IMG/VR virus record: IMGVR_UViG_3300008262_000003
Span: 101,530-165,529 of that record
Source: a virus
Length of the DNA stretch: 64,000 nt
Reading direction: 5' to 3' (one strand)
The position numbers were made by a program, and so were the translations under genes. The notes below the pieces were generated by a model, which had not been told where the DNA came from, searched no databases, and saw only the letters and a program-made list of their open reading frames with translations. Positions 1-64,000 of the stretch are shown here, piece after piece (position 1 is the first letter of the stretch; each line of letters starts with the position of its first letter).

Positions 1-709
1 AAGAATCCGTAGTCGTTGTGCTTGTAAATGCTTGTCCGCTAACGACAATCTGTAAGGTCCCCGCAGAAATACTTGTAGTAGGAACAATATAGGTTATGGG
101 ATATTCATATCCATTAGCATATAATGAATATTTTCTATAATTGTTTGTAAAATCCCTTAAAGGTGATGTTGGTGTTTCTTTAGCCGCAAGATTGTTTAAT
201 GAATTTGTTGTAAAATCAATATCAAAAGGGTTTTTTATAATACTAGCATCAATACTCATTGTCGTTTCAACGTCCTGAGAATCATACGACATATCAAATG
301 CTGTCGTTCCTGTTGATAAATCATATCTTGTTTGATCAATATCCATAGATGCGGGAAAATAACCTAAAATCTTAGTTATTGAAACCGCCAACCTTTTAGT
401 TAATGACCCATATATTGTGAAGTTAGTAACCTCGGACAAATCAAAATTTGGATAAACTCTAAATTCTTTCGCCAACAACATTCTTGACTCTTCCGTATTT
501 TGAACAGATAAAGTTTCAAGTGATATAGGTTCTGAAAACGTTCCAATATTAAACGTCCTACTACTTTTTTGTTTTACCGATGTTGTAAAAGTAAAATTAC
601 CCGAAGTTAAACCACCCCCATCTACCAATTGCACACCAACCAGATTATCAAAAGTGTTATCCGCTCCTGATCCTGTTTGTGGTGGTGTTATTATTTTATT
701 AACTGCCAT
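1..709 (-). CDS. Virion structural protein, 3' end outside window
   Basis: The frame is open from an ATG at 709 to the window edge, giving about 236 residues beginning MAVNKIITPPQTGSG; the C-terminus is missing. Its start overlaps the stop of the gene at 709-1614 as TAATG, so the two are translationally coupled. The product is rich in Ser, Thr, Asn and aromatic residues with alternating beta-type patterning and no signal peptide, like the other proteins of this block. No family is recognised. Position at the end of a run of large virion genes suggests a baseplate- or fibre-associated component; this is inferred from context only. Confidence 0.7.
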   Translation of the reverse strand, partial: MAVNKIITPPQTGSGADNTFDNLVGVQLVDGGGLTSGNFTFTTSVKQKSSRTFNIGTFSEPISLETLSVQNTEESRMLLAKEFRVYPNFDLSEVTNFTIYGSLTKRLAVSITKILGYFPASMDIDQTRYDLSTGTTAFDMSYDSQDVETTMSIDASIIKNPFDIDFTTNSLNNLAAKETPTSPLRDFTNNYRKYSLYANGYEYPITYIVPTTSISAGTLQIVVSGQAFTSTTTTDS

Positions 710-1614
710 TAGGTTGTTATATTACTAAAGTTTTTACTAAAATCTATGTTATTATTTCTATTTTCACGAACTTCATATAATAAATTATTAAAGTCATCCT
801 TAACCTCATAAAGGTTGTATTGTCTGAAGATATTATCCGATCTATCATAAATCGTGTAAATACCATCTTCCAAAGATTTTGTTTGATTACCATAAAGAGC
901 AATCGCCAATGTTTTAATATCGTCTTCAACAATTTCAACGTCTAATGTCACAGGATTGAAAAATGTATTTGAAAAGATAATACTTTGACCCGGTTGTCCG
1001 ATAAATGGAATCGCGTTTGGTTTGTTTGTTGGTTGTGATGATGGTGAAAGTGTGCAAAACATCAAATTTGTTGCACCATCCACATATCTATATCTTGTTG
1101 CTGTGATTGAACTATTTCCAATATTTTGAACGATCGGCTCACAAAAAAAGTTAGAAGTTACTATTCTAAAAAAATTAGGAATTTTACTTCCATCATTATT
1201 CAAATACTCAACTCTAAACCCAACCAAACCTTGTGATACAAATTTACTTCTATATTGAACAGGAACGTTATTAAGGTCAATGATTATCCCCTTTACGTTA
1301 GGAAGTGCCGCCAAAACCGAACAATCAGTGATTGATGTTCTAATTTGAGCGGGTCGGATATATAAAGTATAAATCCCGATTGAATTAAATTGATCTGCCG
1401 GTAATCTTAAATTATACAAACCACCTAATATCTCATTACTACTACCCCCAATAGCGCTATTACTAAAATAAGGTCTTAAGATACTAGCCGCATCTAACTT
1501 AGTTATTGTAAAATTATCTGTAGTGTCCCTACTCGGTGTATAATTCATAATAATTTCTACATCCTCGGGGCTCACATCAGCGGATCTTAAAGTTCCATAA
1601 ACTCCTGTTGCCAT
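709..1614 (-). CDS. Hypothetical virion structural protein (301 aa)
   Basis: A 301-aa beta-rich protein starting MATGVYGTLRSAD. A GTATTTAT element ends 20 nt before its ATG, so it probably begins its own late transcript, and its stop overlaps the next start (TAATG). No enzyme motif, membrane segment or coiled coil is visible. The C-terminus is Asn-rich (RENRNNNIDF). It lies in a co-oriented block with several large structural genes, so a tail or baseplate role is likely, but the family is not recognised. A 64-aa frame inside it at 744-938 is a shadow. Confidence 0.75.
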   Translation of the reverse strand: MATGVYGTLRSADVSPEDVEIIMNYTPSRDTTDNFTITKLDAASILRPYFSNSAIGGSSNEILGGLYNLRLPADQFNSIGIYTLYIRPAQIRTSITDCSVLAALPNVKGIIIDLNNVPVQYRSKFVSQGLVGFRVEYLNNDGSKIPNFFRIVTSNFFCEPIVQNIGNSSITATRYRYVDGATNLMFCTLSPSSQPTNKPNAIPFIGQPGQSIIFSNTFFNPVTLDVEIVEDDIKTLAIALYGNQTKSLEDGIYTIYDRSDNIFRQYNLYEVKDDFNNLLYEVRENRNNNIDFSKNFSNITT

Positions 1615-1634
1615 TATATTGTTTTTACTATTTT

Positions 1635-1642
1635 ATAAATAC
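1635..1642 (-). promoter_or_regulatory. GTATTTAT element upstream of 301-aa virion gene
   Basis: Sense strand ATGTATTTATAAAATAG, 20 nt before the ATG at 1614. Confidence 0.5.
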
Positions 1643-1643
1643 A

Positions 1644-2726
1644 TTATTGGTCGGTTTTTACATTAAAAAAACCATATCCATATTTCTCTAAATCACCAAC
1701 GTTATCCACCTCGGCAATTCTTAATATTGTTTGGAATGGGCTGGACTTACCCCTATCCACAATTATTGAACTACTAACCACGGGTTCCCCCCATGTTTTT
1801 AGTAAAAGTTCGTCTTTAACAATAGGTCTTGCTTGTAACCAATCCGATGTTAATCCCGAAGAAACCGCAACATAAATTGTCGTACCATCAAGATAATCAA
1901 TATAATTAGTTCCTTGTATAGTGTATGCTGTATAGCCAGGTGTTATCTCAGTTATTGACCCATATTCCGAACCATTCTTAATCACAGGAACATTTTCTAA
2001 ATAAGGTTGTGGTCCATACAACTTCAAAGAACGTAATTCCGATTTTGAAAAACCCGAAACAACATTAGGAATACCATTTGTTAATACCGTAGCTTGTGCC
2101 TCAACACTATTTTCAGAATCCCCCGAGAATACAAACGCATAAGATACGGGTGTTGCAGACCAAGACCCAACATTAGACGTGAAATAAGCAATACCCGTAG
2201 GATCCGGATCATACGCTAACGTATATGGAACTTGGATTTGTTTTTCCACGCTAATACTACCCCATTGATTGTTTTGTGTTAATGTGATTGTATAAAACGC
2301 AGGTGTTTGTGGATAATCGTGTGATATAGGTTCGGGATAAAATGTAGATATTGTCTGTGAGCTACCGTCACCCCAATCAACACTGTATGATGAATTTTCA
2401 ATAAACGATCTTAATCCCGATTGTGATGTATTGTAAAAGAAATAGGTGTATGGGTTTCCGGTCGTTGCTGAAAATAAAAAGTTAGTAACCGTATCACGTT
2501 GTAATAAGTTACCATCAAAAACCGAATAAAAACCACAATCAACCGCAGTTTGAGTTAATAATACAGGAATTGTCATTCCCGTGAATAATGAAGTCCCACT
2601 AGTTCCACCCGACATCATCGCAGTTACCGATGAATAATACCCCACACTTGTTCCACTATAATTCACGTAATGAACTAATGTATCCAAAACTTGAGGACCA
2701 ATCTGTATTTTATAATAATTTTCCAT
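1644..2726 (-). CDS. Virion protein with PKD-like domain
   Basis: 360 aa. Residues about 113-150 look like a PKD/Ig-type bead: DWGDG at 117-121, then HDY at 136-138 and a YTITLT strand. This is the core signature of PKD domains, which serve as spacers or carbohydrate contacts in extracellular proteins and virions. The rest is beta-rich and Gly/Ser/Thr-rich. The gene overlaps the start of its neighbour at 2726 by one base, implying coupled translation. Likely a baseplate-peripheral or adhesion component (inference). No catalytic residues are seen. Confidence 0.75.
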   Translation of the reverse strand: MENYYKIQIGPQVLDTLVHYVNYSGTSVGYYSSVTAMMSGGTSGTSLFTGMTIPVLLTQTAVDCGFYSVFDGNLLQRDTVTNFLFSATTGNPYTYFFYNTSQSGLRSFIENSSYSVDWGDGSSQTISTFYPEPISHDYPQTPAFYTITLTQNNQWGSISVEKQIQVPYTLAYDPDPTGIAYFTSNVGSWSATPVSYAFVFSGDSENSVEAQATVLTNGIPNVVSGFSKSELRSLKLYGPQPYLENVPVIKNGSEYGSITEITPGYTAYTIQGTNYIDYLDGTTIYVAVSSGLTSDWLQARPIVKDELLLKTWGEPVVSSSIIVDRGKSSPFQTILRIAEVDNVGDLEKYGYGFFNVKTDQ

Positions 2727-3544
2727 TATGGATTAATATATTCATACCATTTTATCGGTGAAGAACTACTACCCACCTCATTTTCAACAGGATAACCATA
2801 CGCCTTATACGTTTGGTCATCATAATTTAATACGTATTTATAATAAAAATAGTTTGTACTATCGAAATTAAACTTCACAGGTCCCGGAATATTACTCTGT
2901 GGTGTATTCATAAACCTAATAAACTGTCCAATATCCGCATTATAAAACTTAGCACTAACATAAAACGTATCAACATTTACATATAATCTCTTCTTTAACC
3001 AATAAAGGAAAAACCCCTCTTTATCACCAATATAATCTAAAGAAAAATAAGGTTTTCTTATATCCAATGTTTTTGAATTAAATAATATTGCGGATTGTGT
3101 CTCACCTTGTTGTGTTGGTATTATTACAGAAAAATATAATTTTTGATCAGTTGTTGATGGACTATCATAAAAATCTAACTTGAAGAAACTTTTATCAAAC
3201 GCTGGTGAAACATTATAAATGTTATATGCAGTAAAATAAGTTTGATAAGTATTAACCCATAAATTAGAATCCGAAGAAGTGGTTGCTGTAACACTTGTTC
3301 CTCCACTAAAGAAATTAAATTCATAATCAATACTTGTTGTCCCATTTGGATTTTCACCATGACAAAAACGATTAACCTCGAAATCATCATCCGATCTTAA
3401 TAATTGAGATAATACACTATCTTCAAATTCCTGATAAGCCTCATTAATACCATAATAATCAAAATCATTAGATATCGGTAATATTATTTCCCTATCAGTA
3501 GGAACCACATTTCTATTAAAAGTAAAATTATTCACAATCATCAT
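2726..3544 (-). CDS. Hypothetical virion protein (272 aa)
   Basis: 272 aa, starting MMIVNNFTFNRNVVPTDREI; either of two adjacent Met codons may be used. The protein is aromatic- and Asn-rich. The opening resembles that of the upstream gene product (MINNYTILQPSSNFASAPET): both have a short M-I-x-N-N-[FY]-T opening followed by a [DE]-I-L-[PV]-[PV]-I strand, which may be a shared docking segment on one assembly partner. The gene overlaps its upstream neighbour by 17 nt. No known family is recognised. Confidence 0.75.
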   Translation of the reverse strand: MMIVNNFTFNRNVVPTDREIILPISNDFDYYGINEAYQEFEDSVLSQLLRSDDDFEVNRFCHGENPNGTTSIDYEFNFFSGGTSVTATTSSDSNLWVNTYQTYFTAYNIYNVSPAFDKSFFKLDFYDSPSTTDQKLYFSVIIPTQQGETQSAILFNSKTLDIRKPYFSLDYIGDKEGFFLYWLKKRLYVNVDTFYVSAKFYNADIGQFIRFMNTPQSNIPGPVKFNFDSTNYFYYKYVLNYDDQTYKAYGYPVENEVGSSSSPIKWYEYINP

Positions 3545-5231
3545 TTAAGGGTTGGGTTATTAGGTCGGAAACTACCATTTCAAAGTTTCCACCTTCGGGT
3601 ATTAATCTAAATATTCCTACATTTGTGGGATAATGAGATTGATTTAAGAACGGAAAATCAACACCATTATTTTCATTATCTATGAACCCATAATCATATA
3701 TTTCTCTAAAACTTAAATTACCATTAGTGTTGGAATAATAAGCGTAGTTAGGAACCCCAAAAGTTCCCGTAGAGTCACTAGATTCAATGTAAGATGATAA
3801 TTCCCTTATCTTCAATGGTTGATGTACCGAATAATAATAACCACTAGGATTTGTTGTTTGGGTTGAACTCACATCAAATAAATCAGGATTAAAATTTAAT
3901 TTGTGAAAATAGTTTGATCTAACTATTTCAACCAATTCGGTGTTATTATATTCACAAATGTCACCATGAATTATATCACCTTCAGATAACTCCGATAGAT
4001 AATAAAAATCATAATTGGTACCACCCGTAGTAACTCTATATGAATTCAATGAAATATCTTCAACATTACTATTGTTGGTATCATCCCACCATCTTGACGT
4101 ATTACCCGAAAAAATACTGTAACCCCATCCTTTCTTTAATCCAAAATTACCAAATCTTGGTTTATTGAACCAACCCATATAACCTTTAAACGTTGTTGAT
4201 AAGTATAATTCTGTAATCGGTATTTGATGATTATCCACTAGCCCTAAAGTATCAACATCGCTTTTCGGTGTAACCACATAAGAGTTTGTGAATTGTCGTG
4301 TAGATATTCTTCCAACCCCATTTGGTGTTAATGCGGAAAATTCATATTTCTGTTTTTTATTAAACGGGTTCTCCTCAAATCCTGCCTTTGTTATTTGCAT
4401 TTGAGAAGGTGTTTTTAATATTTTGTGTAATCTAATGTAATAATTAGATGTGGAATCTTGTGGGTTTTCAGAATTTATAACACGTTTGAAAGTTCCTTTA
4501 GCACCATTTGAGAATGTAAATCCTGTATAACCAACATCAATAATGTTGAAAACATATTTATCACTACCATATTGTTCATTACCCAATAGATCCACTTGAA
4601 AAGTGCTAACGTCATCATAAGTAAGAGATAATTTAACCGACTCCCCAACACTTAATCCGTGTGGCATTGGACAATTAAACGAAATATATTGTAATCCATT
4701 GTAAATATTTGTTGTTATTTTGAATGGTAATCCATCCGAAATATTCCAAGTAACCAAGTCATCATCACCAAAATAATGTGTTAAATTATAATTAGTTAAA
4801 GATGAAAAAACATAGGAAATATAAAAATTCCAATTATATGATGTCGCACTTACCGGTTTATATGTTACGTGTTGATTGTCTGTATCATATCTTATAACAT
4901 CAAACTCTGAATGACTAGGATATCCACTCCATTGACCATTCAATAAGGATTGTGTTTGATTAACATAACCCAAACTATCCCTAAACGGGTTATACTTAGC
5001 ATAACCAACCAAGTTGTTGTCGTATATAAACGAGAACTTATAAGTCGGTCTAAATATTGTGCAAGTTTGACGTTCATTATTATAAAGTTCTTGTAAATTA
5101 ACATAAGTATTCCTGTCGGATTCATTAATCTCCCTCTGAGAACTTTCTAAATTTATCGGAACTAAGATATCTGTCTCGGGTGCCGATGCAAAGTTAGAAC
5201 TTGGTTGTAATATGGTATAATTATTAATCAT
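3528..5231 (-). CDS. Hypothetical virion protein (567 aa)
   Basis: 567 aa, beta-rich, many Tyr/Asn/Ser residues, no membrane segment or catalytic motif recognised. Its ATG lies inside the end of the 1612-aa gene (8-nt overlap) and its end overlaps the next gene by 17 nt, so the block 709-10062 is read as one tightly packed operon. The N-terminal 25 residues resemble those of the following gene product. Late virion function, probably peripheral baseplate, is inferred from position and composition. Confidence 0.75.
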   Translation of the reverse strand: MINNYTILQPSSNFASAPETDILVPINLESSQREINESDRNTYVNLQELYNNERQTCTIFRPTYKFSFIYDNNLVGYAKYNPFRDSLGYVNQTQSLLNGQWSGYPSHSEFDVIRYDTDNQHVTYKPVSATSYNWNFYISYVFSSLTNYNLTHYFGDDDLVTWNISDGLPFKITTNIYNGLQYISFNCPMPHGLSVGESVKLSLTYDDVSTFQVDLLGNEQYGSDKYVFNIIDVGYTGFTFSNGAKGTFKRVINSENPQDSTSNYYIRLHKILKTPSQMQITKAGFEENPFNKKQKYEFSALTPNGVGRISTRQFTNSYVVTPKSDVDTLGLVDNHQIPITELYLSTTFKGYMGWFNKPRFGNFGLKKGWGYSIFSGNTSRWWDDTNNSNVEDISLNSYRVTTGGTNYDFYYLSELSEGDIIHGDICEYNNTELVEIVRSNYFHKLNFNPDLFDVSSTQTTNPSGYYYSVHQPLKIRELSSYIESSDSTGTFGVPNYAYYSNTNGNLSFREIYDYGFIDNENNGVDFPFLNQSHYPTNVGIFRLIPEGGNFEMVVSDLITQPLNDDCE

Positions 5232-8200
5232 TATCTATTTCACCTGTTACGTATAATGCGAAAAATCTATCCAAAGAAGTTTTTCCCTTTTTTAACCCAA
5301 AATAAAAATACCAAGGGTTACCCTGAATTATTTTAGAATTATTGGAACCGGGAACAACTCTTGCGAAGTAATTACCGTTATTATCCTTTTGATAAATATA
5401 CCCTCTTCTATCTTCATAGTTGTTTGGACTCGGTTGAAAATAAGGTGCGTTCGTTCTATCTAATTGTTGGTACTTTTTACTATAAAATGTCGCCGAATCT
5501 GTCACCCATGTATTATCTTCACTACCGAAAATAACACCATCCTCTAAATCTAAAGTCCAATAGTAAAATGGAACCTCTTGTGAGTTAGTCGGTATATAAT
5601 CGGCGAAGATCTGAGATGGCGTTTGTAATCTAACCAATCTTTTTGGACTTACCAAATCTCTTGTTTCCGTTTCACTATCATAAAACACGCCAAACACATT
5701 AGTATCAACATAAATCGGACTGTCACTCGAATCTTGATAAGCATCAAAATCAAACGGTTTAATACCAAACGTGCTATTAGTTTGCAACATTTGAGCATAA
5801 TCACCATTTACCTTTTCCTGTCGGTTAAAGAACGCTTCAATACTACCGGCACCTAATCCAAACGCTTTACCAAAGAACGTGCTGTTCATTAATCTTGACG
5901 ATAAAAACAAAAACAATAAATCATCAATACTTGAGAATGATGTTGTTTGTAACCTATTGGCAATATACCCTTCATATTGTGGTCCCAAATTTATTTGACT
6001 ACTCCAAGAAAATTTAGGTCCTAAATCCAATATAGTTGTAGGTGACATCAAATTTTTAGTATTAGAACCTCTATTATAATCCGTCTCCCTACCTATAAAT
6101 TTATTAGTATTATCATTATAAGGTGATGATCTATAATAGAAAGATCTCTTGGTTGTAGATCCACTATATTGGAATATAGTGTCGGTACAATACCTAAAAT
6201 AAGGATTATTATTACCATCAAAAAATCTGTCGTTCTTGTATGGATACATAAACAATGTTCCATTTACCCAAGAATTAAAGAAACTATGTGCAAACGCCCC
6301 TTGACACGCAGCGTTTGTTATTCTAAACCTACTTAACCATTCGGTTGCCAATTTAATATCATTATTTCTACCAAACAATGAAACAATAGGTGCCGTAACC
6401 AATCTATAACATCCCTGAGTAACCACCAACTTGTTTCTAACATTCGTATTACACTCACCCGAAGAAGGAAGTAATGTGAATTCACCATTCACCGATGTTA
6501 AACAATCCATAGCAGTCATACCTTCACAAGAATACGCCGCTGTAGTTGCAGTAATGATTTGAATATCATCGGGACTATCATCCTTATCTTCTGTCGGATT
6601 ATATAAAATTTGATCGGCAGATGATCCCGGATTTGGAACCGCACTTCCATCCTCATTAAAGATTTGAATAAAGAAGTTTCTGTTTTGCATCAACGCATAC
6701 CCATTATTACCATAAGTTTCAACATTTGATGATGTAGGTAACCTATCCGTTCTTAAAACTAAATAAGATTGTGATGAAACGGTGGTTGTTAGAGTTCCGT
6801 ATGTCGGTGCCCAATATTGTGCTGTATTATCATAAAATTGATAACCACCACCATCAACATATTCATCCTGAATATACCCTCTATAACTATTACCATTATT
6901 AACTAATTTGTTTTTCCTAGTATTAGGTGCTGTCAAATAAAAATAAGCCAAGTTATAATTAATTTCACCCGTTGTTAAGTTTGTATTACTTAAAGAATTA
7001 TCAATCAAATAACCATTAGTTATCGTATTAATATCCAATGCTGAATAATATTTAAGATTACCCGTTTGATATGGTATGAACGTTGTCGCCGAAATTGAGA
7101 ATGAGGGAAAGAATACTCGTTGTCCGTTACTAACCGTACTATTTGTCGTTATTGAATCATGGTTAGGTAATCTTAATGAAGAACCGGCATTTACCTGTCT
7201 GTTTCTAATCGGATGGTTAAGTTTATAATCACCCGTTACAACAACAGTTCCATATGGTTTAGAAAACATTCTTGATAAATCATAGGACACTTTCATTTTT
7301 TGAGAGTTCGGATCAACACCCCTTACCAAAAATAATACTACATAATCTTGGTAATTTTGAATTTGCATCATAGGATTCAAAATTATAGGATTGTTAGTAT
7401 CTGAACCCCTAAAAACTTTGGATGAGTTATAAACATACTCCCAAAAGAATCCGTGTCTATTGTTAATATCGCTAACGTTAAATGACGTATTAAGATTAGG
7501 ATTATTTAATATATCCGAAATCTTATATCCTTGTATCACTTGGAAATATTCAATGTCAGCGGCAAATCTCAAATGCCTTGTTTCATCGGTTTGAGTTACC
7601 GCATATGTTGTTGTTAATTCGGGCGCAGTGTCCGATGCAGGATTAGCATAACTTATTGTTAATTGTGTCTTATTAACAGTTCTACCACTCGTACCCGTTT
7701 GAGTTGTACCCGTATATGTTACCATAGGATTTGGGTCATTACTTAATGTAGGATCAACGAATGATAATATAGTTCCGGGAACATAGTTATCCAACGCGCC
7801 AGGATTAACCATAACTGCAATTACATTGTCATAGTGGAATTTACCTGTGTTCGCAGTTAAGTCGGGTCTAATCGTAACTTTAATTTGATTCAAACCCTTT
7901 ACACCATCACCAAAATTAAATGCAGCAACATCATTATTAAAAAATTTAGATTTCGTATTAAATAAATTAATTCTTTCTGCCAATGTTAAATCCCTACTTC
8001 TCCAATCATTAATATTTTCCCAACCATCGGGTAATGAAACAGGAACTTTCAAACCAGGTGATACCTCTTGGTTACCCGCAATTATGTTTGATACTTTGTT
8101 TTTCTGACTATCATCGGCAAGTCCCAAATTATTAACATCGTATATAGAAATGTCTGATAATTGAGCAATGTCCGAAACAACATTACCCTCGGTCCAATTA

Positions 8201-10062
8201 GATGTGCTTGAATCGGAATATTCATCCTGATCGGTTTGACTACAATCGCACGATTCACAATCGGGATATGATAGGTTGGAAAGTGCTAACCCTTTTGTTA
8301 ATACATTAATATTTGGACAATCAACTCTATCTAATTTTTTAGTGCTAAATCCTAATTTTTGTAAAAAACCAATTAATATATTAATAACATTCACAATACC
8401 CTTAACAAAGTTACACAACAACCATTGAACAAAATAAAATATAGGAACCAAAATATGTAATGCAATAGTTAAAGGAACAATTAATAAACCAAGTATTGTT
8501 AAAAAGAAATTTACAATAATAATTTGGAAATTATTATCTCTAAACGCATCGGTCACAGGAAACTTATTAACCTCACCTTCACACGTCGGATCGGTAACTT
8601 GTTTAATACCAATAAATCTTTGTCTGTTTGCACCTTTTCTATAATAATCAATGAATTGAGAAATAGTATAAATTTTATTATATTCAAATTTATAAAAAGT
8701 GTCCTCACAATTTATAGCAGCATCAACATCATAATAATCATCCCAATCCAAACTAAAAGCATATGATTTTTTTACCGCCAAAAACGCAGCAGGATCGTCG
8801 GGAACATTATTTTGGTTACTTGTATATTTTGCAGGATCCACACTTGAACTTGTCCAACCATGTTCTTTAATGTTTGGAACTAAGAAATTTGCTCGTTTAA
8901 TACCCACTTCAAAACCCCTTGGTTGATCCCAAGATACCTTAAATCTATATTTCGCACTTGTGGGAATACCAACTGTAGGATCTTTACTTATCACTCTTTC
9001 ACCAAATTCATTTGTGGTAACATAGTCCATATTCATAGGAATCTCAATTAACCACGTTCCGTTTTCATCAATAACTTTTCCGTTGTTTTCTAAATTGAAT
9101 TGTTCTAAAACAGGAAACCCATTCACGTCTAATCCAACAGTTTGACGAATTGATAGTATTTGACCCGGACCTACTGTCGCATTACACAACTTACCTAATC
9201 TTTTACCCGTTTTACATCCATTACTGTCTCCCGAATTATTTCTTTTACTTCTATTGATAGCATCCTCATCATTGTTGGAAAAGATTGACCCCATAAAGGT
9301 CGCGGTTGGATTTATATTCAACCCAAATTCTTTTCTTAAATCAAAATCTTTTCTTGTAATACTAATATTACAAACTTCACTATCACCCCAAAATGGTTCT
9401 ACTTGAATATTTTTTGCTAATGTAATTATTTGAGGTAATTCCGATAAATTTGTCGAACTCTTAAATTTGATACCATCCAATTGTTCGGGCGTTGCTTTTC
9501 CTGCTCGGATTAAATCTTGTGGTGATAATGAAAACTCACCAATGTCGGACACATCCATATCCATAAACAAAACGTAATCACCAATAGGAACACCAAAAAT
9601 CATAAAGTCCCCACTCTCGTTTGTCTTTACCACATATTTGTAATAGGTATCATATACTTGAATAACCGTTTGATCGGTTAATGCGTCAGTTTCCGATGGA
9701 AAAGTTCCGGTCGGTGTGTGACCTTCATACGACTGAATATAAGGTAATAGATTGTATCTATAACCATCTTCATTAATATCCGATACTTGAGTATATGGAT
9801 AAAGAGCGGAAATAACAGGATCTTGAGTATCCGCCTCAGTAATCGGAATAAATACAGATATTCTAACATTAGGTATCCCTAATCCTCCGTTGGCAATCAC
9901 CCTACCAACAACAACCCCATAATCAGCACAGGATCTCGTATAATCATTTGCTTGTTGAATTTTCAAAGAAAGTATCTCCAAAAACTCATAATCCTGTTCT
10001 AAATTGATTTTAATATTTTGATCAATTCCTACTTCAGTACGAATCCTATATGTATTTGACAT
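5224..10062 (-). CDS. Giant virion protein with CarboxypepD-reg-like domain and hydrophobic helices
   Basis: 1612 aa. Residues about 45-170 resemble a carboxypeptidase regulatory-like Ig fold: GRVIANGGLGIPNVRISV, then TNESGDFMIFGVPIGDYVLF. Residues about 507-570 form a long strongly hydrophobic stretch (for example FFLTILGLLIVPLTIALHIL) able to make two or three membrane helices. A cysteine-rich patch follows near 600-610 (DCESCDCSQ). The remainder is beta-rich. Membrane-type helices are unusual in a myovirus structural protein and could insert in the host envelope during infection. It lies directly downstream of gp6 and gp25, which supports a baseplate location. A CTATTTAT element precedes the ATG by 15 nt. 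Confidence 0.8.
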   Translation of the reverse strand: MSNTYRIRTEVGIDQNIKINLEQDYEFLEILSLKIQQANDYTRSCADYGVVVGRVIANGGLGIPNVRISVFIPITEADTQDPVISALYPYTQVSDINEDGYRYNLLPYIQSYEGHTPTGTFPSETDALTDQTVIQVYDTYYKYVVKTNESGDFMIFGVPIGDYVLFMDMDVSDIGEFSLSPQDLIRAGKATPEQLDGIKFKSSTNLSELPQIITLAKNIQVEPFWGDSEVCNISITRKDFDLRKEFGLNINPTATFMGSIFSNNDEDAINRSKRNNSGDSNGCKTGKRLGKLCNATVGPGQILSIRQTVGLDVNGFPVLEQFNLENNGKVIDENGTWLIEIPMNMDYVTTNEFGERVISKDPTVGIPTSAKYRFKVSWDQPRGFEVGIKRANFLVPNIKEHGWTSSSVDPAKYTSNQNNVPDDPAAFLAVKKSYAFSLDWDDYYDVDAAINCEDTFYKFEYNKIYTISQFIDYYRKGANRQRFIGIKQVTDPTCEGEVNKFPVTDAFRDNNFQIIIVNFFLTILGLLIVPLTIALHILVPIFYFVQWLLCNFVKGIVNVINILIGFLQKLGFSTKKLDRVDCPNINVLTKGLALSNLSYPDCESCDCSQTDQDEYSDSSTSNWTEGNVVSDIAQLSDISIYDVNNLGLADDSQKNKVSNIIAGNQEVSPGLKVPVSLPDGWENINDWRSRDLTLAERINLFNTKSKFFNNDVAAFNFGDGVKGLNQIKVTIRPDLTANTGKFHYDNVIAVMVNPGALDNYVPGTILSFVDPTLSNDPNPMVTYTGTTQTGTSGRTVNKTQLTISYANPASDTAPELTTTYAVTQTDETRHLRFAADIEYFQVIQGYKISDILNNPNLNTSFNVSDINNRHGFFWEYVYNSSKVFRGSDTNNPIILNPMMQIQNYQDYVVLFLVRGVDPNSQKMKVSYDLSRMFSKPYGTVVVTGDYKLNHPIRNRQVNAGSSLRLPNHDSITTNSTVSNGQRVFFPSFSISATTFIPYQTGNLKYYSALDINTITNGYLIDNSLSNTNLTTGEINYNLAYFYLTAPNTRKNKLVNNGNSYRGYIQDEYVDGGGYQFYDNTAQYWAPTYGTLTTTVSSQSYLVLRTDRLPTSSNVETYGNNGYALMQNRNFFIQIFNEDGSAVPNPGSSADQILYNPTEDKDDSPDDIQIITATTAAYSCEGMTAMDCLTSVNGEFTLLPSSGECNTNVRNKLVVTQGCYRLVTAPIVSLFGRNNDIKLATEWLSRFRITNAACQGAFAHSFFNSWVNGTLFMYPYKNDRFFDGNNNPYFRYCTDTIFQYSGSTTKRSFYYRSSPYNDNTNKFIGRETDYNRGSNTKNLMSPTTILDLGPKFSWSSQINLGPQYEGYIANRLQTTSFSSIDDLLFLFLSSRLMNSTFFGKAFGLGAGSIEAFFNRQEKVNGDYAQMLQTNSTFGIKPFDFDAYQDSSDSPIYVDTNVFGVFYDSETETRDLVSPKRLVRLQTPSQIFADYIPTNSQEVPFYYWTLDLEDGVIFGSEDNTWVTDSATFYSKKYQQLDRTNAPYFQPSPNNYEDRRGYIYQKDNNGNYFARVVPGSNNSKIIQGNPWYFYFGLKKGKTSLDRFFALYVTGEIDND

Positions 10063-10077
10063 TAAATCTCTTTTTGA

Positions 10078-10085
10078 ATAAATAG
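10078..10085 (-). promoter_or_regulatory. CTATTTAT element upstream of 1612-aa gene
   Basis: Sense strand AACTATTTATTCAAAAAG, 15 nt before the ATG at 10062. A second copy, ATATTTAT, lies about 35 nt further upstream. Confidence 0.45.
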
Positions 10086-10133
10086 TTTATACACCATTTT
10101 CAAAAAATAATTTAATAAATATAAAAGTGTATC

Positions 10134-11972
10134 TTATGAAAAACTTACCTGAGTTAAATTCTTAACCCTAACCGTAATGTCTTTATTCGGATATCTAACT
10201 TGATAAATTTGTGATGGTGTTGCAAATATTGTTTGATCAACCAATCCAATTTTTTTGGTAGTATCATCCTCATACGGTTGTGATGTTTCGGATGAACTGT
10301 ATTCACCACCAACCTTACCATAGAAACTAATATCCGATACAGAAATAACCCCGTTTTGGGCTTGGACTAACCTATTAATATCCGAAGCAAACACATTTTG
10401 ACCTAATTGTCTTGTAAGTGGGTTCATATATGTGGATATTAAATCAATGATAGATGAAACCACAACACCTTGGTTTTGTGCCCCATCCAAAACAACTGAT
10501 AAATCAACCGCTAAATCTAAAACCTCGGCAACATCAATTTGAACATAATCATTCATCATTCTATAGTTTGATAGATATGTTGCCAAATTATTTTTCAATG
10601 TGTTTGATACTGTTTGCGTTAATTTACCTGTAGTATCATAAGATAATATTTGTATTTTAATTTTATTATCTTCTTCAACTATTGCCACTTTTGCCGGTGC
10701 ACCAAATTTAGATGGCATTTTTCTAATTATTGCTTCATAATCATTAACTGTTACCGCTCTATTTTGTGCCGCAAAGTTATATGAAACAAAATTTCTAACT
10801 TCTTCAATATTTGGTTGGTTAGCACCACCCACCGCAGCGGTAACATTATTAACCCTCAATGAATTAACAACACTCGTATTAATATCTTGTGATGGACCAA
10901 CCACACTAAAATCAATAGTTCCAAGTGTATTAATAGCACTCACACCTATGTTTGATGATAAACCACCACCTATTCTATATTGAATAAAAAATGTTGTATT
11001 TACCGTCGGTGCATTACCCAACGCCAAAGTATTTTGATAGTTTGATAAATTAATCGGTACCCCCAATCTTGTAAATTCTCTTAATTGATCTTCTGCAGAA
11101 TTAGTTCCACCACCAAAAGTTAGTTTGAAATACCCTTCGGGTGTATATTCTGTAATAAATCTATTATCCGTTTGAATATATTGCCCAACTTTAACACCGG
11201 GATTGTCAGATGTTTTTGTGGGATCCTCAATAAACACTCTATCTTGGATTAACGCATCAACCTCATACCATTTTCCCTCTAAAGTTAAAAAGTCTTGATT
11301 TGATGGTGTATTAACATAAGATGTACCATCTTTTTGAATGATTGCAGTGACTCCCAAAACATTTTTCTCGGGAAGAAATACCTCCAAAAATGGTCTAACG
11401 TCCGATGTATTAATAACCTTCTTTAATACCTTAGTAATACCATTCACAATTACTTCACGTTTTGTGATTGTATAGTTAATTAAATTTCCATTAGCATCAA
11501 AGTTTGGAATCTTTAATCGGTTTGGATACCCCTCATTATTGAAGGGTGATGAAAAATCACAATCATTAACCAATTCAAAAACTTGTCCCGAACCAACCGC
11601 CTGTGATCCCGCTCTTAACATACCCAAATATCTAGTGTCTTCCTTATCACCAAACGCAGGAACCGTAATTGAAAAATCAGCCAAGGCAACAGATGGTCTC
11701 TGCCCCGGAATCTTTAAACCATACGTCCTTGCAATATTATATATTGACGTTTTTTGTTGAGCATATTGAAGAACTGTTTCTTGAATACTTCTGTCAATGT
11801 GATAATGTAAATTATCCGCAACCGCAGCGTTTAGGTCCAAAAAAACCGAAAATAACGCAGCGTCATTAACGTTTTGAATTAATTCGGGGTAATATGTGCT
11901 AACATATCCAACCAACTCATCTCTTAACTCTTGAAAGTCGCGAGGAACATATGATATTTTTTTATTTGCCAT
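10134..11972 (-). CDS. 6: Baseplate wedge protein, gp6-like (baseplate J family)
   Basis: 612 aa, close to T4 gp6 (660 aa). The N-terminal part (FQELRDELVGYVSTYYPELI, then NDAALFSVFLDLNAAVADNL) is typical of gp6/gpJ wedge proteins, as is the mid-region with FKLTFGGG and the later VRNFVSYNFAAQNRAVTVNDYEAI segment. gp6 forms the ring that ties the six baseplate wedges around the hub. It lies 4 nt downstream of the gp25 gene, the same partnership as in T4, where gp25 and gp6 contact each other. No own promoter-like element is seen, so it is read with gp25. Confidence 0.88.
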   Translation of the reverse strand: MANKKISYVPRDFQELRDELVGYVSTYYPELIQNVNDAALFSVFLDLNAAVADNLHYHIDRSIQETVLQYAQQKTSIYNIARTYGLKIPGQRPSVALADFSITVPAFGDKEDTRYLGMLRAGSQAVGSGQVFELVNDCDFSSPFNNEGYPNRLKIPNFDANGNLINYTITKREVIVNGITKVLKKVINTSDVRPFLEVFLPEKNVLGVTAIIQKDGTSYVNTPSNQDFLTLEGKWYEVDALIQDRVFIEDPTKTSDNPGVKVGQYIQTDNRFITEYTPEGYFKLTFGGGTNSAEDQLREFTRLGVPINLSNYQNTLALGNAPTVNTTFFIQYRIGGGLSSNIGVSAINTLGTIDFSVVGPSQDINTSVVNSLRVNNVTAAVGGANQPNIEEVRNFVSYNFAAQNRAVTVNDYEAIIRKMPSKFGAPAKVAIVEEDNKIKIQILSYDTTGKLTQTVSNTLKNNLATYLSNYRMMNDYVQIDVAEVLDLAVDLSVVLDGAQNQGVVVSSIIDLISTYMNPLTRQLGQNVFASDINRLVQAQNGVISVSDISFYGKVGGEYSSSETSQPYEDDTTKKIGLVDQTIFATPSQIYQVRYPNKDITVRVKNLTQVSFS

Positions 11973-11976
11973 AATA

Positions 11977-12438
11977 TTAAATATTGATAATTACAAAATC
12001 ACTAGGACTAAACACATCAGATGTAATAGTATAATCTATTCTAACTCTAGCAGTATATTCCGATGTTGCTTGATTAGGTATATACAACTCCTGATTAAAT
12101 GTATTCCCAATATTTGACACCAATAAAGTTTCCTCTTCATCCGATGCCGCAGTTATGGTGATTTTGTTAATTCTTAAATTCGGTATAAATTGTTCAACAG
12201 ATTTTCTAATCTCATCTTCAATACTCGCAAATGTTGGACCATCCATAGGTTCAAATATCAACTCATATAAACGAGTTCCAAATTCAGGTAAAAAATACCT
12301 ACTACCCTTACGGGTTAGCAATAAATGAATTAAATCACTTCTAATTTCTTCATTACTAGTATCCGATAAATCAAGATACTTACCATTAAACGAATCCCTA
12401 AAAGGAAAGTTTATACCATATGTTATACCATTTGCCAT
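11977..12438 (-). CDS. 25: Baseplate wedge protein, gp25-like (GPW/gp25 family)
   Basis: 153 aa (T4 gp25 is 132 aa). Residues 31-64 carry the family signature: EIRSDLIHLLLTRKGSRYFL, then PEFGTRLYELIFEP, followed by the amphipathic IEDEIRKSVEQFIPNLRI. gp25 is an inner wedge component that helps start sheath polymerisation. A GTATTTAT element lies only 5 nt before the ATG, so any transcript starting from it would be nearly leaderless. The gene heads the gp25-gp6 unit. Confidence 0.9.
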   Translation of the reverse strand: MANGITYGINFPFRDSFNGKYLDLSDTSNEEIRSDLIHLLLTRKGSRYFLPEFGTRLYELIFEPMDGPTFASIEDEIRKSVEQFIPNLRINKITITAASDEEETLLVSNIGNTFNQELYIPNQATSEYTARVRIDYTITSDVFSPSDFVIINI

Positions 12439-12443
12439 ATTTT

Positions 12444-12451
12444 ATAAATAC
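12444..12451 (-). promoter_or_regulatory. GTATTTAT element upstream of gp25 gene
   Basis: Sense strand GTATTTATAAAATATGG; 5 nt separate the element from the ATG. Confidence 0.5.
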
Positions 12452-12468
12452 AACATACTAGAAAAGTA

Positions 12469-12684
12469 TTATTGACCCATCTCCTTTTTTATTTCTTGGA
12501 TTTTATCATACGTTGTTGTAACAACTTTTCTTTTGTTTATCATCTCTTGTCTCGTCTCCTCATCATAAGGACAATGACGACAACCGGATCCACAACAGGA
12601 TCCCCGATCCAAATGATACTGTTCAGTGAATACTACTTTTCCACCATCCAGATAATAATGTTTTCCTTCTATAAATTCCTTCAT
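12469..12684 (-). CDS. DUF5522-like cysteine-rich small protein
   Basis: 71 aa. The segment YYLDGGKVVFTEQYHLDRG followed by SCCGSGCRHCPYDEE matches the DUF5522 family: a short beta-hairpin plus a CCGxGCRHCPY cysteine cluster that could bind a metal. The function is unknown; the family is mainly chromosomal in Bacteroidota, so this gene was probably picked up from a host. Its start has a strong Shine-Dalgarno-like GGGAGGTG about 6 nt before the ATG, unlike nearly every other gene here. It lies between the RNR terminator and the gp25 gene. Confidence 0.85.
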   Translation of the reverse strand: MKEFIEGKHYYLDGGKVVFTEQYHLDRGSCCGSGCRHCPYDEETRQEMINKRKVVTTTYDKIQEIKKEMGQ

Positions 12685-12820
12685 AAATCACACCTCCCAA
12701 ATAAAACCATTCATGGGTTATACAATTAAAGTTTAGATAAACGGCAACATGCCAGTTATATAAATAATACAAAATAAACGGTAAGAGTAAAACTCTAAAA
12801 ATCGTACCTATCATAAACAT
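12623..12820 (-). CDS. Possible small membrane protein (weak)
   Basis: A 65-codon frame with a hydrophobic start (MFMIGTIFRVLLLPFILYYL) fills otherwise empty space between the RNR terminator and the DUF5522 gene. An ATATTTAT element overlaps its first ATG; a second ATG at 12814 would be the better start. Its 3' third overlaps the DUF5522 gene in another frame. It could equally be an untranslated leader of that gene. Low confidence. Confidence 0.25.
   Translation of the reverse strand: MFMIGTIFRVLLLPFILYYLYNWHVAVYLNFNCITHEWFYLGGVIYEGIYRRKTLLSGWWKSSIH
12685..12700 (-). promoter_or_regulatory. Strong Shine-Dalgarno sequence before DUF5522 gene
   Basis: The sense strand reads GGGAGGTGTGATTTATG. 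Other genes in the window rely on A/T-rich leaders without such a site, so this start stands out and fixes the ATG at 12684. Confidence 0.65.
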
Positions 12821-12832
12821 AAATATTTTAGA

Positions 12833-12860
12833 TAAAAAAGGGGTGGAATCCCACCCCTTT
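12833..12860 (-). terminator. Rho-independent terminator after RNR gene
   Basis: On the minus strand GGGGTGG-GATT-CCACCCC, extended by AAA/TTT pairs, is followed by a T-run. It lies 19 nt past the RNR stop and closes the replication/nucleotide transcript. Confidence 0.85.
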
Positions 12861-12878
12861 GTTAGACAGTTTAATCAT

Positions 12879-14738
12879 TTATTTAATCTCACAAGCACCA
12901 CCAGCACAAGCTAACTCACCACTCAAATCAGTATTATCTTGGGTTTCAACAACCTTTGATAAATCAATAGAGTGAAGTTTTTCAAACATCTCATAATACC
13001 TTTCTTCAGTAATATCTTCAAAAGGTGCCTGAATGTAACTGCCCCCATCGTAAGGTAAAACCGATAATCCATTATAGAAGTTTCTATTATTCCACATCCA
13101 TTCACCCGCCAATTCCCATTCATCTTCTTTCAAAGAAATGGTTGCTGATACGTTATGTGAATTAGAACCTGTTCTGTGACCTGGTTTAATCCATTCTTGT
13201 GATACACGTTTTACACGATCCAAGATTTGGAATGGACTTTCAGTTCTCAAAATAGCACCTTCAGGTGATTTTTGTGGAACGGAAATAACCGCAGTGTCGT
13301 GAGGACGGAAATACTCATCTTCCACTAACTCGGGGTGATTCTCTACCAAGTAAGAATAAATTGGTTCATTCTTACCCACACGAACACGACGAACATAATA
13401 ATCGTTGTGCCAAGCGTGAATACCCGATGAAGTTCCAAGAGTTAATGATGTAGTTCCCGCAGGTTTTACTGTTGTAGATCTCGCCGCAGGATTGATACCA
13501 ATGATTTTCGCAACTCGCTCATTCTCTTCATTAGCCATAGTAGCCGCTTGTGTCATATCATAACCTAACACAGTTCCTGATCCAATACCCGTCATTGATA
13601 CACCGATCAACGCATCTTTTTCAGTTGTTTTCTTCCAAATATCTCGTAGATAGTGAAAATCAGTATAACCCGCTTGTAATGTTCCAATGAACGCCGCCGC
13701 TTTTACTCGGGTGTTGAAGTCTTCTTGTGATTCAATATCTGATACATTTACCTCACATAAGTTACAAAACTGATATGGTCTCAAAGCGATCTCACAACAC
13801 GGGTTGGTTCCCCAATCTTTATCGTTTGTAAAGTAGATACCGGGTTCTCCCGCACCTGACAACTCAACTCGTTTCCAAAGTTCCATAAAGAATTCTTTGG
13901 TGATTTTGTGACGAAGAAGAACTGCCGAGTTATTTGCTCTACCACGTTGTGGATTGTTTTCCCACCAAGAACCTGATTTACAAGCAATCATCTCATCATC
14001 ATCAGCACTAAACAAGGAAATCAAAGCTGCCCTACGAATCCCACCTGCTAGTACCGCATCCGCAATATGACAAACAATATCATGAACCTCAATCGGACTT
14101 AATCTATCACCATCTTCTTTTGAATCTAATACCTTTGTGATATTATGAACACAATCTTTTAATGGTTGGGGACCCGGTGCTTTACCACCCGATGTTACCA
14201 ATGCAGCACCTTTTGGTCGGATATCTGAAAAATCAAAATCAGGTGTTGATGTGTTTTGACCAAAATATGACTTCATCAATACTTTAATCGCATCCGCCCA
14301 TCCTTCAATACTATCACCAACCAAGTATCTTCTTTTTCTTGTTGCCGATGGTTTTCTAATTTCAGGTAATTTATCTACGTGATGTTTCTGAACAGAATAA
14401 CCAACACCTGTACCACCTAACAATAAGAACATACACTCAGCAAAACTATCCAAGTGGTCTATCGGTAAGTAAGAACAGTTATAAATTCTGTTTGGTGATA
14501 TTTCAATTGGTCTTCCCCCAAATTGAAGTGATCTCATTGAAGGTAACACTTTTTTGTTGTAAACCAACTTATATACTTCTCTAATCTCTGATTCTAAGGA
14601 TGGATATTTCTTAATGTGCATATCCATATTTCTTGTAACCAGTTCGTCCCATGTTTCTCTTCTATTTAACTCGGGAACATATTTGGCGTATTTCATATAC
14701 ACCGTTAAATCTGACAAAATCTTCTGTGAAGCGTCCAT
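12879..14738 (-). CDS. nrdJ: Adenosylcobalamin-dependent (class II) ribonucleotide reductase
   Basis: 619 aa, a monomeric class II reductase similar to ribonucleoside-triphosphate reductase. It reduces ribonucleotides to deoxyribonucleotides using an adenosylcobalamin-derived thiyl radical, feeding phage DNA synthesis. Visible residues: N-terminal redox Cys in IYNCSYLPI (C88), GGTGVGYS loop, active-site NPCCEIALRPYQFCNLCEVN (radical Cys and the catalytic Glu near 315-330), PAGTTSLTLGTSSGIHAWHN, and a C-terminal CxxxxC pair (CAGGAC) that takes electrons from thioredoxin. It is shorter than the Lactobacillus enzyme (739 aa). It does not need oxygen and depends on host or scavenged B12. It lies 11 nt downstream of the helicase gene; a hairpin terminator follows. 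Confidence 0.9.
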   Translation of the reverse strand: MDASQKILSDLTVYMKYAKYVPELNRRETWDELVTRNMDMHIKKYPSLESEIREVYKLVYNKKVLPSMRSLQFGGRPIEISPNRIYNCSYLPIDHLDSFAECMFLLLGGTGVGYSVQKHHVDKLPEIRKPSATRKRRYLVGDSIEGWADAIKVLMKSYFGQNTSTPDFDFSDIRPKGAALVTSGGKAPGPQPLKDCVHNITKVLDSKEDGDRLSPIEVHDIVCHIADAVLAGGIRRAALISLFSADDDEMIACKSGSWWENNPQRGRANNSAVLLRHKITKEFFMELWKRVELSGAGEPGIYFTNDKDWGTNPCCEIALRPYQFCNLCEVNVSDIESQEDFNTRVKAAAFIGTLQAGYTDFHYLRDIWKKTTEKDALIGVSMTGIGSGTVLGYDMTQAATMANEENERVAKIIGINPAARSTTVKPAGTTSLTLGTSSGIHAWHNDYYVRRVRVGKNEPIYSYLVENHPELVEDEYFRPHDTAVISVPQKSPEGAILRTESPFQILDRVKRVSQEWIKPGHRTGSNSHNVSATISLKEDEWELAGEWMWNNRNFYNGLSVLPYDGGSYIQAPFEDITEERYYEMFEKLHSIDLSKVVETQDNTDLSGELACAGGACEIK

Positions 14739-14749
14739 TTTAATTCTTT

Positions 14750-16144
14750 TTAATTGTTACTATTTTGTTTATTTCCTTCTCGAGACTTACGTTTTTCCAT
14801 AAGCTCTTTAATTCGGTCTCTTTGCTTTTCTTCTTTCTTTTCCTCAAAGCCTAGGAACGTAACTGAACTCTCAGTGTCAATCTCCATCATCTTGTTATTG
14901 AATTTACAATTCTCAAACACCACACCATCTTTACCCAATCGCGACTTGGTGATAGCAATGGTTGCCAAATCCATTTCCTTCTGTTGAAGTGTTTTGGCGA
15001 TAGAGATAATTACGTGACCAACTTGTGCTTTTTTAATGGATCCACCCATTTGGTCTGTCGTAACAACCTCTGATGAAATAGATGATCTATTACCTTGTGT
15101 TGCTGTCCAACCTGCGATACTCAATTCGTGACACATTGCTTCAAATCCTCTCATCACTGAACCTTCACTTTTCCATTCATCACCAAGATTCTTGTCCGGA
15201 ACCACACAATCGATATAATCTAATAATACGATGTCAATTTTTGTTCCGTCAGCAATTAATTTTCTAACTTGGTTTTTTATTTGGTTCATTGTCATAGTAT
15301 CAGATGGTAACTTCATCAAAACCAATTCATTTGGCATCGAGTTTTGAATTTCACGTACCTTATCTAATACCTCATCCTTTTTTTCAGACAATTCATCAGG
15401 ACTGATGCCGGTCCATATCGTGAAATGTTTTCTCTGAATAATTTTAGGATTATCTTCAAAGAAGATTTGTAGAACATTATATCCGTGAGCAAACGCTGTG
15501 TTGGCAATTTTAGTTAAGATTGTACTTTTACCCACACCTGTTGGTGCAAGAATCACTCCAATCTCACCTTTAGCTAATCCTCCATTTAATAAGTTGTCAA
15601 TACCAGGTATTCCCATCGGAATAGGATGTCTGAAATCATCATTTAGAACCTCATCTAGGTTACCAAAGACATCTGACATACCATCCTTTCTCTCACCAAC
15701 TTGTAACGCCTCACGTACAAGTTCTTCCAACTGATCATAGTTTTCAAACTCACCATTATCAATTACCTTTTGAGCCTTGGTCATTACTTTCTGTAATTCT
15801 TGTTGCTTACAAAACTTCAAAGCCTTTTCCTGAACAAACTGACTTCCTTCAAATGGACTATTTTTAACTTGGTTAATAGTATCCATAAGGATCTTTAACA
15901 TCGTTTCATTCGGAAACTCACTCTTAGTTTGTTGCTCCAAAGTATCAAAAGATGGTGTGCAATCATACTTCTTATAATATTCTTTTATAAGTTGTATTAA
16001 CGTCTTGAAATACTTGTTATCAAAATACGAGGGTTCAATTACGTCTAAAATGCTACGAGCGAAATCTTTGTCAACGATAATCTGATTTAATAATTGTAAC
16101 TGAAAAGTTTGACCTAGATACTCGAAATTTTTTACTTTAGACAT
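14750..16144 (-). CDS. 41: Replicative DNA helicase, DnaB/gp41-like
   Basis: 464 aa (T4 gp41 is 475 aa). An N-terminal DnaB-like helical domain precedes a RecA-type motor: Walker A APTGVGKST at 200-208, Walker B IDIVLLDYID with Asp near 309, and an EGSVMRGFEAMCHELSIAG segment typical of DnaB. It unwinds the lagging strand at the fork as a hexamer. The charged C-terminus (KKEEKQRDRIKELMEKRKSR) may bind primase or loader. An ATATTTAT element lies 23 nt before the ATG, the only replication gene to have one. RNR follows after 11 nt. Confidence 0.9.
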   Translation of the reverse strand: MSKVKNFEYLGQTFQLQLLNQIIVDKDFARSILDVIEPSYFDNKYFKTLIQLIKEYYKKYDCTPSFDTLEQQTKSEFPNETMLKILMDTINQVKNSPFEGSQFVQEKALKFCKQQELQKVMTKAQKVIDNGEFENYDQLEELVREALQVGERKDGMSDVFGNLDEVLNDDFRHPIPMGIPGIDNLLNGGLAKGEIGVILAPTGVGKSTILTKIANTAFAHGYNVLQIFFEDNPKIIQRKHFTIWTGISPDELSEKKDEVLDKVREIQNSMPNELVLMKLPSDTMTMNQIKNQVRKLIADGTKIDIVLLDYIDCVVPDKNLGDEWKSEGSVMRGFEAMCHELSIAGWTATQGNRSSISSEVVTTDQMGGSIKKAQVGHVIISIAKTLQQKEMDLATIAITKSRLGKDGVVFENCKFNNKMMEIDTESSVTFLGFEEKKEEKQRDRIKELMEKRKSREGNKQNSNN

Positions 16145-16167
16145 ACGATTTTTTTTTAGCTGTTTTG

Positions 16168-16175
16168 ATAAATAT
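16168..16175 (-). promoter_or_regulatory. ATATTTAT element upstream of helicase gene
   Basis: Sense strand GTATATTTATCAAAACAGC, 23 nt before the helicase ATG. Confidence 0.4.
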
Positions 16176-16180
16176 ACAGG

Positions 16181-16633
16181 TTATAGACTAATGTTCAAAT
16201 ATTCTGTTGTTAAATTTTCAGATGAAAAAATGTCAGTTAAGTCTTTTAACACTGCTTTAATTTCCGGACGTACATCCACAGTATATCTAACCTTGGGTGG
16301 ATACACTTTGGCATCAAAATTTCTATGACAAATTGTGTGATCGCCCACTTTTACATACATACGGAACTCCTCAGCACCATCCGTGTAAGATGTATTCATA
16401 ACATTTGGATCTTCCTCAATAATATGTTTATTATCCAATAGGTAGATTACACTTTTCATCTTCAAATCATATTGAAGTTTTTCACCTAAACCTTTGAAAT
16501 AATCATAAAACTCCATCGAATTTTTTGCCTTCGGATTGTAGTTTCTTACATTGAAAAATCGTTGAACTACGATGTTATCATTCAATGTCATTAGAAATTC
16601 CATTTTGGTAATTTCTTGTTCTTTTGTACTCAT
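16181..16633 (-). CDS. Conserved hypothetical protein in replication operon (150 aa)
   Basis: 150 aa, mixed alpha/beta, starting MSTKEQEITKMEFLMTLNDN; MEFLMTLNDNIVVQRFFNVR is the most distinctive stretch. No enzyme motif, Cys cluster or membrane segment. It overlaps the exonuclease gene by 4 nt and lies directly before the helicase gene, so it is co-expressed with replication proteins and may be an accessory of the replisome (inference). No specific family recognised. Confidence 0.75.
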   Translation of the reverse strand: MSTKEQEITKMEFLMTLNDNIVVQRFFNVRNYNPKAKNSMEFYDYFKGLGEKLQYDLKMKSVIYLLDNKHIIEEDPNVMNTSYTDGAEEFRMYVKVGDHTICHRNFDAKVYPPKVRYTVDVRPEIKAVLKDLTDIFSSENLTTEYLNISL

Positions 16634-17640
16634 TTTGTTTGATTTTTTTTGTGATACATTTTTTCTTTTCTCGTAAGTTTCATAAAGGGTCTTACGAAAT
16701 CAACCCACGCCTCGTCCTTTTTGGGTAAGAACTTGAAAAACCCATCTTCCGTCATCATTCGGATTAAATTCCTGTAACCCCTATCCTCGGGATCCAAGGA
16801 TTCTTCGTAATAATCTCGTACTAATTCTTTCGCATCTTCTGTAATTAAAGGGTTTGACAAATCTATTATCTGTTCATTGATTTGATAATACTCTTCCCCA
16901 AAGATACCTAATTTTGTCTTACCAGTCAAAATATTTTTTAATGTATTGTTATCCTTAAATTCCTTTAACAATTCCTCACTTTTTTCTAAAATATACTTGA
17001 CACTAACAATTTCAGTTTGAACTTCAGGGAAGAATTTTACCAACGTTTTTTCACCAAGTCCGTAAATACCATTGATATTGTCCGACTTGTCTCCCATCAA
17101 AATTTTTAGAGTTTTTGTGTTTTCTACAGGAACTTTGATCTCTTGTAAGCTTACCCTATCATTTTTCACAAAAAATTTTCGGTGTGAAGGATTATAAACC
17201 CTTACTTTATCATTAACTAATTGTAAATAATCTTTATCTGCCGAAAATATTGTCTTATCCTCATTCTCTGAAATCAAACAATAATACGCAATCAAATCGT
17301 CCGATTCATTGTTAGGAACCTCTAACTGACGAACAAAGATCTCCTCCAAATAAGACCTAACTCTTGTCTTCTGATCATCATATGACTGATACTTTTCATC
17401 AGTCATTGTATTACGTCTGTTTTCCTTATACTGTGGATATATTTTCTTACGAGTTGATGAATTATTCTCCCCGTCCCAAAACACAATTACTTTGTCGTAA
17501 TTATTATCCTCCAAAAATTTTCTGATAGTATTCAAAAAGTGAAAAACCCCACCAATGTGCTTACCATTATGATAAAATTCTCGAACTCCGTGAAATCCAA
17601 TCTTGAATAGATTGTTGCCATCAATAAGTAGGGTTTTCAC
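16630..17640 (-). CDS. rnh: 5'-3' exonuclease / RNase H, FEN family (T4 Rnh-like)
   Basis: 336 aa (T4 RNase H is 305 aa). FEN-type metal-binding acids are visible: D7 (LIDGNN), D56 (VIVFWDG), E112/D114/D115 (NESDDLIAYY), D135/D137 (SADKDYLQL) and D184/D187 (GDKSDNI). The H3TH DNA-binding loop GIYGLGEKT follows at 191-199. The helical arch has basic residues (TRKKIYPQYKENRR). It would remove RNA primers from Okazaki fragments. It sits between recombinase and helicase genes in one transcript, 7 nt after the recombinase stop. Confidence 0.88.
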   Translation of the reverse strand: MKTLLIDGNNLFKIGFHGVREFYHNGKHIGGVFHFLNTIRKFLEDNNYDKVIVFWDGENNSSTRKKIYPQYKENRRNTMTDEKYQSYDDQKTRVRSYLEEIFVRQLEVPNNESDDLIAYYCLISENEDKTIFSADKDYLQLVNDKVRVYNPSHRKFFVKNDRVSLQEIKVPVENTKTLKILMGDKSDNINGIYGLGEKTLVKFFPEVQTEIVSVKYILEKSEELLKEFKDNNTLKNILTGKTKLGIFGEEYYQINEQIIDLSNPLITEDAKELVRDYYEESLDPEDRGYRNLIRMMTEDGFFKFLPKKDEAWVDFVRPFMKLTRKEKMYHKKNQTK

Positions 17641-17647
17641 AATTAAA

Positions 17648-18655
17648 TTAGTTTAAGGATTCTTTCTCTTCTTTCAAATCAAAGTCACCATCAGATCCGA
17701 TAACATCTTTCCAATACTCAGCATATTCTTTCTTATACCTTTCAACCGATGCCTTTTCTTCTGTGCTATCCTTACCCGATAAGAATCCGTGGGGTGTAAC
17801 AATAATCTTACCATCATCATATCCTAATCCGTTGATGTGGTTCTTCAATACAGAAATCTTACTACGAATTGCGAACTTAACCGTTCTTTTGTCTTTGGTC
17901 GCTGTGATCTTAGTGGTTCCCGCACCTTTTTGATTACCAAACAAAAATACCAATGATGAATTCAACCATACCGCGTTTCCACCTTTAGCCATAATTTTTG
18001 GTTGTCCAAAAGGATTATCCGGTAACTCAACCCAAGGTTGGTTAACAATCACCAAAGAGTTTTGATAATTTGAATCTGTCTTTCTTGATCCTGAAATTCT
18101 TTGGTTAATACCCATACCAATTTTGTCAGATAATACCGAAGCGTTGTGTTGCTTACCACCCTTACCATCAAAGGTCATTTTACACGGCACAGAACCCACA
18201 GAATCCCACAAGAATAGAAGATCATACTCAATCTCACCTTTCTCTTGTGCGTCCAACATATCGTTGATATAGTCGGTTATTTGCTCAATATACTCAAAGT
18301 TATTATTGAAGATGAAAAATCCATCCCAATCAACCTCACCTGTAGTTTCGTCAATAACCTCTTCACATTCAAATCCCATCAAACGAGCGTGTTCAAACGA
18401 CCACTTTTGTTCGGTGATAATGAATACAGGAAGAATACCCTTTCTCTGAGCATCAACCGCAGTTTTAACCAACGCTGTTGTTTTACCCGTATCTGAGTGA
18501 CCCAAAAACATATTAATATGTCCCATCGCAGGACCAGGAACACCAACCGCATCCAAAAAATCAGGACCCAAGTCAAAATAACTTTGTGGTTTGTACTTCG
18601 CTGACGTAGAAAATTTCTCTTTTACTTTTTTGAAATCCGCTTTCTTAATCGCCAT
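17648..18655 (-). CDS. uvsX: UvsX/RecA-like recombinase
   Basis: 335 aa. RecA-fold core: Walker A GHSDTGKTT at 52-60, EQKWSFEHARLMGF, Walker B YDLLFLWDSVGSVP, and a DNA-binding loop region with HNASVLSDKIGMGINQRISG. It catalyses strand invasion for recombination-dependent replication and repair, with the SSB as partner encoded just upstream. The C-terminus is acidic, as in other RecA proteins. No TATTTAT element is seen; a hairpin terminator precedes it by about 25 nt, so it has its own start or is read through from the SSB gene. Confidence 0.88.
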   Translation of the reverse strand: MAIKKADFKKVKEKFSTSAKYKPQSYFDLGPDFLDAVGVPGPAMGHINMFLGHSDTGKTTALVKTAVDAQRKGILPVFIITEQKWSFEHARLMGFECEEVIDETTGEVDWDGFFIFNNNFEYIEQITDYINDMLDAQEKGEIEYDLLFLWDSVGSVPCKMTFDGKGGKQHNASVLSDKIGMGINQRISGSRKTDSNYQNSLVIVNQPWVELPDNPFGQPKIMAKGGNAVWLNSSLVFLFGNQKGAGTTKITATKDKRTVKFAIRSKISVLKNHINGLGYDDGKIIVTPHGFLSGKDSTEEKASVERYKKEYAEYWKDVIGSDGDFDLKEEKESLN

Positions 18656-18679
18656 TTTTTTCTTTTTTACTTATTAAAC

Positions 18680-18719
18680 AAAAAGAACTTGGATACCCAA
18701 TTTATTCAAGTATCCAAGT
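18680..18719 (-). terminator. Hairpin terminator after SSB gene
   Basis: Minus strand ACTTGGATAC, a 13-nt loop, GTATCCAAGT, then TCTTTTTG. It follows the SSB stop by about 10 nt and would limit read-through into the recombinase gene, allowing higher SSB levels. Confidence 0.7.
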
Positions 18720-18728
18720 CCCATTAAA

Positions 18729-19568
18729 TTAGAACGGCATATCTCCGCTCGCGTCATCAAATGCTTGTGGATCTGAATATGATTTACCACCCATAGATGT
18801 GGTAGATTCAGTTGAGTCTCCATAAACATACTTACCCAAATCGTTGTCCCAACGTGGGGTTTCGCCATTGGCAATCGCCTCTAAATATTCCGCTGGTTTT
18901 TTGGAATAAACATTAGACCATACCAACTCATCATCCAACCACTCTTTTGCTGTCACAGCATTTTCGTGTAATGGTGTTGGATCATCATACATAATGGTCT
19001 GAACATTCGTATATTCTTTACCATTACCCGTCTTAGCCTTGTTCATTTGGATAATTAAGTCACGACCTTTCTCAGCGTCGGTGATATCACCTTTTGCTCT
19101 CCAAATAGGAATAATCTTATCCAAGATACCCTCATTCTTAAAGTTGTGTTTGAATCTCCAAAACTTAACCCCATCTTCTTCGTGATCACGATCTACAACT
19201 TTTACAATGTAAAATTTACGTGAACGATACTGTTTAGCCAATTCCTTGTCAGAATCTTTACCCGTCGCCATTAATTCTTCGTACAACTCGTTCAACGGGG
19301 AACGTTCGTTGTCGTTTTTACCAGGATCAAAAAACTTTTGCCATTTTCCACCAACTTGGATCTCATGGAACCATACTTCCTTAAAAGGTGATGAACCATC
19401 AGGTGTTGGTAGAATACGGATTCTAGCTTGACCTTCTTTTGATTTTTCAGGAAGAAGACATGTGAAATACTTCTTCATTCGCTCTTCCTGCGACATCCCA
19501 GAACTAGAGGATGTTCCCGTTTGCGTGTTTTTTTCGTATTGTGACAATACTGCGTCTAATGAACTCAT
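18729..19568 (-). CDS. 32: Single-stranded DNA-binding protein, gp32-like
   Basis: 279 aa (T4 gp32 is 301 aa). The central OB-fold region carries ARIRILPTPDG, FKEVWFHEIQVGGKWQKFF and SRKFYIVKVVDRDHEEDGV, followed by FWRFKHNF, the gp32-type core pattern. The Ser/Thr-rich N-terminus and acidic tail ending DDASGDMPF fit a partner-binding C-terminal tip. The classical gp32 zinc cysteines are not obvious. It coats ssDNA and would coordinate UvsX and the replisome. Terminators on both sides (18680-18719 and 19627-19653) isolate it, consistent with separate strong expression. Confidence 0.85.
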   Translation of the reverse strand: MSSLDAVLSQYEKNTQTGTSSSSGMSQEERMKKYFTCLLPEKSKEGQARIRILPTPDGSSPFKEVWFHEIQVGGKWQKFFDPGKNDNERSPLNELYEELMATGKDSDKELAKQYRSRKFYIVKVVDRDHEEDGVKFWRFKHNFKNEGILDKIIPIWRAKGDITDAEKGRDLIIQMNKAKTGNGKEYTNVQTIMYDDPTPLHENAVTAKEWLDDELVWSNVYSKKPAEYLEAIANGETPRWDNDLGKYVYGDSTESTTSMGGKSYSDPQAFDDASGDMPF

Positions 19569-19626
19569 ATAAAAAAAATTTAGTGTTTACAATTCAATAA
19601 TAAAACAAAAATGAACATAGTCAAAT

Positions 19627-19653
19627 TAAAAAAGGGGTCCGAAGACCCCTATA
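19627..19653 (-). terminator. UUCG-tetraloop terminator
   Basis: Minus strand AGGGGTC-TTCG-GACCCCT followed by a T7 run; the loop is the very stable UUCG type. It lies 11 nt past the stop of the gene at 19661-20320 and ends the tail transcript before the replication block. Confidence 0.85.
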
Positions 19654-19660
19654 TTTTTTT

Positions 19661-20320
19661 TTAAGGATACTTAAATTGATTTTGTTGTCCGTAATACATG
19701 TCATCTGTATATGAATCAAAGGTATCTCTAACTTCAGAATCTGTAAAATCTGAAATCTCATCAGATGTTAAAACATATTCTTTACCTGTTTTTTCAAAAT
19801 CTTCCTCCTTTTCTTGGAAGAAATCGGTAAGTTTTTGGTTGAATGGTCCCGAATCTAAACTTCTTAACTCTAATTTCTCCTCGGGAGTTCTTGGACGGTA
19901 TTTTTCTATCTTATTTTCAATTTGATTTAACTTATCCGTTAAGTTACTCATCTCAGAAACTTTTGTCTGTAAATCTTCTAATTGTTTAAACAAATCTTCA
20001 AAATAATCTTTTTGTTTTTTCTCAATAGATTCCTGAGATTTTACTAGGTCCGTAACATCCAATTCTTCAGTTCCGTCTTTTTCTTCTTTTTTCTCGTCAC
20101 CAATCTTTTGAACATCTTTATCCACATCAACATCGATCACTTCAGCAGGAGGACCTACTTCACCACCAACAGGTGGGGGTGCAATAGAACCTTCGGGTTC
20201 TGCAGGTGGTGGAGGTGGAACATCTCCTGGAGGAGGTGGAACCGCCTCTTGTTCCATTATGTATTTGTTAATACGATTGTATCTTGACAATTCTTCCAAT
20301 ATTTTTTTCTCTACCGACAT
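19661..20320 (-). CDS. Proline-rich, coiled-coil protein with possible capsid-targeting leader
   Basis: 219 aa. N-terminal helix MSVEKKILEELSRYNRINKY is followed by I21-M22-E23, then a Pro-rich linker (two runs of four to five Pro), an acidic Lys/Glu segment, a predicted coiled coil (about 95-140: QLEDLQTKVSEMSNLTDKLN) and a Tyr/Asp-rich tail. I-x-E after a short leader resembles the (L/I)xE site of the T4 prohead protease, so this could be a scaffold or internal head protein; the composition would fit. No family is recognised. It ends at a strong terminator. Confidence 0.7.
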   Translation of the reverse strand: MSVEKKILEELSRYNRINKYIMEQEAVPPPPGDVPPPPPAEPEGSIAPPPVGGEVGPPAEVIDVDVDKDVQKIGDEKKEEKDGTEELDVTDLVKSQESIEKKQKDYFEDLFKQLEDLQTKVSEMSNLTDKLNQIENKIEKYRPRTPEEKLELRSLDSGPFNQKLTDFFQEKEEDFEKTGKEYVLTSDEISDFTDSEVRDTFDSYTDDMYYGQQNQFKYP

Positions 20321-20324
20321 CTTA

Positions 20325-20549
20325 TTATCCGTTTAATAATTGTTTATAACCTGTTGGTGTTTCGACTTGGATTTTTCTAGAAGCGTTCTTCACGTTATCC
20401 ACTCTTTCAATTAAACCATCTCTCATACTTATTTGATAACAATCACCTGTGTCTAAATCACACACCTCAGTATAACCATTATCTAAAGTTTTTTGTGAAA
20501 TCCTTGTATTCTTACCAAGGTATCTATCTAAATGTTCTTTAATATTCAT
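20325..20549 (-). CDS. Hypothetical protein (74 aa)
   Basis: 74 aa, starting MNIKEHLDRYLGKNTRIS. The segment YTEVCDLDTGDCYQISMRDG has two Cys nine... residues apart in a predicted beta-hairpin. No family recognised. An ATATTTAT element lies 17 nt upstream of the ATG, and the stop is 4 nt from the next gene, so it leads a two-gene unit with the proline-rich protein. Confidence 0.65.
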   Translation of the reverse strand: MNIKEHLDRYLGKNTRISQKTLDNGYTEVCDLDTGDCYQISMRDGLIERVDNVKNASRKIQVETPTGYKQLLNG

Positions 20550-20566
20550 AATATTATCTTTGTTTA

Positions 20567-20574
20567 ATAAATAT
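20567..20574 (-). promoter_or_regulatory. ATATTTAT element upstream of 74-aa gene
   Basis: Sense strand AGATATTTATTAAAC, 17 nt before the ATG at 20549. Confidence 0.45.
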
Positions 20575-20592
20575 CTAGTTTTTTCGTTAGTT

Positions 20593-23500
20593 TCAAATCT
20601 TTATGTTTAATGATGGAACTAATCCTAATTTTTTTGCAAGAACCACCCCTTCATAAATATTTTTAGCCCAAGAACTATATTGTGTTTCATTACGTGATAT
20701 GAAACTTAATAGTTGTGATTCTGTTAAATTGTTCGCCCAATATAGTAACCAAACGTCAGTAACTTGGAATGATATTAAAGCGGAATCAGTTGCTGTCAAT
20801 CCACTATAATTCAAAACCCCTTTTGATTGGTTCAGAGAAATCCTCTTAGATGGTTTTTCAAAATAATTAACCAACATGTTAATATTGTTACTATCAGATG
20901 CAAAAGAAACAAAAGGTAAGCTATTACCGTTTGAATTTGTCAAACAGAAGTATTGATTTTTAAAGTAGGTGGGTATGTTTCCACCGTACTTTTTATCTAA
21001 GGTAACTCCCGCAAAATTATAATCATAACCTGTTAATTTTTCAGTATTAGAACTTGACATATATAACGTACAAAAAGTTAATAATCTATTAGCCTCATTT
21101 GCTGTCGCTTGTGAAATATATCTAGCCGCTTGTTTAAAACTTAACTCACTTATCAATGCATCGGAAGGTTGATAAGATACATATGACGGATCAAGTTTAT
21201 TAACACATGATGCGTTAGAACCTAACGTAAATGATGTTTTGTTGGTAACGTTACTTCCAACATTAGTTATATTAACAGTGGTTGGTGTTTGATTATTTTC
21301 ATCCTCCCTCTTTTTCTTCAATTTACTTAATAACCCGCTTAAGACCACTTGGTTTAACGATGTAATTTGTTTGTCCAATTGTGGCATAGAATAAATAGGT
21401 ATTCTAACACCTTTAAATTGTGTTGTAAATTGTCCCGGTGCTATTTGGTGTGTTACCGACTGTATATGATAAGGACCATTAAACATCGGAACGTTTTTCA
21501 AATTAAAATACATCGTTGGTTGTATCATTGAATTACCCAATGATGTTATTTCAACTTCATAAGATCTATTTTTGTATAGATTATATAGCGATAAACTCTG
21601 TGCAATCCCTCTTTTACCTCCCGCAGCACTTGCCGTATCAGCAATTACTTTATTAGCTTCCGTTGTTGCAAGAGAATTGGTTTGAGATAGGTTAATGTTA
21701 TAAAACATACCTTGTGATCTTGTTCCAAAATCCACGTTAAATCCAACAACTTTATTTGAAAGGTGATAATCATTTTTATTAACCGGTGTTTGAAATAACA
21801 AAGCATTCTCGGAAGTTCTTGTAATATCAAAACTATCATTTCCAAATCTATAATCATCAGATCTTCTCATATCCAAATGTTCTGATACTTTACCACCATA
21901 TATGCAAACAATTTTTGATCGAGCTTGTCTATAATCGACGTTAAGGTGGGTACCAAATAATGTTTGTGCCAAATCTTGACTGTTTTCAGGATTTGGTTGT
22001 CCGTCAGCATCAATCAATTCTTTACTCCAAAAATTCATGTAAGCCCCCATAGGCATCATCATAAACTTATTATCACTCAAAATTTTACTAAAAAAGTCCA
22101 ACACTCTCATATTAAGAGGATTGTTATTTAATAACGTCTTAAAACTAAAAATGTCAATCAACGCGGTTCTACCAATATCTCTATTTGCTCTATCCAAAAA
22201 TACAACATCTTGGAACAGGGTTCTTCCTTTATAGTCGTTACCCGCAATCCACTTATTATCCAAGGTTTTCATAGTATCCCAAATCTCATATTTTGGTGCG
22301 TTACCGTCAATAATACTATTAATTTTTTGTGATGAATTAACCGTAACTATTGGAAGTTGTTTTCCTAATTGATTAAACAATATCGTAAAAATATTTGTTT
22401 GTAACTCCGTTGCAGAATTAACATAATCATCAATTAATGTTGTGAAAATATCTTTTGTCATTACACCATTTGCCAAGTATTTTTGGGTAGCATACACCTT
22501 AATTAATGGGGCACAAGTAATAACATTTGCTTCCGTAAATGCAATATTATTATCAACAAAAAAATCTGTAATATAAGAACCATCACTAGAATAATAGAAC
22601 CCATAAGGTACCGTAGTTCCCGATGAATATAAACCCACATATGTCTTTAACGCTTTCCAAGCCAAAGGATTTGAATTCTCTGACTGTTCCAAAGTTACCG
22701 TTCCACTACTTGTGGGTAATGAACCATTAACATACGGACTAAATACAATAGGATCGGTTATCTTATTTGTTTGGAATGAGCCATACAATCTTCTATTAAA
22801 GTTTGATGGGTTTCCATTTACAAATAACACGTTTTGATCCAAAAATAACCTACAATTATTTGATAATTTATCTTGTTGAGCATTTGCAACTTTAGCAATA
22901 AACACATCATTAGATATCGCACCGTTAAATCGGTCAATAAACATCATGTCAGTCATTAATGCTTGAAAATTACCGAAGGTCACATCACTAACATATGGGT
23001 TTTGGAAATTACTTTTTGGACGACAAAAATCTAAAAACATTGTTTCAAAATCATCTAACACTTCCTTAGAGAATGTTGCAAACATCTCATCAATTCTTGT
23101 ATATTCAAAATCCGTTTCAAAAGAAAACGCATCTTGCTTATTAACATCACTTTTGACTTTCTTGATGTATTCATAATAATCGGGTTTTGTAAACGCCGCA
23201 CTAGAAAAATAACCAAAAGGACCCGAACCCCAAATGAAATTAGTCGTTGCATTATAAATTGACGGATTATTCTCAACTTGATTGTATTGATTTAAGTTAC
23301 TATAACTACTTAAATTGTTTTGAGTAAATAAGAAATTAGATACCTCATTAACCGGCGATCCGAAACTTGGATATACTAAAATACTTTGTTGGTATTTTCT
23401 TGGGAATGAAGTATTATTATTTACGTCAAATGTAATGGCGTATGGTGTATAATTTAAGAATTTAACACCACCATCATTGTATGGTTGATTTACATTATTA

Positions 23501-26500
23501 TCAACATTATTTCGTATTTCAAGTTGATTACCACAAGTTGAACCAACATAATCAGAATCTGTATATCCTGTTAATAAATCAAAACCTGTTGTAAAGTAAG
23601 TAAAATCATTTATTAATTTAGGGTAAAATCCAGCAGTAATATTAGTTAATGTAACCGTATCAGTAATTGAATTTTGTAACGTGATAGTATTATCACTTCT
23701 TGAACCATTAACAAATGTTTTCGTATTGTAACTTCTAGTAGTTGATGAAGTTGTTGGATCGTAATTTGCCGAATAATCAAAGTTTTTCCAAACACCATCC
23801 AAAATATCAACACCTTCATTTACTTGTTTCTTATATCTGTACCAAATTGAACCGTACTTAATAATCCAAGAATAAGGTAATGATTGAACCGAACCATATT
23901 TATTTAAAACCGAAGCGATATATTCACCATACGTCCCACCACTAACGAATTTTTCTCTCAAAGTCGCCAAAGGTAATGAATTTAAGAATAAATACGCAGA
24001 TTGGACATACGGATATGTTTCATTACTTCTTTCACTTTGAACTCCGGATAAAATAGAATTTGTAAAAAATGGTGTATTCATCATAGATATTACCCTATCA
24101 CCCCACACACCCTCGGTTGCTAATCTATCGCCCGCCAATTTTGTTGCATATATTTGTAACGGTGTTAGAATACCGCTACTATCGTATTGAATGGGTTTAA
24201 ACGCCGTATAATCCAATACAGTAAAGGGTTTTGGCGCGTTTTTAGGATCTGCAGTGGCAAAATTAGTTATATAATTTATTCTATCATTAAACACTAACGT
24301 TTGTGTTGTTTTGTAGAATCTAAGTCCGTCCGTTGCTCCGTTTTGTAACGAATTAGTATTAAATGTATCCGAAACAAATGGGTATAAATCCGTAAATCCT
24401 TTTCCCGTTTCTACCTTCAATAGATCCGAAACTCTCTTTTTAGATGGCGCACTAATATTTGGTAAAACTGTTTCAATTAATGTCGTATTTCCCGATAAAA
24501 CTTGAAATGGTTTGTCCGTTTTTCCAACCAAATATTTATTTGTATAATAACCTCTAATGAATTGATTCCACGAAATACCTTTACCTTCATTAGATATGTG
24601 TCTCATCAAATCAGTAATATTTCCCGGTTGTATTGAAAAATCTTTCAAGATTTTAATTAGTTCGGGATTATCATTTGCTAATGCTTTTAATATATTCTCA
24701 GTTTCAAAATCAGCAATCGTTTTATAAACCTCCTTCTTATTTGAAACATCCGTATTTAATTTATCATAAAATGACGCAGTGAAAACCCTTTCATAAATTT
24801 CATAAATAAATGAAACAACCTCTGTTATTGAATAGGTTCTATTTGTTGTTGGGTAATCAAAAGCGTTTAACGTAACTCTATTTATAGTTTTTTCTTCGTT
24901 GGTGGAACTTGTTGGATTTTGTAGAATCTCAAGATCTCTAACCGCCAAACCTTTCATATATTCTTCAACAAATTCTACTTCAGGCCAAATATCATACCTG
25001 TAAGCCTGTGTTTGATTAATCACCGATGGATCACCAGGATATCTTAACTCAAACTTTCCACCATCTGTGGTGTTTTGTGTTTCAACAAAATATTGTGGCC
25101 AAGGATAAACAGGAATATCACCCGCAGCCGTGGTATCTATATTATTTTTATTCTCGTTGTTCAGGATTGCCGACTTTCTAATAGGATCAAACCTAACATC
25201 CCAAGCCTTAGTATGAACATCATCCAACAATCGTAAGAACGCCTCTAACGATGCGAATAAAACCGCACATACATTTCTCATTGTTGGTTTAAATCCTAAC
25301 CCATTGTTACCCTCAATCTTTTTTTGTAATTCAGATGTTAAGGTATCTTCAATTTGTGTTCTTACTTTGGTTGCGTTGGTATCTAACTTTTGAATCAAAT
25401 CAACAAAAGTACCTTCACCTTCAAAATACATTACCTTTTGAGGTAATTTTACAGGACCCGCTTCCGAATCCGTCGTATTATCGGGTTGGTTATTGACAAT
25501 ACCATTTATCTTTATACTTGTATTAGAAAATTTAAGTTTATTTAATTCAATTCTAAAATTTTCTGTTTCAGCACTTGTTGGTATTCTTTTTAACCTTTCT
25601 TGTAATGTTTTTTGTTCGTCAATCATTCCCAAGTCACGAATAATCGTTCCAACGGTGATATCATTATTAAGACCTGTTATTAGTTTTTTTATATTATTAA
25701 TAGTTGCCGATCCACCACTACCTAACGTTTTGTTTTCAGATAATAATTTATTATATTCCTTTACTATTTTATCAAGTATAACCTCAGCATCTTTCATACT
25801 TTGTTGAGATTGTCTAACATTCTCTTTATAGAGATAAAACTTTTTACCTGTATTATCATAATAAAACAATGATGTATCAACATACTTAGATGACCACGAA
25901 TTGAGATCGGTAGAATAAACAGAATTTTGATAGTTTATTAGATTTTTCTTATAAGAATCAACGTCAGATAATGAAGAGAAATCTTGTTTCCCAAATGTGG
26001 CCAATAAATTTTCTTCAAGTTTTTCTAATTTAATCTGTAATTGATTAAGTGTCATCTCGGGGAAATTCTCATCAACCAATCTTTGAGATTTATAATCTTG
26101 ATAAACTTCTTTTAATTTTTGTAATCCTCTTGACGTTACAACTTGATTGACATCTGTATTAGTATTTCCATTAGTGAATAACGCAGCGTTTTGAGCCTGT
26201 GTATTAGATGGTGGTGAAATGTTATAAGTTGTATTATACATATGTGGTAATGCAAACAAATATGCCACCGAAGTTTCGGCTAAAACAGAGTATTTGTAAG
26301 CAACAAACTTAAGATTAACAGTATAATCACCCGTGGATCCTTGGAATGACGCTTCAAAATTTTGTAATATTAATTCATATCTTATAGCTTTACCATAATA
26401 ACCCTTCATTGTTAAATAAAATGTTGGGTATGGTAAGTTAAAAAATGCAGCATATGGTGAATTATCACCTTTTTCAAATAACGCTCTACCCTGCACGTCA

Positions 26501-26982
26501 ATTAACCTAACATTAACTACCGGTGTAAAACTCCTATCATTAGTTACCGTTATACTTTCAATACCTAATAGTTCAGTGTCCTGTATATTACCCGTTGTTT
26601 GATACCTTTCAATAGTGTTATTACCTTGTGGGTCTTGGAAAACTCTACCTTTTTGAAAGTTTTGATTAATTCCTTGACCTTTCAAACTATTTTTTCCTGT
26701 AATCTCATCGGTATATTCGTTACTAAAGTATCCTTTACCACCAGGATTTAAGAAATTAATTTGTGCGATTTTTACGTTTCGGATAGAATCGTCTAATGTG
26801 GAACCTTGAACAAGTTTTGTTCCCGGTATTACACGGGCTTCCAAATTAGCATACATGACAAGTTCTTCATGATTTACCAATCGTTCATCATAACTATTCC
26901 CATTAGTTCCAACCGTTTTATTAGGATCAATAATAACTATGTTGTCGTAGTCAAAATCTACTAGTATTTTTTTATCTGCCAT
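20593..26982 (-). CDS. Giant tail hub-like protein with possible C-terminal wall hydrolase
   Basis: 2129 aa, the largest protein in the window. Near residue 1770 it has YEVEITSLGNSMIQPTMYF, then VPMFNGPYHIQSVTHQI and FTTQFKGVRI, a pattern like the gp27/gpD-type hub domain of contractile tails. The last 180 residues (NEANRLLTFCTLYM, YDYNFAGVTLDKKYGG, LPFVSFAS) resemble a glucosaminidase-like fold, which would parallel the lysozyme of the T4 gp5 hub; this part is an inference. Coiled-coil segments occur near residues 310-420. It overlaps the gp53-like gene by 11 nt, consistent with coordinated baseplate expression. The ordinary hub is far smaller (gp27 is 391 aa), so several functions are probably fused. 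Confidence 0.75.
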   Translation of the reverse strand: MADKKILVDFDYDNIVIIDPNKTVGTNGNSYDERLVNHEELVMYANLEARVIPGTKLVQGSTLDDSIRNVKIAQINFLNPGGKGYFSNEYTDEITGKNSLKGQGINQNFQKGRVFQDPQGNNTIERYQTTGNIQDTELLGIESITVTNDRSFTPVVNVRLIDVQGRALFEKGDNSPYAAFFNLPYPTFYLTMKGYYGKAIRYELILQNFEASFQGSTGDYTVNLKFVAYKYSVLAETSVAYLFALPHMYNTTYNISPPSNTQAQNAALFTNGNTNTDVNQVVTSRGLQKLKEVYQDYKSQRLVDENFPEMTLNQLQIKLEKLEENLLATFGKQDFSSLSDVDSYKKNLINYQNSVYSTDLNSWSSKYVDTSLFYYDNTGKKFYLYKENVRQSQQSMKDAEVILDKIVKEYNKLLSENKTLGSGGSATINNIKKLITGLNNDITVGTIIRDLGMIDEQKTLQERLKRIPTSAETENFRIELNKLKFSNTSIKINGIVNNQPDNTTDSEAGPVKLPQKVMYFEGEGTFVDLIQKLDTNATKVRTQIEDTLTSELQKKIEGNNGLGFKPTMRNVCAVLFASLEAFLRLLDDVHTKAWDVRFDPIRKSAILNNENKNNIDTTAAGDIPVYPWPQYFVETQNTTDGGKFELRYPGDPSVINQTQAYRYDIWPEVEFVEEYMKGLAVRDLEILQNPTSSTNEEKTINRVTLNAFDYPTTNRTYSITEVVSFIYEIYERVFTASFYDKLNTDVSNKKEVYKTIADFETENILKALANDNPELIKILKDFSIQPGNITDLMRHISNEGKGISWNQFIRGYYTNKYLVGKTDKPFQVLSGNTTLIETVLPNISAPSKKRVSDLLKVETGKGFTDLYPFVSDTFNTNSLQNGATDGLRFYKTTQTLVFNDRINYITNFATADPKNAPKPFTVLDYTAFKPIQYDSSGILTPLQIYATKLAGDRLATEGVWGDRVISMMNTPFFTNSILSGVQSERSNETYPYVQSAYLFLNSLPLATLREKFVSGGTYGEYIASVLNKYGSVQSLPYSWIIKYGSIWYRYKKQVNEGVDILDGVWKNFDYSANYDPTTSSTTRSYNTKTFVNGSRSDNTITLQNSITDTVTLTNITAGFYPKLINDFTYFTTGFDLLTGYTDSDYVGSTCGNQLEIRNNVDNNVNQPYNDGGVKFLNYTPYAITFDVNNNTSFPRKYQQSILVYPSFGSPVNEVSNFLFTQNNLSSYSNLNQYNQVENNPSIYNATTNFIWGSGPFGYFSSAAFTKPDYYEYIKKVKSDVNKQDAFSFETDFEYTRIDEMFATFSKEVLDDFETMFLDFCRPKSNFQNPYVSDVTFGNFQALMTDMMFIDRFNGAISNDVFIAKVANAQQDKLSNNCRLFLDQNVLFVNGNPSNFNRRLYGSFQTNKITDPIVFSPYVNGSLPTSSGTVTLEQSENSNPLAWKALKTYVGLYSSGTTVPYGFYYSSDGSYITDFFVDNNIAFTEANVITCAPLIKVYATQKYLANGVMTKDIFTTLIDDYVNSATELQTNIFTILFNQLGKQLPIVTVNSSQKINSIIDGNAPKYEIWDTMKTLDNKWIAGNDYKGRTLFQDVVFLDRANRDIGRTALIDIFSFKTLLNNNPLNMRVLDFFSKILSDNKFMMMPMGAYMNFWSKELIDADGQPNPENSQDLAQTLFGTHLNVDYRQARSKIVCIYGGKVSEHLDMRRSDDYRFGNDSFDITRTSENALLFQTPVNKNDYHLSNKVVGFNVDFGTRSQGMFYNINLSQTNSLATTEANKVIADTASAAGGKRGIAQSLSLYNLYKNRSYEVEITSLGNSMIQPTMYFNLKNVPMFNGPYHIQSVTHQIAPGQFTTQFKGVRIPIYSMPQLDKQITSLNQVVLSGLLSKLKKKREDENNQTPTTVNITNVGSNVTNKTSFTLGSNASCVNKLDPSYVSYQPSDALISELSFKQAARYISQATANEANRLLTFCTLYMSSSNTEKLTGYDYNFAGVTLDKKYGGNIPTYFKNQYFCLTNSNGNSLPFVSFASDSNNINMLVNYFEKPSKRISLNQSKGVLNYSGLTATDSALISFQVTDVWLLYWANNLTESQLLSFISRNETQYSSWAKNIYEGVVLAKKLGLVPSLNIKI

Positions 26983-27295
26983 AATAGAAGAAGTAATTAT
27001 TCAATGCCGCGTTATAATCTTGTAGTGTCGCCACCAATGGAAATGGAACGTTTATTGTCGTACCATCGGGTATTGACCATTCTAAACCACCAAATTGTGG
27101 ATTTGCTTGTAATATTAACCAACCAAAAAAAGGTGTGCCATAATATTCCTGTGATATCTTATCCATTCTACTTCTTCCTACACGATAAATGTATCTTTGA
27201 TCCGAGTTTTTAGGTCTCAAAGGAACAAATGGGACAACGGTTTGACCACCATTTACTTCAAAATCCACATATCTATTATAATATTGATAACTCAT
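26972..27295 (-). CDS. 53: Baseplate wedge protein, gp53-like with LysM fold
   Basis: 107 aa. The core YIYRVGRSRMDKISQEYYG, FFGWLILQANPQFGGLEWSI, then PDGTTINVPFPL has the LysM-type arrangement seen in T4 gp53 and in tail protein X: short opening strand, helix containing DKIS, helix with NPQ, closing strand with IPxGTxxxVP. gp53 joins adjacent baseplate wedges. It overlaps the genes on both sides (4 and 11 nt), giving a translationally coupled baseplate trio. Confidence 0.8.
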   Translation of the reverse strand: MSYQYYNRYVDFEVNGGQTVVPFVPLRPKNSDQRYIYRVGRSRMDKISQEYYGTPFFGWLILQANPQFGGLEWSIPDGTTINVPFPLVATLQDYNAALNNYFFYYGR

Positions 27296-30200
27296 AGTTT
27301 AAACTTCTTTTTAAGATTGTAAGGATTATCAGTATCGGCATCATTATTAGAATTAAACAATTTACTCAATCTTGTTTTATCATCACTACTTGGTGTAAAA
27401 TCAGTCGTATATGAACAAGTCCTATCAACACCAACGTTTATACCAACAACATTTAGAATGTCTTTATTAATTGTGTTTTTATTATCATCAACAATACTTA
27501 ATTCCGTATTATAAGCACTTTCAAAGACCGACTTCACCTTACCAAATTCATCATTTATTATTGTAAGTGAAATAGGATCTGTGATACCGTTAGTGATTGC
27601 ACTCATAAAATTAGTATAATCATTAATATAAACACCACTCATTAACATATATTCTAACTTAGATTCCGGAGTTGTAAACCCAAATTTAGTAACAGGGAAT
27701 ATTTCAGAGTCAAATTTGAAGCTTTGAGTCACATAAGGTGGGTAATCCCCATCAGTTAAAGTAGTTATAAATTGATTACAATAGGTTCCTATTGTTGTTA
27801 AGTCAGTAGTCATTACCGAAAGAGTTGAACCCGTTATTTTATATAACTTCGGTTCTCCCTTTTCAATGAAACCATCTCTTTCAGTTAATACATAATTCAA
27901 TTTATCTATTGTAAATACATAGTCTTGTTCTAACGTATTCAATGATTGAATTGATGTGGTAAGTTTAGTTAAAAACGTAGGTGCATATCCACTAACATAG
28001 TTTATGTAGTTCTGTTTCAAATCTCTAACTACACTATTTTTAACATTTCTGTTTTGTTCTAATGTGGATATTTGAGATAATGATCCATTATTGATTTTAC
28101 TTTGTAATTGTGAGAAGAAAGAAACATACCTGGATTGAATATTTACAGGTGATCCAAATAGATTAACATCTTGTGGTGACGTATATTGATTGAACTTACC
28201 TGTGTTATATTTTAGAACATTCGTAACGTTTTGTAATACCCCATAATTATAATTCTTAAGTGTATCGTTTAAGAAATTATACACACCATTATAATAATTT
28301 TTAGACTGTGTAACAAACCCATCAAACACTTTAGTATATGATATATTACCATAAACCACGGTAGATGTTCCCGACGTTGCCGCAGAGGTTGTAGTACTCT
28401 TAATTTCACCAATTGTTGCACCACCAAGTGATGTGGAAACCGGAGTTGCTTGTGAAACCGATGTGGTTGTCTCAGTTTCAGTTAAACCTAATGCACCAAT
28501 AAATTGTTGATTGAATTGTTCTCTATCTTCCGTTTTTTCAGCTCTTTCATCATACATCTCAGTATTTGCATAATAATTAAACGATAATGCGTTTTGTAAT
28601 TTTTCAATTGGTTCTTTAAGTCCCGAACCACCAATAAAGTTAAAACTTAACGTAACATCACAAATCATCGGTTGCATACCAATACCTTCGGGATTCAAAT
28701 CAAAATTTTCAAATTTGAAACTTAAGTTTGTTGGAATAATTTTAGTATTATAGAAATCACCAATTCTTAGCACCAACACAGGTGGGGCACCAAACGCGGT
28801 GTTTGTTGCAACATCCGTTACAGGTTTTCCATCCAAACCTATTGTTGGTATCGTATCACCCGGTCTTACACATTGATTTAAGAATGTCAATCTTGAATTT
28901 AATCCTTCAGGTGTCATTGAGTGAAACGTTGGATTAAAATATTTGATCTTGTCTTTGATTGAATCAAAAACAACAGGATCAGTACTTTTCAATATATCAA
29001 AATAGTTACACTCAGATAATAAAGATCTAACAATTCTCTTACTAACATCATTTTTAATTTTTTGTTGTATGGTTGTAGTCGTTACAGGTTTTGGTGCTTC
29101 CAATGGTAATTGTCCTGTTGTTTGTTCTTGCTTAGGTGGTACCGCACTTATTTGTGGTGGTGGAGGTGCTTGAGGAATATCACCGGGAACATATTTAATA
29201 TCCTTAATTGCAACTCTTCTACAAGCAGATGCTTGAACGGAAAATATCTTATTGTATGGTATATTTTTAGTATCTAAGTCAGTACAATTATAACCCTGTG
29301 ATTTAGTCCCTTTATTGAAACTATATAGTGTAGCACTTGATTCTTGCTCACCTCTCGCAGAACCCGAATCAATTTTCAATCTTCCCGAATCTATGTATGA
29401 ACCCAAAACATTTTGGAAATAATCTTTAACACTATCAATTCTTCTTTTTGACAAATCAACGTTGTAACTTATTGTTGCAGGTGCGGACGCAGAACCAATT
29501 AAAGTAATTGTTATACTTTTAGCAGTCCCGTCATCCAAAACTTTCTTTATCTCGGGAACCAATTTATTACCAACAGTTGTGAAGTTATCAATAACAATAT
29601 CATCAAAGAAATTTTGCATCTCAGTTTGTGTATTATTTCTTGAAGCAACTTCAATGAAGGTTGTTTCCTTACTTAATAAGAAATTATATTCAACATCATA
29701 AGCACTCGTTGTTTGAGTTAATCTCGTATTTGGATCGGGATAATCGTTGTAAAAATAAAAACCTAAGTTTTTAAACTTATCCCAATTTAATTCAGATGGT
29801 TTGGTTTGTTGAGGAATAATTGGTGCCGGTTGTGATTGATTAATCGGTTGTGTAGATTCCTGTGTTGCAGGATTTTGTGGTGTTGTTGTATTAACAATTG
29901 ATTGAAAATATACCAAATCCGATGCCGGTATGGTATTATATGTTTGAGCCAATTCATACAAATCATATTCTTTACAACCCGCGAAGAAAGAATCAACGAT
30001 ATTATCAGCAGTTTCTCTATCAGTATTCGCCAAAACCTTATTAACAATAAGATTTAATATAGATGGGTGATCCACCACAATCTTAAATGATAATTGACCC
30101 GATCTTGATGTGTTTTTATAAGTATAAACAGGTTCAGGTCGTCCAATAAATGTATTTTCATTAAACGACGGTCTTGAATCCTCACTAAATGTTAAACCAT

Positions 30201-32103
30201 AAGGTGGGAACCACATTATTCTACCCCCATTAGGACCTCTCTCACAAGCAGGAAGGTCCGACACTCTAAAACCTTCTTTATTTGACGTTCTCCAAGCCAA
30301 GTTTTCAATACTAAACATGTATTTGGTAACGTTTTTCTCAACTGCAGTTGGATTAACGTTGTTACTTGTCGGAACAATATTCAAATTATATGTTGAAGTT
30401 ATTACAGAATTAACAAATTGATAGATACTACCTTTTTGTTTCTGTAAATTTTCATAATTAATATATGGTTTGTCCTTAGCAAACACCCTACAATATTCTC
30501 TACCCGCTTCCGTTCCCGACGCATTAGTGTAAGATATCACCCTAGAACCCTTAGTTAATTCCTTATACCCATCACTAAATACTTTAGATACTTGGTCAAT
30601 TGCGTTACCAACGTGGTTAAGTCTCTTAGCACCATCGGGTTGTGAATCTATTAACCTTTGAGTATCATCTAAAATACTACCCGGTCTAAATTCATAATTA
30701 GTTGATTTACCCGCATTGAATTTATCACTAATACTATTAAATGTTGGGTTATTTGTGGTATAATCACCACCAGGTGCTACATTTTTACCCGCATTTTTAC
30801 TATATTTCGGTGATACCCATGTGAACCCTCCTTGAATACCCCCCGCATCCTCATAAGATTTACCCGCAAAACCGTTTTGGATTTGTATATTATTTTCATA
30901 ATTATTACCCAATACTTCAGGTCCATATACAGGAGCATTAACTTCTCTACCCGTTTCATCTTTTGGTATAGCACCCGGAGGTGATGTTAAAGATCCCGGA
31001 TCTTGATCCTTTGAACCAACATAAAAGTTTCCTTTAGTTAAGTTTGATAAATTAAACGAAAATATACCACCTACGGCATCATCACTAAACGCGGGTCTAA
31101 ACTTGTTTTGTTCAATGTTAGATTGTAGTTGGAATTTTTGACCCGATCCTGTATTTTTTAAGAATAAATCCGACGGTGTTCTACCTCTTGACCCTCTCGT
31201 TCCAAACGCCCCCGCAACCGCAGCACCAACAACCGTTTGTTGTGTTCTACCAAGGTTGTTCTGTGTCATATCCTCATCAAAATAATCACCCGGTATCGGT
31301 GATACAGGATAGTAAGTTCCTGCAATTCTGTTAAGAATATCCGCCATTTTACCAATAGCGTTTGACGGAACAGTAATTGTCCAATCTTTTGATACTATAG
31401 GTCTTTTACCCGCCAAAACTTGAGCCACCTCAAATGGATCTCTAAGTGACTCTAAGAATGTAAGTCTTCCGATTGTTTCGGTTCTAACATTTTGATCAAC
31501 CCTCGCCTTTAAATTAGCCTTTAACGCAACCCCAATATCAAACCTTCTTGGTTCAGAATCCAAAGATAATGTACCATCCGACCCTTGTGGATTACTTGAA
31601 AGTAAAACCGCATATGGTGAATATAATGAGGGTCTAAAACTAGGTGGACCCCAATACGGTGCCAAAACACCTTTAGACCTTTGTATTAAACCAATATTAT
31701 ACGGATTTTGAAAACCTCCGGGAGGTCCGTATTGGTTGATAATTGACGATGCTTTTTGATAGGATATACTATAATTCTCAATAGCATCGATATATGGGGG
31801 AAATGGTCCATATTCCCCCTTATTAGGTCCCGAACTTACAACATTATTATAATTTATAGTTTTATTAAAACCACCATTAGGACCAAATTCATTAATCTTA
31901 TATAAATTATCAGAAAAAGGACTGTTATCTATTAAAACATCAGGAGAATCAATTACACTATAATCCTGTAATTCGGTTGGGTATGTAACCGCACCACTTG
32001 GTGGTGTATATACGCCTGGTTTTCTGTAAGGTTTAAGATTCCTTACAATTAAACTTTTTCTAATGATCTCGGTTGCATTAAACGATAACGGACTAGTTCC
32101 CAT
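27292..32103 (-). CDS. Giant baseplate protein with embedded OmpA-like domain
   Basis: About 1604 aa; the ATG at 32103 is preferred over an upstream TTG. Residues about 840-970 match an OmpA C-terminal-like peptidoglycan-binding domain: ITITLIGSASAPATISYNV, DLSKRRIDSVKDYF, SGRLKIDSGSARGE and ACRRVAI. Near residue 1100-1180 comes LRIGDFYNTKIIPTNLSFKF, then GIGMQPMICDVTLSFNFIGG and LQNALSFNYYANTEMYD, typical of a contractile-tail adaptor beta-barrel. Gly/Pro-rich repeats (FGPNGGF, YGPPGGF) occur near the N-terminus. OmpA-like domains bind peptidoglycan; in a tail protein this suggests cell-wall docking after contraction (inference). A CTATTTAT element lies 17 nt upstream. Confidence 0.8.
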   Translation of the reverse strand: MGTSPLSFNATEIIRKSLIVRNLKPYRKPGVYTPPSGAVTYPTELQDYSVIDSPDVLIDNSPFSDNLYKINEFGPNGGFNKTINYNNVVSSGPNKGEYGPFPPYIDAIENYSISYQKASSIINQYGPPGGFQNPYNIGLIQRSKGVLAPYWGPPSFRPSLYSPYAVLLSSNPQGSDGTLSLDSEPRRFDIGVALKANLKARVDQNVRTETIGRLTFLESLRDPFEVAQVLAGKRPIVSKDWTITVPSNAIGKMADILNRIAGTYYPVSPIPGDYFDEDMTQNNLGRTQQTVVGAAVAGAFGTRGSRGRTPSDLFLKNTGSGQKFQLQSNIEQNKFRPAFSDDAVGGIFSFNLSNLTKGNFYVGSKDQDPGSLTSPPGAIPKDETGREVNAPVYGPEVLGNNYENNIQIQNGFAGKSYEDAGGIQGGFTWVSPKYSKNAGKNVAPGGDYTTNNPTFNSISDKFNAGKSTNYEFRPGSILDDTQRLIDSQPDGAKRLNHVGNAIDQVSKVFSDGYKELTKGSRVISYTNASGTEAGREYCRVFAKDKPYINYENLQKQKGSIYQFVNSVITSTYNLNIVPTSNNVNPTAVEKNVTKYMFSIENLAWRTSNKEGFRVSDLPACERGPNGGRIMWFPPYGLTFSEDSRPSFNENTFIGRPEPVYTYKNTSRSGQLSFKIVVDHPSILNLIVNKVLANTDRETADNIVDSFFAGCKEYDLYELAQTYNTIPASDLVYFQSIVNTTTPQNPATQESTQPINQSQPAPIIPQQTKPSELNWDKFKNLGFYFYNDYPDPNTRLTQTTSAYDVEYNFLLSKETTFIEVASRNNTQTEMQNFFDDIVIDNFTTVGNKLVPEIKKVLDDGTAKSITITLIGSASAPATISYNVDLSKRRIDSVKDYFQNVLGSYIDSGRLKIDSGSARGEQESSATLYSFNKGTKSQGYNCTDLDTKNIPYNKIFSVQASACRRVAIKDIKYVPGDIPQAPPPPQISAVPPKQEQTTGQLPLEAPKPVTTTTIQQKIKNDVSKRIVRSLLSECNYFDILKSTDPVVFDSIKDKIKYFNPTFHSMTPEGLNSRLTFLNQCVRPGDTIPTIGLDGKPVTDVATNTAFGAPPVLVLRIGDFYNTKIIPTNLSFKFENFDLNPEGIGMQPMICDVTLSFNFIGGSGLKEPIEKLQNALSFNYYANTEMYDERAEKTEDREQFNQQFIGALGLTETETTTSVSQATPVSTSLGGATIGEIKSTTTSAATSGTSTVVYGNISYTKVFDGFVTQSKNYYNGVYNFLNDTLKNYNYGVLQNVTNVLKYNTGKFNQYTSPQDVNLFGSPVNIQSRYVSFFSQLQSKINNGSLSQISTLEQNRNVKNSVVRDLKQNYINYVSGYAPTFLTKLTTSIQSLNTLEQDYVFTIDKLNYVLTERDGFIEKGEPKLYKITGSTLSVMTTDLTTIGTYCNQFITTLTDGDYPPYVTQSFKFDSEIFPVTKFGFTTPESKLEYMLMSGVYINDYTNFMSAITNGITDPISLTIINDEFGKVKSVFESAYNTELSIVDDNKNTINKDILNVVGINVGVDRTCSYTTDFTPSSDDKTRLSKLFNSNNDADTDNPYNLKKKFKL

Positions 32104-32120
32104 CAATAATTCATTTTAAT

Positions 32121-32128
32121 ATAAATAG
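32121..32128 (-). promoter_or_regulatory. CTATTTAT element upstream of OmpA-domain gene
   Basis: Sense strand CTATTTATATTAAAATG; 17 nt before the preferred ATG at 32103. Confidence 0.45.
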
Positions 32129-32144
32129 ATTAGTAGCTATTTTT

Positions 32145-33884
32145 TTATTGACCCGGCGCGTTATAAACATCAGGTTCTTTTAATACTGCTTTAACTGCGT
32201 TTGAAAATTGTAAATTTTTAGCATCTATTTGACCAACAACTCTATTATCTTGCATAATATCCACCCTACCCGTTAATTGGACAGTAACGGGATCAACTCT
32301 AACAGTTTCCGGTTTCTTAGTTTCTTTAATACCTAATTGTTCTATAAGATCACTAACAATACTTCCAACCGCAGGAACAACAATATTTTCTTTAGAAATT
32401 TGTGTTTGAAATGTGGATGCAAAATCAATTGAGGATATTCTGTCAATACTTTTACTAAAGTTTTCAGAAAAATCAACAATAAAGTCGTTAAGAGTTGTTC
32501 CAAACTTATCGTTAAACCCTTCAAGGTCACCCTTAACTAAATCCTTTATTGCATCAACACCACCGGTTTCAAATCTATCTACTAATTGTCGTTGATCTCC
32601 GGGACGAAATGCCTGTCTAACACCTTCAGTAACAATTCTTTGACCTCCTCTTTGTATTTCAATAAGATCTTGGAACACTTTACTACTAGCAATCCCCGAC
32701 ACTCCGAAACCAACTTTAATCGCTGTCAAATTATTGTTCATCATTTGTTGTGTTGATAATTGTTCCGCAGCAAAATCCTCTAAGGTTTTGGCACTTGTTG
32801 TTTGTGCTTTTATCTTTTCTAAATCACCTTGTTGTAGTTGTGAAACCAATCTATCTTGACCATCAACTTTAACCGTAAAACCTCCTTTAATCTTATCAAA
32901 ATTAGCAACACCCGACAAAAACATTTTTGTTTCTTCGTCAATTCCGGCAACTTTTAATTCTTTTGATACTTCATTAAGTTGAGCCCTTGCCTTAGCCATT
33001 TTAACCATGTTATCATAACTAAGTCCCGTTTCTTCGGAAATTTTCATTAAATCTCGTCTAGCAGCTGGAGGTATCTCAAATTTACCGGTTTCTTTATTCA
33101 AAAAACCCATTCTTTCAACCACACCACCAATAGCTTCTTGTAGTCCTTCAGTGTCTTCTTGTGCCAAATACATCAACCTAAACGGATCTGCTAAATCACC
33201 AACAGCAACCCCTAATCGTTGAAATGTATTTACCGCACTAATAGCACCTTCAGGGTCAAATACTTTTGACGCAAAATTAAATACGTCGGACATATCAATC
33301 TTTAGTAAAGCCGCTTTTGCCGCCATCCTTGCCAAACCATCAACACCCGTTTGAAATCCAAATTTATTAGCATTTGATAAATTATCACTAACTTGTTGAA
33401 ATACTTGATTTGTATTTGCTCCGAATTTTCTAGCTTCAGATAATATGGTTAATGTGTTTTCACCAAAATTATTCATGGATTCACCAAAGTCAGCAAATTT
33501 TACAAAACTTTGTGTAATGGATTGAATACCTAAACCGGTTGCTGTCGCTGCCGCTTGGATCTCAACCATATTTTTAGCACCAACAACAAAACTATATTCA
33601 AGTTCAGAGGCGATATTAGAAATTATGTCAGCCGCTTTTTGTGTTAAATTAGCAACATCGGTACCTTGGTCAATAACCAAAGCCAAATCTTTAGATGCGT
33701 CGGCAATAGTTTTGGAAACCTCTCTATAAGTTTCCCTATTGGCAGTCATGTTCTTTTGAACGGACAGAGATTGCTCATCAAGATTTTCACGAAATTCCTG
33801 CAGATTTGCAAAAAATTGTTTGGTAAGAATGTCGGCCAATCCTTGTCCATATTTATTTAAATCGTCAAAAATATTTTGTGCCAT
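32145..33884 (-). CDS. 29: Tail tape measure protein (gp29-like)
   Basis: 579 aa, nearly the length of T4 gp29 (590 aa). It is mainly helical with long amphipathic stretches (VQKNMTANRETYREVSKTIA, IQAAATATGLGIQSITQSFV) and a Val/Asn-rich C-terminus. Tape measure proteins set tail length and are extruded before DNA. The order tube - chaperone - tape measure on one strand is the conserved arrangement of tailed phages and is the main support. An ATATTTAT element lies 14 nt upstream. No enzymatic domain is visible. Confidence 0.75.
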   Translation of the reverse strand: MAQNIFDDLNKYGQGLADILTKQFFANLQEFRENLDEQSLSVQKNMTANRETYREVSKTIADASKDLALVIDQGTDVANLTQKAADIISNIASELEYSFVVGAKNMVEIQAAATATGLGIQSITQSFVKFADFGESMNNFGENTLTILSEARKFGANTNQVFQQVSDNLSNANKFGFQTGVDGLARMAAKAALLKIDMSDVFNFASKVFDPEGAISAVNTFQRLGVAVGDLADPFRLMYLAQEDTEGLQEAIGGVVERMGFLNKETGKFEIPPAARRDLMKISEETGLSYDNMVKMAKARAQLNEVSKELKVAGIDEETKMFLSGVANFDKIKGGFTVKVDGQDRLVSQLQQGDLEKIKAQTTSAKTLEDFAAEQLSTQQMMNNNLTAIKVGFGVSGIASSKVFQDLIEIQRGGQRIVTEGVRQAFRPGDQRQLVDRFETGGVDAIKDLVKGDLEGFNDKFGTTLNDFIVDFSENFSKSIDRISSIDFASTFQTQISKENIVVPAVGSIVSDLIEQLGIKETKKPETVRVDPVTVQLTGRVDIMQDNRVVGQIDAKNLQFSNAVKAVLKEPDVYNAPGQ

Positions 33885-33898
33885 AAACTTTATTTACA

Positions 33899-33906
33899 AT
33901 AAATAT
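33899..33906 (-). promoter_or_regulatory. ATATTTAT element upstream of tape measure gene
   Basis: Sense strand CAATATTTATTGTAAATAAAG, 14 nt before the ATG and just past the stop of the chaperone extension. Confidence 0.45.
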
Positions 33907-33909
33907 TGA

Positions 33910-34068
33910 TTAGTTAGTTTTGGGTGTTAAATCCGTGACCAACTTGTTCATCAAATATTTCCTAAAATAAGTGGGCATACGATAAAAATCTCCATAAGAA
34001 ACATGTAGATGCTTCGCCAAATAATAAAATTCGTCAGATAATACTCTGTTATAATCAGAAGAAAGGGC
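33910..34068 (-). CDS. Frameshift extension of tail assembly chaperone (+1 frame)
   Basis: 52 codons plus stop in the +1 frame, continuing from ALSSDYNRVLSDEF through YYLAKHLHVSYGDFYRMP to TDLTPKTN. There is no ATG at its beginning; the first in-frame ATG is more than half-way (YRMP). The pattern LHxSYGDFYxMPxYxRxYL resembles the C-terminal T-extensions of phage tail chaperones. A shift at UUU-CGC (34072-34067) would fuse it to the frame-0 protein, giving about 295 aa. It ends just before the tape measure gene, exactly where such an extension belongs. Confidence 0.65.
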   Translation of the reverse strand, partial: ALSSDYNRVLSDEFYYLAKHLHVSYGDFYRMPTYFRKYLMNKLVTDLTPKTN

Positions 34069-34798
34069 GAAAAAACTCTGCCCCAAAGGCGATATTCAAA
34101 TCTACCTTTTTTCCGGATGGGGCGATAACTGTTTTCACAAGATCCAATCTTGGTTCATTTTCATTAATGAATTTTTTAATGTATTTAGAATCCATAATAG
34201 GCATAGATTCAATAAACTTAATAATATTTTCAGGGCTAGTATCATCATTAATACTAATAATTGACTTAGCCAATCTTGTAGTCACCGTAGGTGCTTTACC
34301 CACAGGATACATCGCATTCATTCTATCCAACTCTGTCATATCACCCAATGTCAATGGTTTTAATTTTACCTTCACTTCACTTCTTGGTAAAGTTGTGGTC
34401 CATGTCCCATCCTCATTAGGTAATTGATTTGTTCGTTTAATATTTAACTCATCTAACATCACATTACCCTTAAACTCATTACCAGTCTCGGGGTCAATTA
34501 ATTTGAATGTGTATTCGGGACCAAACGATGTGTTCCTTAAAAAGATAAGAATAGCTTCAATATCACCATTTAACAAATCTTCGGGTCTAATTCCCGGTTC
34601 ATATAATTTTGATCTAATTAGTGTTGTTACTATGGAATCGGAAGGTGCCGACATAATTGTGTTTTCATCCGAAGCGGTCAAATATCCCACTTTCACAGAT
34701 TCCTTTTTATTTTTATAAAAAATTCCTCTTGATGGTAAAGGCACCACATCATGTGGTAAATTAAAATCAATTTGTCCGTATTGTGTTGCGTCTTGCAT
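34055..34798 (-). CDS. 26: Tail assembly chaperone / T4 gp26-type baseplate protein, frame-0 product
   Basis: 247 aa. DVVPLPSRGIFYKNKKES, GYLTASDENTIMSAP and IEAILIFLRNTSFGPEYTF follow the T4 baseplate gp26/gp51 family pattern (LPSxGxFY, LTAxDE, short helical repeats). It lies between tail tube and tape measure genes, the place of the gpG/gpGT chaperones of other tailed phages. It ends GAEFFRPFF and stop at the point where a +1 frame continues for 52 codons. Its ATG abuts the T-run of a terminator that follows the tube gene, so it may depend on read-through. Family call is good, chaperone role is an inference. Confidence 0.75.
   Translation of the reverse strand: MQDATQYGQIDFNLPHDVVPLPSRGIFYKNKKESVKVGYLTASDENTIMSAPSDSIVTTLIRSKLYEPGIRPEDLLNGDIEAILIFLRNTSFGPEYTFKLIDPETGNEFKGNVMLDELNIKRTNQLPNEDGTWTTTLPRSEVKVKLKPLTLGDMTELDRMNAMYPVGKAPTVTTRLAKSIISINDDTSPENIIKFIESMPIMDSKYIKKFINENEPRLDLVKTVIAPSGKKVDLNIAFGAEFFRPFF
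34067..34078 (-). other. Candidate +1 ribosomal frameshift site
   Basis: The mRNA reads GAG UUU UUU CGC. Phe-tRNA on the second UUU can move one base forward to UUC, a perfect match for its GAA anticodon, while CGC, a rare Arg codon in this AT-rich genome, waits in the A site. The zero frame ends 12 nt later at UGA. A two-base backward shift gives the same frame but with poorer pairing. Confidence 0.55.
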
Positions 34799-34828
34799 AA
34801 AAAAACCGTAGAGTTTGGCTCTACGGTT
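34798..34828 (-). terminator. Terminator between tail tube and chaperone genes
   Basis: Minus strand AACCGTAGAG-CCAAA-CTCTACGGTT followed by seven T; the T-run runs directly into the ATG of the next gene. It probably lets the abundant tube protein be made in excess over the chaperone. Confidence 0.8.
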
Positions 34829-34860
34829 AAATATAGTGTAGTAATATTTTTAGTAAATAA

Positions 34861-35349
34861 TTAATATACCAAGATACAACGATCCATACGTAATGAACAA
34901 GATAGAGTCGCTAACTTATCATCACTATATGATGCTTGTGACCAAGATACATCAGTCAAGAAAGTATTTTCAAGTATCCACTTTTCAACAACAACACCCG
35001 TTGGATCTAACATCTCTAAGTCAATGTTTTTCTTATAACCCGCAGCATAACCCATACGACCTGTTACAGATTCAGCGTGCAAACGAACCCACTCCATTAA
35101 TGCCTGTGTTGCCGATGGCCCAATAGGATCCACAAAATCAACTTTAATCGGGTCCCAATTGAATCTACCCGCAACGAATGTACTTGTATTTAAGAACGGT
35201 ATTTCTGTACTACCTATTTTTATTGCCGGTCTTCCCGAACTCTGAACATACCATTCGTTAATACCCAATGAAGAAGGGAATCTTAATATAAATCGGTTAT
35301 TCCTTTTGGGTTCATAAGGAATAGGCATTTTCATTAACAAATCAGCCAT
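34861..35349 (-). CDS. 19: Tail tube protein, gp19-like
   Basis: 162 aa, matching T4 gp19 (163 aa). Features of the family: N-terminal PYEPKRNNRFILRFPSS, the FNWDPIKVDFVDPIGPSAT strand pair, MEWVRLHAE helix, NIDLEMLDPTG and WILENTFLTDVSWSQASYSD. Six copies per ring form the inner tube through which DNA passes. A GTATTTAT element lies 33 nt before the ATG and a strong terminator lies 33 nt after the stop, so it is a separate, probably highly expressed unit. Confidence 0.9.
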   Translation of the reverse strand: MADLLMKMPIPYEPKRNNRFILRFPSSLGINEWYVQSSGRPAIKIGSTEIPFLNTSTFVAGRFNWDPIKVDFVDPIGPSATQALMEWVRLHAESVTGRMGYAAGYKKNIDLEMLDPTGVVVEKWILENTFLTDVSWSQASYSDDKLATLSCSLRMDRCILVY

Positions 35350-35382
35350 ATCTTTAAATTTTAATCTTTTTTAGTTTTATAT

Positions 35383-35390
35383 ATAAATAC
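35383..35390 (-). promoter_or_regulatory. GTATTTAT element upstream of tail tube gene
   Basis: Sense strand GAGTATTTATATATAAAAC, 33 nt before the ATG at 35349; among the longest leaders of the set. Confidence 0.5.
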
Positions 35391-35441
35391 TCGTCAAAAA
35401 GTTTTTCTATTTACTTTTTTTTTTGACAAACTATTCTCATA

Positions 35442-36302
35442 TTAATATTTCTTTTTTATACCTCCGGTCGTTGAATAAGTTGTTAAATCAACTCCTTCGG
35501 GTTTATTTTTTTCAAAATGAGTTTTCATTTTTTCAACGTTTCTAATATCATCATCTGAAAATCCAATCATAGGTATGAACTTATTAGCAATCTTTTCTTT
35601 CATGAAAGCTCTTTTATGAATTTTCTTAGCAATTTTTTTAACGTGATCAATAAAATCATTCATAGCATCAATTTTACCCTCTTCGGGGTTTGAAGCACTT
35701 CCCGAACCATAACTAACTGGTGAAAATTGACACATATCTAAATATTCACGAATAATTTCATCATCCGACATATCTTCCATATCATCAATAGATCTGTAAT
35801 TTCTTAGATTTTTAATCAAAAGTTTTTTATTAATACCATTGTGATTTGATACTATCATATTATATACCGATTCTTTCAGAGTATCGGGTTTGTGACCTCT
35901 AGCCGTTATAATAGCAAACACCGAACCACCATTAATCGCTTCAATAAAATCATCCCAAGCCGGACCAGTATCGGCAACCATTGAATCAATCAAAAAATCC
36001 TTATCACCTTCAGTTCTAAAGTTTCTAAATGGGTCATCTGCAAATCCTACAATAGTTCTACCTTTATATTTAAAGGGTTCTTTACCAATCTCTGTTCGGT
36101 ACTCAGCAAAATCCTCCGTTCCCATAGGTACTTCATCCCCATCCTCATCTTCTAACATGATTTTGGTCGGCATATAAAGTAAATTATCATCCCAATCAAA
36201 AGCATAATACTTCATGTCAGGAGTTCCTTTGTCACCAATCCCCTCGTTAATGTATGAGGGAATTAGTGATTTTAGGATTCTATTTTTTAATAGATCTTTC
36301 AT
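35442..36302 (-). CDS. HAD-like phosphatase with possible capsid-targeting leader
   Basis: 286 aa. HAD motif I is YYAFDWDDNLLY (D36 nucleophile, D38), motif II IITARG (T133), motif III possibly K210 and motif IV GFSDDD (247-252), so the catalytic set looks complete. HAD enzymes remove phosphate from nucleotides, nucleic-acid ends, proteins or sugars; the substrate cannot be told here. The N-terminus MKDLLKNRILKSLIPSYINE ends in I-N-E followed by Gly, like a T4 prohead protease site. It sits between sheath and tube genes, 3 nt after the sheath stop, so it is made late with virion proteins. Confidence 0.8.
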   Translation of the reverse strand: MKDLLKNRILKSLIPSYINEGIGDKGTPDMKYYAFDWDDNLLYMPTKIMLEDEDGDEVPMGTEDFAEYRTEIGKEPFKYKGRTIVGFADDPFRNFRTEGDKDFLIDSMVADTGPAWDDFIEAINGGSVFAIITARGHKPDTLKESVYNMIVSNHNGINKKLLIKNLRNYRSIDDMEDMSDDEIIREYLDMCQFSPVSYGSGSASNPEEGKIDAMNDFIDHVKKIAKKIHKRAFMKEKIANKFIPMIGFSDDDIRNVEKMKTHFEKNKPEGVDLTTYSTTGGIKKKY

Positions 36303-36305
36303 TTA

Positions 36306-39300
36306 TTAGATATTTTCAAAAGACGCACCTGTTGGTGTAATTAAGAACTCGATATCAATGAATTCCAAAGATTTAGTTGGTTTAATATAAACTTTACCCA
36401 CCAATTGGTTTCTATCCAAATCTTCGGGTGAAGAACTTACCGTAACTCTGAAATCATATAGACCTCTATCTCTTCTAATTGAATCCAAAATAGGATTAAC
36501 CGCATCTAAGAAATCTTGTCTAACTTTCTCATCGTTTTGTTCAAACAACAATCTAACCGCAACCGCTGAAATTAATTTACGAGCTTGTAACAACAATCTT
36601 CTAACATTTAATCTGTCAAGTGCTGATTGTGCAACTTGTAGTGTTTTATTACCCCAAATTACAGTTCCAACATCTGAGAAAGTTGCGATAGGATTAATTC
36701 TTCCTTGATACAATGTATCTCTATCTGTTTGAGTTAGTTTTCTTCTTGCTTTTACCGAATTAACCAAACCTCTAGTATAACCCGCCGATGCGAACCAAGG
36801 GAAAGCTATATTATCGGTAAGTGCTAAGTTTCTACAAACCTCACCTGTTGGTGGAAGATAAATTTGTGTGTTATTAACAGTATCTCTAACTAAAATCCAA
36901 GGATAATAAGTTGATGTATAGTTAGAATCAATACCAGTATCATCCAAAGTATTAACAGCTTCAGTCGGATCAATGAAATCTTGTGAATCCACCGTTGAAA
37001 CCAATAGGTCAATATCGGGAGTTGTTGTGATATAGATCGAATCCGCTCTATCTTGCTCAACCATCTCAATTGCGTTTTCAACTAAGTTACTGTTATTTAC
37101 ATAATCAATACCCGGAGTTGCGAATACGTTAATATTAGTTGCTTCAGGATTTGCGAATGTTTGAATACCAATTAAGTAAGCATAATAGTCAGTTGTTGCA
37201 TAATCGGTAGTGTTATTACCATATGTATATGGTCTAAACGCACCCCAACCAGTTGCCGATGGATATCTTGTATCACAAGTAGATGAAACACCTTTCTGAT
37301 ATCCTGTACCACCTAAAATAAATTCATCACCATTAGATCTTCTTTCTCTATAAATGTCCCAACCATCAAAACCACCTTGAACTAAGAATGTGAATTTACG
37401 TGATTGTATTTTATAATATGGATTAGCGGGATCTGTTGGGTCTGTTGTGAAACTTGTTGATCCAACTTCAAATGCCGATGTTCCTGAAGATAGGTATGAA
37501 TTTGCGATAGTTACTACCGTAGCACCACTATCCATGTGGAAACCTTTAGTTTGATAAGTCCAACTTGATGCCTCATTACAAATACTTGTTGGGTTTTGTT
37601 TTCCTTTATATTGGAACAAATCGGAGTCAATACCCAATTGTGATGAAAATCCTAAGTAAGTAGTTCTAACTTTATCACCACTTGATGTTGTTGAATTATC
37701 TGCCGAACCTGTAGCATTTCCAAATGGTGGGTTGTAAATAACTTCACCAGGGAAATCATACTTAGTTTTATATACAGGTTGTGGTGGTGTGTTTGATGTT
37801 GAAGAATAGGTTCTTTCAATTAAACCTTCAAAACCACAAGGAATGGCATCTACAGGTGCATCATAATTAAGCTCCAACATAATAAACTTAGAGTTTAATT
37901 GGTATTCACCATCAGAGGTACCAACTTTAACACCAATGTAACTATTTTGACTAGGATCCATTGTACAGTTTGTGAATTTCTCCAAAATAACAGGATTTGT
38001 GTCCGTATCGTAAAAATCCCTAACAGCAATATCAAAAGTTAAATTATTGAACGACATATTCAATATTGAAACTTTAACTTGTGTATTAGCAGCATTACCA
38101 TCTGAAATTGTAATTACTTTGAAAAGTTCATACACCTGATTACCTCGAAGTTCTGAAACCACCCAAGGAGAACTTGGTGTTTGGTAAGGATCTAAGAAAT
38201 AAGCCATAGTTCCTGTTGTGTTAGCAGCTCTCAACCCCGGTAACTGAATTAAACTTGTGCTTAGTCCTCTAATGTAACCTTTATTATAACCAAAATTCAA
38301 CAAGTTAGGATAAATTTCTTCTACGAAAAGAGGAACTACTGTTCTGTCTTTACCAAAATTATCTTTACCCAATACTTTACTCAAATAGTTAGTTCCTGTT
38401 TGTTGCATTGACGCAGTTAGTGTGAATGGTGTGGAATTTGAAGTTGTTAAACCTGAAATTTGGAATTCTGTGTATGGATTTTTAGTTACACCGCTATTTA
38501 CATCTACCAAATTAACATTTGATTGAGCACTTACAACAAAATCGGGTCCCGCAACTCCGGAACCGTAATTAGAAACACCTCTTGATCTCAATGTTGCAAC
38601 CACCATATTATTATATGCTGAATATGCAGTACCTGACCAACCAAAAGTTTGTCCCGAAATCGTTCCCGTGTATGATGTGTAAGATCCAGCACTTAAACCT
38701 CCCGACAATGAACTTAAGAAAGTTACAAAAGAACGACCAACATACGCATTGCCCGAACTGATATTAAACAATGAATAATACCAAGGATCATTTAAATAAG
38801 ATGTGTAATCCTGAGATGATGCGTTTGTGTTATAAACACCTAAAACGTTTGTTGAAGCCGTGTAAGCACCTGATGTATATGTTGTGTTAGTTGCCGATGG
38901 TAAACTACCAAAAATATATGATGTTGCACCTGAATTAACTTGAACAACCGCAGCGGTATCATTACCAAAAACCGTTAATAATAAATTTTGTAAATCTGTT
39001 GTAAATGTTGAAGTACTACCATCTATTTTAGTATATGACGCATTTACGTCTGTATATGCTGACAATCCGTTTGTTAAAATATTTACAGTTCCCGTTGAGT
39101 TAGCACTAAATGTAACTGTGAATCCAACAGGTGTATTACCTGTAATACCAATTGTTGATGTATTTGGATTTGCAATCGTTTTGATAGTCCAAGATGGTCC
39201 TGCATCATATCCTGATAGACCTAATATTCTTGATACAAATAACTGATTTGATTGTTGTAAATATGATTTTGCAATATATGCCATTTCATATTTAGGAATT

Positions 39301-39512
39301 TGTGTGTTCACAAATTTTTCTGTTGAAGTTCCACCGAAATATGTTTCATACTCATCAAAACTAGTGATAAAAATTGGTTCGAAAGCGGGACCTTTTAGTG
39401 CCTCACCAACCAAACCCAATGTTGTAACACCAACACTTTGAGCAACAAAACTTAAATCCCTTTCTGAGGTATAAACCCCAGGTGAAACGAATACCTTATT
39501 TGCTGTAGCCAT
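36306..39512 (-). CDS. 18: Tail sheath protein, gp18-like, enlarged
   Basis: 1068 aa against 659 in T4 gp18. The N-terminus ANKVFVSPGVYTSERDLSFV and the C-terminal fold (RKLTQTDRDTLYQGRINPIA, VIWGNKTLQVAQSALDRLNV, DFRVTVSSSPEDLDRNQL, then YIKPTKSLEFIDIEFLI) are diagnostic of contractile sheath subunits. The extra length is mainly between residues about 110 and 800 and is Ser/Thr/Gly-rich and beta-type, probably domains exposed on the outside of the sheath. The protein surrounds the tube and contracts on infection. A GTATTTAT element lies 29 nt before the ATG. Confidence 0.93.
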   Translation of the reverse strand: MATANKVFVSPGVYTSERDLSFVAQSVGVTTLGLVGEALKGPAFEPIFITSFDEYETYFGGTSTEKFVNTQIPKYEMAYIAKSYLQQSNQLFVSRILGLSGYDAGPSWTIKTIANPNTSTIGITGNTPVGFTVTFSANSTGTVNILTNGLSAYTDVNASYTKIDGSTSTFTTDLQNLLLTVFGNDTAAVVQVNSGATSYIFGSLPSATNTTYTSGAYTASTNVLGVYNTNASSQDYTSYLNDPWYYSLFNISSGNAYVGRSFVTFLSSLSGGLSAGSYTSYTGTISGQTFGWSGTAYSAYNNMVVATLRSRGVSNYGSGVAGPDFVVSAQSNVNLVDVNSGVTKNPYTEFQISGLTTSNSTPFTLTASMQQTGTNYLSKVLGKDNFGKDRTVVPLFVEEIYPNLLNFGYNKGYIRGLSTSLIQLPGLRAANTTGTMAYFLDPYQTPSSPWVVSELRGNQVYELFKVITISDGNAANTQVKVSILNMSFNNLTFDIAVRDFYDTDTNPVILEKFTNCTMDPSQNSYIGVKVGTSDGEYQLNSKFIMLELNYDAPVDAIPCGFEGLIERTYSSTSNTPPQPVYKTKYDFPGEVIYNPPFGNATGSADNSTTSSGDKVRTTYLGFSSQLGIDSDLFQYKGKQNPTSICNEASSWTYQTKGFHMDSGATVVTIANSYLSSGTSAFEVGSTSFTTDPTDPANPYYKIQSRKFTFLVQGGFDGWDIYRERRSNGDEFILGGTGYQKGVSSTCDTRYPSATGWGAFRPYTYGNNTTDYATTDYYAYLIGIQTFANPEATNINVFATPGIDYVNNSNLVENAIEMVEQDRADSIYITTTPDIDLLVSTVDSQDFIDPTEAVNTLDDTGIDSNYTSTYYPWILVRDTVNNTQIYLPPTGEVCRNLALTDNIAFPWFASAGYTRGLVNSVKARRKLTQTDRDTLYQGRINPIATFSDVGTVIWGNKTLQVAQSALDRLNVRRLLLQARKLISAVAVRLLFEQNDEKVRQDFLDAVNPILDSIRRDRGLYDFRVTVSSSPEDLDRNQLVGKVYIKPTKSLEFIDIEFLITPTGASFENI

Positions 39513-39541
39513 TATAATAAAAGTTTTTTAATTTATTTACC

Positions 39542-39549
39542 ATAAATAC
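39542..39549 (-). promoter_or_regulatory. GTATTTAT element upstream of sheath gene
   Basis: Sense strand AAGTATTTATGGTAAATAAA, 29 nt before the sheath ATG. Confidence 0.5.
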
Positions 39550-39634
39550 TTTACTTTTAACCAAAAACCGAAGATAATATAAAGTTCATTATCTTTATTT
39601 CTACTAAAAATATCTTTTTTTGATATTTAACGAT

Positions 39635-39793
39635 ATGGATACCGAGAAAGTCAAAAACGTTAAAATAAGTAAGACCTCACATGATTTATTAAAATCATAT
39701 TGTGACGACCGTGGATTAAAAATTTATAAGTTTTTGGAAAAACTAATTAAAGATAATTGTAAATCTAAAAAAGATTTATACGGTGACAATTAA
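39635..39793 (+). CDS. Small ribbon-helix-helix (Arc/CopG-like) protein
   Basis: 52 aa from ATG 39635 to TAA 39793, beginning MDTEKVKNVKISKTSHDLLK. A KNVKIS beta strand followed by two helices (HDLLKSYCDDRG and IYKFLEKLIKDN) is the ribbon-helix-helix layout of small DNA-binding repressors. It is the only plus-strand gene between 1 and 41384 and overlaps the end of the convergent gene at 39790 by four bases. ATATTTAA lies 5 nt before the ATG. A second protein of this type is at 51196. Function, probably transcriptional regulation, is an inference. Confidence 0.6.
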   Translation: MDTEKVKNVKISKTSHDLLKSYCDDRGLKIYKFLEKLIKDNCKSKKDLYGDN

Positions 39794-40824
39794 ACTAATA
39801 CTGTTTTATAAACAATAAATCCATTTTGACCCGAATCTGTTAACACAACATCGGTTCTTAGAACATCCCCCGAATTTATCTCAAGAATTGGTGTTGTAAT
39901 GAGAACATTATTAATGTAAGTTGAATACGATGATATATTACTTGAATCATTAACACTCATATTCACTTTATATTGTATGGTTCTTGTATCTGAAGTATAA
40001 GATGAATTAAAATTAATAGTAGTTTCAAATGTTTCAGGATTATCGGGATATTTTTTTCTTTTTTGGTTTGGTTTTTTACCATCCAACTCAAACATAGTGA
40101 ATTGTCTTGAAATTGCCGGTTTTACTTGGAACTCGTTTTCGTCCAAAAGGAACCCTTGTAGTGTAAAACTGTATTTTTGTAAGTAGAATTTTCTTTTCTC
40201 AACATCCATAACCGATTCATCAACAATATCACCCCTTAATATGGGAATATAATGTCCTTTTATTACGGTATAAGCTTGTCGAGATGCGAATTTTTCTATA
40301 ATAACTTTATTGAAAGAATTAACTTCTCTCATTCTGTTACATATAATATAAACGTTATATGTTATATCAATCGGAACGGGTTGTGGTATGGAATAAACAT
40401 CAACACCTTTTCTAGTTCCATCCCATGTTGGAACCGCAACGTATTGATATTGTCTTCTATTAGGAATATTGAACATTCCACCATATGTTTGTCCAAATTG
40501 TACCTCGGGAACTCTAACCACAGTAACAAATGGTAATGAAACGTTTTTATCCAAGTCCTGCGTATCCCAAGTTTGTGTAAATTGTGCCCAATTTTGAGTT
40601 GTAATAATAAGATCTAAAGTAGGAACAATTTTTCCTTCACTTATAATTTGTAATTCATCCTTAACAAAATCCAAAAATCCTCTATCTAAGTCCGCATGAA
40701 GTATAGATTTTGGTAAATATGTCCCATCCTCATTGATTTTATCAAGAAGTTCTTGCCTTCTAGCCGGTCCAAATTTGGGTTCAACTAAAGGTAATGTTGG
40801 TATTATTTTCTTAGGTAACGCCAT
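39790..40824 (-). CDS. Tail terminator / sheath-stabilising protein (gp15-like, tentative)
   Basis: 344 aa. The middle has VPIDITYNVYIICNRMREVN, FNKVIIEKFASRQAY and GHYIPILRGDIVDES, resembling the pattern of tail terminator proteins in which a central sheet is followed by helix-rich I-x-E-x-F segments. Residues 1-40 (ALPKKIIPTLPLVEPKFGPA) form an extended arm. It lies between the gp14-like gene and the sheath gene, where T4 gp15 sits relative to gp13/gp14 and gp18. The role of capping the sheath and tube is inferred from order more than from sequence. Confidence 0.7.
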   Translation of the reverse strand: MALPKKIIPTLPLVEPKFGPARRQELLDKINEDGTYLPKSILHADLDRGFLDFVKDELQIISEGKIVPTLDLIITTQNWAQFTQTWDTQDLDKNVSLPFVTVVRVPEVQFGQTYGGMFNIPNRRQYQYVAVPTWDGTRKGVDVYSIPQPVPIDITYNVYIICNRMREVNSFNKVIIEKFASRQAYTVIKGHYIPILRGDIVDESVMDVEKRKFYLQKYSFTLQGFLLDENEFQVKPAISRQFTMFELDGKKPNQKRKKYPDNPETFETTINFNSSYTSDTRTIQYKVNMSVNDSSNISSYSTYINNVLITTPILEINSGDVLRTDVVLTDSGQNGFIVYKTVLV

Positions 40825-40826
40825 TA

Positions 40827-41342
40827 TTATATTCCATTAAATTCATTTCTATTAACAGGTACCGCCACGAATGTTCTATAAAAAGGTTTATATCCGCCAT
40901 AAGTATGTTTCAAATCTGAAGTAACACGACCATCATTAGCTACACTATAATACCTTACTTTTGATTCCGTTTCATAATATGCAATATAATCACCGTATTC
41001 TATATCAATACTTAATTCATCCAATTCTTTTTGATACACCGAAAACGTCATGTTACCTGGTTCCATTTGATCTAACTTACTGTTTCCAATAAATTTGTTT
41101 TCAGGTGCAACAATCTTAACATACGCTTTGAACTCCACAGGGGGTTGATAGGTAATACCACCTTCGGGTGCTTCACCATAAACATCGTCTTTTTTGGTTT
41201 TACTTTTATCCACTTTATATAAAACCAAAGTAAAGTTCATATCACCTTCCAACCATTCACGACCCATCTCAATATCTAAGTCGTAGTCTTCAGCTCCAAA
41301 AAACTTTCCTAATCTTGTTATCGGTACTTTACGCTCTGCCAT
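40827..41342 (-). CDS. Neck / head-tail connector protein (gp14-like, tentative)
   Basis: 171 aa, starting MAERKVPITRLGKFFGAED. It has beta segments such as VEFKAYVKIVAPENKFIG and IEYGDYIAYYETESKVRYYS, the latter like the part of neck proteins that says a value or unit may be set. It is followed after 2 nt by the gp15-like gene, and the gp13-like gene is nearby on the other strand. Assignment to gp14 rests on order and is tentative. A GTATTTAT element ends 4 nt before the ATG. Confidence 0.6.
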   Translation of the reverse strand: MAERKVPITRLGKFFGAEDYDLDIEMGREWLEGDMNFTLVLYKVDKSKTKKDDVYGEAPEGGITYQPPVEFKAYVKIVAPENKFIGNSKLDQMEPGNMTFSVYQKELDELSIDIEYGDYIAYYETESKVRYYSVANDGRVTSDLKHTYGGYKPFYRTFVAVPVNRNEFNGI

Positions 41343-41346
41343 ATTG

Positions 41347-41354
41347 ATAAATAC
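41347..41354 (-). promoter_or_regulatory. GTATTTAT element upstream of neck gene
   Basis: Sense strand AAGTATTTATCAATATGGC, only 4 nt before the ATG. On the other strand ATATTTAC lies 9 nt before the SNF2 gene start, so the region is a divergent control site. Confidence 0.5.
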
Positions 41355-41384
41355 TTGATTGTTTATTATATTTACCTTTTAAGT

Positions 41385-43139
41385 ATGAATGAAATAAAAA
41401 TCAATCAACCGCTTGAAATCAGAGCACTTGATGTCCTTGATAGTTATTCAGGGGCAAACAATTATATTATTAAATTAAAAATCAAAAAAGATACCAATAA
41501 AAAGTTCTATCCAACAAGAAACCAAGCGGAATATATCTTGGCTTATAAAGATTCCGTTCCAAAAGTTGCAAGAAAATGGGTGGAACTTGATATGTATTTT
41601 GCCAATAAATTTGCTGATGAAAAATTATTAACCGAAGTTCCAACCAAAATATGGGTTGAGAAGTTATTGGTTGAAAAAGATACGTCTTATCACATTTGGG
41701 GTAAGTATTTTGAACACGAGGAATTATATGATTTTTGGATTCCTAAATCAGGAATTATTAAAGATACTTCTGTTAAGGTTGTTATTGACTATGAAAAGTA
41801 TTCACATAGACCGCCTCTTTCACACCAAAAAGAAGGTATTGAGAAATTAGTTGGAAATAAAAAATACATTCTTGCCGATGATATGGGTTTGGGGAAGACA
41901 ACACAAACAATTATTGCTGCGTTGGAGACAGGGGTTGAGAAGGTTTTAATTATTAGTCCTGCATCATTGAAGATCAACTGGCAACGTGAGATTGAAAATT
42001 ACACGGATAGATCGGTTGTAATTATTGATGGGAAGAAATGGGAATCCGCCGATTTTGTTATCGTAAATTATGACATTTTGAAAAACTTTCATGATCCAAA
42101 AAATCGGGAAGAAAGTCAAATATTGAATGAAGGATTTGGGTTGGTCATTATTGATGAAGCACATTATATTCAAAACACACAAGCACAAAGAACAAAACTT
42201 ATTAACGATTTTGTTAAAAAAATTGATAGATTATGGTTATTAACCGGAACACCAATGACATCAAGACCAATAAACTATTATAACTTATTAAGTTTGATTG
42301 ATTCACCCGTTGCAATGAATTGGATGGCTTATGTTATGAGATATTGTGAAGGTTATCAATTCAAGGTAGGGAATAGAAAAGTTTGGAATGTTAATGGTGC
42401 GTCAAATCTTGAAGAATTAAGAGATAGAACATCTCGTCAAGTATTAAGAAGATTAAAAACCGACGTATTGGATCTTCCTGAAAAAATCATCACACCCGTT
42501 TATCTTAAATTGAAATCTTATGAATATGAACGATTGATGGGTGAATATTATGATTGGTATGATAACTCTAAAGAATCTACCTCATTAACCGTACAATTCA
42601 CTAAATTAATGAAGGTTAGACAGGTTATATCGGAAGAAAAAGTAAAATCAACAATTGAATTATGTGAAAACATTATTGAACAAGGAAAGAAAGTAATTGT
42701 TTTTACCAATTTTACCAACTCGTTAAACTCTATCTTATCTCACTTCGGAAAAAAAGCGGTTGGTCTTGATGGTAGTATGCCTCAAGGTATGAGACAAGAT
42801 AACGTTGATAAATTCCAAAATGATGAAAATATTATGGTGTTTGTTGGGAACATTAAAGCAGCTGGGGTTGGTATCACATTAACATCTGCGGAAGTTGTTG
42901 TTATGAATGACCTGTCATTTGTACCGTCAGATCACTCACAAGCCGAGGATCGTGCTTATCGTTATGGTCAAAAAAATAACGTTTTGGTATATTATCCTAT
43001 TTTTGATAACACGATTGAGGGTATTATTTATAACATTCTACAAAAGAAGAAAAACATCTTTGAAACCGTTATGGGGGATAATTTAAGTAAGGGTGATATG
43101 GTGGAGGAAATCATGAATATGATTAACACAAAAAGATAA
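41385..43139 (+). CDS. SNF2-family DNA helicase/translocase
   Basis: 584 aa from the ATG at 41385; a longer frame uses a TTG at 41355 and adds an unlikely MIVYYIYLLS. Motifs: Q-type LSHQKEGI (145-152), Walker A DMGLGKTT (166-173), DEAH (257-260), LTGTPMTS, VFTNFTNSLNSIL and the C-terminal SNF2 signature AEDRAYRYGQ. These proteins move along double-stranded DNA using ATP. In T4 UvsW remodels forks and helps the switch to recombination replication; this protein could fill that place, but it belongs to SNF2. It is the first gene of the plus-strand block. Confidence 0.9.
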   Translation: MNEIKINQPLEIRALDVLDSYSGANNYIIKLKIKKDTNKKFYPTRNQAEYILAYKDSVPKVARKWVELDMYFANKFADEKLLTEVPTKIWVEKLLVEKDTSYHIWGKYFEHEELYDFWIPKSGIIKDTSVKVVIDYEKYSHRPPLSHQKEGIEKLVGNKKYILADDMGLGKTTQTIIAALETGVEKVLIISPASLKINWQREIENYTDRSVVIIDGKKWESADFVIVNYDILKNFHDPKNREESQILNEGFGLVIIDEAHYIQNTQAQRTKLINDFVKKIDRLWLLTGTPMTSRPINYYNLLSLIDSPVAMNWMAYVMRYCEGYQFKVGNRKVWNVNGASNLEELRDRTSRQVLRRLKTDVLDLPEKIITPVYLKLKSYEYERLMGEYYDWYDNSKESTSLTVQFTKLMKVRQVISEEKVKSTIELCENIIEQGKKVIVFTNFTNSLNSILSHFGKKAVGLDGSMPQGMRQDNVDKFQNDENIMVFVGNIKAAGVGITLTSAEVVVMNDLSFVPSDHSQAEDRAYRYGQKNNVLVYYPIFDNTIEGIIYNILQKKKNIFETVMGDNLSKGDMVEEIMNMINTKR

Positions 43140-43144
43140 TGATA

Positions 43145-43151
43145 TATTTAT
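43145..43151 (+). promoter_or_regulatory. TATTTAT element, array copy 1
   Basis: GATATATTTATCATTATG; 4 nt before the ATG. Confidence 0.5.
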
Positions 43152-43155
43152 CATT

Positions 43156-43479
43156 ATGAAAGTTAAAGTAACAGAAGATAAGTTATACCCTGTTTTCAAA
43201 AAATTTATGGAAACTCAGTTTAAGAATTATGAATGGATCGAAGATAATTATGATGTTGTTTTGTTTATGAGTCCCGGAGGAGATTCTTATTTGGCGTTGA
43301 GTAAAGATAAAACTTTATTAATTTATGCTAAAACCGCAAAAAAAATCCTTAATTACCTTCCTATGGAACGATCTATGTTCCTATCACTTATGACTAGATG
43401 GGTAGGAGAGACCTTAAATATTAAGGGTATAACCCTCTCGCAGTTTCAACAGTTGGTTTTGATTAGCCTTAATAGATAA
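43156..43479 (+). CDS. Array paralog 1, unknown function (107 aa)
   Basis: 107 aa. The first 26 residues (MKVKVTEDKLYPVFKKFMET, QFKNYEW) are nearly identical in all five copies; then a variable strand region, a hydrophobic ILxYxPME(R)SM segment and SLMTRWVGETL. This copy is the most diverged: it has SPGGDSYLAL in place of DPEGxGHLxL and a different tail (QFQQLVLISLNR). The family is not recognised; likely alpha/beta, cytoplasmic, no Cys or membrane segment. It follows the SNF2 gene by 16 nt. Confidence 0.75.
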   Translation: MKVKVTEDKLYPVFKKFMETQFKNYEWIEDNYDVVLFMSPGGDSYLALSKDKTLLIYAKTAKKILNYLPMERSMFLSLMTRWVGETLNIKGITLSQFQQLVLISLNR

Positions 43480-43487
43480 TAATAATA

Positions 43488-43494
43488 TATTTAT
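43488..43494 (+). promoter_or_regulatory. TATTTAT element, array copy 2
   Basis: AATATATTTATCATTATG; 4 nt before the ATG. Confidence 0.5.
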
Positions 43495-43498
43495 CATT

Positions 43499-43840
43499 AT
43501 GAAAGTTAAAGTAACAGAAGAAAAGTTATATCCATTATTCAAAAAATTCATGGAAACTCAGTTTAAGAAATATGAATGGAGAAAAGGTAAATTTGATTCC
43601 ATTTGGTTCATAGACCCTGAAGGATATGGTCACATGGGATTGTTGAAAAATAAAGAGTTATTAATCTATCGTGAGATTAAAGATCAAATTCTTCGCTACA
43701 TTCCTATGGAAAAATCTATGTTACAAACACTTATGAGTAAGTGGGTAGAAGAAACCCTTCAAGTTGAAGGGTTAACCGTTCCCACTGTACCCCAATTTAC
43801 AATACCGCGTTTTTATGATGGTGATACCTTTCCATTATAA
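43499..43840 (+). CDS. Array paralog 2, unknown function (113 aa)
   Basis: 113 aa, the longest copy. It has the conserved head MKVKVTEEKLYPLFKKFMET, an IWFIDPEGYGHMGL strand pair, YIPMEKSML and LMSKWVEETLQVEGL, and a tail ending DGDTFPL. The same C-terminal FPL and stop are found as DNA remnants after copies 4 and 5, so this length is probably ancestral. Tail sequence before FPL differs completely from copy 3, suggesting relaxed or diversifying selection there. Confidence 0.75.
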   Translation: MKVKVTEEKLYPLFKKFMETQFKKYEWRKGKFDSIWFIDPEGYGHMGLLKNKELLIYREIKDQILRYIPMEKSMLQTLMSKWVEETLQVEGLTVPTVPQFTIPRFYDGDTFPL

Positions 43841-43843
43841 GAA

Positions 43844-43850
43844 TATTTAT
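43844..43850 (+). promoter_or_regulatory. TATTTAT element, array copy 3
   Basis: GAATATTTATCAATATG; 4 nt before the ATG. Confidence 0.5.
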
Positions 43851-43854
43851 CAAT

Positions 43855-44190
43855 ATGAAAGTTAAAGTAACAGAAGATAAGTTATACCCTGTTTTCAAAA
43901 AATTTATGGAAACTCAGTTTAAGAATTATGAATGGAGAAAAGATCGGAATGATGACATTTGGTTTTCAGATCCTAAAGGGTATGGTCATTTGGGATTGGT
44001 ACACATTAAGGATTTATTGATCTATCGTGATATTAGAAAAAAAATACTTCCTTATCTTCCTATGGAACAATCTATGTTAAACTCACTTATGAGTAAGTGG
44101 GTAGAAGAGACCCTTCAAGTTAAGGGGTTAGCCCCCACTTTGGCAAGACACGAATCCTATCCATTAGTTGATGGATCCTTTCCATTATAA
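43855..44190 (+). CDS. Array paralog 3, unknown function (111 aa)
   Basis: 111 aa with the family head MKVKVTEDKLYPVFKKFMET, IWFSDPKGYGHLGL, YLPMEQSML and LMSKWVEETLQVKGL, ending VDGSFPL. Its first about 90 bp are almost identical to copy 1 while the body is closer to copy 2, as expected if recombination has shuffled the 5' parts of the copies. Confidence 0.75.
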   Translation: MKVKVTEDKLYPVFKKFMETQFKNYEWRKDRNDDIWFSDPKGYGHLGLVHIKDLLIYRDIRKKILPYLPMEQSMLNSLMSKWVEETLQVKGLAPTLARHESYPLVDGSFPL

Positions 44191-44193
44191 GAA

Positions 44194-44200
44194 TATTTAT
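44194..44200 (+). promoter_or_regulatory. TATTTAT element, array copy 4
   Basis: GAATATTTATCATTATG; 4 nt before the ATG. Confidence 0.5.
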
Positions 44201-44204
44201 CATT

Positions 44205-44513
44205 ATGAAAGTTAAAGTAACAGAAGAAAAGTTATATCCAGTATTCAAAAAATTTATGGAAACTCAGTTTAAGAATTATGAATGGACAAAAGATGAATAT
44301 GGGTGTATTGATTTTGTGGATCCTGAAGGATTTGGTCATTTGGAATTGGAAAACAATGAAGATTTATGGGTTTATGGTGATATTAAAGATCAAATTCTTC
44401 GCTACATTCCTATGGAAGAATATATGTTAGAATCACTTATGGGTAGATGGGTTGGAGATACCTTTCAAATTGAGGGTATAAACACCAGTATAGAATCGTT
44501 TCCAAATTTTTAA
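44205..44513 (+). CDS. Array paralog 4, unknown function (102 aa)
   Basis: 102 aa. Family head, then IDFVDPEGFGHLEL, YIPMEEYML and LMGRWVGDTFQIEGI. It stops earlier than copies 2 and 3; downstream, GCCTTTCCATTGTAA still encodes the ancestral A-F-P-L-stop in a continuing frame, so the shorter end is secondary. Many acidic residues compared with copies 1-3. Confidence 0.75.
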   Translation: MKVKVTEEKLYPVFKKFMETQFKNYEWTKDEYGCIDFVDPEGFGHLELENNEDLWVYGDIKDQILRYIPMEEYMLESLMGRWVGDTFQIEGINTSIESFPNF

Positions 44514-44543
44514 ATCGTTGAAAATGCCTTTCCATTGTAAGAA

Positions 44544-44550
44544 TATTTAT
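44544..44550 (+). promoter_or_regulatory. TATTTAT element, array copy 5
   Basis: GAATATTTATATGGTATG; 5 nt before the ATG. A closer in-register ATG (ATATGG) is not in the gene frame. Confidence 0.45.
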
Positions 44551-44555
44551 ATGGT

Positions 44556-44846
44556 ATGAAAGTCAAGGTAACAGAAGAAAAGTTATATCCAGTTTTCAAA
44601 AAATTCATGGAAACTCAGTTTAAGAAATATGAATGGAGAAAAGATGAACTTGGGACTATTTGGTTTATGGATCCTGAAGGATTTGGTGATCTGGAATTGG
44701 GAGATAAAAATTTATGGGTTCATCGTGATATTAAAAATAAAATTCTTCGTTATCTTCCTATGGAAGAATCTATGTTAGACTCGCTTATATCTAGATGGGT
44801 TGGAGATACTTTTCAAATTGAGGGTATAAACATCCTCGAGATGTGA
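44556..44846 (+). CDS. Array paralog 5, unknown function (96 aa)
   Basis: 96 aa, the shortest copy. It shares RWVGDTFQIEGIN with copy 4, so these two are the most recent pair. It ends LEM; the DNA after the stop still holds GGTGATACCTTTCCATTATAA, the ancestral G-D-T-F-P-L-stop, now outside the gene. The following promoter-like element and ATGAAA belong to the SOD gene. Confidence 0.75.
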   Translation: MKVKVTEEKLYPVFKKFMETQFKKYEWRKDELGTIWFMDPEGFGDLELGDKNLWVHRDIKNKILRYLPMEESMLDSLISRWVGDTFQIEGINILEM

Positions 44847-44891
44847 TTGCCATGGTAGGAGGAAGTTGGTGATACCTTTCCATTATAAGAA

Positions 44892-44898
44892 TATTTAT
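44892..44898 (+). promoter_or_regulatory. TATTTAT element upstream of SOD gene
   Basis: GAATATTTATATGGTATGAAA, identical to the copy-5 leader; 5 nt before the ATG. Confidence 0.5.
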
Positions 44899-44903
44899 AT
44901 GGT

Positions 44904-45578
44904 ATGAAACTACTTGAGAGAAAAATACATTTACTAGAATCTTTATTGGATGGTAAGAATATTTTTGAAGCCAATTATAAAGCACAAAAATTAGATTATA
45001 ACTTAAATTCATTATCAGATTTTATCGGTAAAGATACTATGGATGTTCATTATAATGGACATTATAAAACTTACCTTAAAAAATTAAATGAACTTCTACC
45101 GGATGAAAAAATGATCCCAATAGAAGATTTAATTAAAAAAATATCAAGGTATAACAAGAAAATTAGGAATAATGCTGGTGGTGTATATAACCACCAACTA
45201 TTTTGGAAAATGTTATCACCAAACAAAACAAAACCATCTAAAGAACTATTAGAAAAAATTAACAAAGATTTTGGTTCTTATGATGAGTTCAAACAAAAGT
45301 TTGAAAAAGTGGCATTAGACAGGTTTGGTTCAGGATGGGTTTGGTTAATTATGGGTAAAAGTGGTAGGTTACGTGTCGTATCTACACCCAATCAGGACAA
45401 CCCCGAGATGAATATTATTAGAAATGGAGGAAAAATTTTATTGGGGCTTGACATTTGGGAACATGCGTATTATCTTAGCTACCGAAATGAGAGAGACCGA
45501 TATATCAAAAACTTTTGGAAAGTGGTAAATTGGGATTTCGTAAGTTCAGAATATCAGAAACTTAAACCAACTAAATAA
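44904..45578 (+). CDS. sod: Fe/Mn superoxide dismutase, Mn-type active site, with N-terminal leader
   Basis: 224 aa. All four metal ligands are present: H49 (MDVHYNGH), H97 (YNHQLFW), D183 and H187 (GLDIWEHAYY), with H53 and Y57 in the second shell. The 48-residue distance from first to second ligand is the same as in human MnSOD. Q164 in VVSTPNQDNP and Gly in NNAGGVYNH are the Mn-type choice rather than the Fe-type Gln69. It converts superoxide to peroxide and oxygen. About 25 extra N-terminal residues contain I-F-E followed by Ala at 20-23, a possible prohead protease site, so it may be packaged. It uses an array-derived leader and overlaps the next gene by one base (TAATG). Confidence 0.9.
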   Translation: MKLLERKIHLLESLLDGKNIFEANYKAQKLDYNLNSLSDFIGKDTMDVHYNGHYKTYLKKLNELLPDEKMIPIEDLIKKISRYNKKIRNNAGGVYNHQLFWKMLSPNKTKPSKELLEKINKDFGSYDEFKQKFEKVALDRFGSGWVWLIMGKSGRLRVVSTPNQDNPEMNIIRNGGKILLGLDIWEHAYYLSYRNERDRYIKNFWKVVNWDFVSSEYQKLKPTK

Positions 45579-46393
45579 TGAAAAACTCATTTGTTCTCAA
45601 CGAAGAAAAAGTAACAAAATGTTCCTATTCCGAAGTTAGTAAGTACAAAGATTTGTTTAACCGTAATCCTAAAGTAAAGTGGATTTATCGTGAAGCAATT
45701 GACAAAGCACTCGAAGTGGTGTTTAAAGATTTATGGCAAACTCACCCAAAAGGTTCCGAAACTGTTTCAGGAGTTTTTAATTTAGAAGGACCCGGTAGAT
45801 CGGTTTTGAATAAGTTAAATACCAATTATAGTGCATTCGCCATATTAGTTAGAGATATCAATAAGGTATTAAAATCAAGAGGTATCCAACTTTTGAATTT
45901 TAATGGAACACAAGACGACCAACTTTTTGAAGCAAGAAAAATGGCTAAGGTGATTGACACATTCAAAGAACGAATATTCAACACCGAATCATCCACATTT
46001 AATAGTATTATGGCAACACTTAATCGCACACATAAATTAGGTGAGAATAGAGAAGATAGTGTTGTTAATTTTTTGAAAAGGATCTATGGTGACGATAATG
46101 TTTCAAAGATTGGTGGGTTAAATAGTTCTGAAGATATGACATCGGGTGTTGATGTTTTAATTAAAACTGAGGGTAATACTAAAACCGCTCAAGTTAAACC
46201 TTTCTACAAAACATTAAATGATGGTGTGACTATTAGGTTCGCAGATACTGGTAACGTTAAAAAATACGAGACAGATTACCTGATTTTTGACGGTACTAAA
46301 GAAATCTACATTATGAATAACAATCAAACCGTTATTGTTGAAGGTGAATATTCTTTTCCGAGTGAGTCAGTAATTCATATATTATCAAAGTAA
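45578..46393 (+). CDS. PD-(D/E)XK-like nuclease fold protein (tentative)
   Basis: 271 aa. Residues about 150-210 contain GENREDSVVNFLKRIYGDDN, then SGVDVLIKTEGNTKTAQVKP: a helix with acids, then D in GVDVLI and QVK on the next strand, matching the core of PD-(D/E)XK nucleases with Gln replacing the second acid. The N-terminal half is helical. It is coupled to the SOD gene (TAATG). A DNA-processing or host-DNA-degrading role is possible. Medium-low certainty on function. Confidence 0.6.
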   Translation: MKNSFVLNEEKVTKCSYSEVSKYKDLFNRNPKVKWIYREAIDKALEVVFKDLWQTHPKGSETVSGVFNLEGPGRSVLNKLNTNYSAFAILVRDINKVLKSRGIQLLNFNGTQDDQLFEARKMAKVIDTFKERIFNTESSTFNSIMATLNRTHKLGENREDSVVNFLKRIYGDDNVSKIGGLNSSEDMTSGVDVLIKTEGNTKTAQVKPFYKTLNDGVTIRFADTGNVKKYETDYLIFDGTKEIYIMNNNQTVIVEGEYSFPSESVIHILSK

Positions 46394-46397
46394 TTGA

Positions 46398-46404
46398 TAT
46401 TTAT
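46398..46404 (+). promoter_or_regulatory. TATTTAT element upstream of gp13 gene
   Basis: TGATATTTATATGAAAAAAG; 13 nt before the ATG at 46418. Confidence 0.5.
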
Positions 46405-46417
46405 ATGAAAAAAGACT

Positions 46418-47530
46418 ATGGCAATTATCCCTGAACCAGAAAGAAGTCAATTATACAAAAGAATTAAAAATCTTTTAGGTGCCCCAATCCGATCAGTAGA
46501 GATTGAGGATGAAATGATGGATTCACTTATGGAATTATCCATTGGTGATTATAGCCAATACGTGTTAGATTGGTTGATAGAATCTCAATGGACATCTCTT
46601 TATGGATTGAATTTAGATGAGAAATCCGTTGCAAACGCACTTGTTAGAAGAACTTTAGATTGGGAAACACAATATACCTATGCATATTCAAAAATTGTAG
46701 GATTACAAACAAATGGTCCTTGGGTGTTAAAACAAGATTATTTTGATTTAATGCCAAACCAACAACTTTATGAGATTCCCGCAGGAAGAGAAATAAACGA
46801 ATTAATGTGGTTTACAAGACCTGCATTAAATAACACATTGTTTGATCCTTGGTCTATGGGTTTCTTGGGTGGTCCCGGTATTGGTGGTCCTGCGGGATTT
46901 TCACAGATGGGGTTCCAAGGAGGTTATTTTATGATGTCAGCATATGATATGGTGGCACGTATGCAAGATATTAACCTTAAATCAAGAATTTTAGGTTCGG
47001 ATCTTACATATAAAATCACCGCACTTCCCGACGGAAAAAGAATGGTTCACCTTTTGAATGTTCCCGGTGGTAAATTTAATTTTGGTAATATTGGATATAA
47101 TCAATATAGAGTATTCTATTGGTATTACGATACCACAGACGATAACAGAAACGATTGTTTAGCCGCTAATCCCGATATTGTTAAGTTACCTTCAGATGTT
47201 CCATTGGATAACCTATCCTGGGTAGATCTTAACGCACCCGCCCAACAATGGGTTCGTCGTTGGTTTACGGCTTACGTTAAAGAAACTTTATCAAGAGTTA
47301 GAGGGAAGTATTCGGGTAACTTAAAAACACCTGATTCCGAACTTCAAATGGAATATACAACACTTCAAACCGAAGCTAAAGACGAAAAATCTACACTTTT
47401 AGAAGAACTTAAATTACGTTTAGAAAGACTACGTCCTGAAAAACAAATGGAAAAAGAAGCATCAATTGCTGAAAACCTAAATAAACAACTTAAATTCAGA
47501 GCGTTTAAAGTCCCAATTCAAGCAATCTAA
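46418..47530 (+). CDS. 13: Neck protein, gp13-like
   Basis: 370 aa (T4 gp13 is 309 aa). The N-terminal helical part (RSQLYKRIKNLLGAPIRSVE, then ISIGDYSQYV-type segment) and the C-terminal WVRRWFTAYVKETLSRVRGK, YSGNLKTPDSELQMEY, then EEKSTLLEEL-like helices match gp13/head-completion proteins of T4-type phages. gp13 sits at the portal exit and receives the tail. A central Gly-rich loop (GFLGGPGIGGPAGFSQMGF) is an extra insertion. It is on the opposite strand from the other neck and tail genes, which is unusual. Confidence 0.8.
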   Translation: MAIIPEPERSQLYKRIKNLLGAPIRSVEIEDEMMDSLMELSIGDYSQYVLDWLIESQWTSLYGLNLDEKSVANALVRRTLDWETQYTYAYSKIVGLQTNGPWVLKQDYFDLMPNQQLYEIPAGREINELMWFTRPALNNTLFDPWSMGFLGGPGIGGPAGFSQMGFQGGYFMMSAYDMVARMQDINLKSRILGSDLTYKITALPDGKRMVHLLNVPGGKFNFGNIGYNQYRVFYWYYDTTDDNRNDCLAANPDIVKLPSDVPLDNLSWVDLNAPAQQWVRRWFTAYVKETLSRVRGKYSGNLKTPDSELQMEYTTLQTEAKDEKSTLLEELKLRLERLRPEKQMEKEASIAENLNKQLKFRAFKVPIQAI

Positions 47531-47531
47531 T

Positions 47532-47846
47532 ATGCAAGTTAAAAGAACTATCGTAAGAACAAGTTTACCTGATCAACGTAGAACGTTGGTTACGGATTTA
47601 GAAGTATTCACAACAAATGGTGAAACCTTAGTCATCGCTAAGAATAATTGTAAAATCAAACTAAATTCACAATTAGGTGATTCCATAATTATTAAAGTAT
47701 TAAATGGTGCCTTAATTATTCCTGATTTTGGTCGAATTGACGAAGAATGGGATGAAATCGTTTTGGAAAAAGGTGCTTGTGTTGATTTTAGGTTCGTTGA
47801 AGGAAATTGGTACATTCTTTCTTCAGATGGATTGAAAACAGTTTAA
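47532..47846 (+). CDS. Small beta-rich protein, possible neck or capsid decoration
   Basis: 104 aa. An all-beta pattern with EEWDEIVLEKGACVDFRFVE, then GNWYILSSDG near the end; such 'GNWYxxSSDG' endings are frequent in the C-terminal modules of phage structural proteins. Starts 1 nt after the gp13 stop, so it is co-translated with it. Its stop codon shares four bases with the stop of the convergent polymerase gene. The exact role is unknown. Confidence 0.7.
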   Translation: MQVKRTIVRTSLPDQRRTLVTDLEVFTTNGETLVIAKNNCKIKLNSQLGDSIIIKVLNGALIIPDFGRIDEEWDEIVLEKGACVDFRFVEGNWYILSSDGLKTV

Positions 47847-50629
47847 ATAAACTGTTCCCAATCTTCTGATGCGTTTTCATACATATAGTATGGATCCAAT
47901 CCCCTCTTTTCCCAATATTTGAATTCATCCTGAGAGATGGTCAATACTTCCTCTAAGGAATCTTGGTCACCATCTTCTAATGGAAGACCGTTTACCAACT
48001 CACATTGTGTTGCGGTAAATAATCCTCTCTTTTCAGGTTCAGATACCAAAAGTTCGTTTCTTACTTCCTCACCAAAAACAACCATTAAAGGTTCCAAACG
48101 TTTGTTAAACGTTACAATTGCTCTCGGAACATTATAATCACCCAACAAGTTAGGATTGTTCTCAATATCAGCAGGATCCAAACGATAACAGTTAATCTTA
48201 ACCGTGGGATCAAAATATTGACCAGGATTATTCACCTTACCATAAGCATTCATTTGATCTTCCATCTCCTTTTTAGCCTTGGCACTTGTTACTTTTTGAA
48301 CATCCCCGTGAGACGCTTTGGTACCATTATTCACATAATAAATCACATCACCAAGATTAACAGAAATACCATCTTTCATAGCGAGTTCCATATGAGCCAT
48401 TCTACTCATAGAGTTACCTGCTTTGGTGGTTGATGAACATCTGATTTTGTAATCTTCCATACTTAGTTTCACCTTGGCTCTCTGAGCAATCTTAACAAGG
48501 GGAATTTGTTTGTTATAGATCTTATCAAGATACTCATAATAATACTCAACAAATTCTTTACCCTCACCTTTAAGTAACATCTTAATACCTTTGTCCAAGA
48601 ACTCTTCAATATATACCGGTAGTTTCTTTGATTTAATCGTATTACCAACAAGTTTGATTTTACCTTTATCTGTGATAAGAGCATAGTTCTTTCTTGCGAT
48701 GTTAATACACGAAGGCCAAACACCATCAGTATCCAACGCCATCTCACCCCTCATAAATAAGTCATTGTATTCGGCAACATCTGCTTCAGCACCTGTGTAT
48801 TCCTTACCCTCTTTTACCTTCCAATTGTTACCCTTACCAATATATTTACGATCCTCAACATCATCGGGTGATGAAAAGTTTACACCATCGGTATCCATCA
48901 CCAAGGGTTTATAACCTTTCTTCATAAAGAATTTAATCATCTGTCTTAAATACTGACGACCTGTACAAGTGATCTGTTCCCCCATATACATATCACCCCA
49001 ATGATATACTTGTGGTGCAGATAACGCCCCAAACATAGAATTGATGAAGATCTTAATCGGAAGTTGTTTTCGGTCATAAGATAATGACTTTTTAGGATCC
49101 GACTTACTGAAGTCCTCGGCAAGTTGTTTGTATTTGATACGAGTATCTCGGAAGTATTTTAACATCCCCTTCATCGCACCTGTAATATCACACTTAGGGA
49201 ATACATCGTGAACCAACTGAATTGATGGATAAAGTGACGAAAAGTCAAGTTTCAATACATTCTTAGAATATCCCACAGTAATTAGTCGTGAAAGACCACC
49301 AACAAAATCAGTTTTACCTTGTTTCTCGGGAACTGCAAGATTGTATTTGTATGACCACGCCAACATAATCATCTTCCATAATGTGGCGGTTCCCATTGTT
49401 GAAACCCTCTCATATGTTGTCGGTACCTGTGATGCCAACAAAAATGATCCTTGTGAAAATTCTTCATCCACTTTTAAGGTTTCTTCCAAGTCATCGTCAA
49501 GATACATCTCAACCAACTCTCTACCACTAATCTTCTTATATACACCGGGGAACCTAACATCCAAGTCGTTGAATTGTGGATTATCGGCTTTCTTGTATTT
49601 ACCGTTAGTTACATTTAACCAAAAATCTTCATTATCCCGATAAAAAGGTCCGATGTCCAAGTGATCAATATATACACGATCAGGTGCCTCGGCTTCAATA
49701 TATTGTGTAATATACTTAAGACCCGCACTTTTGATACTCGAGTTAATCGCTTGTGCTCTACGAACCGAATGGATAATATCAATCACATTATATCCCCACA
49801 TTCCAACTTGGTTATACTTCTCAACTTCGTTGGCTAGTTTTAATAAGGATTCGTTTTGTTTAATCTTAACCTCGGGGTTTAATGTTTGAGCAATTTTCTT
49901 AATATCCAAACCAAGAATCCTTGTTCTTTCAAATATCCAATACCAGTCAAAGTTCGCCGAATTATAACCACCGATAATACTTGGTCTTAGTTCGTTAATC
50001 ACTCGGAAAAATTCAATAATTCCCGCACGTTCTTCATCATCATTCGTACATTCAATAACACGACAATATCCTTTATTGGTTTTCATACCAATCATAAAAA
50101 TACGACCATCCTTTGGTTCCAAAGAGGTCGTCTCCAAGTCAAATACAAATCTCGTAATCTCATCGTACTCCTCAAACCCTTTGAATAATCGTTTTTCTTT
50201 TGAGATCAGGAACTGCTCAACGGGGGGTAACACCATAATAAGATCCTTTGTGTTTTCACCCCAAGGATCAACCCCACCCTCTCTAAAAAATTGTATTAGG
50301 TTTCTATAACCCATTAAGGACCTCACCATAAAAGTAAGACCTTTTTCTAATCTTTCATCACCATCTGTGCGAAGTTTGTCAATAACAATTTTATGTTTTG
50401 TCATCGCTTCTTTCTGTGCTGCTTTTGAGGACTTATAGAAATTTAACCCCCTCAAATCACCAACCCAAGCAAATGGAATGAATGTGTCTTTTTTAATTTG
50501 TTTTCCGTGTAACGGATGCTCGATGATTTTCCAAATACAATCTTTTGTGTAATCGTATTCAACACCGACGATGTATTTTTCAGGATCATTACCCTGTAAA
50601 AACTTTTCAATTTCGTTTTGATCAATCAT
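47843..50629 (-). CDS. 43: DNA polymerase, family B (gp43-like)
   Basis: About 928 aa from the ATG at 50629 (A-rich leader AAATATTTTATG); an in-frame ATG at 50653 would add 8 residues. Exonuclease motifs: FVFDLETTSL (near 166) and GGYNSANFDWYW. Polymerase motif A DFSSLYPSIQ (near 466), motif B KIFINSMFGALSAP (near 533) and motif C MDTDGVNF (near 579), where the common DTDS is DTDG. T4 gp43 is 898 aa. It is the replicative polymerase with proofreading. It lies apart from the other replication genes and has a Bacteroidota-like promoter upstream, so it is likely expressed early by host RNA polymerase. Confidence 0.93.
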   Translation of the reverse strand: MIDQNEIEKFLQGNDPEKYIVGVEYDYTKDCIWKIIEHPLHGKQIKKDTFIPFAWVGDLRGLNFYKSSKAAQKEAMTKHKIVIDKLRTDGDERLEKGLTFMVRSLMGYRNLIQFFREGGVDPWGENTKDLIMVLPPVEQFLISKEKRLFKGFEEYDEITRFVFDLETTSLEPKDGRIFMIGMKTNKGYCRVIECTNDDEERAGIIEFFRVINELRPSIIGGYNSANFDWYWIFERTRILGLDIKKIAQTLNPEVKIKQNESLLKLANEVEKYNQVGMWGYNVIDIIHSVRRAQAINSSIKSAGLKYITQYIEAEAPDRVYIDHLDIGPFYRDNEDFWLNVTNGKYKKADNPQFNDLDVRFPGVYKKISGRELVEMYLDDDLEETLKVDEEFSQGSFLLASQVPTTYERVSTMGTATLWKMIMLAWSYKYNLAVPEKQGKTDFVGGLSRLITVGYSKNVLKLDFSSLYPSIQLVHDVFPKCDITGAMKGMLKYFRDTRIKYKQLAEDFSKSDPKKSLSYDRKQLPIKIFINSMFGALSAPQVYHWGDMYMGEQITCTGRQYLRQMIKFFMKKGYKPLVMDTDGVNFSSPDDVEDRKYIGKGNNWKVKEGKEYTGAEADVAEYNDLFMRGEMALDTDGVWPSCINIARKNYALITDKGKIKLVGNTIKSKKLPVYIEEFLDKGIKMLLKGEGKEFVEYYYEYLDKIYNKQIPLVKIAQRAKVKLSMEDYKIRCSSTTKAGNSMSRMAHMELAMKDGISVNLGDVIYYVNNGTKASHGDVQKVTSAKAKKEMEDQMNAYGKVNNPGQYFDPTVKINCYRLDPADIENNPNLLGDYNVPRAIVTFNKRLEPLMVVFGEEVRNELLVSEPEKRGLFTATQCELVNGLPLEDGDQDSLEEVLTISQDEFKYWEKRGLDPYYMYENASEDWEQFI

Positions 50630-50689
50630 AAAATATTTTTTTGTGTGGTACATTGGCTGCCGAACTTGCCGACATTAACCTTAACGACA

Positions 50690-50720
50690 CAAAGATACTT
50701 TATTAAATTGATAAAATCAA
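50690..50720 (-). promoter_or_regulatory. Bacteroidota-type promoter for DNA polymerase
   Basis: Minus strand TTG, 20 nt, TATCTTTG, matching the published Bacteroidota pattern (TTTG or TTG near -33, TAnnTTTG near -7). It lies 61 nt before the preferred polymerase ATG. Confidence 0.55.
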
Positions 50721-51097
50721 CAACAGGGACTTTCTAAAATAAAACTATCAAGAATGTTAATAAACAACCTATCACGTATGGGGACTATAAGCCGACCATT
50801 AGTATTAACCACATTGAACTCACCTTCAAACCTACCCGGTTTGTTAGTGTCTTGTGACCTAAATTGGTAGTAAATATAATACTCAGGAAGGGCATTGGGG
50901 TCTAATTGTGTCTTTTCAACAATATACGCCGGTTTACCAACTATTTTAGGTATCCCCGTTTCTAAGTTAGTCATAGAAAAAGTTATGGTAGAAGTTTCCA
51001 AACTTTCCATAAAAGACCTAAAATCACTTCTTCCATCATTAACCACTTGCATTTTAATAAGCGGTAACGTAGAAAATTTCTTAATATAAAAATCCAT
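50717..51097 (-). CDS. Small virion-like protein with BppU-type Ig pattern
   Basis: 126 aa. The stretch STITFSMTNLETGIPKIVGK, then EYYIYYQFRSQDTNKPGRFE and GEFNVV resembles the N-terminal Ig-like module of baseplate upper proteins (BppU type), which links fibres to the baseplate. It ends ESPCC. A GTATTTAT element lies 14 nt before the ATG, so it is probably a late gene although it is next to the polymerase. Family assignment is tentative. Confidence 0.65.
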   Translation of the reverse strand: MDFYIKKFSTLPLIKMQVVNDGRSDFRSFMESLETSTITFSMTNLETGIPKIVGKPAYIVEKTQLDPNALPEYYIYYQFRSQDTNKPGRFEGEFNVVNTNGRLIVPIRDRLFINILDSFILESPCC

Positions 51098-51111
51098 TTA
51101 AAGTTTTTATT

Positions 51112-51119
51112 ATAAATAC
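51112..51119 (-). promoter_or_regulatory. GTATTTAT element upstream of 126-aa gene
   Basis: Sense strand AAGTATTTATAATAAAAAC, 14 nt before the ATG at 51097. Confidence 0.5.
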
Positions 51120-51183
51120 TTAATAAAAGGAAAATAGTTTTTATTTATTATTAGTTATGGTGAAACTTTAACAATAAACGAGA

Positions 51184-51190
51184 TATTTAT
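51184..51190 (+). promoter_or_regulatory. TATTTAT element upstream of RHH gene
   Basis: GATATTTATATAATATGG, 5 nt before the ATG at 51196. Confidence 0.45.
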
Positions 51191-51195
51191 ATAAT

Positions 51196-51351
51196 ATGGC
51201 AAGACCAACAAAATTAGAAGAAGATAGAAAGGTTAAATTTGGAATAAGTTTAGACCGTGATTTATTTAACCGAATGGTTAAAGAAAAAATTAAAAAATCA
51301 ACATTACTTAATAAATTATTAAAAGAGTATTATGCAAACAAAGATATGTAG
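51196..51351 (+). CDS. Small ribbon-helix-helix protein next to HNH endonuclease
   Basis: 51 aa, ATG 51196 to TAG 51351, beginning MARPTKLEEDRKVKFGISLD. VKFGIS is the ribbon strand, DRDLFNRMVKEK the first helix and KSTLLNKLLKEYYA the second: a CopG/Arc-like fold. Its last 20 nt overlap the HNH gene, so the two are expressed together, and it may repress the pair. TAG is a less common stop here. Confidence 0.65.
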   Translation: MARPTKLEEDRKVKFGISLDRDLFNRMVKEKIKKSTLLNKLLKEYYANKDM

Positions 51352-52075
51352 TAAGTGTAAAGAAGAAAAAGAGGTTTGCGAATTTTACACGGATAAATCA
51401 AAAATAGATGGTTATTATAGTTCTTGTAAAGAGTGTAAAATTATTTACACAAAAACAAGAGTGGATGAAAATAAAACATATTTAAAATTATGGAAAATAG
51501 ATAATCCTAATTACCATAAAAAATTTCGTGAAAAAAACCCTAATTACGTTAAAGAATATTATAAATATAATAAAGAAGTTCTCTTAGAAAGAGTTAAAAA
51601 ACATTATCACGAGAATAAAGAAAAAAATTTAGAAAAATTCAGAACTCTAAGTAAAAAATATTATTATAATAATAGAGAAACTCGTTTAGAGTATCGTAAA
51701 GAATATGATAAAAATAATCGAGAAAAACGTAATGAATATTTAAGTAATAAAAAAAAGATTGACCCAATTTATCGTTTATCTTGTATTGTAAGAAACAGAA
51801 TATATTCTTTTCTTAAAAATAAAAATATCACAAAACAAAATAAAACTTTTGATATTGTTGGTTGTTCTCCGGAGTTCTTAAAAGAATACTTAGAACAAAA
51901 ATTTACAGAAAGAATGTCTTGGGAGTTAATGGGAAGAAATATTCATATTGACCATATCGTTCCGCTATCGTTCGCAAAAACTGAAGAGGAACTTTATAAA
52001 CTTTGTCATTATACCAATCTCCAACCCCTATGGGCCGAAGATAATTTGAGAAAGAGTAATAAAATATTAGTTTAA
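51332..52075 (+). CDS. HNH homing endonuclease-like protein
   Basis: 247 aa. A zinc ribbon at the N-terminus (C6xxC9 and C32xxC35), then 120 residues of charged repeats (K-x-Y-x-x-N-[KR]-E units), then the HNH nuclease IHIDHIVPLSFAKTEEELYK, with NLQPLWAEDNLRKSNK: catalytic His near 206 and the Asn/His pair in the second half. It cuts DNA and is probably a selfish free-standing element. The strongly A-rich, Lys-rich coding differs from the neighbours, and it lies alone on the plus strand between minus-strand genes, both signs of insertion. Confidence 0.85.
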   Translation: MQTKICSKCKEEKEVCEFYTDKSKIDGYYSSCKECKIIYTKTRVDENKTYLKLWKIDNPNYHKKFREKNPNYVKEYYKYNKEVLLERVKKHYHENKEKNLEKFRTLSKKYYYNNRETRLEYRKEYDKNNREKRNEYLSNKKKIDPIYRLSCIVRNRIYSFLKNKNITKQNKTFDIVGCSPEFLKEYLEQKFTERMSWELMGRNIHIDHIVPLSFAKTEEELYKLCHYTNLQPLWAEDNLRKSNKILV

Positions 52076-53739
52076 TTCTCTCTCCTCAAATCAGATGAAT
52101 AATGTTCAAATCTATCGTGTTCTGTTGGTGTCATTAATAAAAGACCCCCATTAATTTTACCTTTTTTGTGTTCTTGAAACATATAACTCATCCATGTTTG
52201 TTCATAAGGATGTACCCATTTTGTGTCCAAAAACATCTTTTTATTTCCCTCACGACTTACAACTTGTGGCCAATTACAATAATAAATTTCACCATCAACA
52301 TAGGGAACACCATTTAATGACCTTATGTTATTAAATACTGTTTTTGGTGAGTTAGGATCGGTTCCAATTTCAGGTAACTTAGGATATTTCGGCCAAAAGG
52401 TTTCTCTAACTTGTTGTGGAACATTATACCACGACCATTGTGTTCCGTTATCCCCATAAAATTCCGTATAATTAATTTTCAAAAAATCATAATTTTCTTT
52501 TTCAATAATAAACATGGATTTATTATATAAATCATCCACAAATCTATTAAAACCGTTTTTACATACTTCACCTTTTTTAGGGTAAAAAAACATATCATCC
52601 TCAAAAAACCAATAATAATCTAATTCCGTTTCGTCAAAGTGTTCTGCAATCCACTGTCTTCCACCACAAATACCCAAATTATCTTTTTTAATGTGTTCAA
52701 ATCCAAATTTTTCACAAAGTTCTTTATATCTTGGTGTTGTTGATAAATCACTTGAATTATCTAATAAAAACTTATTTGGTCTGTTAATAAAGTTAGAATC
52801 ATATTGATTCATTGAATTAATCAACGTTTCAAATTGTTTTGGACTATTAAATGATATAACATATAAACCGGTTTTATCCGTATCATGTTTATGTTTTTTT
52901 TTGAAATTACAAATTGTGTATGTTTTATTCTTAATATCTTCACAAAACTTGGAAATCAAACCATTATATTCTATAGGAAAATAGTCAAATTTATTAGGAT
53001 ATTTATACATTAAGATACTAAATAGGGATTCTTCGGTTCCCATATATCCACCATTTAATGTTGTCATTAAAAGTTCGTAATATTTCCCATTAATTTCCGA
53101 TATCGTATTTTTTGGACCACCAAACAACCCACCCCTTGCAACAAATTTTACTTCTTCACCCGCAAGTTCATTTATTTTATTAAACTCAAATCCGTGTATC
53201 TCATTATTGGCATCATAAGGAAAAGCAACAAAAGTGAATTTGTTAATTATTTCACTTAAAGTGTTTTGTATTTTATCATGAGTAAAATACCCCCAATGAA
53301 CCGTGTTTGTAATTCCCGCATCAATCCAAAATAATTGGTCAGAATCAAACTTATCCATTATGGTAGCATCATTCAATAAAAACATTTTTGACATAACCAA
53401 AGGATTATAATATTCTAAGGACGCTTGGGTTGAGTCTTTTAACCAACCCGATAAATTATACCACTCAGGATTATTCCTAATTTTTTGAATTAAGTCAAAA
53501 TAGTCATTATTTTTGAACCACTCTAAATCACGTCTAATAAATTGAGTATTATTAACATTCCTAACTTTAAAAACAACCTTTTCTAATTCTTCATCACCAA
53601 AAATAATCATATTATTTTCAACCCGTAAAAGGTCTTGAAATTTATTAAGGTAATGCCCTTCATATGATCTTGACCAACCGTCGGTAAGATCCGATCTTTT
53701 TATATCCCATAAACCAGTAACAAAGGTTAATTTTTTCAT
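52072..53739 (-). CDS. Two-domain glycosyltransferase: HtrL/WlaTC-like plus GT-A
   Basis: 555 aa. The N-terminal half is HtrL/YibB-WlaTC-like: SRSYEGHYLNKF, FWIDAGITN (137-145) and GGLFGG, shared with the next upstream gene. The C-terminal half is a GT-A fold: KTGLYVISFNSPKQFETLIN, CGGRQWIAEHF, YYWFFEDDMFFYP with an EDD metal-nucleotide motif near 383, and later a W-rich acceptor region. It would transfer sugars in the cytoplasm. It overlaps the upstream gene by 4 nt and the HNH gene by 4 nt at its stop. Fusion of two transferases in one chain suggests successive addition of sugars (inference). Confidence 0.8.
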   Translation of the reverse strand: MKKLTFVTGLWDIKRSDLTDGWSRSYEGHYLNKFQDLLRVENNMIIFGDEELEKVVFKVRNVNNTQFIRRDLEWFKNNDYFDLIQKIRNNPEWYNLSGWLKDSTQASLEYYNPLVMSKMFLLNDATIMDKFDSDQLFWIDAGITNTVHWGYFTHDKIQNTLSEIINKFTFVAFPYDANNEIHGFEFNKINELAGEEVKFVARGGLFGGPKNTISEINGKYYELLMTTLNGGYMGTEESLFSILMYKYPNKFDYFPIEYNGLISKFCEDIKNKTYTICNFKKKHKHDTDKTGLYVISFNSPKQFETLINSMNQYDSNFINRPNKFLLDNSSDLSTTPRYKELCEKFGFEHIKKDNLGICGGRQWIAEHFDETELDYYWFFEDDMFFYPKKGEVCKNGFNRFVDDLYNKSMFIIEKENYDFLKINYTEFYGDNGTQWSWYNVPQQVRETFWPKYPKLPEIGTDPNSPKTVFNNIRSLNGVPYVDGEIYYCNWPQVVSREGNKKMFLDTKWVHPYEQTWMSYMFQEHKKGKINGGLLLMTPTEHDRFEHYSSDLRREN

Positions 53740-54623
53740 AAATTAAATTCTTCTAATATTTTATAAAATGACTTATTTTTACTTACGTGGTCTAAAATAT
53801 CCAACCCCGGAACTCTTTCATTTTCATGCCACCATGTGTCAAAATATTTTACATTAAATAGGTTTTCATTATTTCTCCATATTAATGTTATAATATCTTC
53901 TTCATGATATAATCTTTTATCATGTTCAGTAACCATAATAAGATTTTCATCAAAAAGATCTATAAAATCTTTAACTTTTTCTTTTTTACCACCGAATAAT
54001 CCACCAATAATGTGGTAGGATCTATTATAATTTACAAAATGAACCGGATTAACAGTTCCCGACCAATAATTTCTATCATTTTCTTTACCTATCAAAAATA
54101 TTTTATCATCAGTAAAATTTAATAAATTATTAAGTAATTTGTTATTAAAAATTGTACTCTCAAAATATTTTCTAAATATATCTCTAAACCCTTCGGACAC
54201 TAAATATTTGTCAGGTATTAATCCACAATGTGACAAACCCGCATCTATCCAATAAACATATTCATAGTTTTCATCAATATTCATTTTTAACCATTCAAAC
54301 TTTGCATATTGTATATCAACACACCTGTCAGATGTTTTTACCGACTCAAAATCTTTATATTTTCGAATAATCTCTGTTTTCTCAGTGTTACTTAAATCAA
54401 AAACTTCTATTTTAATTTTTTGGGGATCAACCTGTTCTTCAACATAAAAAAATTGTTTAAGATCATTAATTTCACGGTCCGAAGTATAACATATGAAATC
54501 CGCATCACTCATCTTTAGTAGTGATAATAAACTATATCTATAATGACCTCTACGACTCTGTCTCCCTCCAAATTCAGTACCATATAAGTCACTATATATT
54601 GCTGTTATAAATTTTGTTTTCAT
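53736..54623 (-). CDS. HtrL/WlaTC-family glycosyltransferase
   Basis: 295 aa. FITAIYSDLYGTEFGGRQSR, RGHYRYSLLSLL, YVYWIDAGLSHCG (124-136) and IIGGLFGGKK are the landmarks of the family. Similar to the N-terminal half of the gene downstream, so one probably arose by duplication. Acceptor and sugar donor cannot be told. Reading frame overlaps both neighbours by 4 nt. Confidence 0.8.
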   Translation of the reverse strand: MKTKFITAIYSDLYGTEFGGRQSRRGHYRYSLLSLLKMSDADFICYTSDREINDLKQFFYVEEQVDPQKIKIEVFDLSNTEKTEIIRKYKDFESVKTSDRCVDIQYAKFEWLKMNIDENYEYVYWIDAGLSHCGLIPDKYLVSEGFRDIFRKYFESTIFNNKLLNNLLNFTDDKIFLIGKENDRNYWSGTVNPVHFVNYNRSYHIIGGLFGGKKEKVKDFIDLFDENLIMVTEHDKRLYHEEDIITLIWRNNENLFNVKYFDTWWHENERVPGLDILDHVSKNKSFYKILEEFNL

Positions 54624-55342
54624 ACTCTAATACTTTTAGCATATCCCATATCATATAATTTTTGATCAATTTTATTGGTGGTATAAAGATTCCAATTATA
54701 TGTGATTATATAATGTGGGTTATAAGCACTTTGATTTATATCGGAAAAATCATTTATCTGAGTAACTATTGGTAGTGAGGATGAAACACATATAAAATTA
54801 GGATAAACCGATTTAACTAAGTAATAATCAATGGGTAATTGTTGGTGACTGTTATTTATGTATTTATCAGTATCCCAATTGATAATATATTCACAAACTT
54901 TTCTATTAAAAATAAATGCTGAGGTTCCAAAAACCTCCCTATGTTTTACTTCATCTTTTGGTGGTAAGTTGGTGATATCAATTAAGTTGTCTGTTAAATT
55001 ATTAACAGGTCTGTGTATTGATGGTGATAAATGAAAAAAATCAAAATTAATTTTGTTTAATTCTAATTCACATTTTTCTAAATGTTCTTTAGCGTAAGGC
55101 ATAAAAAAAATATCATCTTCTAAAATCATGAAATATTCATCATCAGTTTCCATACAAATTTTTGCAATTTCTTGATATGATTTAGCACAACCAATATACG
55201 ACGCAGTATCCACTGCACTAAATCTTTCAAAATTCCAACCCATCCATTCCATTTCTTTTTCAAAATGTTCCAATCGGTCGGTCCTTCTATCTAAATTAAT
55301 AACGAATTTTTTGATTTTATTAAAATCAATTTTTGTTTTCAT
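54620..55342 (-). CDS. GT25-family glycosyltransferase
   Basis: 240 aa. Family marks: KFVINLDRRTDRLEHFEKEM (12-31), FSAVDTASYIGCAKSYQEIA (41-60) and YFMILEDDIFFMP (70-82) with the metal-binding EDD. GT25 enzymes include LPS galactosyltransferases and collagen-type galactosyltransferases. Located inside a four-gene sugar-transfer operon beside the tail fibre genes. Confidence 0.85.
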   Translation of the reverse strand: MKTKIDFNKIKKFVINLDRRTDRLEHFEKEMEWMGWNFERFSAVDTASYIGCAKSYQEIAKICMETDDEYFMILEDDIFFMPYAKEHLEKCELELNKINFDFFHLSPSIHRPVNNLTDNLIDITNLPPKDEVKHREVFGTSAFIFNRKVCEYIINWDTDKYINNSHQQLPIDYYLVKSVYPNFICVSSSLPIVTQINDFSDINQSAYNPHYIITYNWNLYTTNKIDQKLYDMGYAKSIRV

Positions 55343-55348
55343 ACCTTA

Positions 55349-56611
55349 TTATAAATTACCGGTTAATCTTTCACACCAACCTTTTGTGGTGCTATAAGGC
55401 CATACAACCCAATATTTTGGTTTATATGTGGTTTCAAAAGATCTCCATATTTTACAATAACCGTCGGGATCTATAAAAAAACCATCAATCTCATTCTTAT
55501 CAGCATCTTTTCTATAAATCGTATTATCGTTTTCATCGTGAAATGCAACTGCCCAAAATTCATAATCCTTTTCAGGAACACTTGAATATCCAACATCAAT
55601 ACAATGTCTAAAAATTTGGGCAAAACTATTTTTCCATTCCTCTTCGTTTTGAAAATTATAAGGGTTGGGTGGATACTGTTTATCTAAGGTATATTGTTGG
55701 ACTGCACGTCTTTCAAATAAAAGTCCCGAGTATTTTTCATAATCTTTCAAGGTTCTAACCGTTCCAAACCCATACTTCCCAAAATCAATATTTTGTTCTT
55801 CATTATCCATTCCAAACAAAACTCTGTTTTTTCTATGTGAATGTGTATTTTTACTACCCCAATCCTTATCATCATCCCACTGTTTTGTTCTACCCTTTCT
55901 TGTGTATTCGTGCCAAACAACAACTTTGTGTGGGTGGAATAAGTCATACCCGTGTGTATATGCTCTCGCGGCGATTGATATTTCTTCCCCGTGAAAATAA
56001 TACTCGGGATCGTGTTGAACCTCTTCGGAAAACTCACCTAAAGTAAAACAAAAATGTGCCGAATAAAATCTTGCAGTTACAGGTTTTGTGAGATTTTGCC
56101 AATTAGGTATAGTCTCGGGTAAAAAGAAAACAGCACCCTCGGGAATAAACCTATCAAAAACCATTCTCCAAGGTTCTCTAACCCTACCATTAGGATCGTT
56201 TTCGGGGTCAAAAGATGAAACATATCCGGTAAGTAAAGGTTTTGGATACCCATCCTTTTGTAAATCTTTAATCATCCCAATTAAAGTGGTATCCCAACCT
56301 TTTTCAAACCTATGATGAGAATCTATCTGTAACGTATAACCCTCACCATTATAAAGTTGTTGTATTTGGTTTCTAGCCCAACAAGCTCCTTTTGACTCTG
56401 AATGTGGAATGTCCAAGATTCTAAATCGTTTATCATCTCTATATTGTTCCAAATTATCAAATTGATCGTCGGGATGATATTGTCTTGCAATACCAAACAC
56501 AAGATTTTTTGGATTGTCCGAATTTTCAATAGCTGATATCACAGTAGGTTCAAGTTGTGGATCTCTGTAAGACGCAATCTGTATGAAAATTTTATTATTC
56601 CTTTTCTTCAC
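55349..56611 (-). CDS. GlcNAc-transferase-like glycosyltransferase (Skp1/GlcNAc family)
   Basis: 420 aa, starting at GTG. IFIQIASYRDPQLEPTVISA (8-27), FGIARQYHPDD, ESKGACWARNQIQQLYNGEG (72-91) and LQIDSHHRF (95-103) are the features of the GlcNAc transferase family related to the Skp1 GlcNAc transferase; D97-S-H99 takes the place of DxD. It attaches N-acetylglucosamine to hydroxyls, in known cases to proteins. In this operon it may act on tail-fibre Ser/Thr (inference). It has no visible promoter-like element. Confidence 0.8.
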   Translation of the reverse strand: MKKRNNKIFIQIASYRDPQLEPTVISAIENSDNPKNLVFGIARQYHPDDQFDNLEQYRDDKRFRILDIPHSESKGACWARNQIQQLYNGEGYTLQIDSHHRFEKGWDTTLIGMIKDLQKDGYPKPLLTGYVSSFDPENDPNGRVREPWRMVFDRFIPEGAVFFLPETIPNWQNLTKPVTARFYSAHFCFTLGEFSEEVQHDPEYYFHGEEISIAARAYTHGYDLFHPHKVVVWHEYTRKGRTKQWDDDKDWGSKNTHSHRKNRVLFGMDNEEQNIDFGKYGFGTVRTLKDYEKYSGLLFERRAVQQYTLDKQYPPNPYNFQNEEEWKNSFAQIFRHCIDVGYSSVPEKDYEFWAVAFHDENDNTIYRKDADKNEIDGFFIDPDGYCKIWRSFETTYKPKYWVVWPYSTTKGWCERLTGNL

Positions 56612-56664
56612 TTTACTATTTTATGTAAAAAATAATAAAATAAGAAGAATAATAAAATAGAAAC

Positions 56665-57807
56665 TTAATAATTTATCTCAAAAAATAAATTTTCAATCGT
56701 GACGATACTACTAGCAGAAAATGACCAATTTAATGTTATATCATTTGTGCTAATATCGGGAACAGTTTTGCTTCTAATTGCCGTTGTTGAGTTTTGATTA
56801 ACTGCCGTTCTTATTACAGGCCATGATACTAACGTTGTATTGTCCTTAACTTTTATTTGGGTTGGGTATTGAAAAGTTGTGGATCCCGACTGAGGTCCCC
56901 ATGTTAAGAATCCTGTTGGGTCAATATTGAAAGTATTACCGGTCGACAAACAAACTGAAATTGTTGTTGATGATGTTGCTGCGGTAAATAAAGTATATGT
57001 TTCAATAGTTGAACCAAGTTGTAATGTATTAGCGGGAATTGTTACCGTAACTACTGTTTGTGCATTAGGATTAACAGTTATACTACCTCTATTAGTGTAA
57101 AACGGTCTAACATTAGCACTAATTGATGTTGCTGTAATGGTAACCGCTGATATGGAATTACCTGTTATACCGTTAGTAACTTGTAATGAAGTTAGTGTTG
57201 TATCACCTGTTACTGTTAGTCCTGAATATGAAAAATTACCATTAACCACTAAATCACCCGCAACTGTTGAATTTGAATTTATAGTTACGGGACTTGAAAA
57301 TGTCGTTGATCCTGTAACATTTAATCCATTCTGTAGATTAGTAACGTTTGTATTTGTTAATTGTCCGGTAAGGTTTGTATTACCGGTAACCACTAAATCA
57401 CCATTAATTGTTGTATTTCTCAAGGTGGTTGAACCAACAATATTAGTGTTACCCGATATGTTAGTATTTCCGGTAACTATCAAATTATTGTTAATTGTTG
57501 TTAAACCGGATGTACTTAATGAATTTTGTATGTTAGTATTACCAGTAATTACTACATTATTATTAAATATACTATTACCACTTACTACTAAATTAGAATT
57601 AATATTAATTGAATTACCTGTAGAATACAAATTACCTGTATATACATCCCATCCAATTGATACTATCTCTTGAGAAGCTCCTGATAATGTTATTTTTTTT
57701 GTTACAGGGTTATTAGGACTTGTTGAAACATCCACAATTGGAAAAACATCATTACCTTCCGGTCTGTTTCCCTGTAAAGGTAATTCTGAAATTTTAATAT
57801 TTGCCAT
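56665..57807 (-). CDS. Tail fibre-like protein with TGNT repeats
   Basis: 380 aa. N-terminus MANIKISELPLQGNRPEGND resembles the attachment end of phage fibres. Residues about 65-220 hold many imperfect repeats built on VTGNTNI or NLxVxGNT, predicted as a triple-stranded beta shaft; the last 150 residues form a separate beta-rich tip. Thr and Ser are very frequent, so it is a possible substrate for the nearby glycosyltransferases. It follows the LamG-like gene by one base. On the other strand a 178-aa frame (57137-57673) is an artefact of the repeats. Confidence 0.8.
   Translation of the reverse strand: MANIKISELPLQGNRPEGNDVFPIVDVSTSPNNPVTKKITLSGASQEIVSIGWDVYTGNLYSTGNSININSNLVVSGNSIFNNNVVITGNTNIQNSLSTSGLTTINNNLIVTGNTNISGNTNIVGSTTLRNTTINGDLVVTGNTNLTGQLTNTNVTNLQNGLNVTGSTTFSSPVTINSNSTVAGDLVVNGNFSYSGLTVTGDTTLTSLQVTNGITGNSISAVTITATSISANVRPFYTNRGSITVNPNAQTVVTVTIPANTLQLGSTIETYTLFTAATSSTTISVCLSTGNTFNIDPTGFLTWGPQSGSTTFQYPTQIKVKDNTTLVSWPVIRTAVNQNSTTAIRSKTVPDISTNDITLNWSFSASSIVTIENLFFEINY
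57090..57640 (-). repeat. Imperfect coding repeats in fibre shaft
   Basis: Degenerate repeats of GTNACNGGTAATACNAA-type units, coding V-T-G-N-T-N, spaced irregularly by roughly 30-70 bp. They may allow length variation of the shaft by slippage or recombination. Confidence 0.65.
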
Positions 57808-57808
57808 T

Positions 57809-59788
57809 TTATACTAATTTTACATAGAATGTATCACCACTCTCACTTGTTATCGGGTCGGAAGCTTCGGTTGTTAATAACACATATTCGGGTGTATAGT
57901 TACAACTTGAACAAAACAAATCAAGTAATGAAAATTTATTTTTTAATATTCTGAAATTATGTTGTATCTCGGGAACCGATAATGGTTGAATATAAAACCT
58001 AAATTGCGATATTGAACCGTCAAATGTTCCTGCGAAATTTTTCTCAATTATTATATTATTTGTTAAAGCACTTAAACTTGTTCCACTTAATACACTATCG
58101 GGGAAAAGTTGAGGATCTTGCTGATATGTCCAAGTACCACCACTTGTTAAAGCACTAAACGTAAGATTTTCTCTTAGACCTTGTGTTCCACCACCCCAAG
58201 ATAAATTAAACGGAACACCAACTTGTCTTTCACGTTTTGTATTTAAGGGTCTTGGAATAACTTCTTCAAAATTATTTAAGACAAAAAACGGTTTTCCATT
58301 AACAGAAATTTTTAACTTACCGATTCTATCTGATTTTTGGTCTAAAAATTCTCTATTAATGTCAATAATCTCTTCCATTGCCGGAGAAAGATTATCATGG
58401 GTGATTGGTGGTCTAACCAACGATATTGAATTGTTTGCCGCAGTTGCAGTAAATGCCGAATAACTAATATCACCCAAACCTCCTCTCCACAATAAATCAC
58501 ATTTATCGTAGTAAGTATTTCTTTCAAATGTCGCATCAATTAAAACCCAATGTGGGTATTCAATAAATGTGGTTCCCGTACAAGAATCATAAATACCGTT
58601 AGTTGAACAATAAGTTGAAACCGAATATCCACTAGAGTATGTTAATCCTGTATTGAAACAAGAACCTGTCGTAATACAAGATCCTGTGAAATATAAAACT
58701 CTAACACAAATATTAGGATTCAATGGATTTCCACTAAACATAATCGCTAATGAATTTGACATAGAGTCGTCTAGTGGATCCTTTATTGGGTTTTGAACGG
58801 TTTGTTCAGAAATTTTAGGACGAGAAAAATAATTTATAATATGTTCTGTGGTAGTTCCTGTTTTTGGATAAACTGTAACACATGTGGAATTAGTGATAGC
58901 ACTATTATAACAAGCACTTGTACCTAAATCAGTAAGTCCCAACGTAACGGGTGTATAACCACTAGCAGCACCCGATAGTGTATAATCCGCAGGGTGATAA
59001 AACTTATCCTCGGCTCTTGTTCCCATATAAAAGAAAATATTCTTGTTATTTGGGTATATTGTATTTAGGTTGGTTTCACCAGGTCCCGGTTCATATTCGG
59101 GAACAACTCTAGGTTTTAACACCATCTCTACCGTCCATCCTTTATGATACCTTTCGGGAATCACATCATAATCATATCCAAATAATTTATAAAATCCTTG
59201 GTAAAAAGAACCATACAAATCATTATAGTAACCTTCATTAAATCCGTTTTGAGAAACAATACCATAATCAGTTGTTGCGGTAATACCACTAAAATATGAT
59301 GATAGTGTTGGTACCATAGATCTTACTTGGAACATCTTAAATCTTCTATCGTATGAATACCTATCAAATTTTTGAGCGTTTGATAACAACCCCTTGGTAT
59401 ATGATATAGAAACCCCTGTAAGTCCCGACATTAATCCATTATCAGTTCCGGTTAGTCCAATATCAAATAAAGTTTGACTTGAGTAACAACCACCACTTAA
59501 TGAACTTGCGGGAATATTATCGGGATTATAATAACTTTTTGAAATTAAAATATTATTTGTATTGTAAGAATAATAATCTAAAGTTAATTGTTGATTACAA
59601 TCTTCGGAATCTAAATCTATGTTAATAGGTAACTTATTTCCATCATTAACCCCAATAACATCATTAGAAAACACAACTTCTTCATTGAAATCTTTTTCAT
59701 CCGATGTTAATGATAGGTCAGAAATATCCACTGCAGGTCTTAAAAAAACCTTTGGAAATACGTATTGATTTATATTTTGATATGCCAT
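57809..59788 (-). CDS. Virion protein with LamG/concanavalin-A-like domain
   Basis: About 659 aa from the ATG at 59788; a TTG at 59845 would add an unlikely 19 residues. From about residue 220 it has GWTVEMVLKPRV, HWVLIDATFER, GKLKISVNGKPFFVLNNFEE and a final GTFDGSISQFRFYIQPLSVP, then EIQHNF, the layout of a LamG-type lectin domain. Several Cys residues (CITTGSCFN, FCSSCNY) occur. Likely a carbohydrate-binding part of the tail tip. A GTATTTAT element lies 5 nt before the ATG. Confidence 0.75.
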   Translation of the reverse strand: MAYQNINQYVFPKVFLRPAVDISDLSLTSDEKDFNEEVVFSNDVIGVNDGNKLPINIDLDSEDCNQQLTLDYYSYNTNNILISKSYYNPDNIPASSLSGGCYSSQTLFDIGLTGTDNGLMSGLTGVSISYTKGLLSNAQKFDRYSYDRRFKMFQVRSMVPTLSSYFSGITATTDYGIVSQNGFNEGYYNDLYGSFYQGFYKLFGYDYDVIPERYHKGWTVEMVLKPRVVPEYEPGPGETNLNTIYPNNKNIFFYMGTRAEDKFYHPADYTLSGAASGYTPVTLGLTDLGTSACYNSAITNSTCVTVYPKTGTTTEHIINYFSRPKISEQTVQNPIKDPLDDSMSNSLAIMFSGNPLNPNICVRVLYFTGSCITTGSCFNTGLTYSSGYSVSTYCSTNGIYDSCTGTTFIEYPHWVLIDATFERNTYYDKCDLLWRGGLGDISYSAFTATAANNSISLVRPPITHDNLSPAMEEIIDINREFLDQKSDRIGKLKISVNGKPFFVLNNFEEVIPRPLNTKRERQVGVPFNLSWGGGTQGLRENLTFSALTSGGTWTYQQDPQLFPDSVLSGTSLSALTNNIIIEKNFAGTFDGSISQFRFYIQPLSVPEIQHNFRILKNKFSLLDLFCSSCNYTPEYVLLTTEASDPITSESGDTFYVKLV

Positions 59789-59793
59789 TATAG

Positions 59794-59801
59794 ATAAATA
59801 C
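59794..59801 (-). promoter_or_regulatory. GTATTTAT element upstream of LamG-like gene
   Basis: Sense strand GGTATTTATCTATAATGG, 5 nt before the ATG at 59788; pairs back-to-back with the element on the other strand. Confidence 0.5.
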
Positions 59802-59813
59802 CTACTTGATGAG

Positions 59814-59820
59814 TATTTAT
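59814..59820 (+). promoter_or_regulatory. GTATTTAT element upstream of 281-aa gene
   Basis: GAGTATTTATAGTAAAAAAG, 15 nt before the ATG at 59836. With 59794-59801 it forms a 47-bp divergent control region. Confidence 0.5.
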
Positions 59821-59835
59821 AGTAAAAAAGTGTAA

Positions 59836-60681
59836 ATGAAATCAACCACTTTAAAATTTGAAAATAATAATCTCCTTGTCACTATTATGGAATCTAGTGA
59901 TGAGATTATCTTGCAGTATAATTTTACCGACACGTTAAACGAAACAAAAAGTAAAACTAAATCCGTAAAATTAAAAAAAGACTCCAAGGGGGATATTAAA
60001 AAACTCATTAAGAATTTGGGAACTAAAAAGTTTTCAAAAGATGATGTTGAGGATGAAGTTCTAAAAATTAAATCCAAGGGTGAGGTTAAAGAACTGATAG
60101 ATGATGATGGAAGTTTTGCATCATCAAGAATTCCAATTATAGATCCTAGATTGGCACCAAAGAAAACTATGGACCAAACTGTTGCAGCAACTCGTCAAAC
60201 GATGAATCCTATTTTGAGGGGTTATCGTGTGTATTATGGTGAATCGGTAGTTAGAGAAACAGATATGTCCGACGCTTTTGGATATGAGGAAACTAAAGAC
60301 ATGAATGGTAAAGAAACATTTAAATATTTCAAAGAGACATTAGGGTTGGATCCTATTGAGGCGGTTGAACGAACTAAACAACAAGGAAAAGATCCTTTTG
60401 GAAAAAAGACAAAAAACGCACCCAAGAAAATTAGAAAACAAAAAGGTTTTATTGATAGAATGACATTATCCGAAAAGGAATCTTTAGAAGAAATGGAAAA
60501 ACAACAAATGTTGGATATGTTAGAAAATTTATTAAAAAACAAGTCCGACGATCGTGATATCTATACAAATCATAAAAGTATTTCTAATAATATTAAAAGT
60601 CAGATTAAGAAAATTAAAAAACTTGCTGATGAAAATAATATAGACCTAAAAAAATTGATAGATTCTTTTTACGATGAATAA
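59836..60681 (+). CDS. Hypothetical Lys-rich protein, first gene of plus-strand operon
   Basis: 281 aa. Three parts can be seen: a Lys/Asp/Glu-rich N-terminal domain with beta strands (LVTIMESSDEIILQYNFT), a middle region (RIPIIDPRLAPKKTMDQTVA), and a helical, charged C-terminus (SEKESLEEMEKQQMLDMLEN). No enzyme motif. High charge suggests nucleic-acid or scaffold association, but this is a guess. It overlaps the next gene by 8 nt. Confidence 0.7.
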   Translation: MKSTTLKFENNNLLVTIMESSDEIILQYNFTDTLNETKSKTKSVKLKKDSKGDIKKLIKNLGTKKFSKDDVEDEVLKIKSKGEVKELIDDDGSFASSRIPIIDPRLAPKKTMDQTVAATRQTMNPILRGYRVYYGESVVRETDMSDAFGYEETKDMNGKETFKYFKETLGLDPIEAVERTKQQGKDPFGKKTKNAPKKIRKQKGFIDRMTLSEKESLEEMEKQQMLDMLENLLKNKSDDRDIYTNHKSISNNIKSQIKKIKKLADENNIDLKKLIDSFYDE

Positions 60682-61132
60682 GAAATTATATGGTAAGGAA
60701 TTTGAAGTTCCCGGTGAAGTAGTTGAATACTTGGATAAATGTTTTAATGCGGTAAAATCTAAGGATGAGTCTGTAGAAGGTTATAAGAGAAATCGTGACC
60801 TTGTGAAAAACAAAAAAGTATCATACTCGGTATTAAAAAGAATAAAGAATTTTTTTGATACCTATCAAGGGAATAAGAAGGACGCACCTTTTGTATTGAA
60901 TGGTGCAGATTATATGAAGAATTGGGTGGATAGTACATTAGAACATAGTAGGAGAAATATAAAATCCGCAGACCAACACAGAAAAGATGCAGGTATGGAA
61001 ACAGAATATGTTGATAAGTTTAGCTCACAACAATTCAAACCCCGAGATGTAAAGAAAGATATCACAAACATGGATATACAAGTAACAGAATCTCTTAAAA
61101 GAATAAACGAATTAATGAAAAAAATTCTTTAA
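60674..61132 (+). CDS. Hypothetical protein (152 aa), operon gene 2
   Basis: 152 aa, mostly helical and basic: ECV-free, starting MNKKLYGKEFEVPGEVVEYL. It has KVSYSVLKRIKNFFDTYQGN and the C-terminal VTESLKRINELMKKIL. No family recognised. It is translationally coupled with its neighbours (8-nt overlap upstream, 1-nt gap downstream). Confidence 0.7.
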   Translation: MNKKLYGKEFEVPGEVVEYLDKCFNAVKSKDESVEGYKRNRDLVKNKKVSYSVLKRIKNFFDTYQGNKKDAPFVLNGADYMKNWVDSTLEHSRRNIKSADQHRKDAGMETEYVDKFSSQQFKPRDVKKDITNMDIQVTESLKRINELMKKIL

Positions 61133-61133
61133 T

Positions 61134-61427
61134 ATGGCATATGAACCTTTAGATTTCTCACAACCAAATAACGAGTTGTCAAGAATCGCAGAAGAACAAA
61201 GAAAAAGATTAATACCAAGAAACGATTTCAAACCATTGGTTAATGAATATTCACAAACAAATCCTGACGCTGTTGCGGATGGAGATGACATGGGTAGGGG
61301 AACCGGTGCTTACTTGGATGTTCATAATGAAAATGGTGGAACAATCATTGACATTAATGAAAGAAAAAATGAAATCAAAATTAATAAATATAAAAAAGCT
61401 AATCCATACACAATACCATCCGATTAA
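61134..61427 (+). CDS. Hypothetical protein (97 aa), operon gene 3
   Basis: 97 aa, starting MAYEPLDFSQPNNELSRIAE. Later EYSQTNPDAVADGDDMGRGT and GTIIDINERKNEIKINKYKK. The second half alternates polar and hydrophobic residues, with a basic end. No catalytic motif or family recognised. It ends by overlapping the WYL-like gene by one base. Confidence 0.7.
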   Translation: MAYEPLDFSQPNNELSRIAEEQRKRLIPRNDFKPLVNEYSQTNPDAVADGDDMGRGTGAYLDVHNENGGTIIDINERKNEIKINKYKKANPYTIPSD

Positions 61428-61834
61428 TGAAACTACTTAAGATCTTCAAATCACTAATTACCGAACAGGCTAGTATTGATACAATTACCGATGCTATCAA
61501 GAAGAAAAAAGTGCTCATCATTTACTATGATGGTGATGAACCCGGAGGACGAGGACTTCGTGAAATAGAACCGGTATGTTACGGATATTCAAAAGCGAAT
61601 AACCCCGTTTTACGTGCTTGGGATAGGGAGGGTGCGTCACATAGAGGATATAAGGGTGAAAAACCTTTACCCTCTTGGAGATTTTTTAGGTTAGATAAAA
61701 TTCAATCAGTCAAACCAACAGGAGAAAATTTTACAGAAATGAGACCAAATTTTAATCCAAGTGGTGACAAAAGTATGAATCGTGTTATAATTGTTGCTAA
61801 GTTCGATAATCCCGTACAAACAGCTGAAGTATGA
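61427..61834 (+). CDS. WYL-domain-like protein with possible capsid-targeting leader
   Basis: 135 aa. LIIYYDGDEPGGRGLREIEP, VCYGYSKANNPVLRAWDREG and SWRFFRLDKIQSVKPTGENF follow the WYL fold, which binds ligands or nucleic acid and appears in regulators of defence and DNA-damage systems. The N-terminus MKLLKIFKSLITEQASI has I11-T12-E13, resembling a T4 prohead protease site, so it might enter the capsid and act early in the next cell (inference). No DNA-binding helix-turn-helix is attached, unlike typical WYL regulators. Confidence 0.7.
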   Translation: MKLLKIFKSLITEQASIDTITDAIKKKKVLIIYYDGDEPGGRGLREIEPVCYGYSKANNPVLRAWDREGASHRGYKGEKPLPSWRFFRLDKIQSVKPTGENFTEMRPNFNPSGDKSMNRVIIVAKFDNPVQTAEV

Positions 61835-62406
61835 ATACAGAAAATGAATTAATTCAAAAACTTATGGTATCAAAAGCCATAATGGACAAACATCAAGGAA
61901 TCAAACGAGGTAGTGTAGATTCTTTGGCATTAACAAATAATATCCCAACCGTAGAAGGTTATGAATCGGTAAATGCTTCTTACAACATTCCACAAGAATT
62001 AATGTCAGAAGTTCAAATACCCACACCAACAAAACCATCGGGTCCCGTTACAAAAGAAAAAGTTTTAGGATCAAAACTACCCGATGAAATTAAAAGATTA
62101 ATGTTAGAACATCCAATCTCACAACCACAACAATTTAGCCCAACATTATCCGACGAAGTTGTTGAGAAAGCGTCTAGATTGATGGGTACAAAAAAACCTG
62201 TAAATGAAACAGTAACACCAAAACAACAAACTATTATCAGAGAACAAGAAAATATTGATATAAAAAAGTTAATGGTAGAAACAGTTAAAGAGGTGTTGAA
62301 AGAATCAGGATTAATTGGTGGTCAAAACACAAAAGACACCATAACCATTAAGGTAGGAAACCACATCTTCCAAGGGACCATAAATAAAATTAAAAAAGTT
62401 CCTTAA
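61831..62406 (+). CDS. Hypothetical protein (191 aa), last gene of operon
   Basis: 191 aa, starting MNTENELIQKLMVSKAIMDK. Gly/Pro-poor helical start, Pro/Gln-rich middle (ISQPQQFSPTLSDEVVEKAS), an amphipathic helix IDIKKLMVETVKEVLKESGL and a final beta hairpin DTITIKVGNHIFQGTINKIK. No family recognised. It overlaps the WYL-like gene by 4 nt and ends 5 nt before a terminator hairpin. Confidence 0.7.
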   Translation: MNTENELIQKLMVSKAIMDKHQGIKRGSVDSLALTNNIPTVEGYESVNASYNIPQELMSEVQIPTPTKPSGPVTKEKVLGSKLPDEIKRLMLEHPISQPQQFSPTLSDEVVEKASRLMGTKKPVNETVTPKQQTIIREQENIDIKKLMVETVKEVLKESGLIGGQNTKDTITIKVGNHIFQGTINKIKKVP

Positions 62407-62408
62407 CA

Positions 62409-62440
62409 TAAACCCCGAAATATCGGGGTTTTTTTATTTT
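62409..62440 (+). terminator. Rho-independent terminator of plus-strand operon
   Basis: AACCCCGA-AATA-TCGGGGTT followed by a T-run (TTTTTATTTT). Ends the 59836-62406 operon. Confidence 0.88.
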
Positions 62441-62483
62441 ACTAATCACCATTTTTTTGTTATACTTTATAAAATTATTTTTT

Positions 62484-63701
62484 ATGAGTAAATCAAAAAT
62501 TAAAGTATTAGTGATCCCATCAGATCGAACAGGTGTTGGTAAATTTCGTTCGGTAGATCCACACGTTTTCTTACAAAACCTATACCCTGAAGACTTCCAC
62601 GTAGATATTGACTACAATCCAAACATGCAAGATATCCCATTTTGGATGAATTATCAAATAGTTCATATACACAGAGTTATCGCAGGAAAATACGAAGAAA
62701 CTGAAAATTTTATAAGAATATTAAAAACATTAGGGATAATTACTATTGTTGATATTGATGATTATTGGTTACCAACAAGAGAACATCCTATACATGATAT
62801 TATTCGTGTAAATAAAATTCACGAAAAAATTATCTCTATCTTAAAAGTGGCTGATTGGGTTACAACCACCACAACATTTTTTGTTGAGGAAATTAAAAAA
62901 TACAACAAAAATGTAACAATTTTTCCAAACGCAATTAATCCAAAAGAACCGCAATTTAATGAACCTACAAAACCTTATGATAAGTTAAGAATTGGATGGT
63001 TGGGTGGTTCATCACACTTACATGACTTAATGTTCTTGGGGGATTGTTTTAATAAAGTAAATCCGATAAAGGACAAAATGCAAGTTTATATTTGTGGGTT
63101 TGATACTCGTGGAACCATGACAGAAATTAATGAACAAACCGGAGAACAAAAACAAAGACCGATTAAACCCGAAGAAACTGTTTGGTTTGAATATGAAAAA
63201 ATATTCACAAGTAACTATTCCTTAATTTCTGAAGATTATAGAAAAGAACTAATGAAGTTCAAACCCGAACTTATTGGTAATTTTTCCGATGAATACTATC
63301 AAAGAGTTTGGACCAAACCTGTTACGTCATACGCAAAAAATTATTCTAAATTTGATGTTTCTTTAGCACCAATTAAAGATCATATTTTTAATAGGGTTAA
63401 ATCACAACTTAAAGTAATTGAAGCAGGGTTCTATAAGAAAGCTATTATTGCTTCAAATGTTGGACCATATACCATAGACTTGAAACATTGCTTGGAAAAT
63501 GGTAACATTGTAGATGGGAACGCACTTTTGGTTGATGAACACCGAAACCATAGTGATTGGTTTAAATATGTTAAGAAATTAGTTGAAAACCCTAATATGG
63601 CATTTGATATGGGTCAAAGATTGTATGAAACGGTTAAGGACACTTATGATTTGAATCAAGTAACCAAAACAAGAGCAGAATGGTATAAAACTTTAGTATA
63701 A
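62484..63701 (+). CDS. GT4-type glycosyltransferase
   Basis: 405 aa from the ATG at 62484; an upstream TTG at 62457 is unlikely. Two Rossmann-like halves (GT-B): KVLVIPSDRTGVGKFRSVDP, DIDDYWLPTREHP, TIFPNAINP and RIGWLGGSSHLHDL in the middle, then FDVSLAPIKDHIFNRVKSQL and EAGFYKKAIIASNVGPY, the nucleotide-sugar part typical of GT4. It transfers a sugar from a nucleotide donor. It is apart from the four transferases at 52-57 kb, so it may act on a different acceptor. Its stop overlaps the next start (TAATG). Confidence 0.85.
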   Translation: MSKSKIKVLVIPSDRTGVGKFRSVDPHVFLQNLYPEDFHVDIDYNPNMQDIPFWMNYQIVHIHRVIAGKYEETENFIRILKTLGIITIVDIDDYWLPTREHPIHDIIRVNKIHEKIISILKVADWVTTTTTFFVEEIKKYNKNVTIFPNAINPKEPQFNEPTKPYDKLRIGWLGGSSHLHDLMFLGDCFNKVNPIKDKMQVYICGFDTRGTMTEINEQTGEQKQRPIKPEETVWFEYEKIFTSNYSLISEDYRKELMKFKPELIGNFSDEYYQRVWTKPVTSYAKNYSKFDVSLAPIKDHIFNRVKSQLKVIEAGFYKKAIIASNVGPYTIDLKHCLENGNIVDGNALLVDEHRNHSDWFKYVKKLVENPNMAFDMGQRLYETVKDTYDLNQVTKTRAEWYKTLV

Positions 63702-64000
63702 TGATAAACGCACCTCTAACAAAACTGTTGTTCCTTGACATTGAAACTGTCGGGACTGAAAAGGATTTTTTCCATTTCACAAAAAATTACCCAAGAATTT
63801 CCGAGTTCTTTATTAAGAACCGATCTTGGTTAGATAAAAGATATCCTGAACATCAGGATTCAACCATTGAAGAACTCTATCTAAGTGTATCAGCACTCAT
63901 TCCTGAATTTGGAAAAATTGTTTGTGTTGCTGCGGGATTTGAAGATGGTAAAGGTAATTTTGTAACAAAAGTAATTAGTGGTGAAGAAAAACACATTTTA
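63701..64000 (+). CDS. 3'-5' exonuclease related to PolB proofreading domain, 5' part
   Basis: The first 100 residues, MINAPLTKLLFLDIETVGTE onward, remain open at the window edge. LFLDIET is the Exo I motif of DnaQ/PolB-type 3'-5' exonucleases, and SALIPEFGKIVCVAAGF fits the strand that follows in the predicted PolB-like exonucleases common in Bacteroidota. The Exo II and III motifs would lie outside the window, so activity cannot be judged here. It is coupled to the GT4 gene. Confidence 0.75.
   Translation, partial: MINAPLTKLLFLDIETVGTEKDFFHFTKNYPRISEFFIKNRSWLDKRYPEHQDSTIEELYLSVSALIPEFGKIVCVAAGFEDGKGNFVTKVISGEEKHIL

Follow-up and report, generated by a model that had tools for sequence, protein, structure and literature searches.

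RTATTTAT, a Probable Late Promoter Core in T4-Related Myoviruses Mostly of Bacteroidota

Introduction

Two genes of a virus diverge from a short region, positions 59789-59835 of the DNA stretch analyzed here, in which the AT-rich word RTATTTAT is written twice and points outward to each gene. The stretch, referred to as the window, comprises 64,000 nt and corresponds to positions 101,530-165,529 of a virus record of 165,529 b (G000). The locus raises the question of what this word does and which protein reads it. An earlier note on the same DNA regarded the word as the mark of most late genes and as the reverse complement of the T4 late box, and the divergent pair was found as the note had described it. 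RTATTTAT is considered here, with a probability of roughly 0.8, the -10-like core of a phage-specific late promoter in T4-related myoviruses mostly of Bacteroidota, with a gp55-like protein as its most likely reader. For the analysis, the rest of the record was added as further stretches, 204 genes were called piecewise with a simple ORF caller in which the most upstream ATG was taken as the start, and 203 starts entered the upstream count.

Direction and Placement of the Element

In the whole record, TATTTAT is found in the sense direction within 40 nt before the start of 59 of the 203 genes, against 7.4±2.6 in dinucleotide shuffles (maximum 18 in 300 shuffles) and 8.1 under a Markov expectation. 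This comparison with a shuffled control, proposed in the earlier note, thus came out in favor of the element. By contrast, the reverse complement ATAAATA precedes 9 genes against 8.8 expected (40 nt, whole record), and the element is therefore directional. When the preceding purine is included, RTATTTAT is found within 60 nt before 56 starts against 4.1±2.0 expected (whole record). Alignment of the 57 unique sites reveals a purine preference before TATTTAT and little else, and position-by-position information across these sites shows no conserved -35 element.

The sites are concentrated at intergenic positions: per kb, the intergenic portion of the upstream regions holds 15.8 copies, the portion overlapping the preceding gene 0.28, and coding sequence read in the sense direction 0.275; equal frequency inside coding regions, named in the earlier note as counter-evidence, was thus not found. 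In accordance with the gap to the upstream gene, the box precedes 1 of 48 overlapping genes, 6 of 42 genes at 0-15 nt, and 12 of 17 genes at 16-30 nt. At seven box genes the T-run of an intrinsic terminator ends 14-31 nt before the ATG and the box lies between the T-run and the ATG, and three other genes have the same terminator layout with a host-type TAnnTTTG in the slot of the box; a gene directly behind a terminator needs a promoter at that point. The description of the word as a mark of most late genes is too strong, since what it marks, at 59 of 203 genes, is the starts of transcription units.

Box Sites in the Window

The twelve positions listed in the earlier note all carry the word on the strand given there, 32121 reading CTATTTAT and the others RTATTTAT. 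At the divergent locus, the minus-strand member of the outward pair (59794..59801) lies 5 nt before the ATG of gene 57809-59788 (-), for which a leaderless mRNA is predicted, and the plus-strand member (59813..59820) lies 15 nt before gene 59836-60681 (+); both are kept in relatives. On the minus strand, boxes are also found 33 nt before the tail tube gene 34861-35349 (35383..35390), 29 nt before the tail sheath gene 36306-39512 (39542..39549), 14 nt before a 579-aa gene, 32145-33884 (33899..33906), and, in the form CTATTTAT, 15 nt before a 1612-aa gene, 5224-10062 (10078..10084), and 17 nt before the ATG of a 1603-aa gene, 27292-32103 (32121..32128). Further minus-strand sites precede genes 709-1614 (1635..1642, 20 nt), 11977-12438 (12444..12451, 5 nt), 40827-41342 (41347..41354, 4 nt), and 50717-51097 (51112..51119, 14 nt), as well as a 74-aa gene, 20325-20549 (20567..20574, 17 nt), at which the box is kept in 13/13 orthologs. 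The site 23 nt before the DnaB-like helicase gene 14750-16144 (-) (16168..16175) is weakly supported and is kept in 1/4 orthologs.

On the plus strand, boxes precede gene 46418-47530, which has a weak head-tail adaptor match (46397..46404, 13 nt), and a 51-aa gene, 51196-51351 (51183..51190, 5 nt; kept in 3/3 orthologs). A run of small genes begins with 43156-43479 (box 43144..43151, 4 nt) and continues with 43499-43840 (43487..43494, 4 nt), 43855-44190 (43843..43850, 4 nt), 44205-44513 (44193..44200, 4 nt), 44556-44846 (44543..44550, 5 nt), and 44904-45578 (44891..44898, 5 nt). The proteins of this run (43156-45578, +) mostly start with MKVKVT..., each gene has its own box 4-5 nt before the ATG, and several genes have a common upstream CCTTTCCATTATAAGAA. 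The contrasting class is represented by the host-type -7 element TATCTTTG at 50690..50697 (-), located 36 nt before the DNA polymerase gene 47843-50653.

As a separate observation, several small proteins have a common N-terminus, MKK.I.LTESDLVRLVKKVI.E, resembling a T4-type capsid-targeting peptide that ends in an (I/L)xE cleavage site (L015:16807-17127, 18017-18583, 18624-19010, 14795-15310, 8688-9596 (-); L017:15139-15501 (-)). The box precedes 5/6 of their genes (Fisher p 0.009) and 9/15 in relatives (p 0.008).

Two Promoter Classes

The form TTG-(15-22)-TAnnTTTG, known from Bacteroidota housekeeping promoters, precedes 12 genes against 1.4 expected. No gene of the whole record has both RTATTTAT and a host-type element, and no class swaps were found between orthologs (0/54 and 0/18). 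Genes with the host-type element include those for DNA polymerase, primase, a Dam-type adenine methylase, DnaJ, and a phosphoesterase, and box genes include those for the tail sheath, tail tube, endolysin, a possible head-tail adaptor, and very large proteins of structural size. As in T4, the box stands before virion genes on both strands and not before early replication genes; it is missing before the RNR, exonuclease, recombinase, and SSB genes, as the earlier note had it, and the exception among replication genes is a weak DnaB-type helicase copy. The proposed late, phage-specific class of virion and accessory genes finds good support in gene function and in the exclusion from host-type promoters, with the word "late" taken from the annotated minority because several box genes are without known function. 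The box was not found before the gene of an RpoD-like phage sigma (0/14), the operon of which begins with a host-type -7 element in most relatives. An early-to-late cascade would be expected to show this order: early genes, including the operon of the RpoD-like sigma, would use host-type TTG/TAnnTTTG promoters, and RTATTTAT would switch on the late genes for virion, lysis, and accessory functions.

Two features of the RTATTTAT sites, a TA at the upstream end and the 4-5 nt geometry, are also those of the Bacteroidota housekeeping promoter, whereas the TTTG end and the TTG element at -33 are absent from the RTATTTAT sites. Since neither the TAnnTTTG -7 element nor a TTG near -33, which define Bacteroidota sigma(ABfr) promoters, is present, the sites do not belong to that promoter type.

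Conservation and Spacing to the ATG

Among orthologs of less than 80% identity, the box is found in 35/54 where the G000 gene has it, vs. 12/249 where it has not (65% vs. 5%), and in nearly all relatives with good sampling TATTTAT ranks first or second among the upstream 7-mers. The divergent locus (57809-59788/59836-60681) was compared among relatives with flanking genes about 31-95% identical, several contigs being near-identical so that independent lineages are fewer than the rows compared; the outward TATTTAT pair is kept in most relatives and the plus-strand copy in the others, and the spacer and flanks vary. Each box at this locus also reads ATAAATA inward, such that the locus alone cannot settle polarity, which is settled by the many one-directional sites elsewhere. 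LR756508, of which 49 kb were examined, has neither the box nor a gp55-like gene.

The distance to the ATG follows a distinct law. Among 410 unique box sites of the clade, 165 lie at 3-6 nt, 21 at 7-11 nt, and 142 at 12-18 nt; the peak at 4-5 nt comprises 147 of the 410 sites, and a second peak lies at 13-16 nt. The varying spacing described in the earlier note is correct as to the range (3-39 nt), although the distribution is bimodal, with modes at 4-5 and about 12-18 nt. Host-type elements also peak at 4-5 nt before the ATG, whereas antisense words and shuffles have no such peak. The distance between the -7 element and the transcription start site (TSS) is 4 or 5 nt in F. johnsoniae (PMC6847099). 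If the TSS likewise lies 4-5 nt downstream of the box, leaders would be 0-1 nt or about 9-12 nt long and leaders of 2-6 nt would be avoided; a box 4-5 nt before the ATG would yield a leaderless mRNA, and one at 13-16 nt a leader of about 9-12 nt. These leader lengths are read from the sequence, and the leaderless mRNAs that the earlier note predicted for boxes at 4-5 nt agree with the host rule and with the spacing law. In Mel-JY01, which uses Shine-Dalgarno (SD) sites, the box is kept but lies farther upstream, at a median of 33.5 nt, and 11/18 cases have an SD-like motif; this upstream shift leaves room for the SD.

These observations bear on whether RTATTTAT is a promoter at all. An artefact of chance or base composition in an AT-rich genome would be compatible with the raw count in the window, which is merely 1.4-fold above shuffles (35 vs. 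24.9±4.9), but directional, position-specific, and phylogenetically conserved enrichment upstream of genes, the intergenic confinement, the kept outward pair, and the spacing law rule it out for practical purposes. A translation-initiation or mRNA element, such as a ribosome site or enhancer, could be considered because the spacing to the ATG is very short in half of the cases and because the host group is without Shine-Dalgarno sites (PMC6847099). Such an element would nevertheless be expected neither to fall to the coding background where the upstream gene overlaps, nor to lie directly after terminators, nor to shift upstream of the SD in Mel-JY01, and this reading is thus very improbable. 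The operon-gap rule, terminator adjacency, directionality, and the shifted spacing in an SD-using phage argue strongly, in agreement with the earlier note, for a promoter rather than a ribosome site.

Relation to the T4 Late Promoter

The T4 late promoter, read with gp55/gp33/gp45 at TATAAATA, resembles the element described here in that a single 8-bp AT-rich -10-like box without a -35 element serves late virion genes on both strands; in the same polarity, TATTTAT matches TATAAAT at 5/7 positions, the central AA being replaced by TT. Unlike in T4, the distance to the ATG is much shorter, and many leaderless mRNAs are predicted. In a control with the same pipeline, TATAAATA was found in sense before 7/29 late genes of T4 vs. 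0.5 expected, whereas here it lies within 40 nt before 3 genes vs. 2.55 expected and is not enriched (whole record). RTATTTAT is therefore not a T4 late promoter by membership, as the defining sequence TATAAATA was looked for and did not turn up in enrichment. The description as the reverse complement of the T4 late box holds for the string but is misleading as to the mechanism, because polarity matters: TATAAATA is sense-enriched in T4 and not here, and the relation is one of strings only. The late promoters of Ma-LMM01, also considered for comparison, are different and have a SigA-like motif. In G000, an incomplete record, no match was found to gp55 (phrog_234), to the clamp (phrog_223), or to T4 gp33, gp44, and gp45, and no sliding clamp was detected.

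Candidate Readers of the Element

The gp55-like sigma factor for which the earlier note advised a search is absent from the 165-kb record; weak phrog_234 matches in two relatives nevertheless exposed a second protein family of about 243 aa, distantly gp55-like and predicted to map beyond the record end. The family is found in G008, G014, Mel-JY01, and immuto, and in 548 related viral loci. Six of eight members have a weak match to Sigma70_r2 (PF04542), at best 2.7e-4 and below the cut-off, and the phrog_234 match reaches 0.015 at best. The top PDB matches of a structural model (pLDDT 73.5) in Foldseek are sigma factors at a non-significant E of 0.03, and superposition on region 2 of sigmaE gives a TM of 0.70 by target length. 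These proteins have a weak sigma region 2 signal and, like the T4 gp55 family, occur with a -35-less late box; unlike T4 gp55, they have a longer C-terminal part with a helical, possibly HTH-like end (STKEIRxSIKK) and are without the SLDFL-type clamp-binding tail of gp55, and the similarity is below family cut-offs.

The record ends at window position 64000 and appears incomplete, and relatives continue with further genes, among them glycosyltransferase-like genes and, in L255, a gp55-like gene. G008 is collinear with G000 but inverted, and its gp55-like copy falls beyond the right end of G000; in L255, the ortholog of the last complete gene of the window is followed, about 9 kb further on, by the gp55-like gene. 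The gp55-like gene of G000 is thus predicted to lie beyond the right end of the record.

The other phage sigma is the RpoD-like protein of 267 aa at G000:78369-79172 (L018:18369-19172 -), in which regions 1.2, 2, and 4 are kept and a stretch of sigma3 is missing; its Sigma70 regions 2 and 4 score 59.5 and 57.6 bits vs. Pfam cut-offs of 24 and 24.1. Its C-terminus is LFDYM, most orthologs end in LFDY(L/M/I), and Bacteroidota RpoD ends more like L.KYLG. LFDY(L/M/I) is reminiscent of the clamp-binding tails of T4, but no other G000 protein, including DNA polymerase, ends in this manner, and clamp binding is kept here as a speculation. Furthermore, a 219-aa protein at 19661-20320 with a weak "RNA polymerase beta" match looks coiled-coil and not like a clamp or polymerase part, and MW495066 (L156), deposited as "Microcystis phage MaAM05" with rpoD, carries many bacterial metabolic genes, looks like a bacterial chromosome, and was set aside.

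That the box is read by the RpoD-like sigma rather than by the gp55-like protein could be argued because it is the sole clear sigma in the 165,529-b record, is conserved at 46-91% in box-bearing relatives, and is itself placed behind host-type promoters and never behind the box, as expected of a switch factor. Eight records of at least 190 kb, selected for the presence of either a gp55-like gene or a gene related to the last one that is complete in the window, carry both sigmas without exception, and co-occurrence within the Bacteroidota clade therefore cannot separate the two readers. However, Mel-JY01 and the cultured phage immuto have the box and the gp55-like family, and an RpoD-like sigma was not found in either; moreover, residues around region 2.4 of the RpoD-like sigma resemble host RpoD, the reader of TAnnTTTG, and its region 4 is kept, yet the box sites are without a -35 consensus. 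The RpoD-like sigma is thus an unlikely reader of the box. Still less probable is a middle promoter, read by host RNAP and host sigma with the aid of a MotA/AsiA-like phage activator: TATTTAT does agree with the host -7 element in the TA at -12/-11 and in the distance to the ATG, but a second conserved upstream site for an activator was not found in the aligned sites, the clade has two phage-encoded sigmas, and no sites swap between the promoter classes. It is moderately probable that the gp55-like family reads RTATTTAT, from a gene that in G000 would be situated past the right end of the record.

Flavobacterium phage vB_FspM_immuto (immuto) offers a cultured parallel. The same box is found there (29 vs. 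6.2 expected), with the genes for terminase, portal, and PhoH among those it precedes, and immuto has a gp55-like gene, YP_010114565.1, annotated as hypothetical; it differs in that an RpoD-like sigma was not found, the box is more often preceded by C, and the gp55-like protein is distant (29.5% identity). Independently of the box, a second upstream motif, TATATTTA...TTTAGGTAT, is enriched in immuto before genes with intergenic gaps (L293-L295) and is possibly another promoter class.

Perspective

A phage late promoter with a dedicated sigma is a known kind of element, of which the box described here would be a variant; a literature search that lay mostly outside subscription papers yielded no earlier description of a TATTTAT promoter or of late promoters in Bacteroidota phages, including immuto and Mel-JY01. 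The odds are about even that the unrecognised sigma family of 548 loci, annotated as hypothetical in the cultured members, the TATTTAT box that it would read, and the leader rule that avoids 2-6 nt together constitute a separate late-transcription system in a very large and mostly uncultured group of T4-related phages. With this finding, late promoters become readable from the sequence in many environmental phages of Bacteroidota, a family of hypothetical proteins becomes a sigma candidate, and a cultured phage-host pair, immuto and Flavobacterium sp. LMO8, offers itself for testing the box. Furthermore, the spacing law lets one expect leaderless mRNAs to be widespread among these phages, in a phylum in which most bacterial mRNAs carry a leader (87% in one F. 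species).
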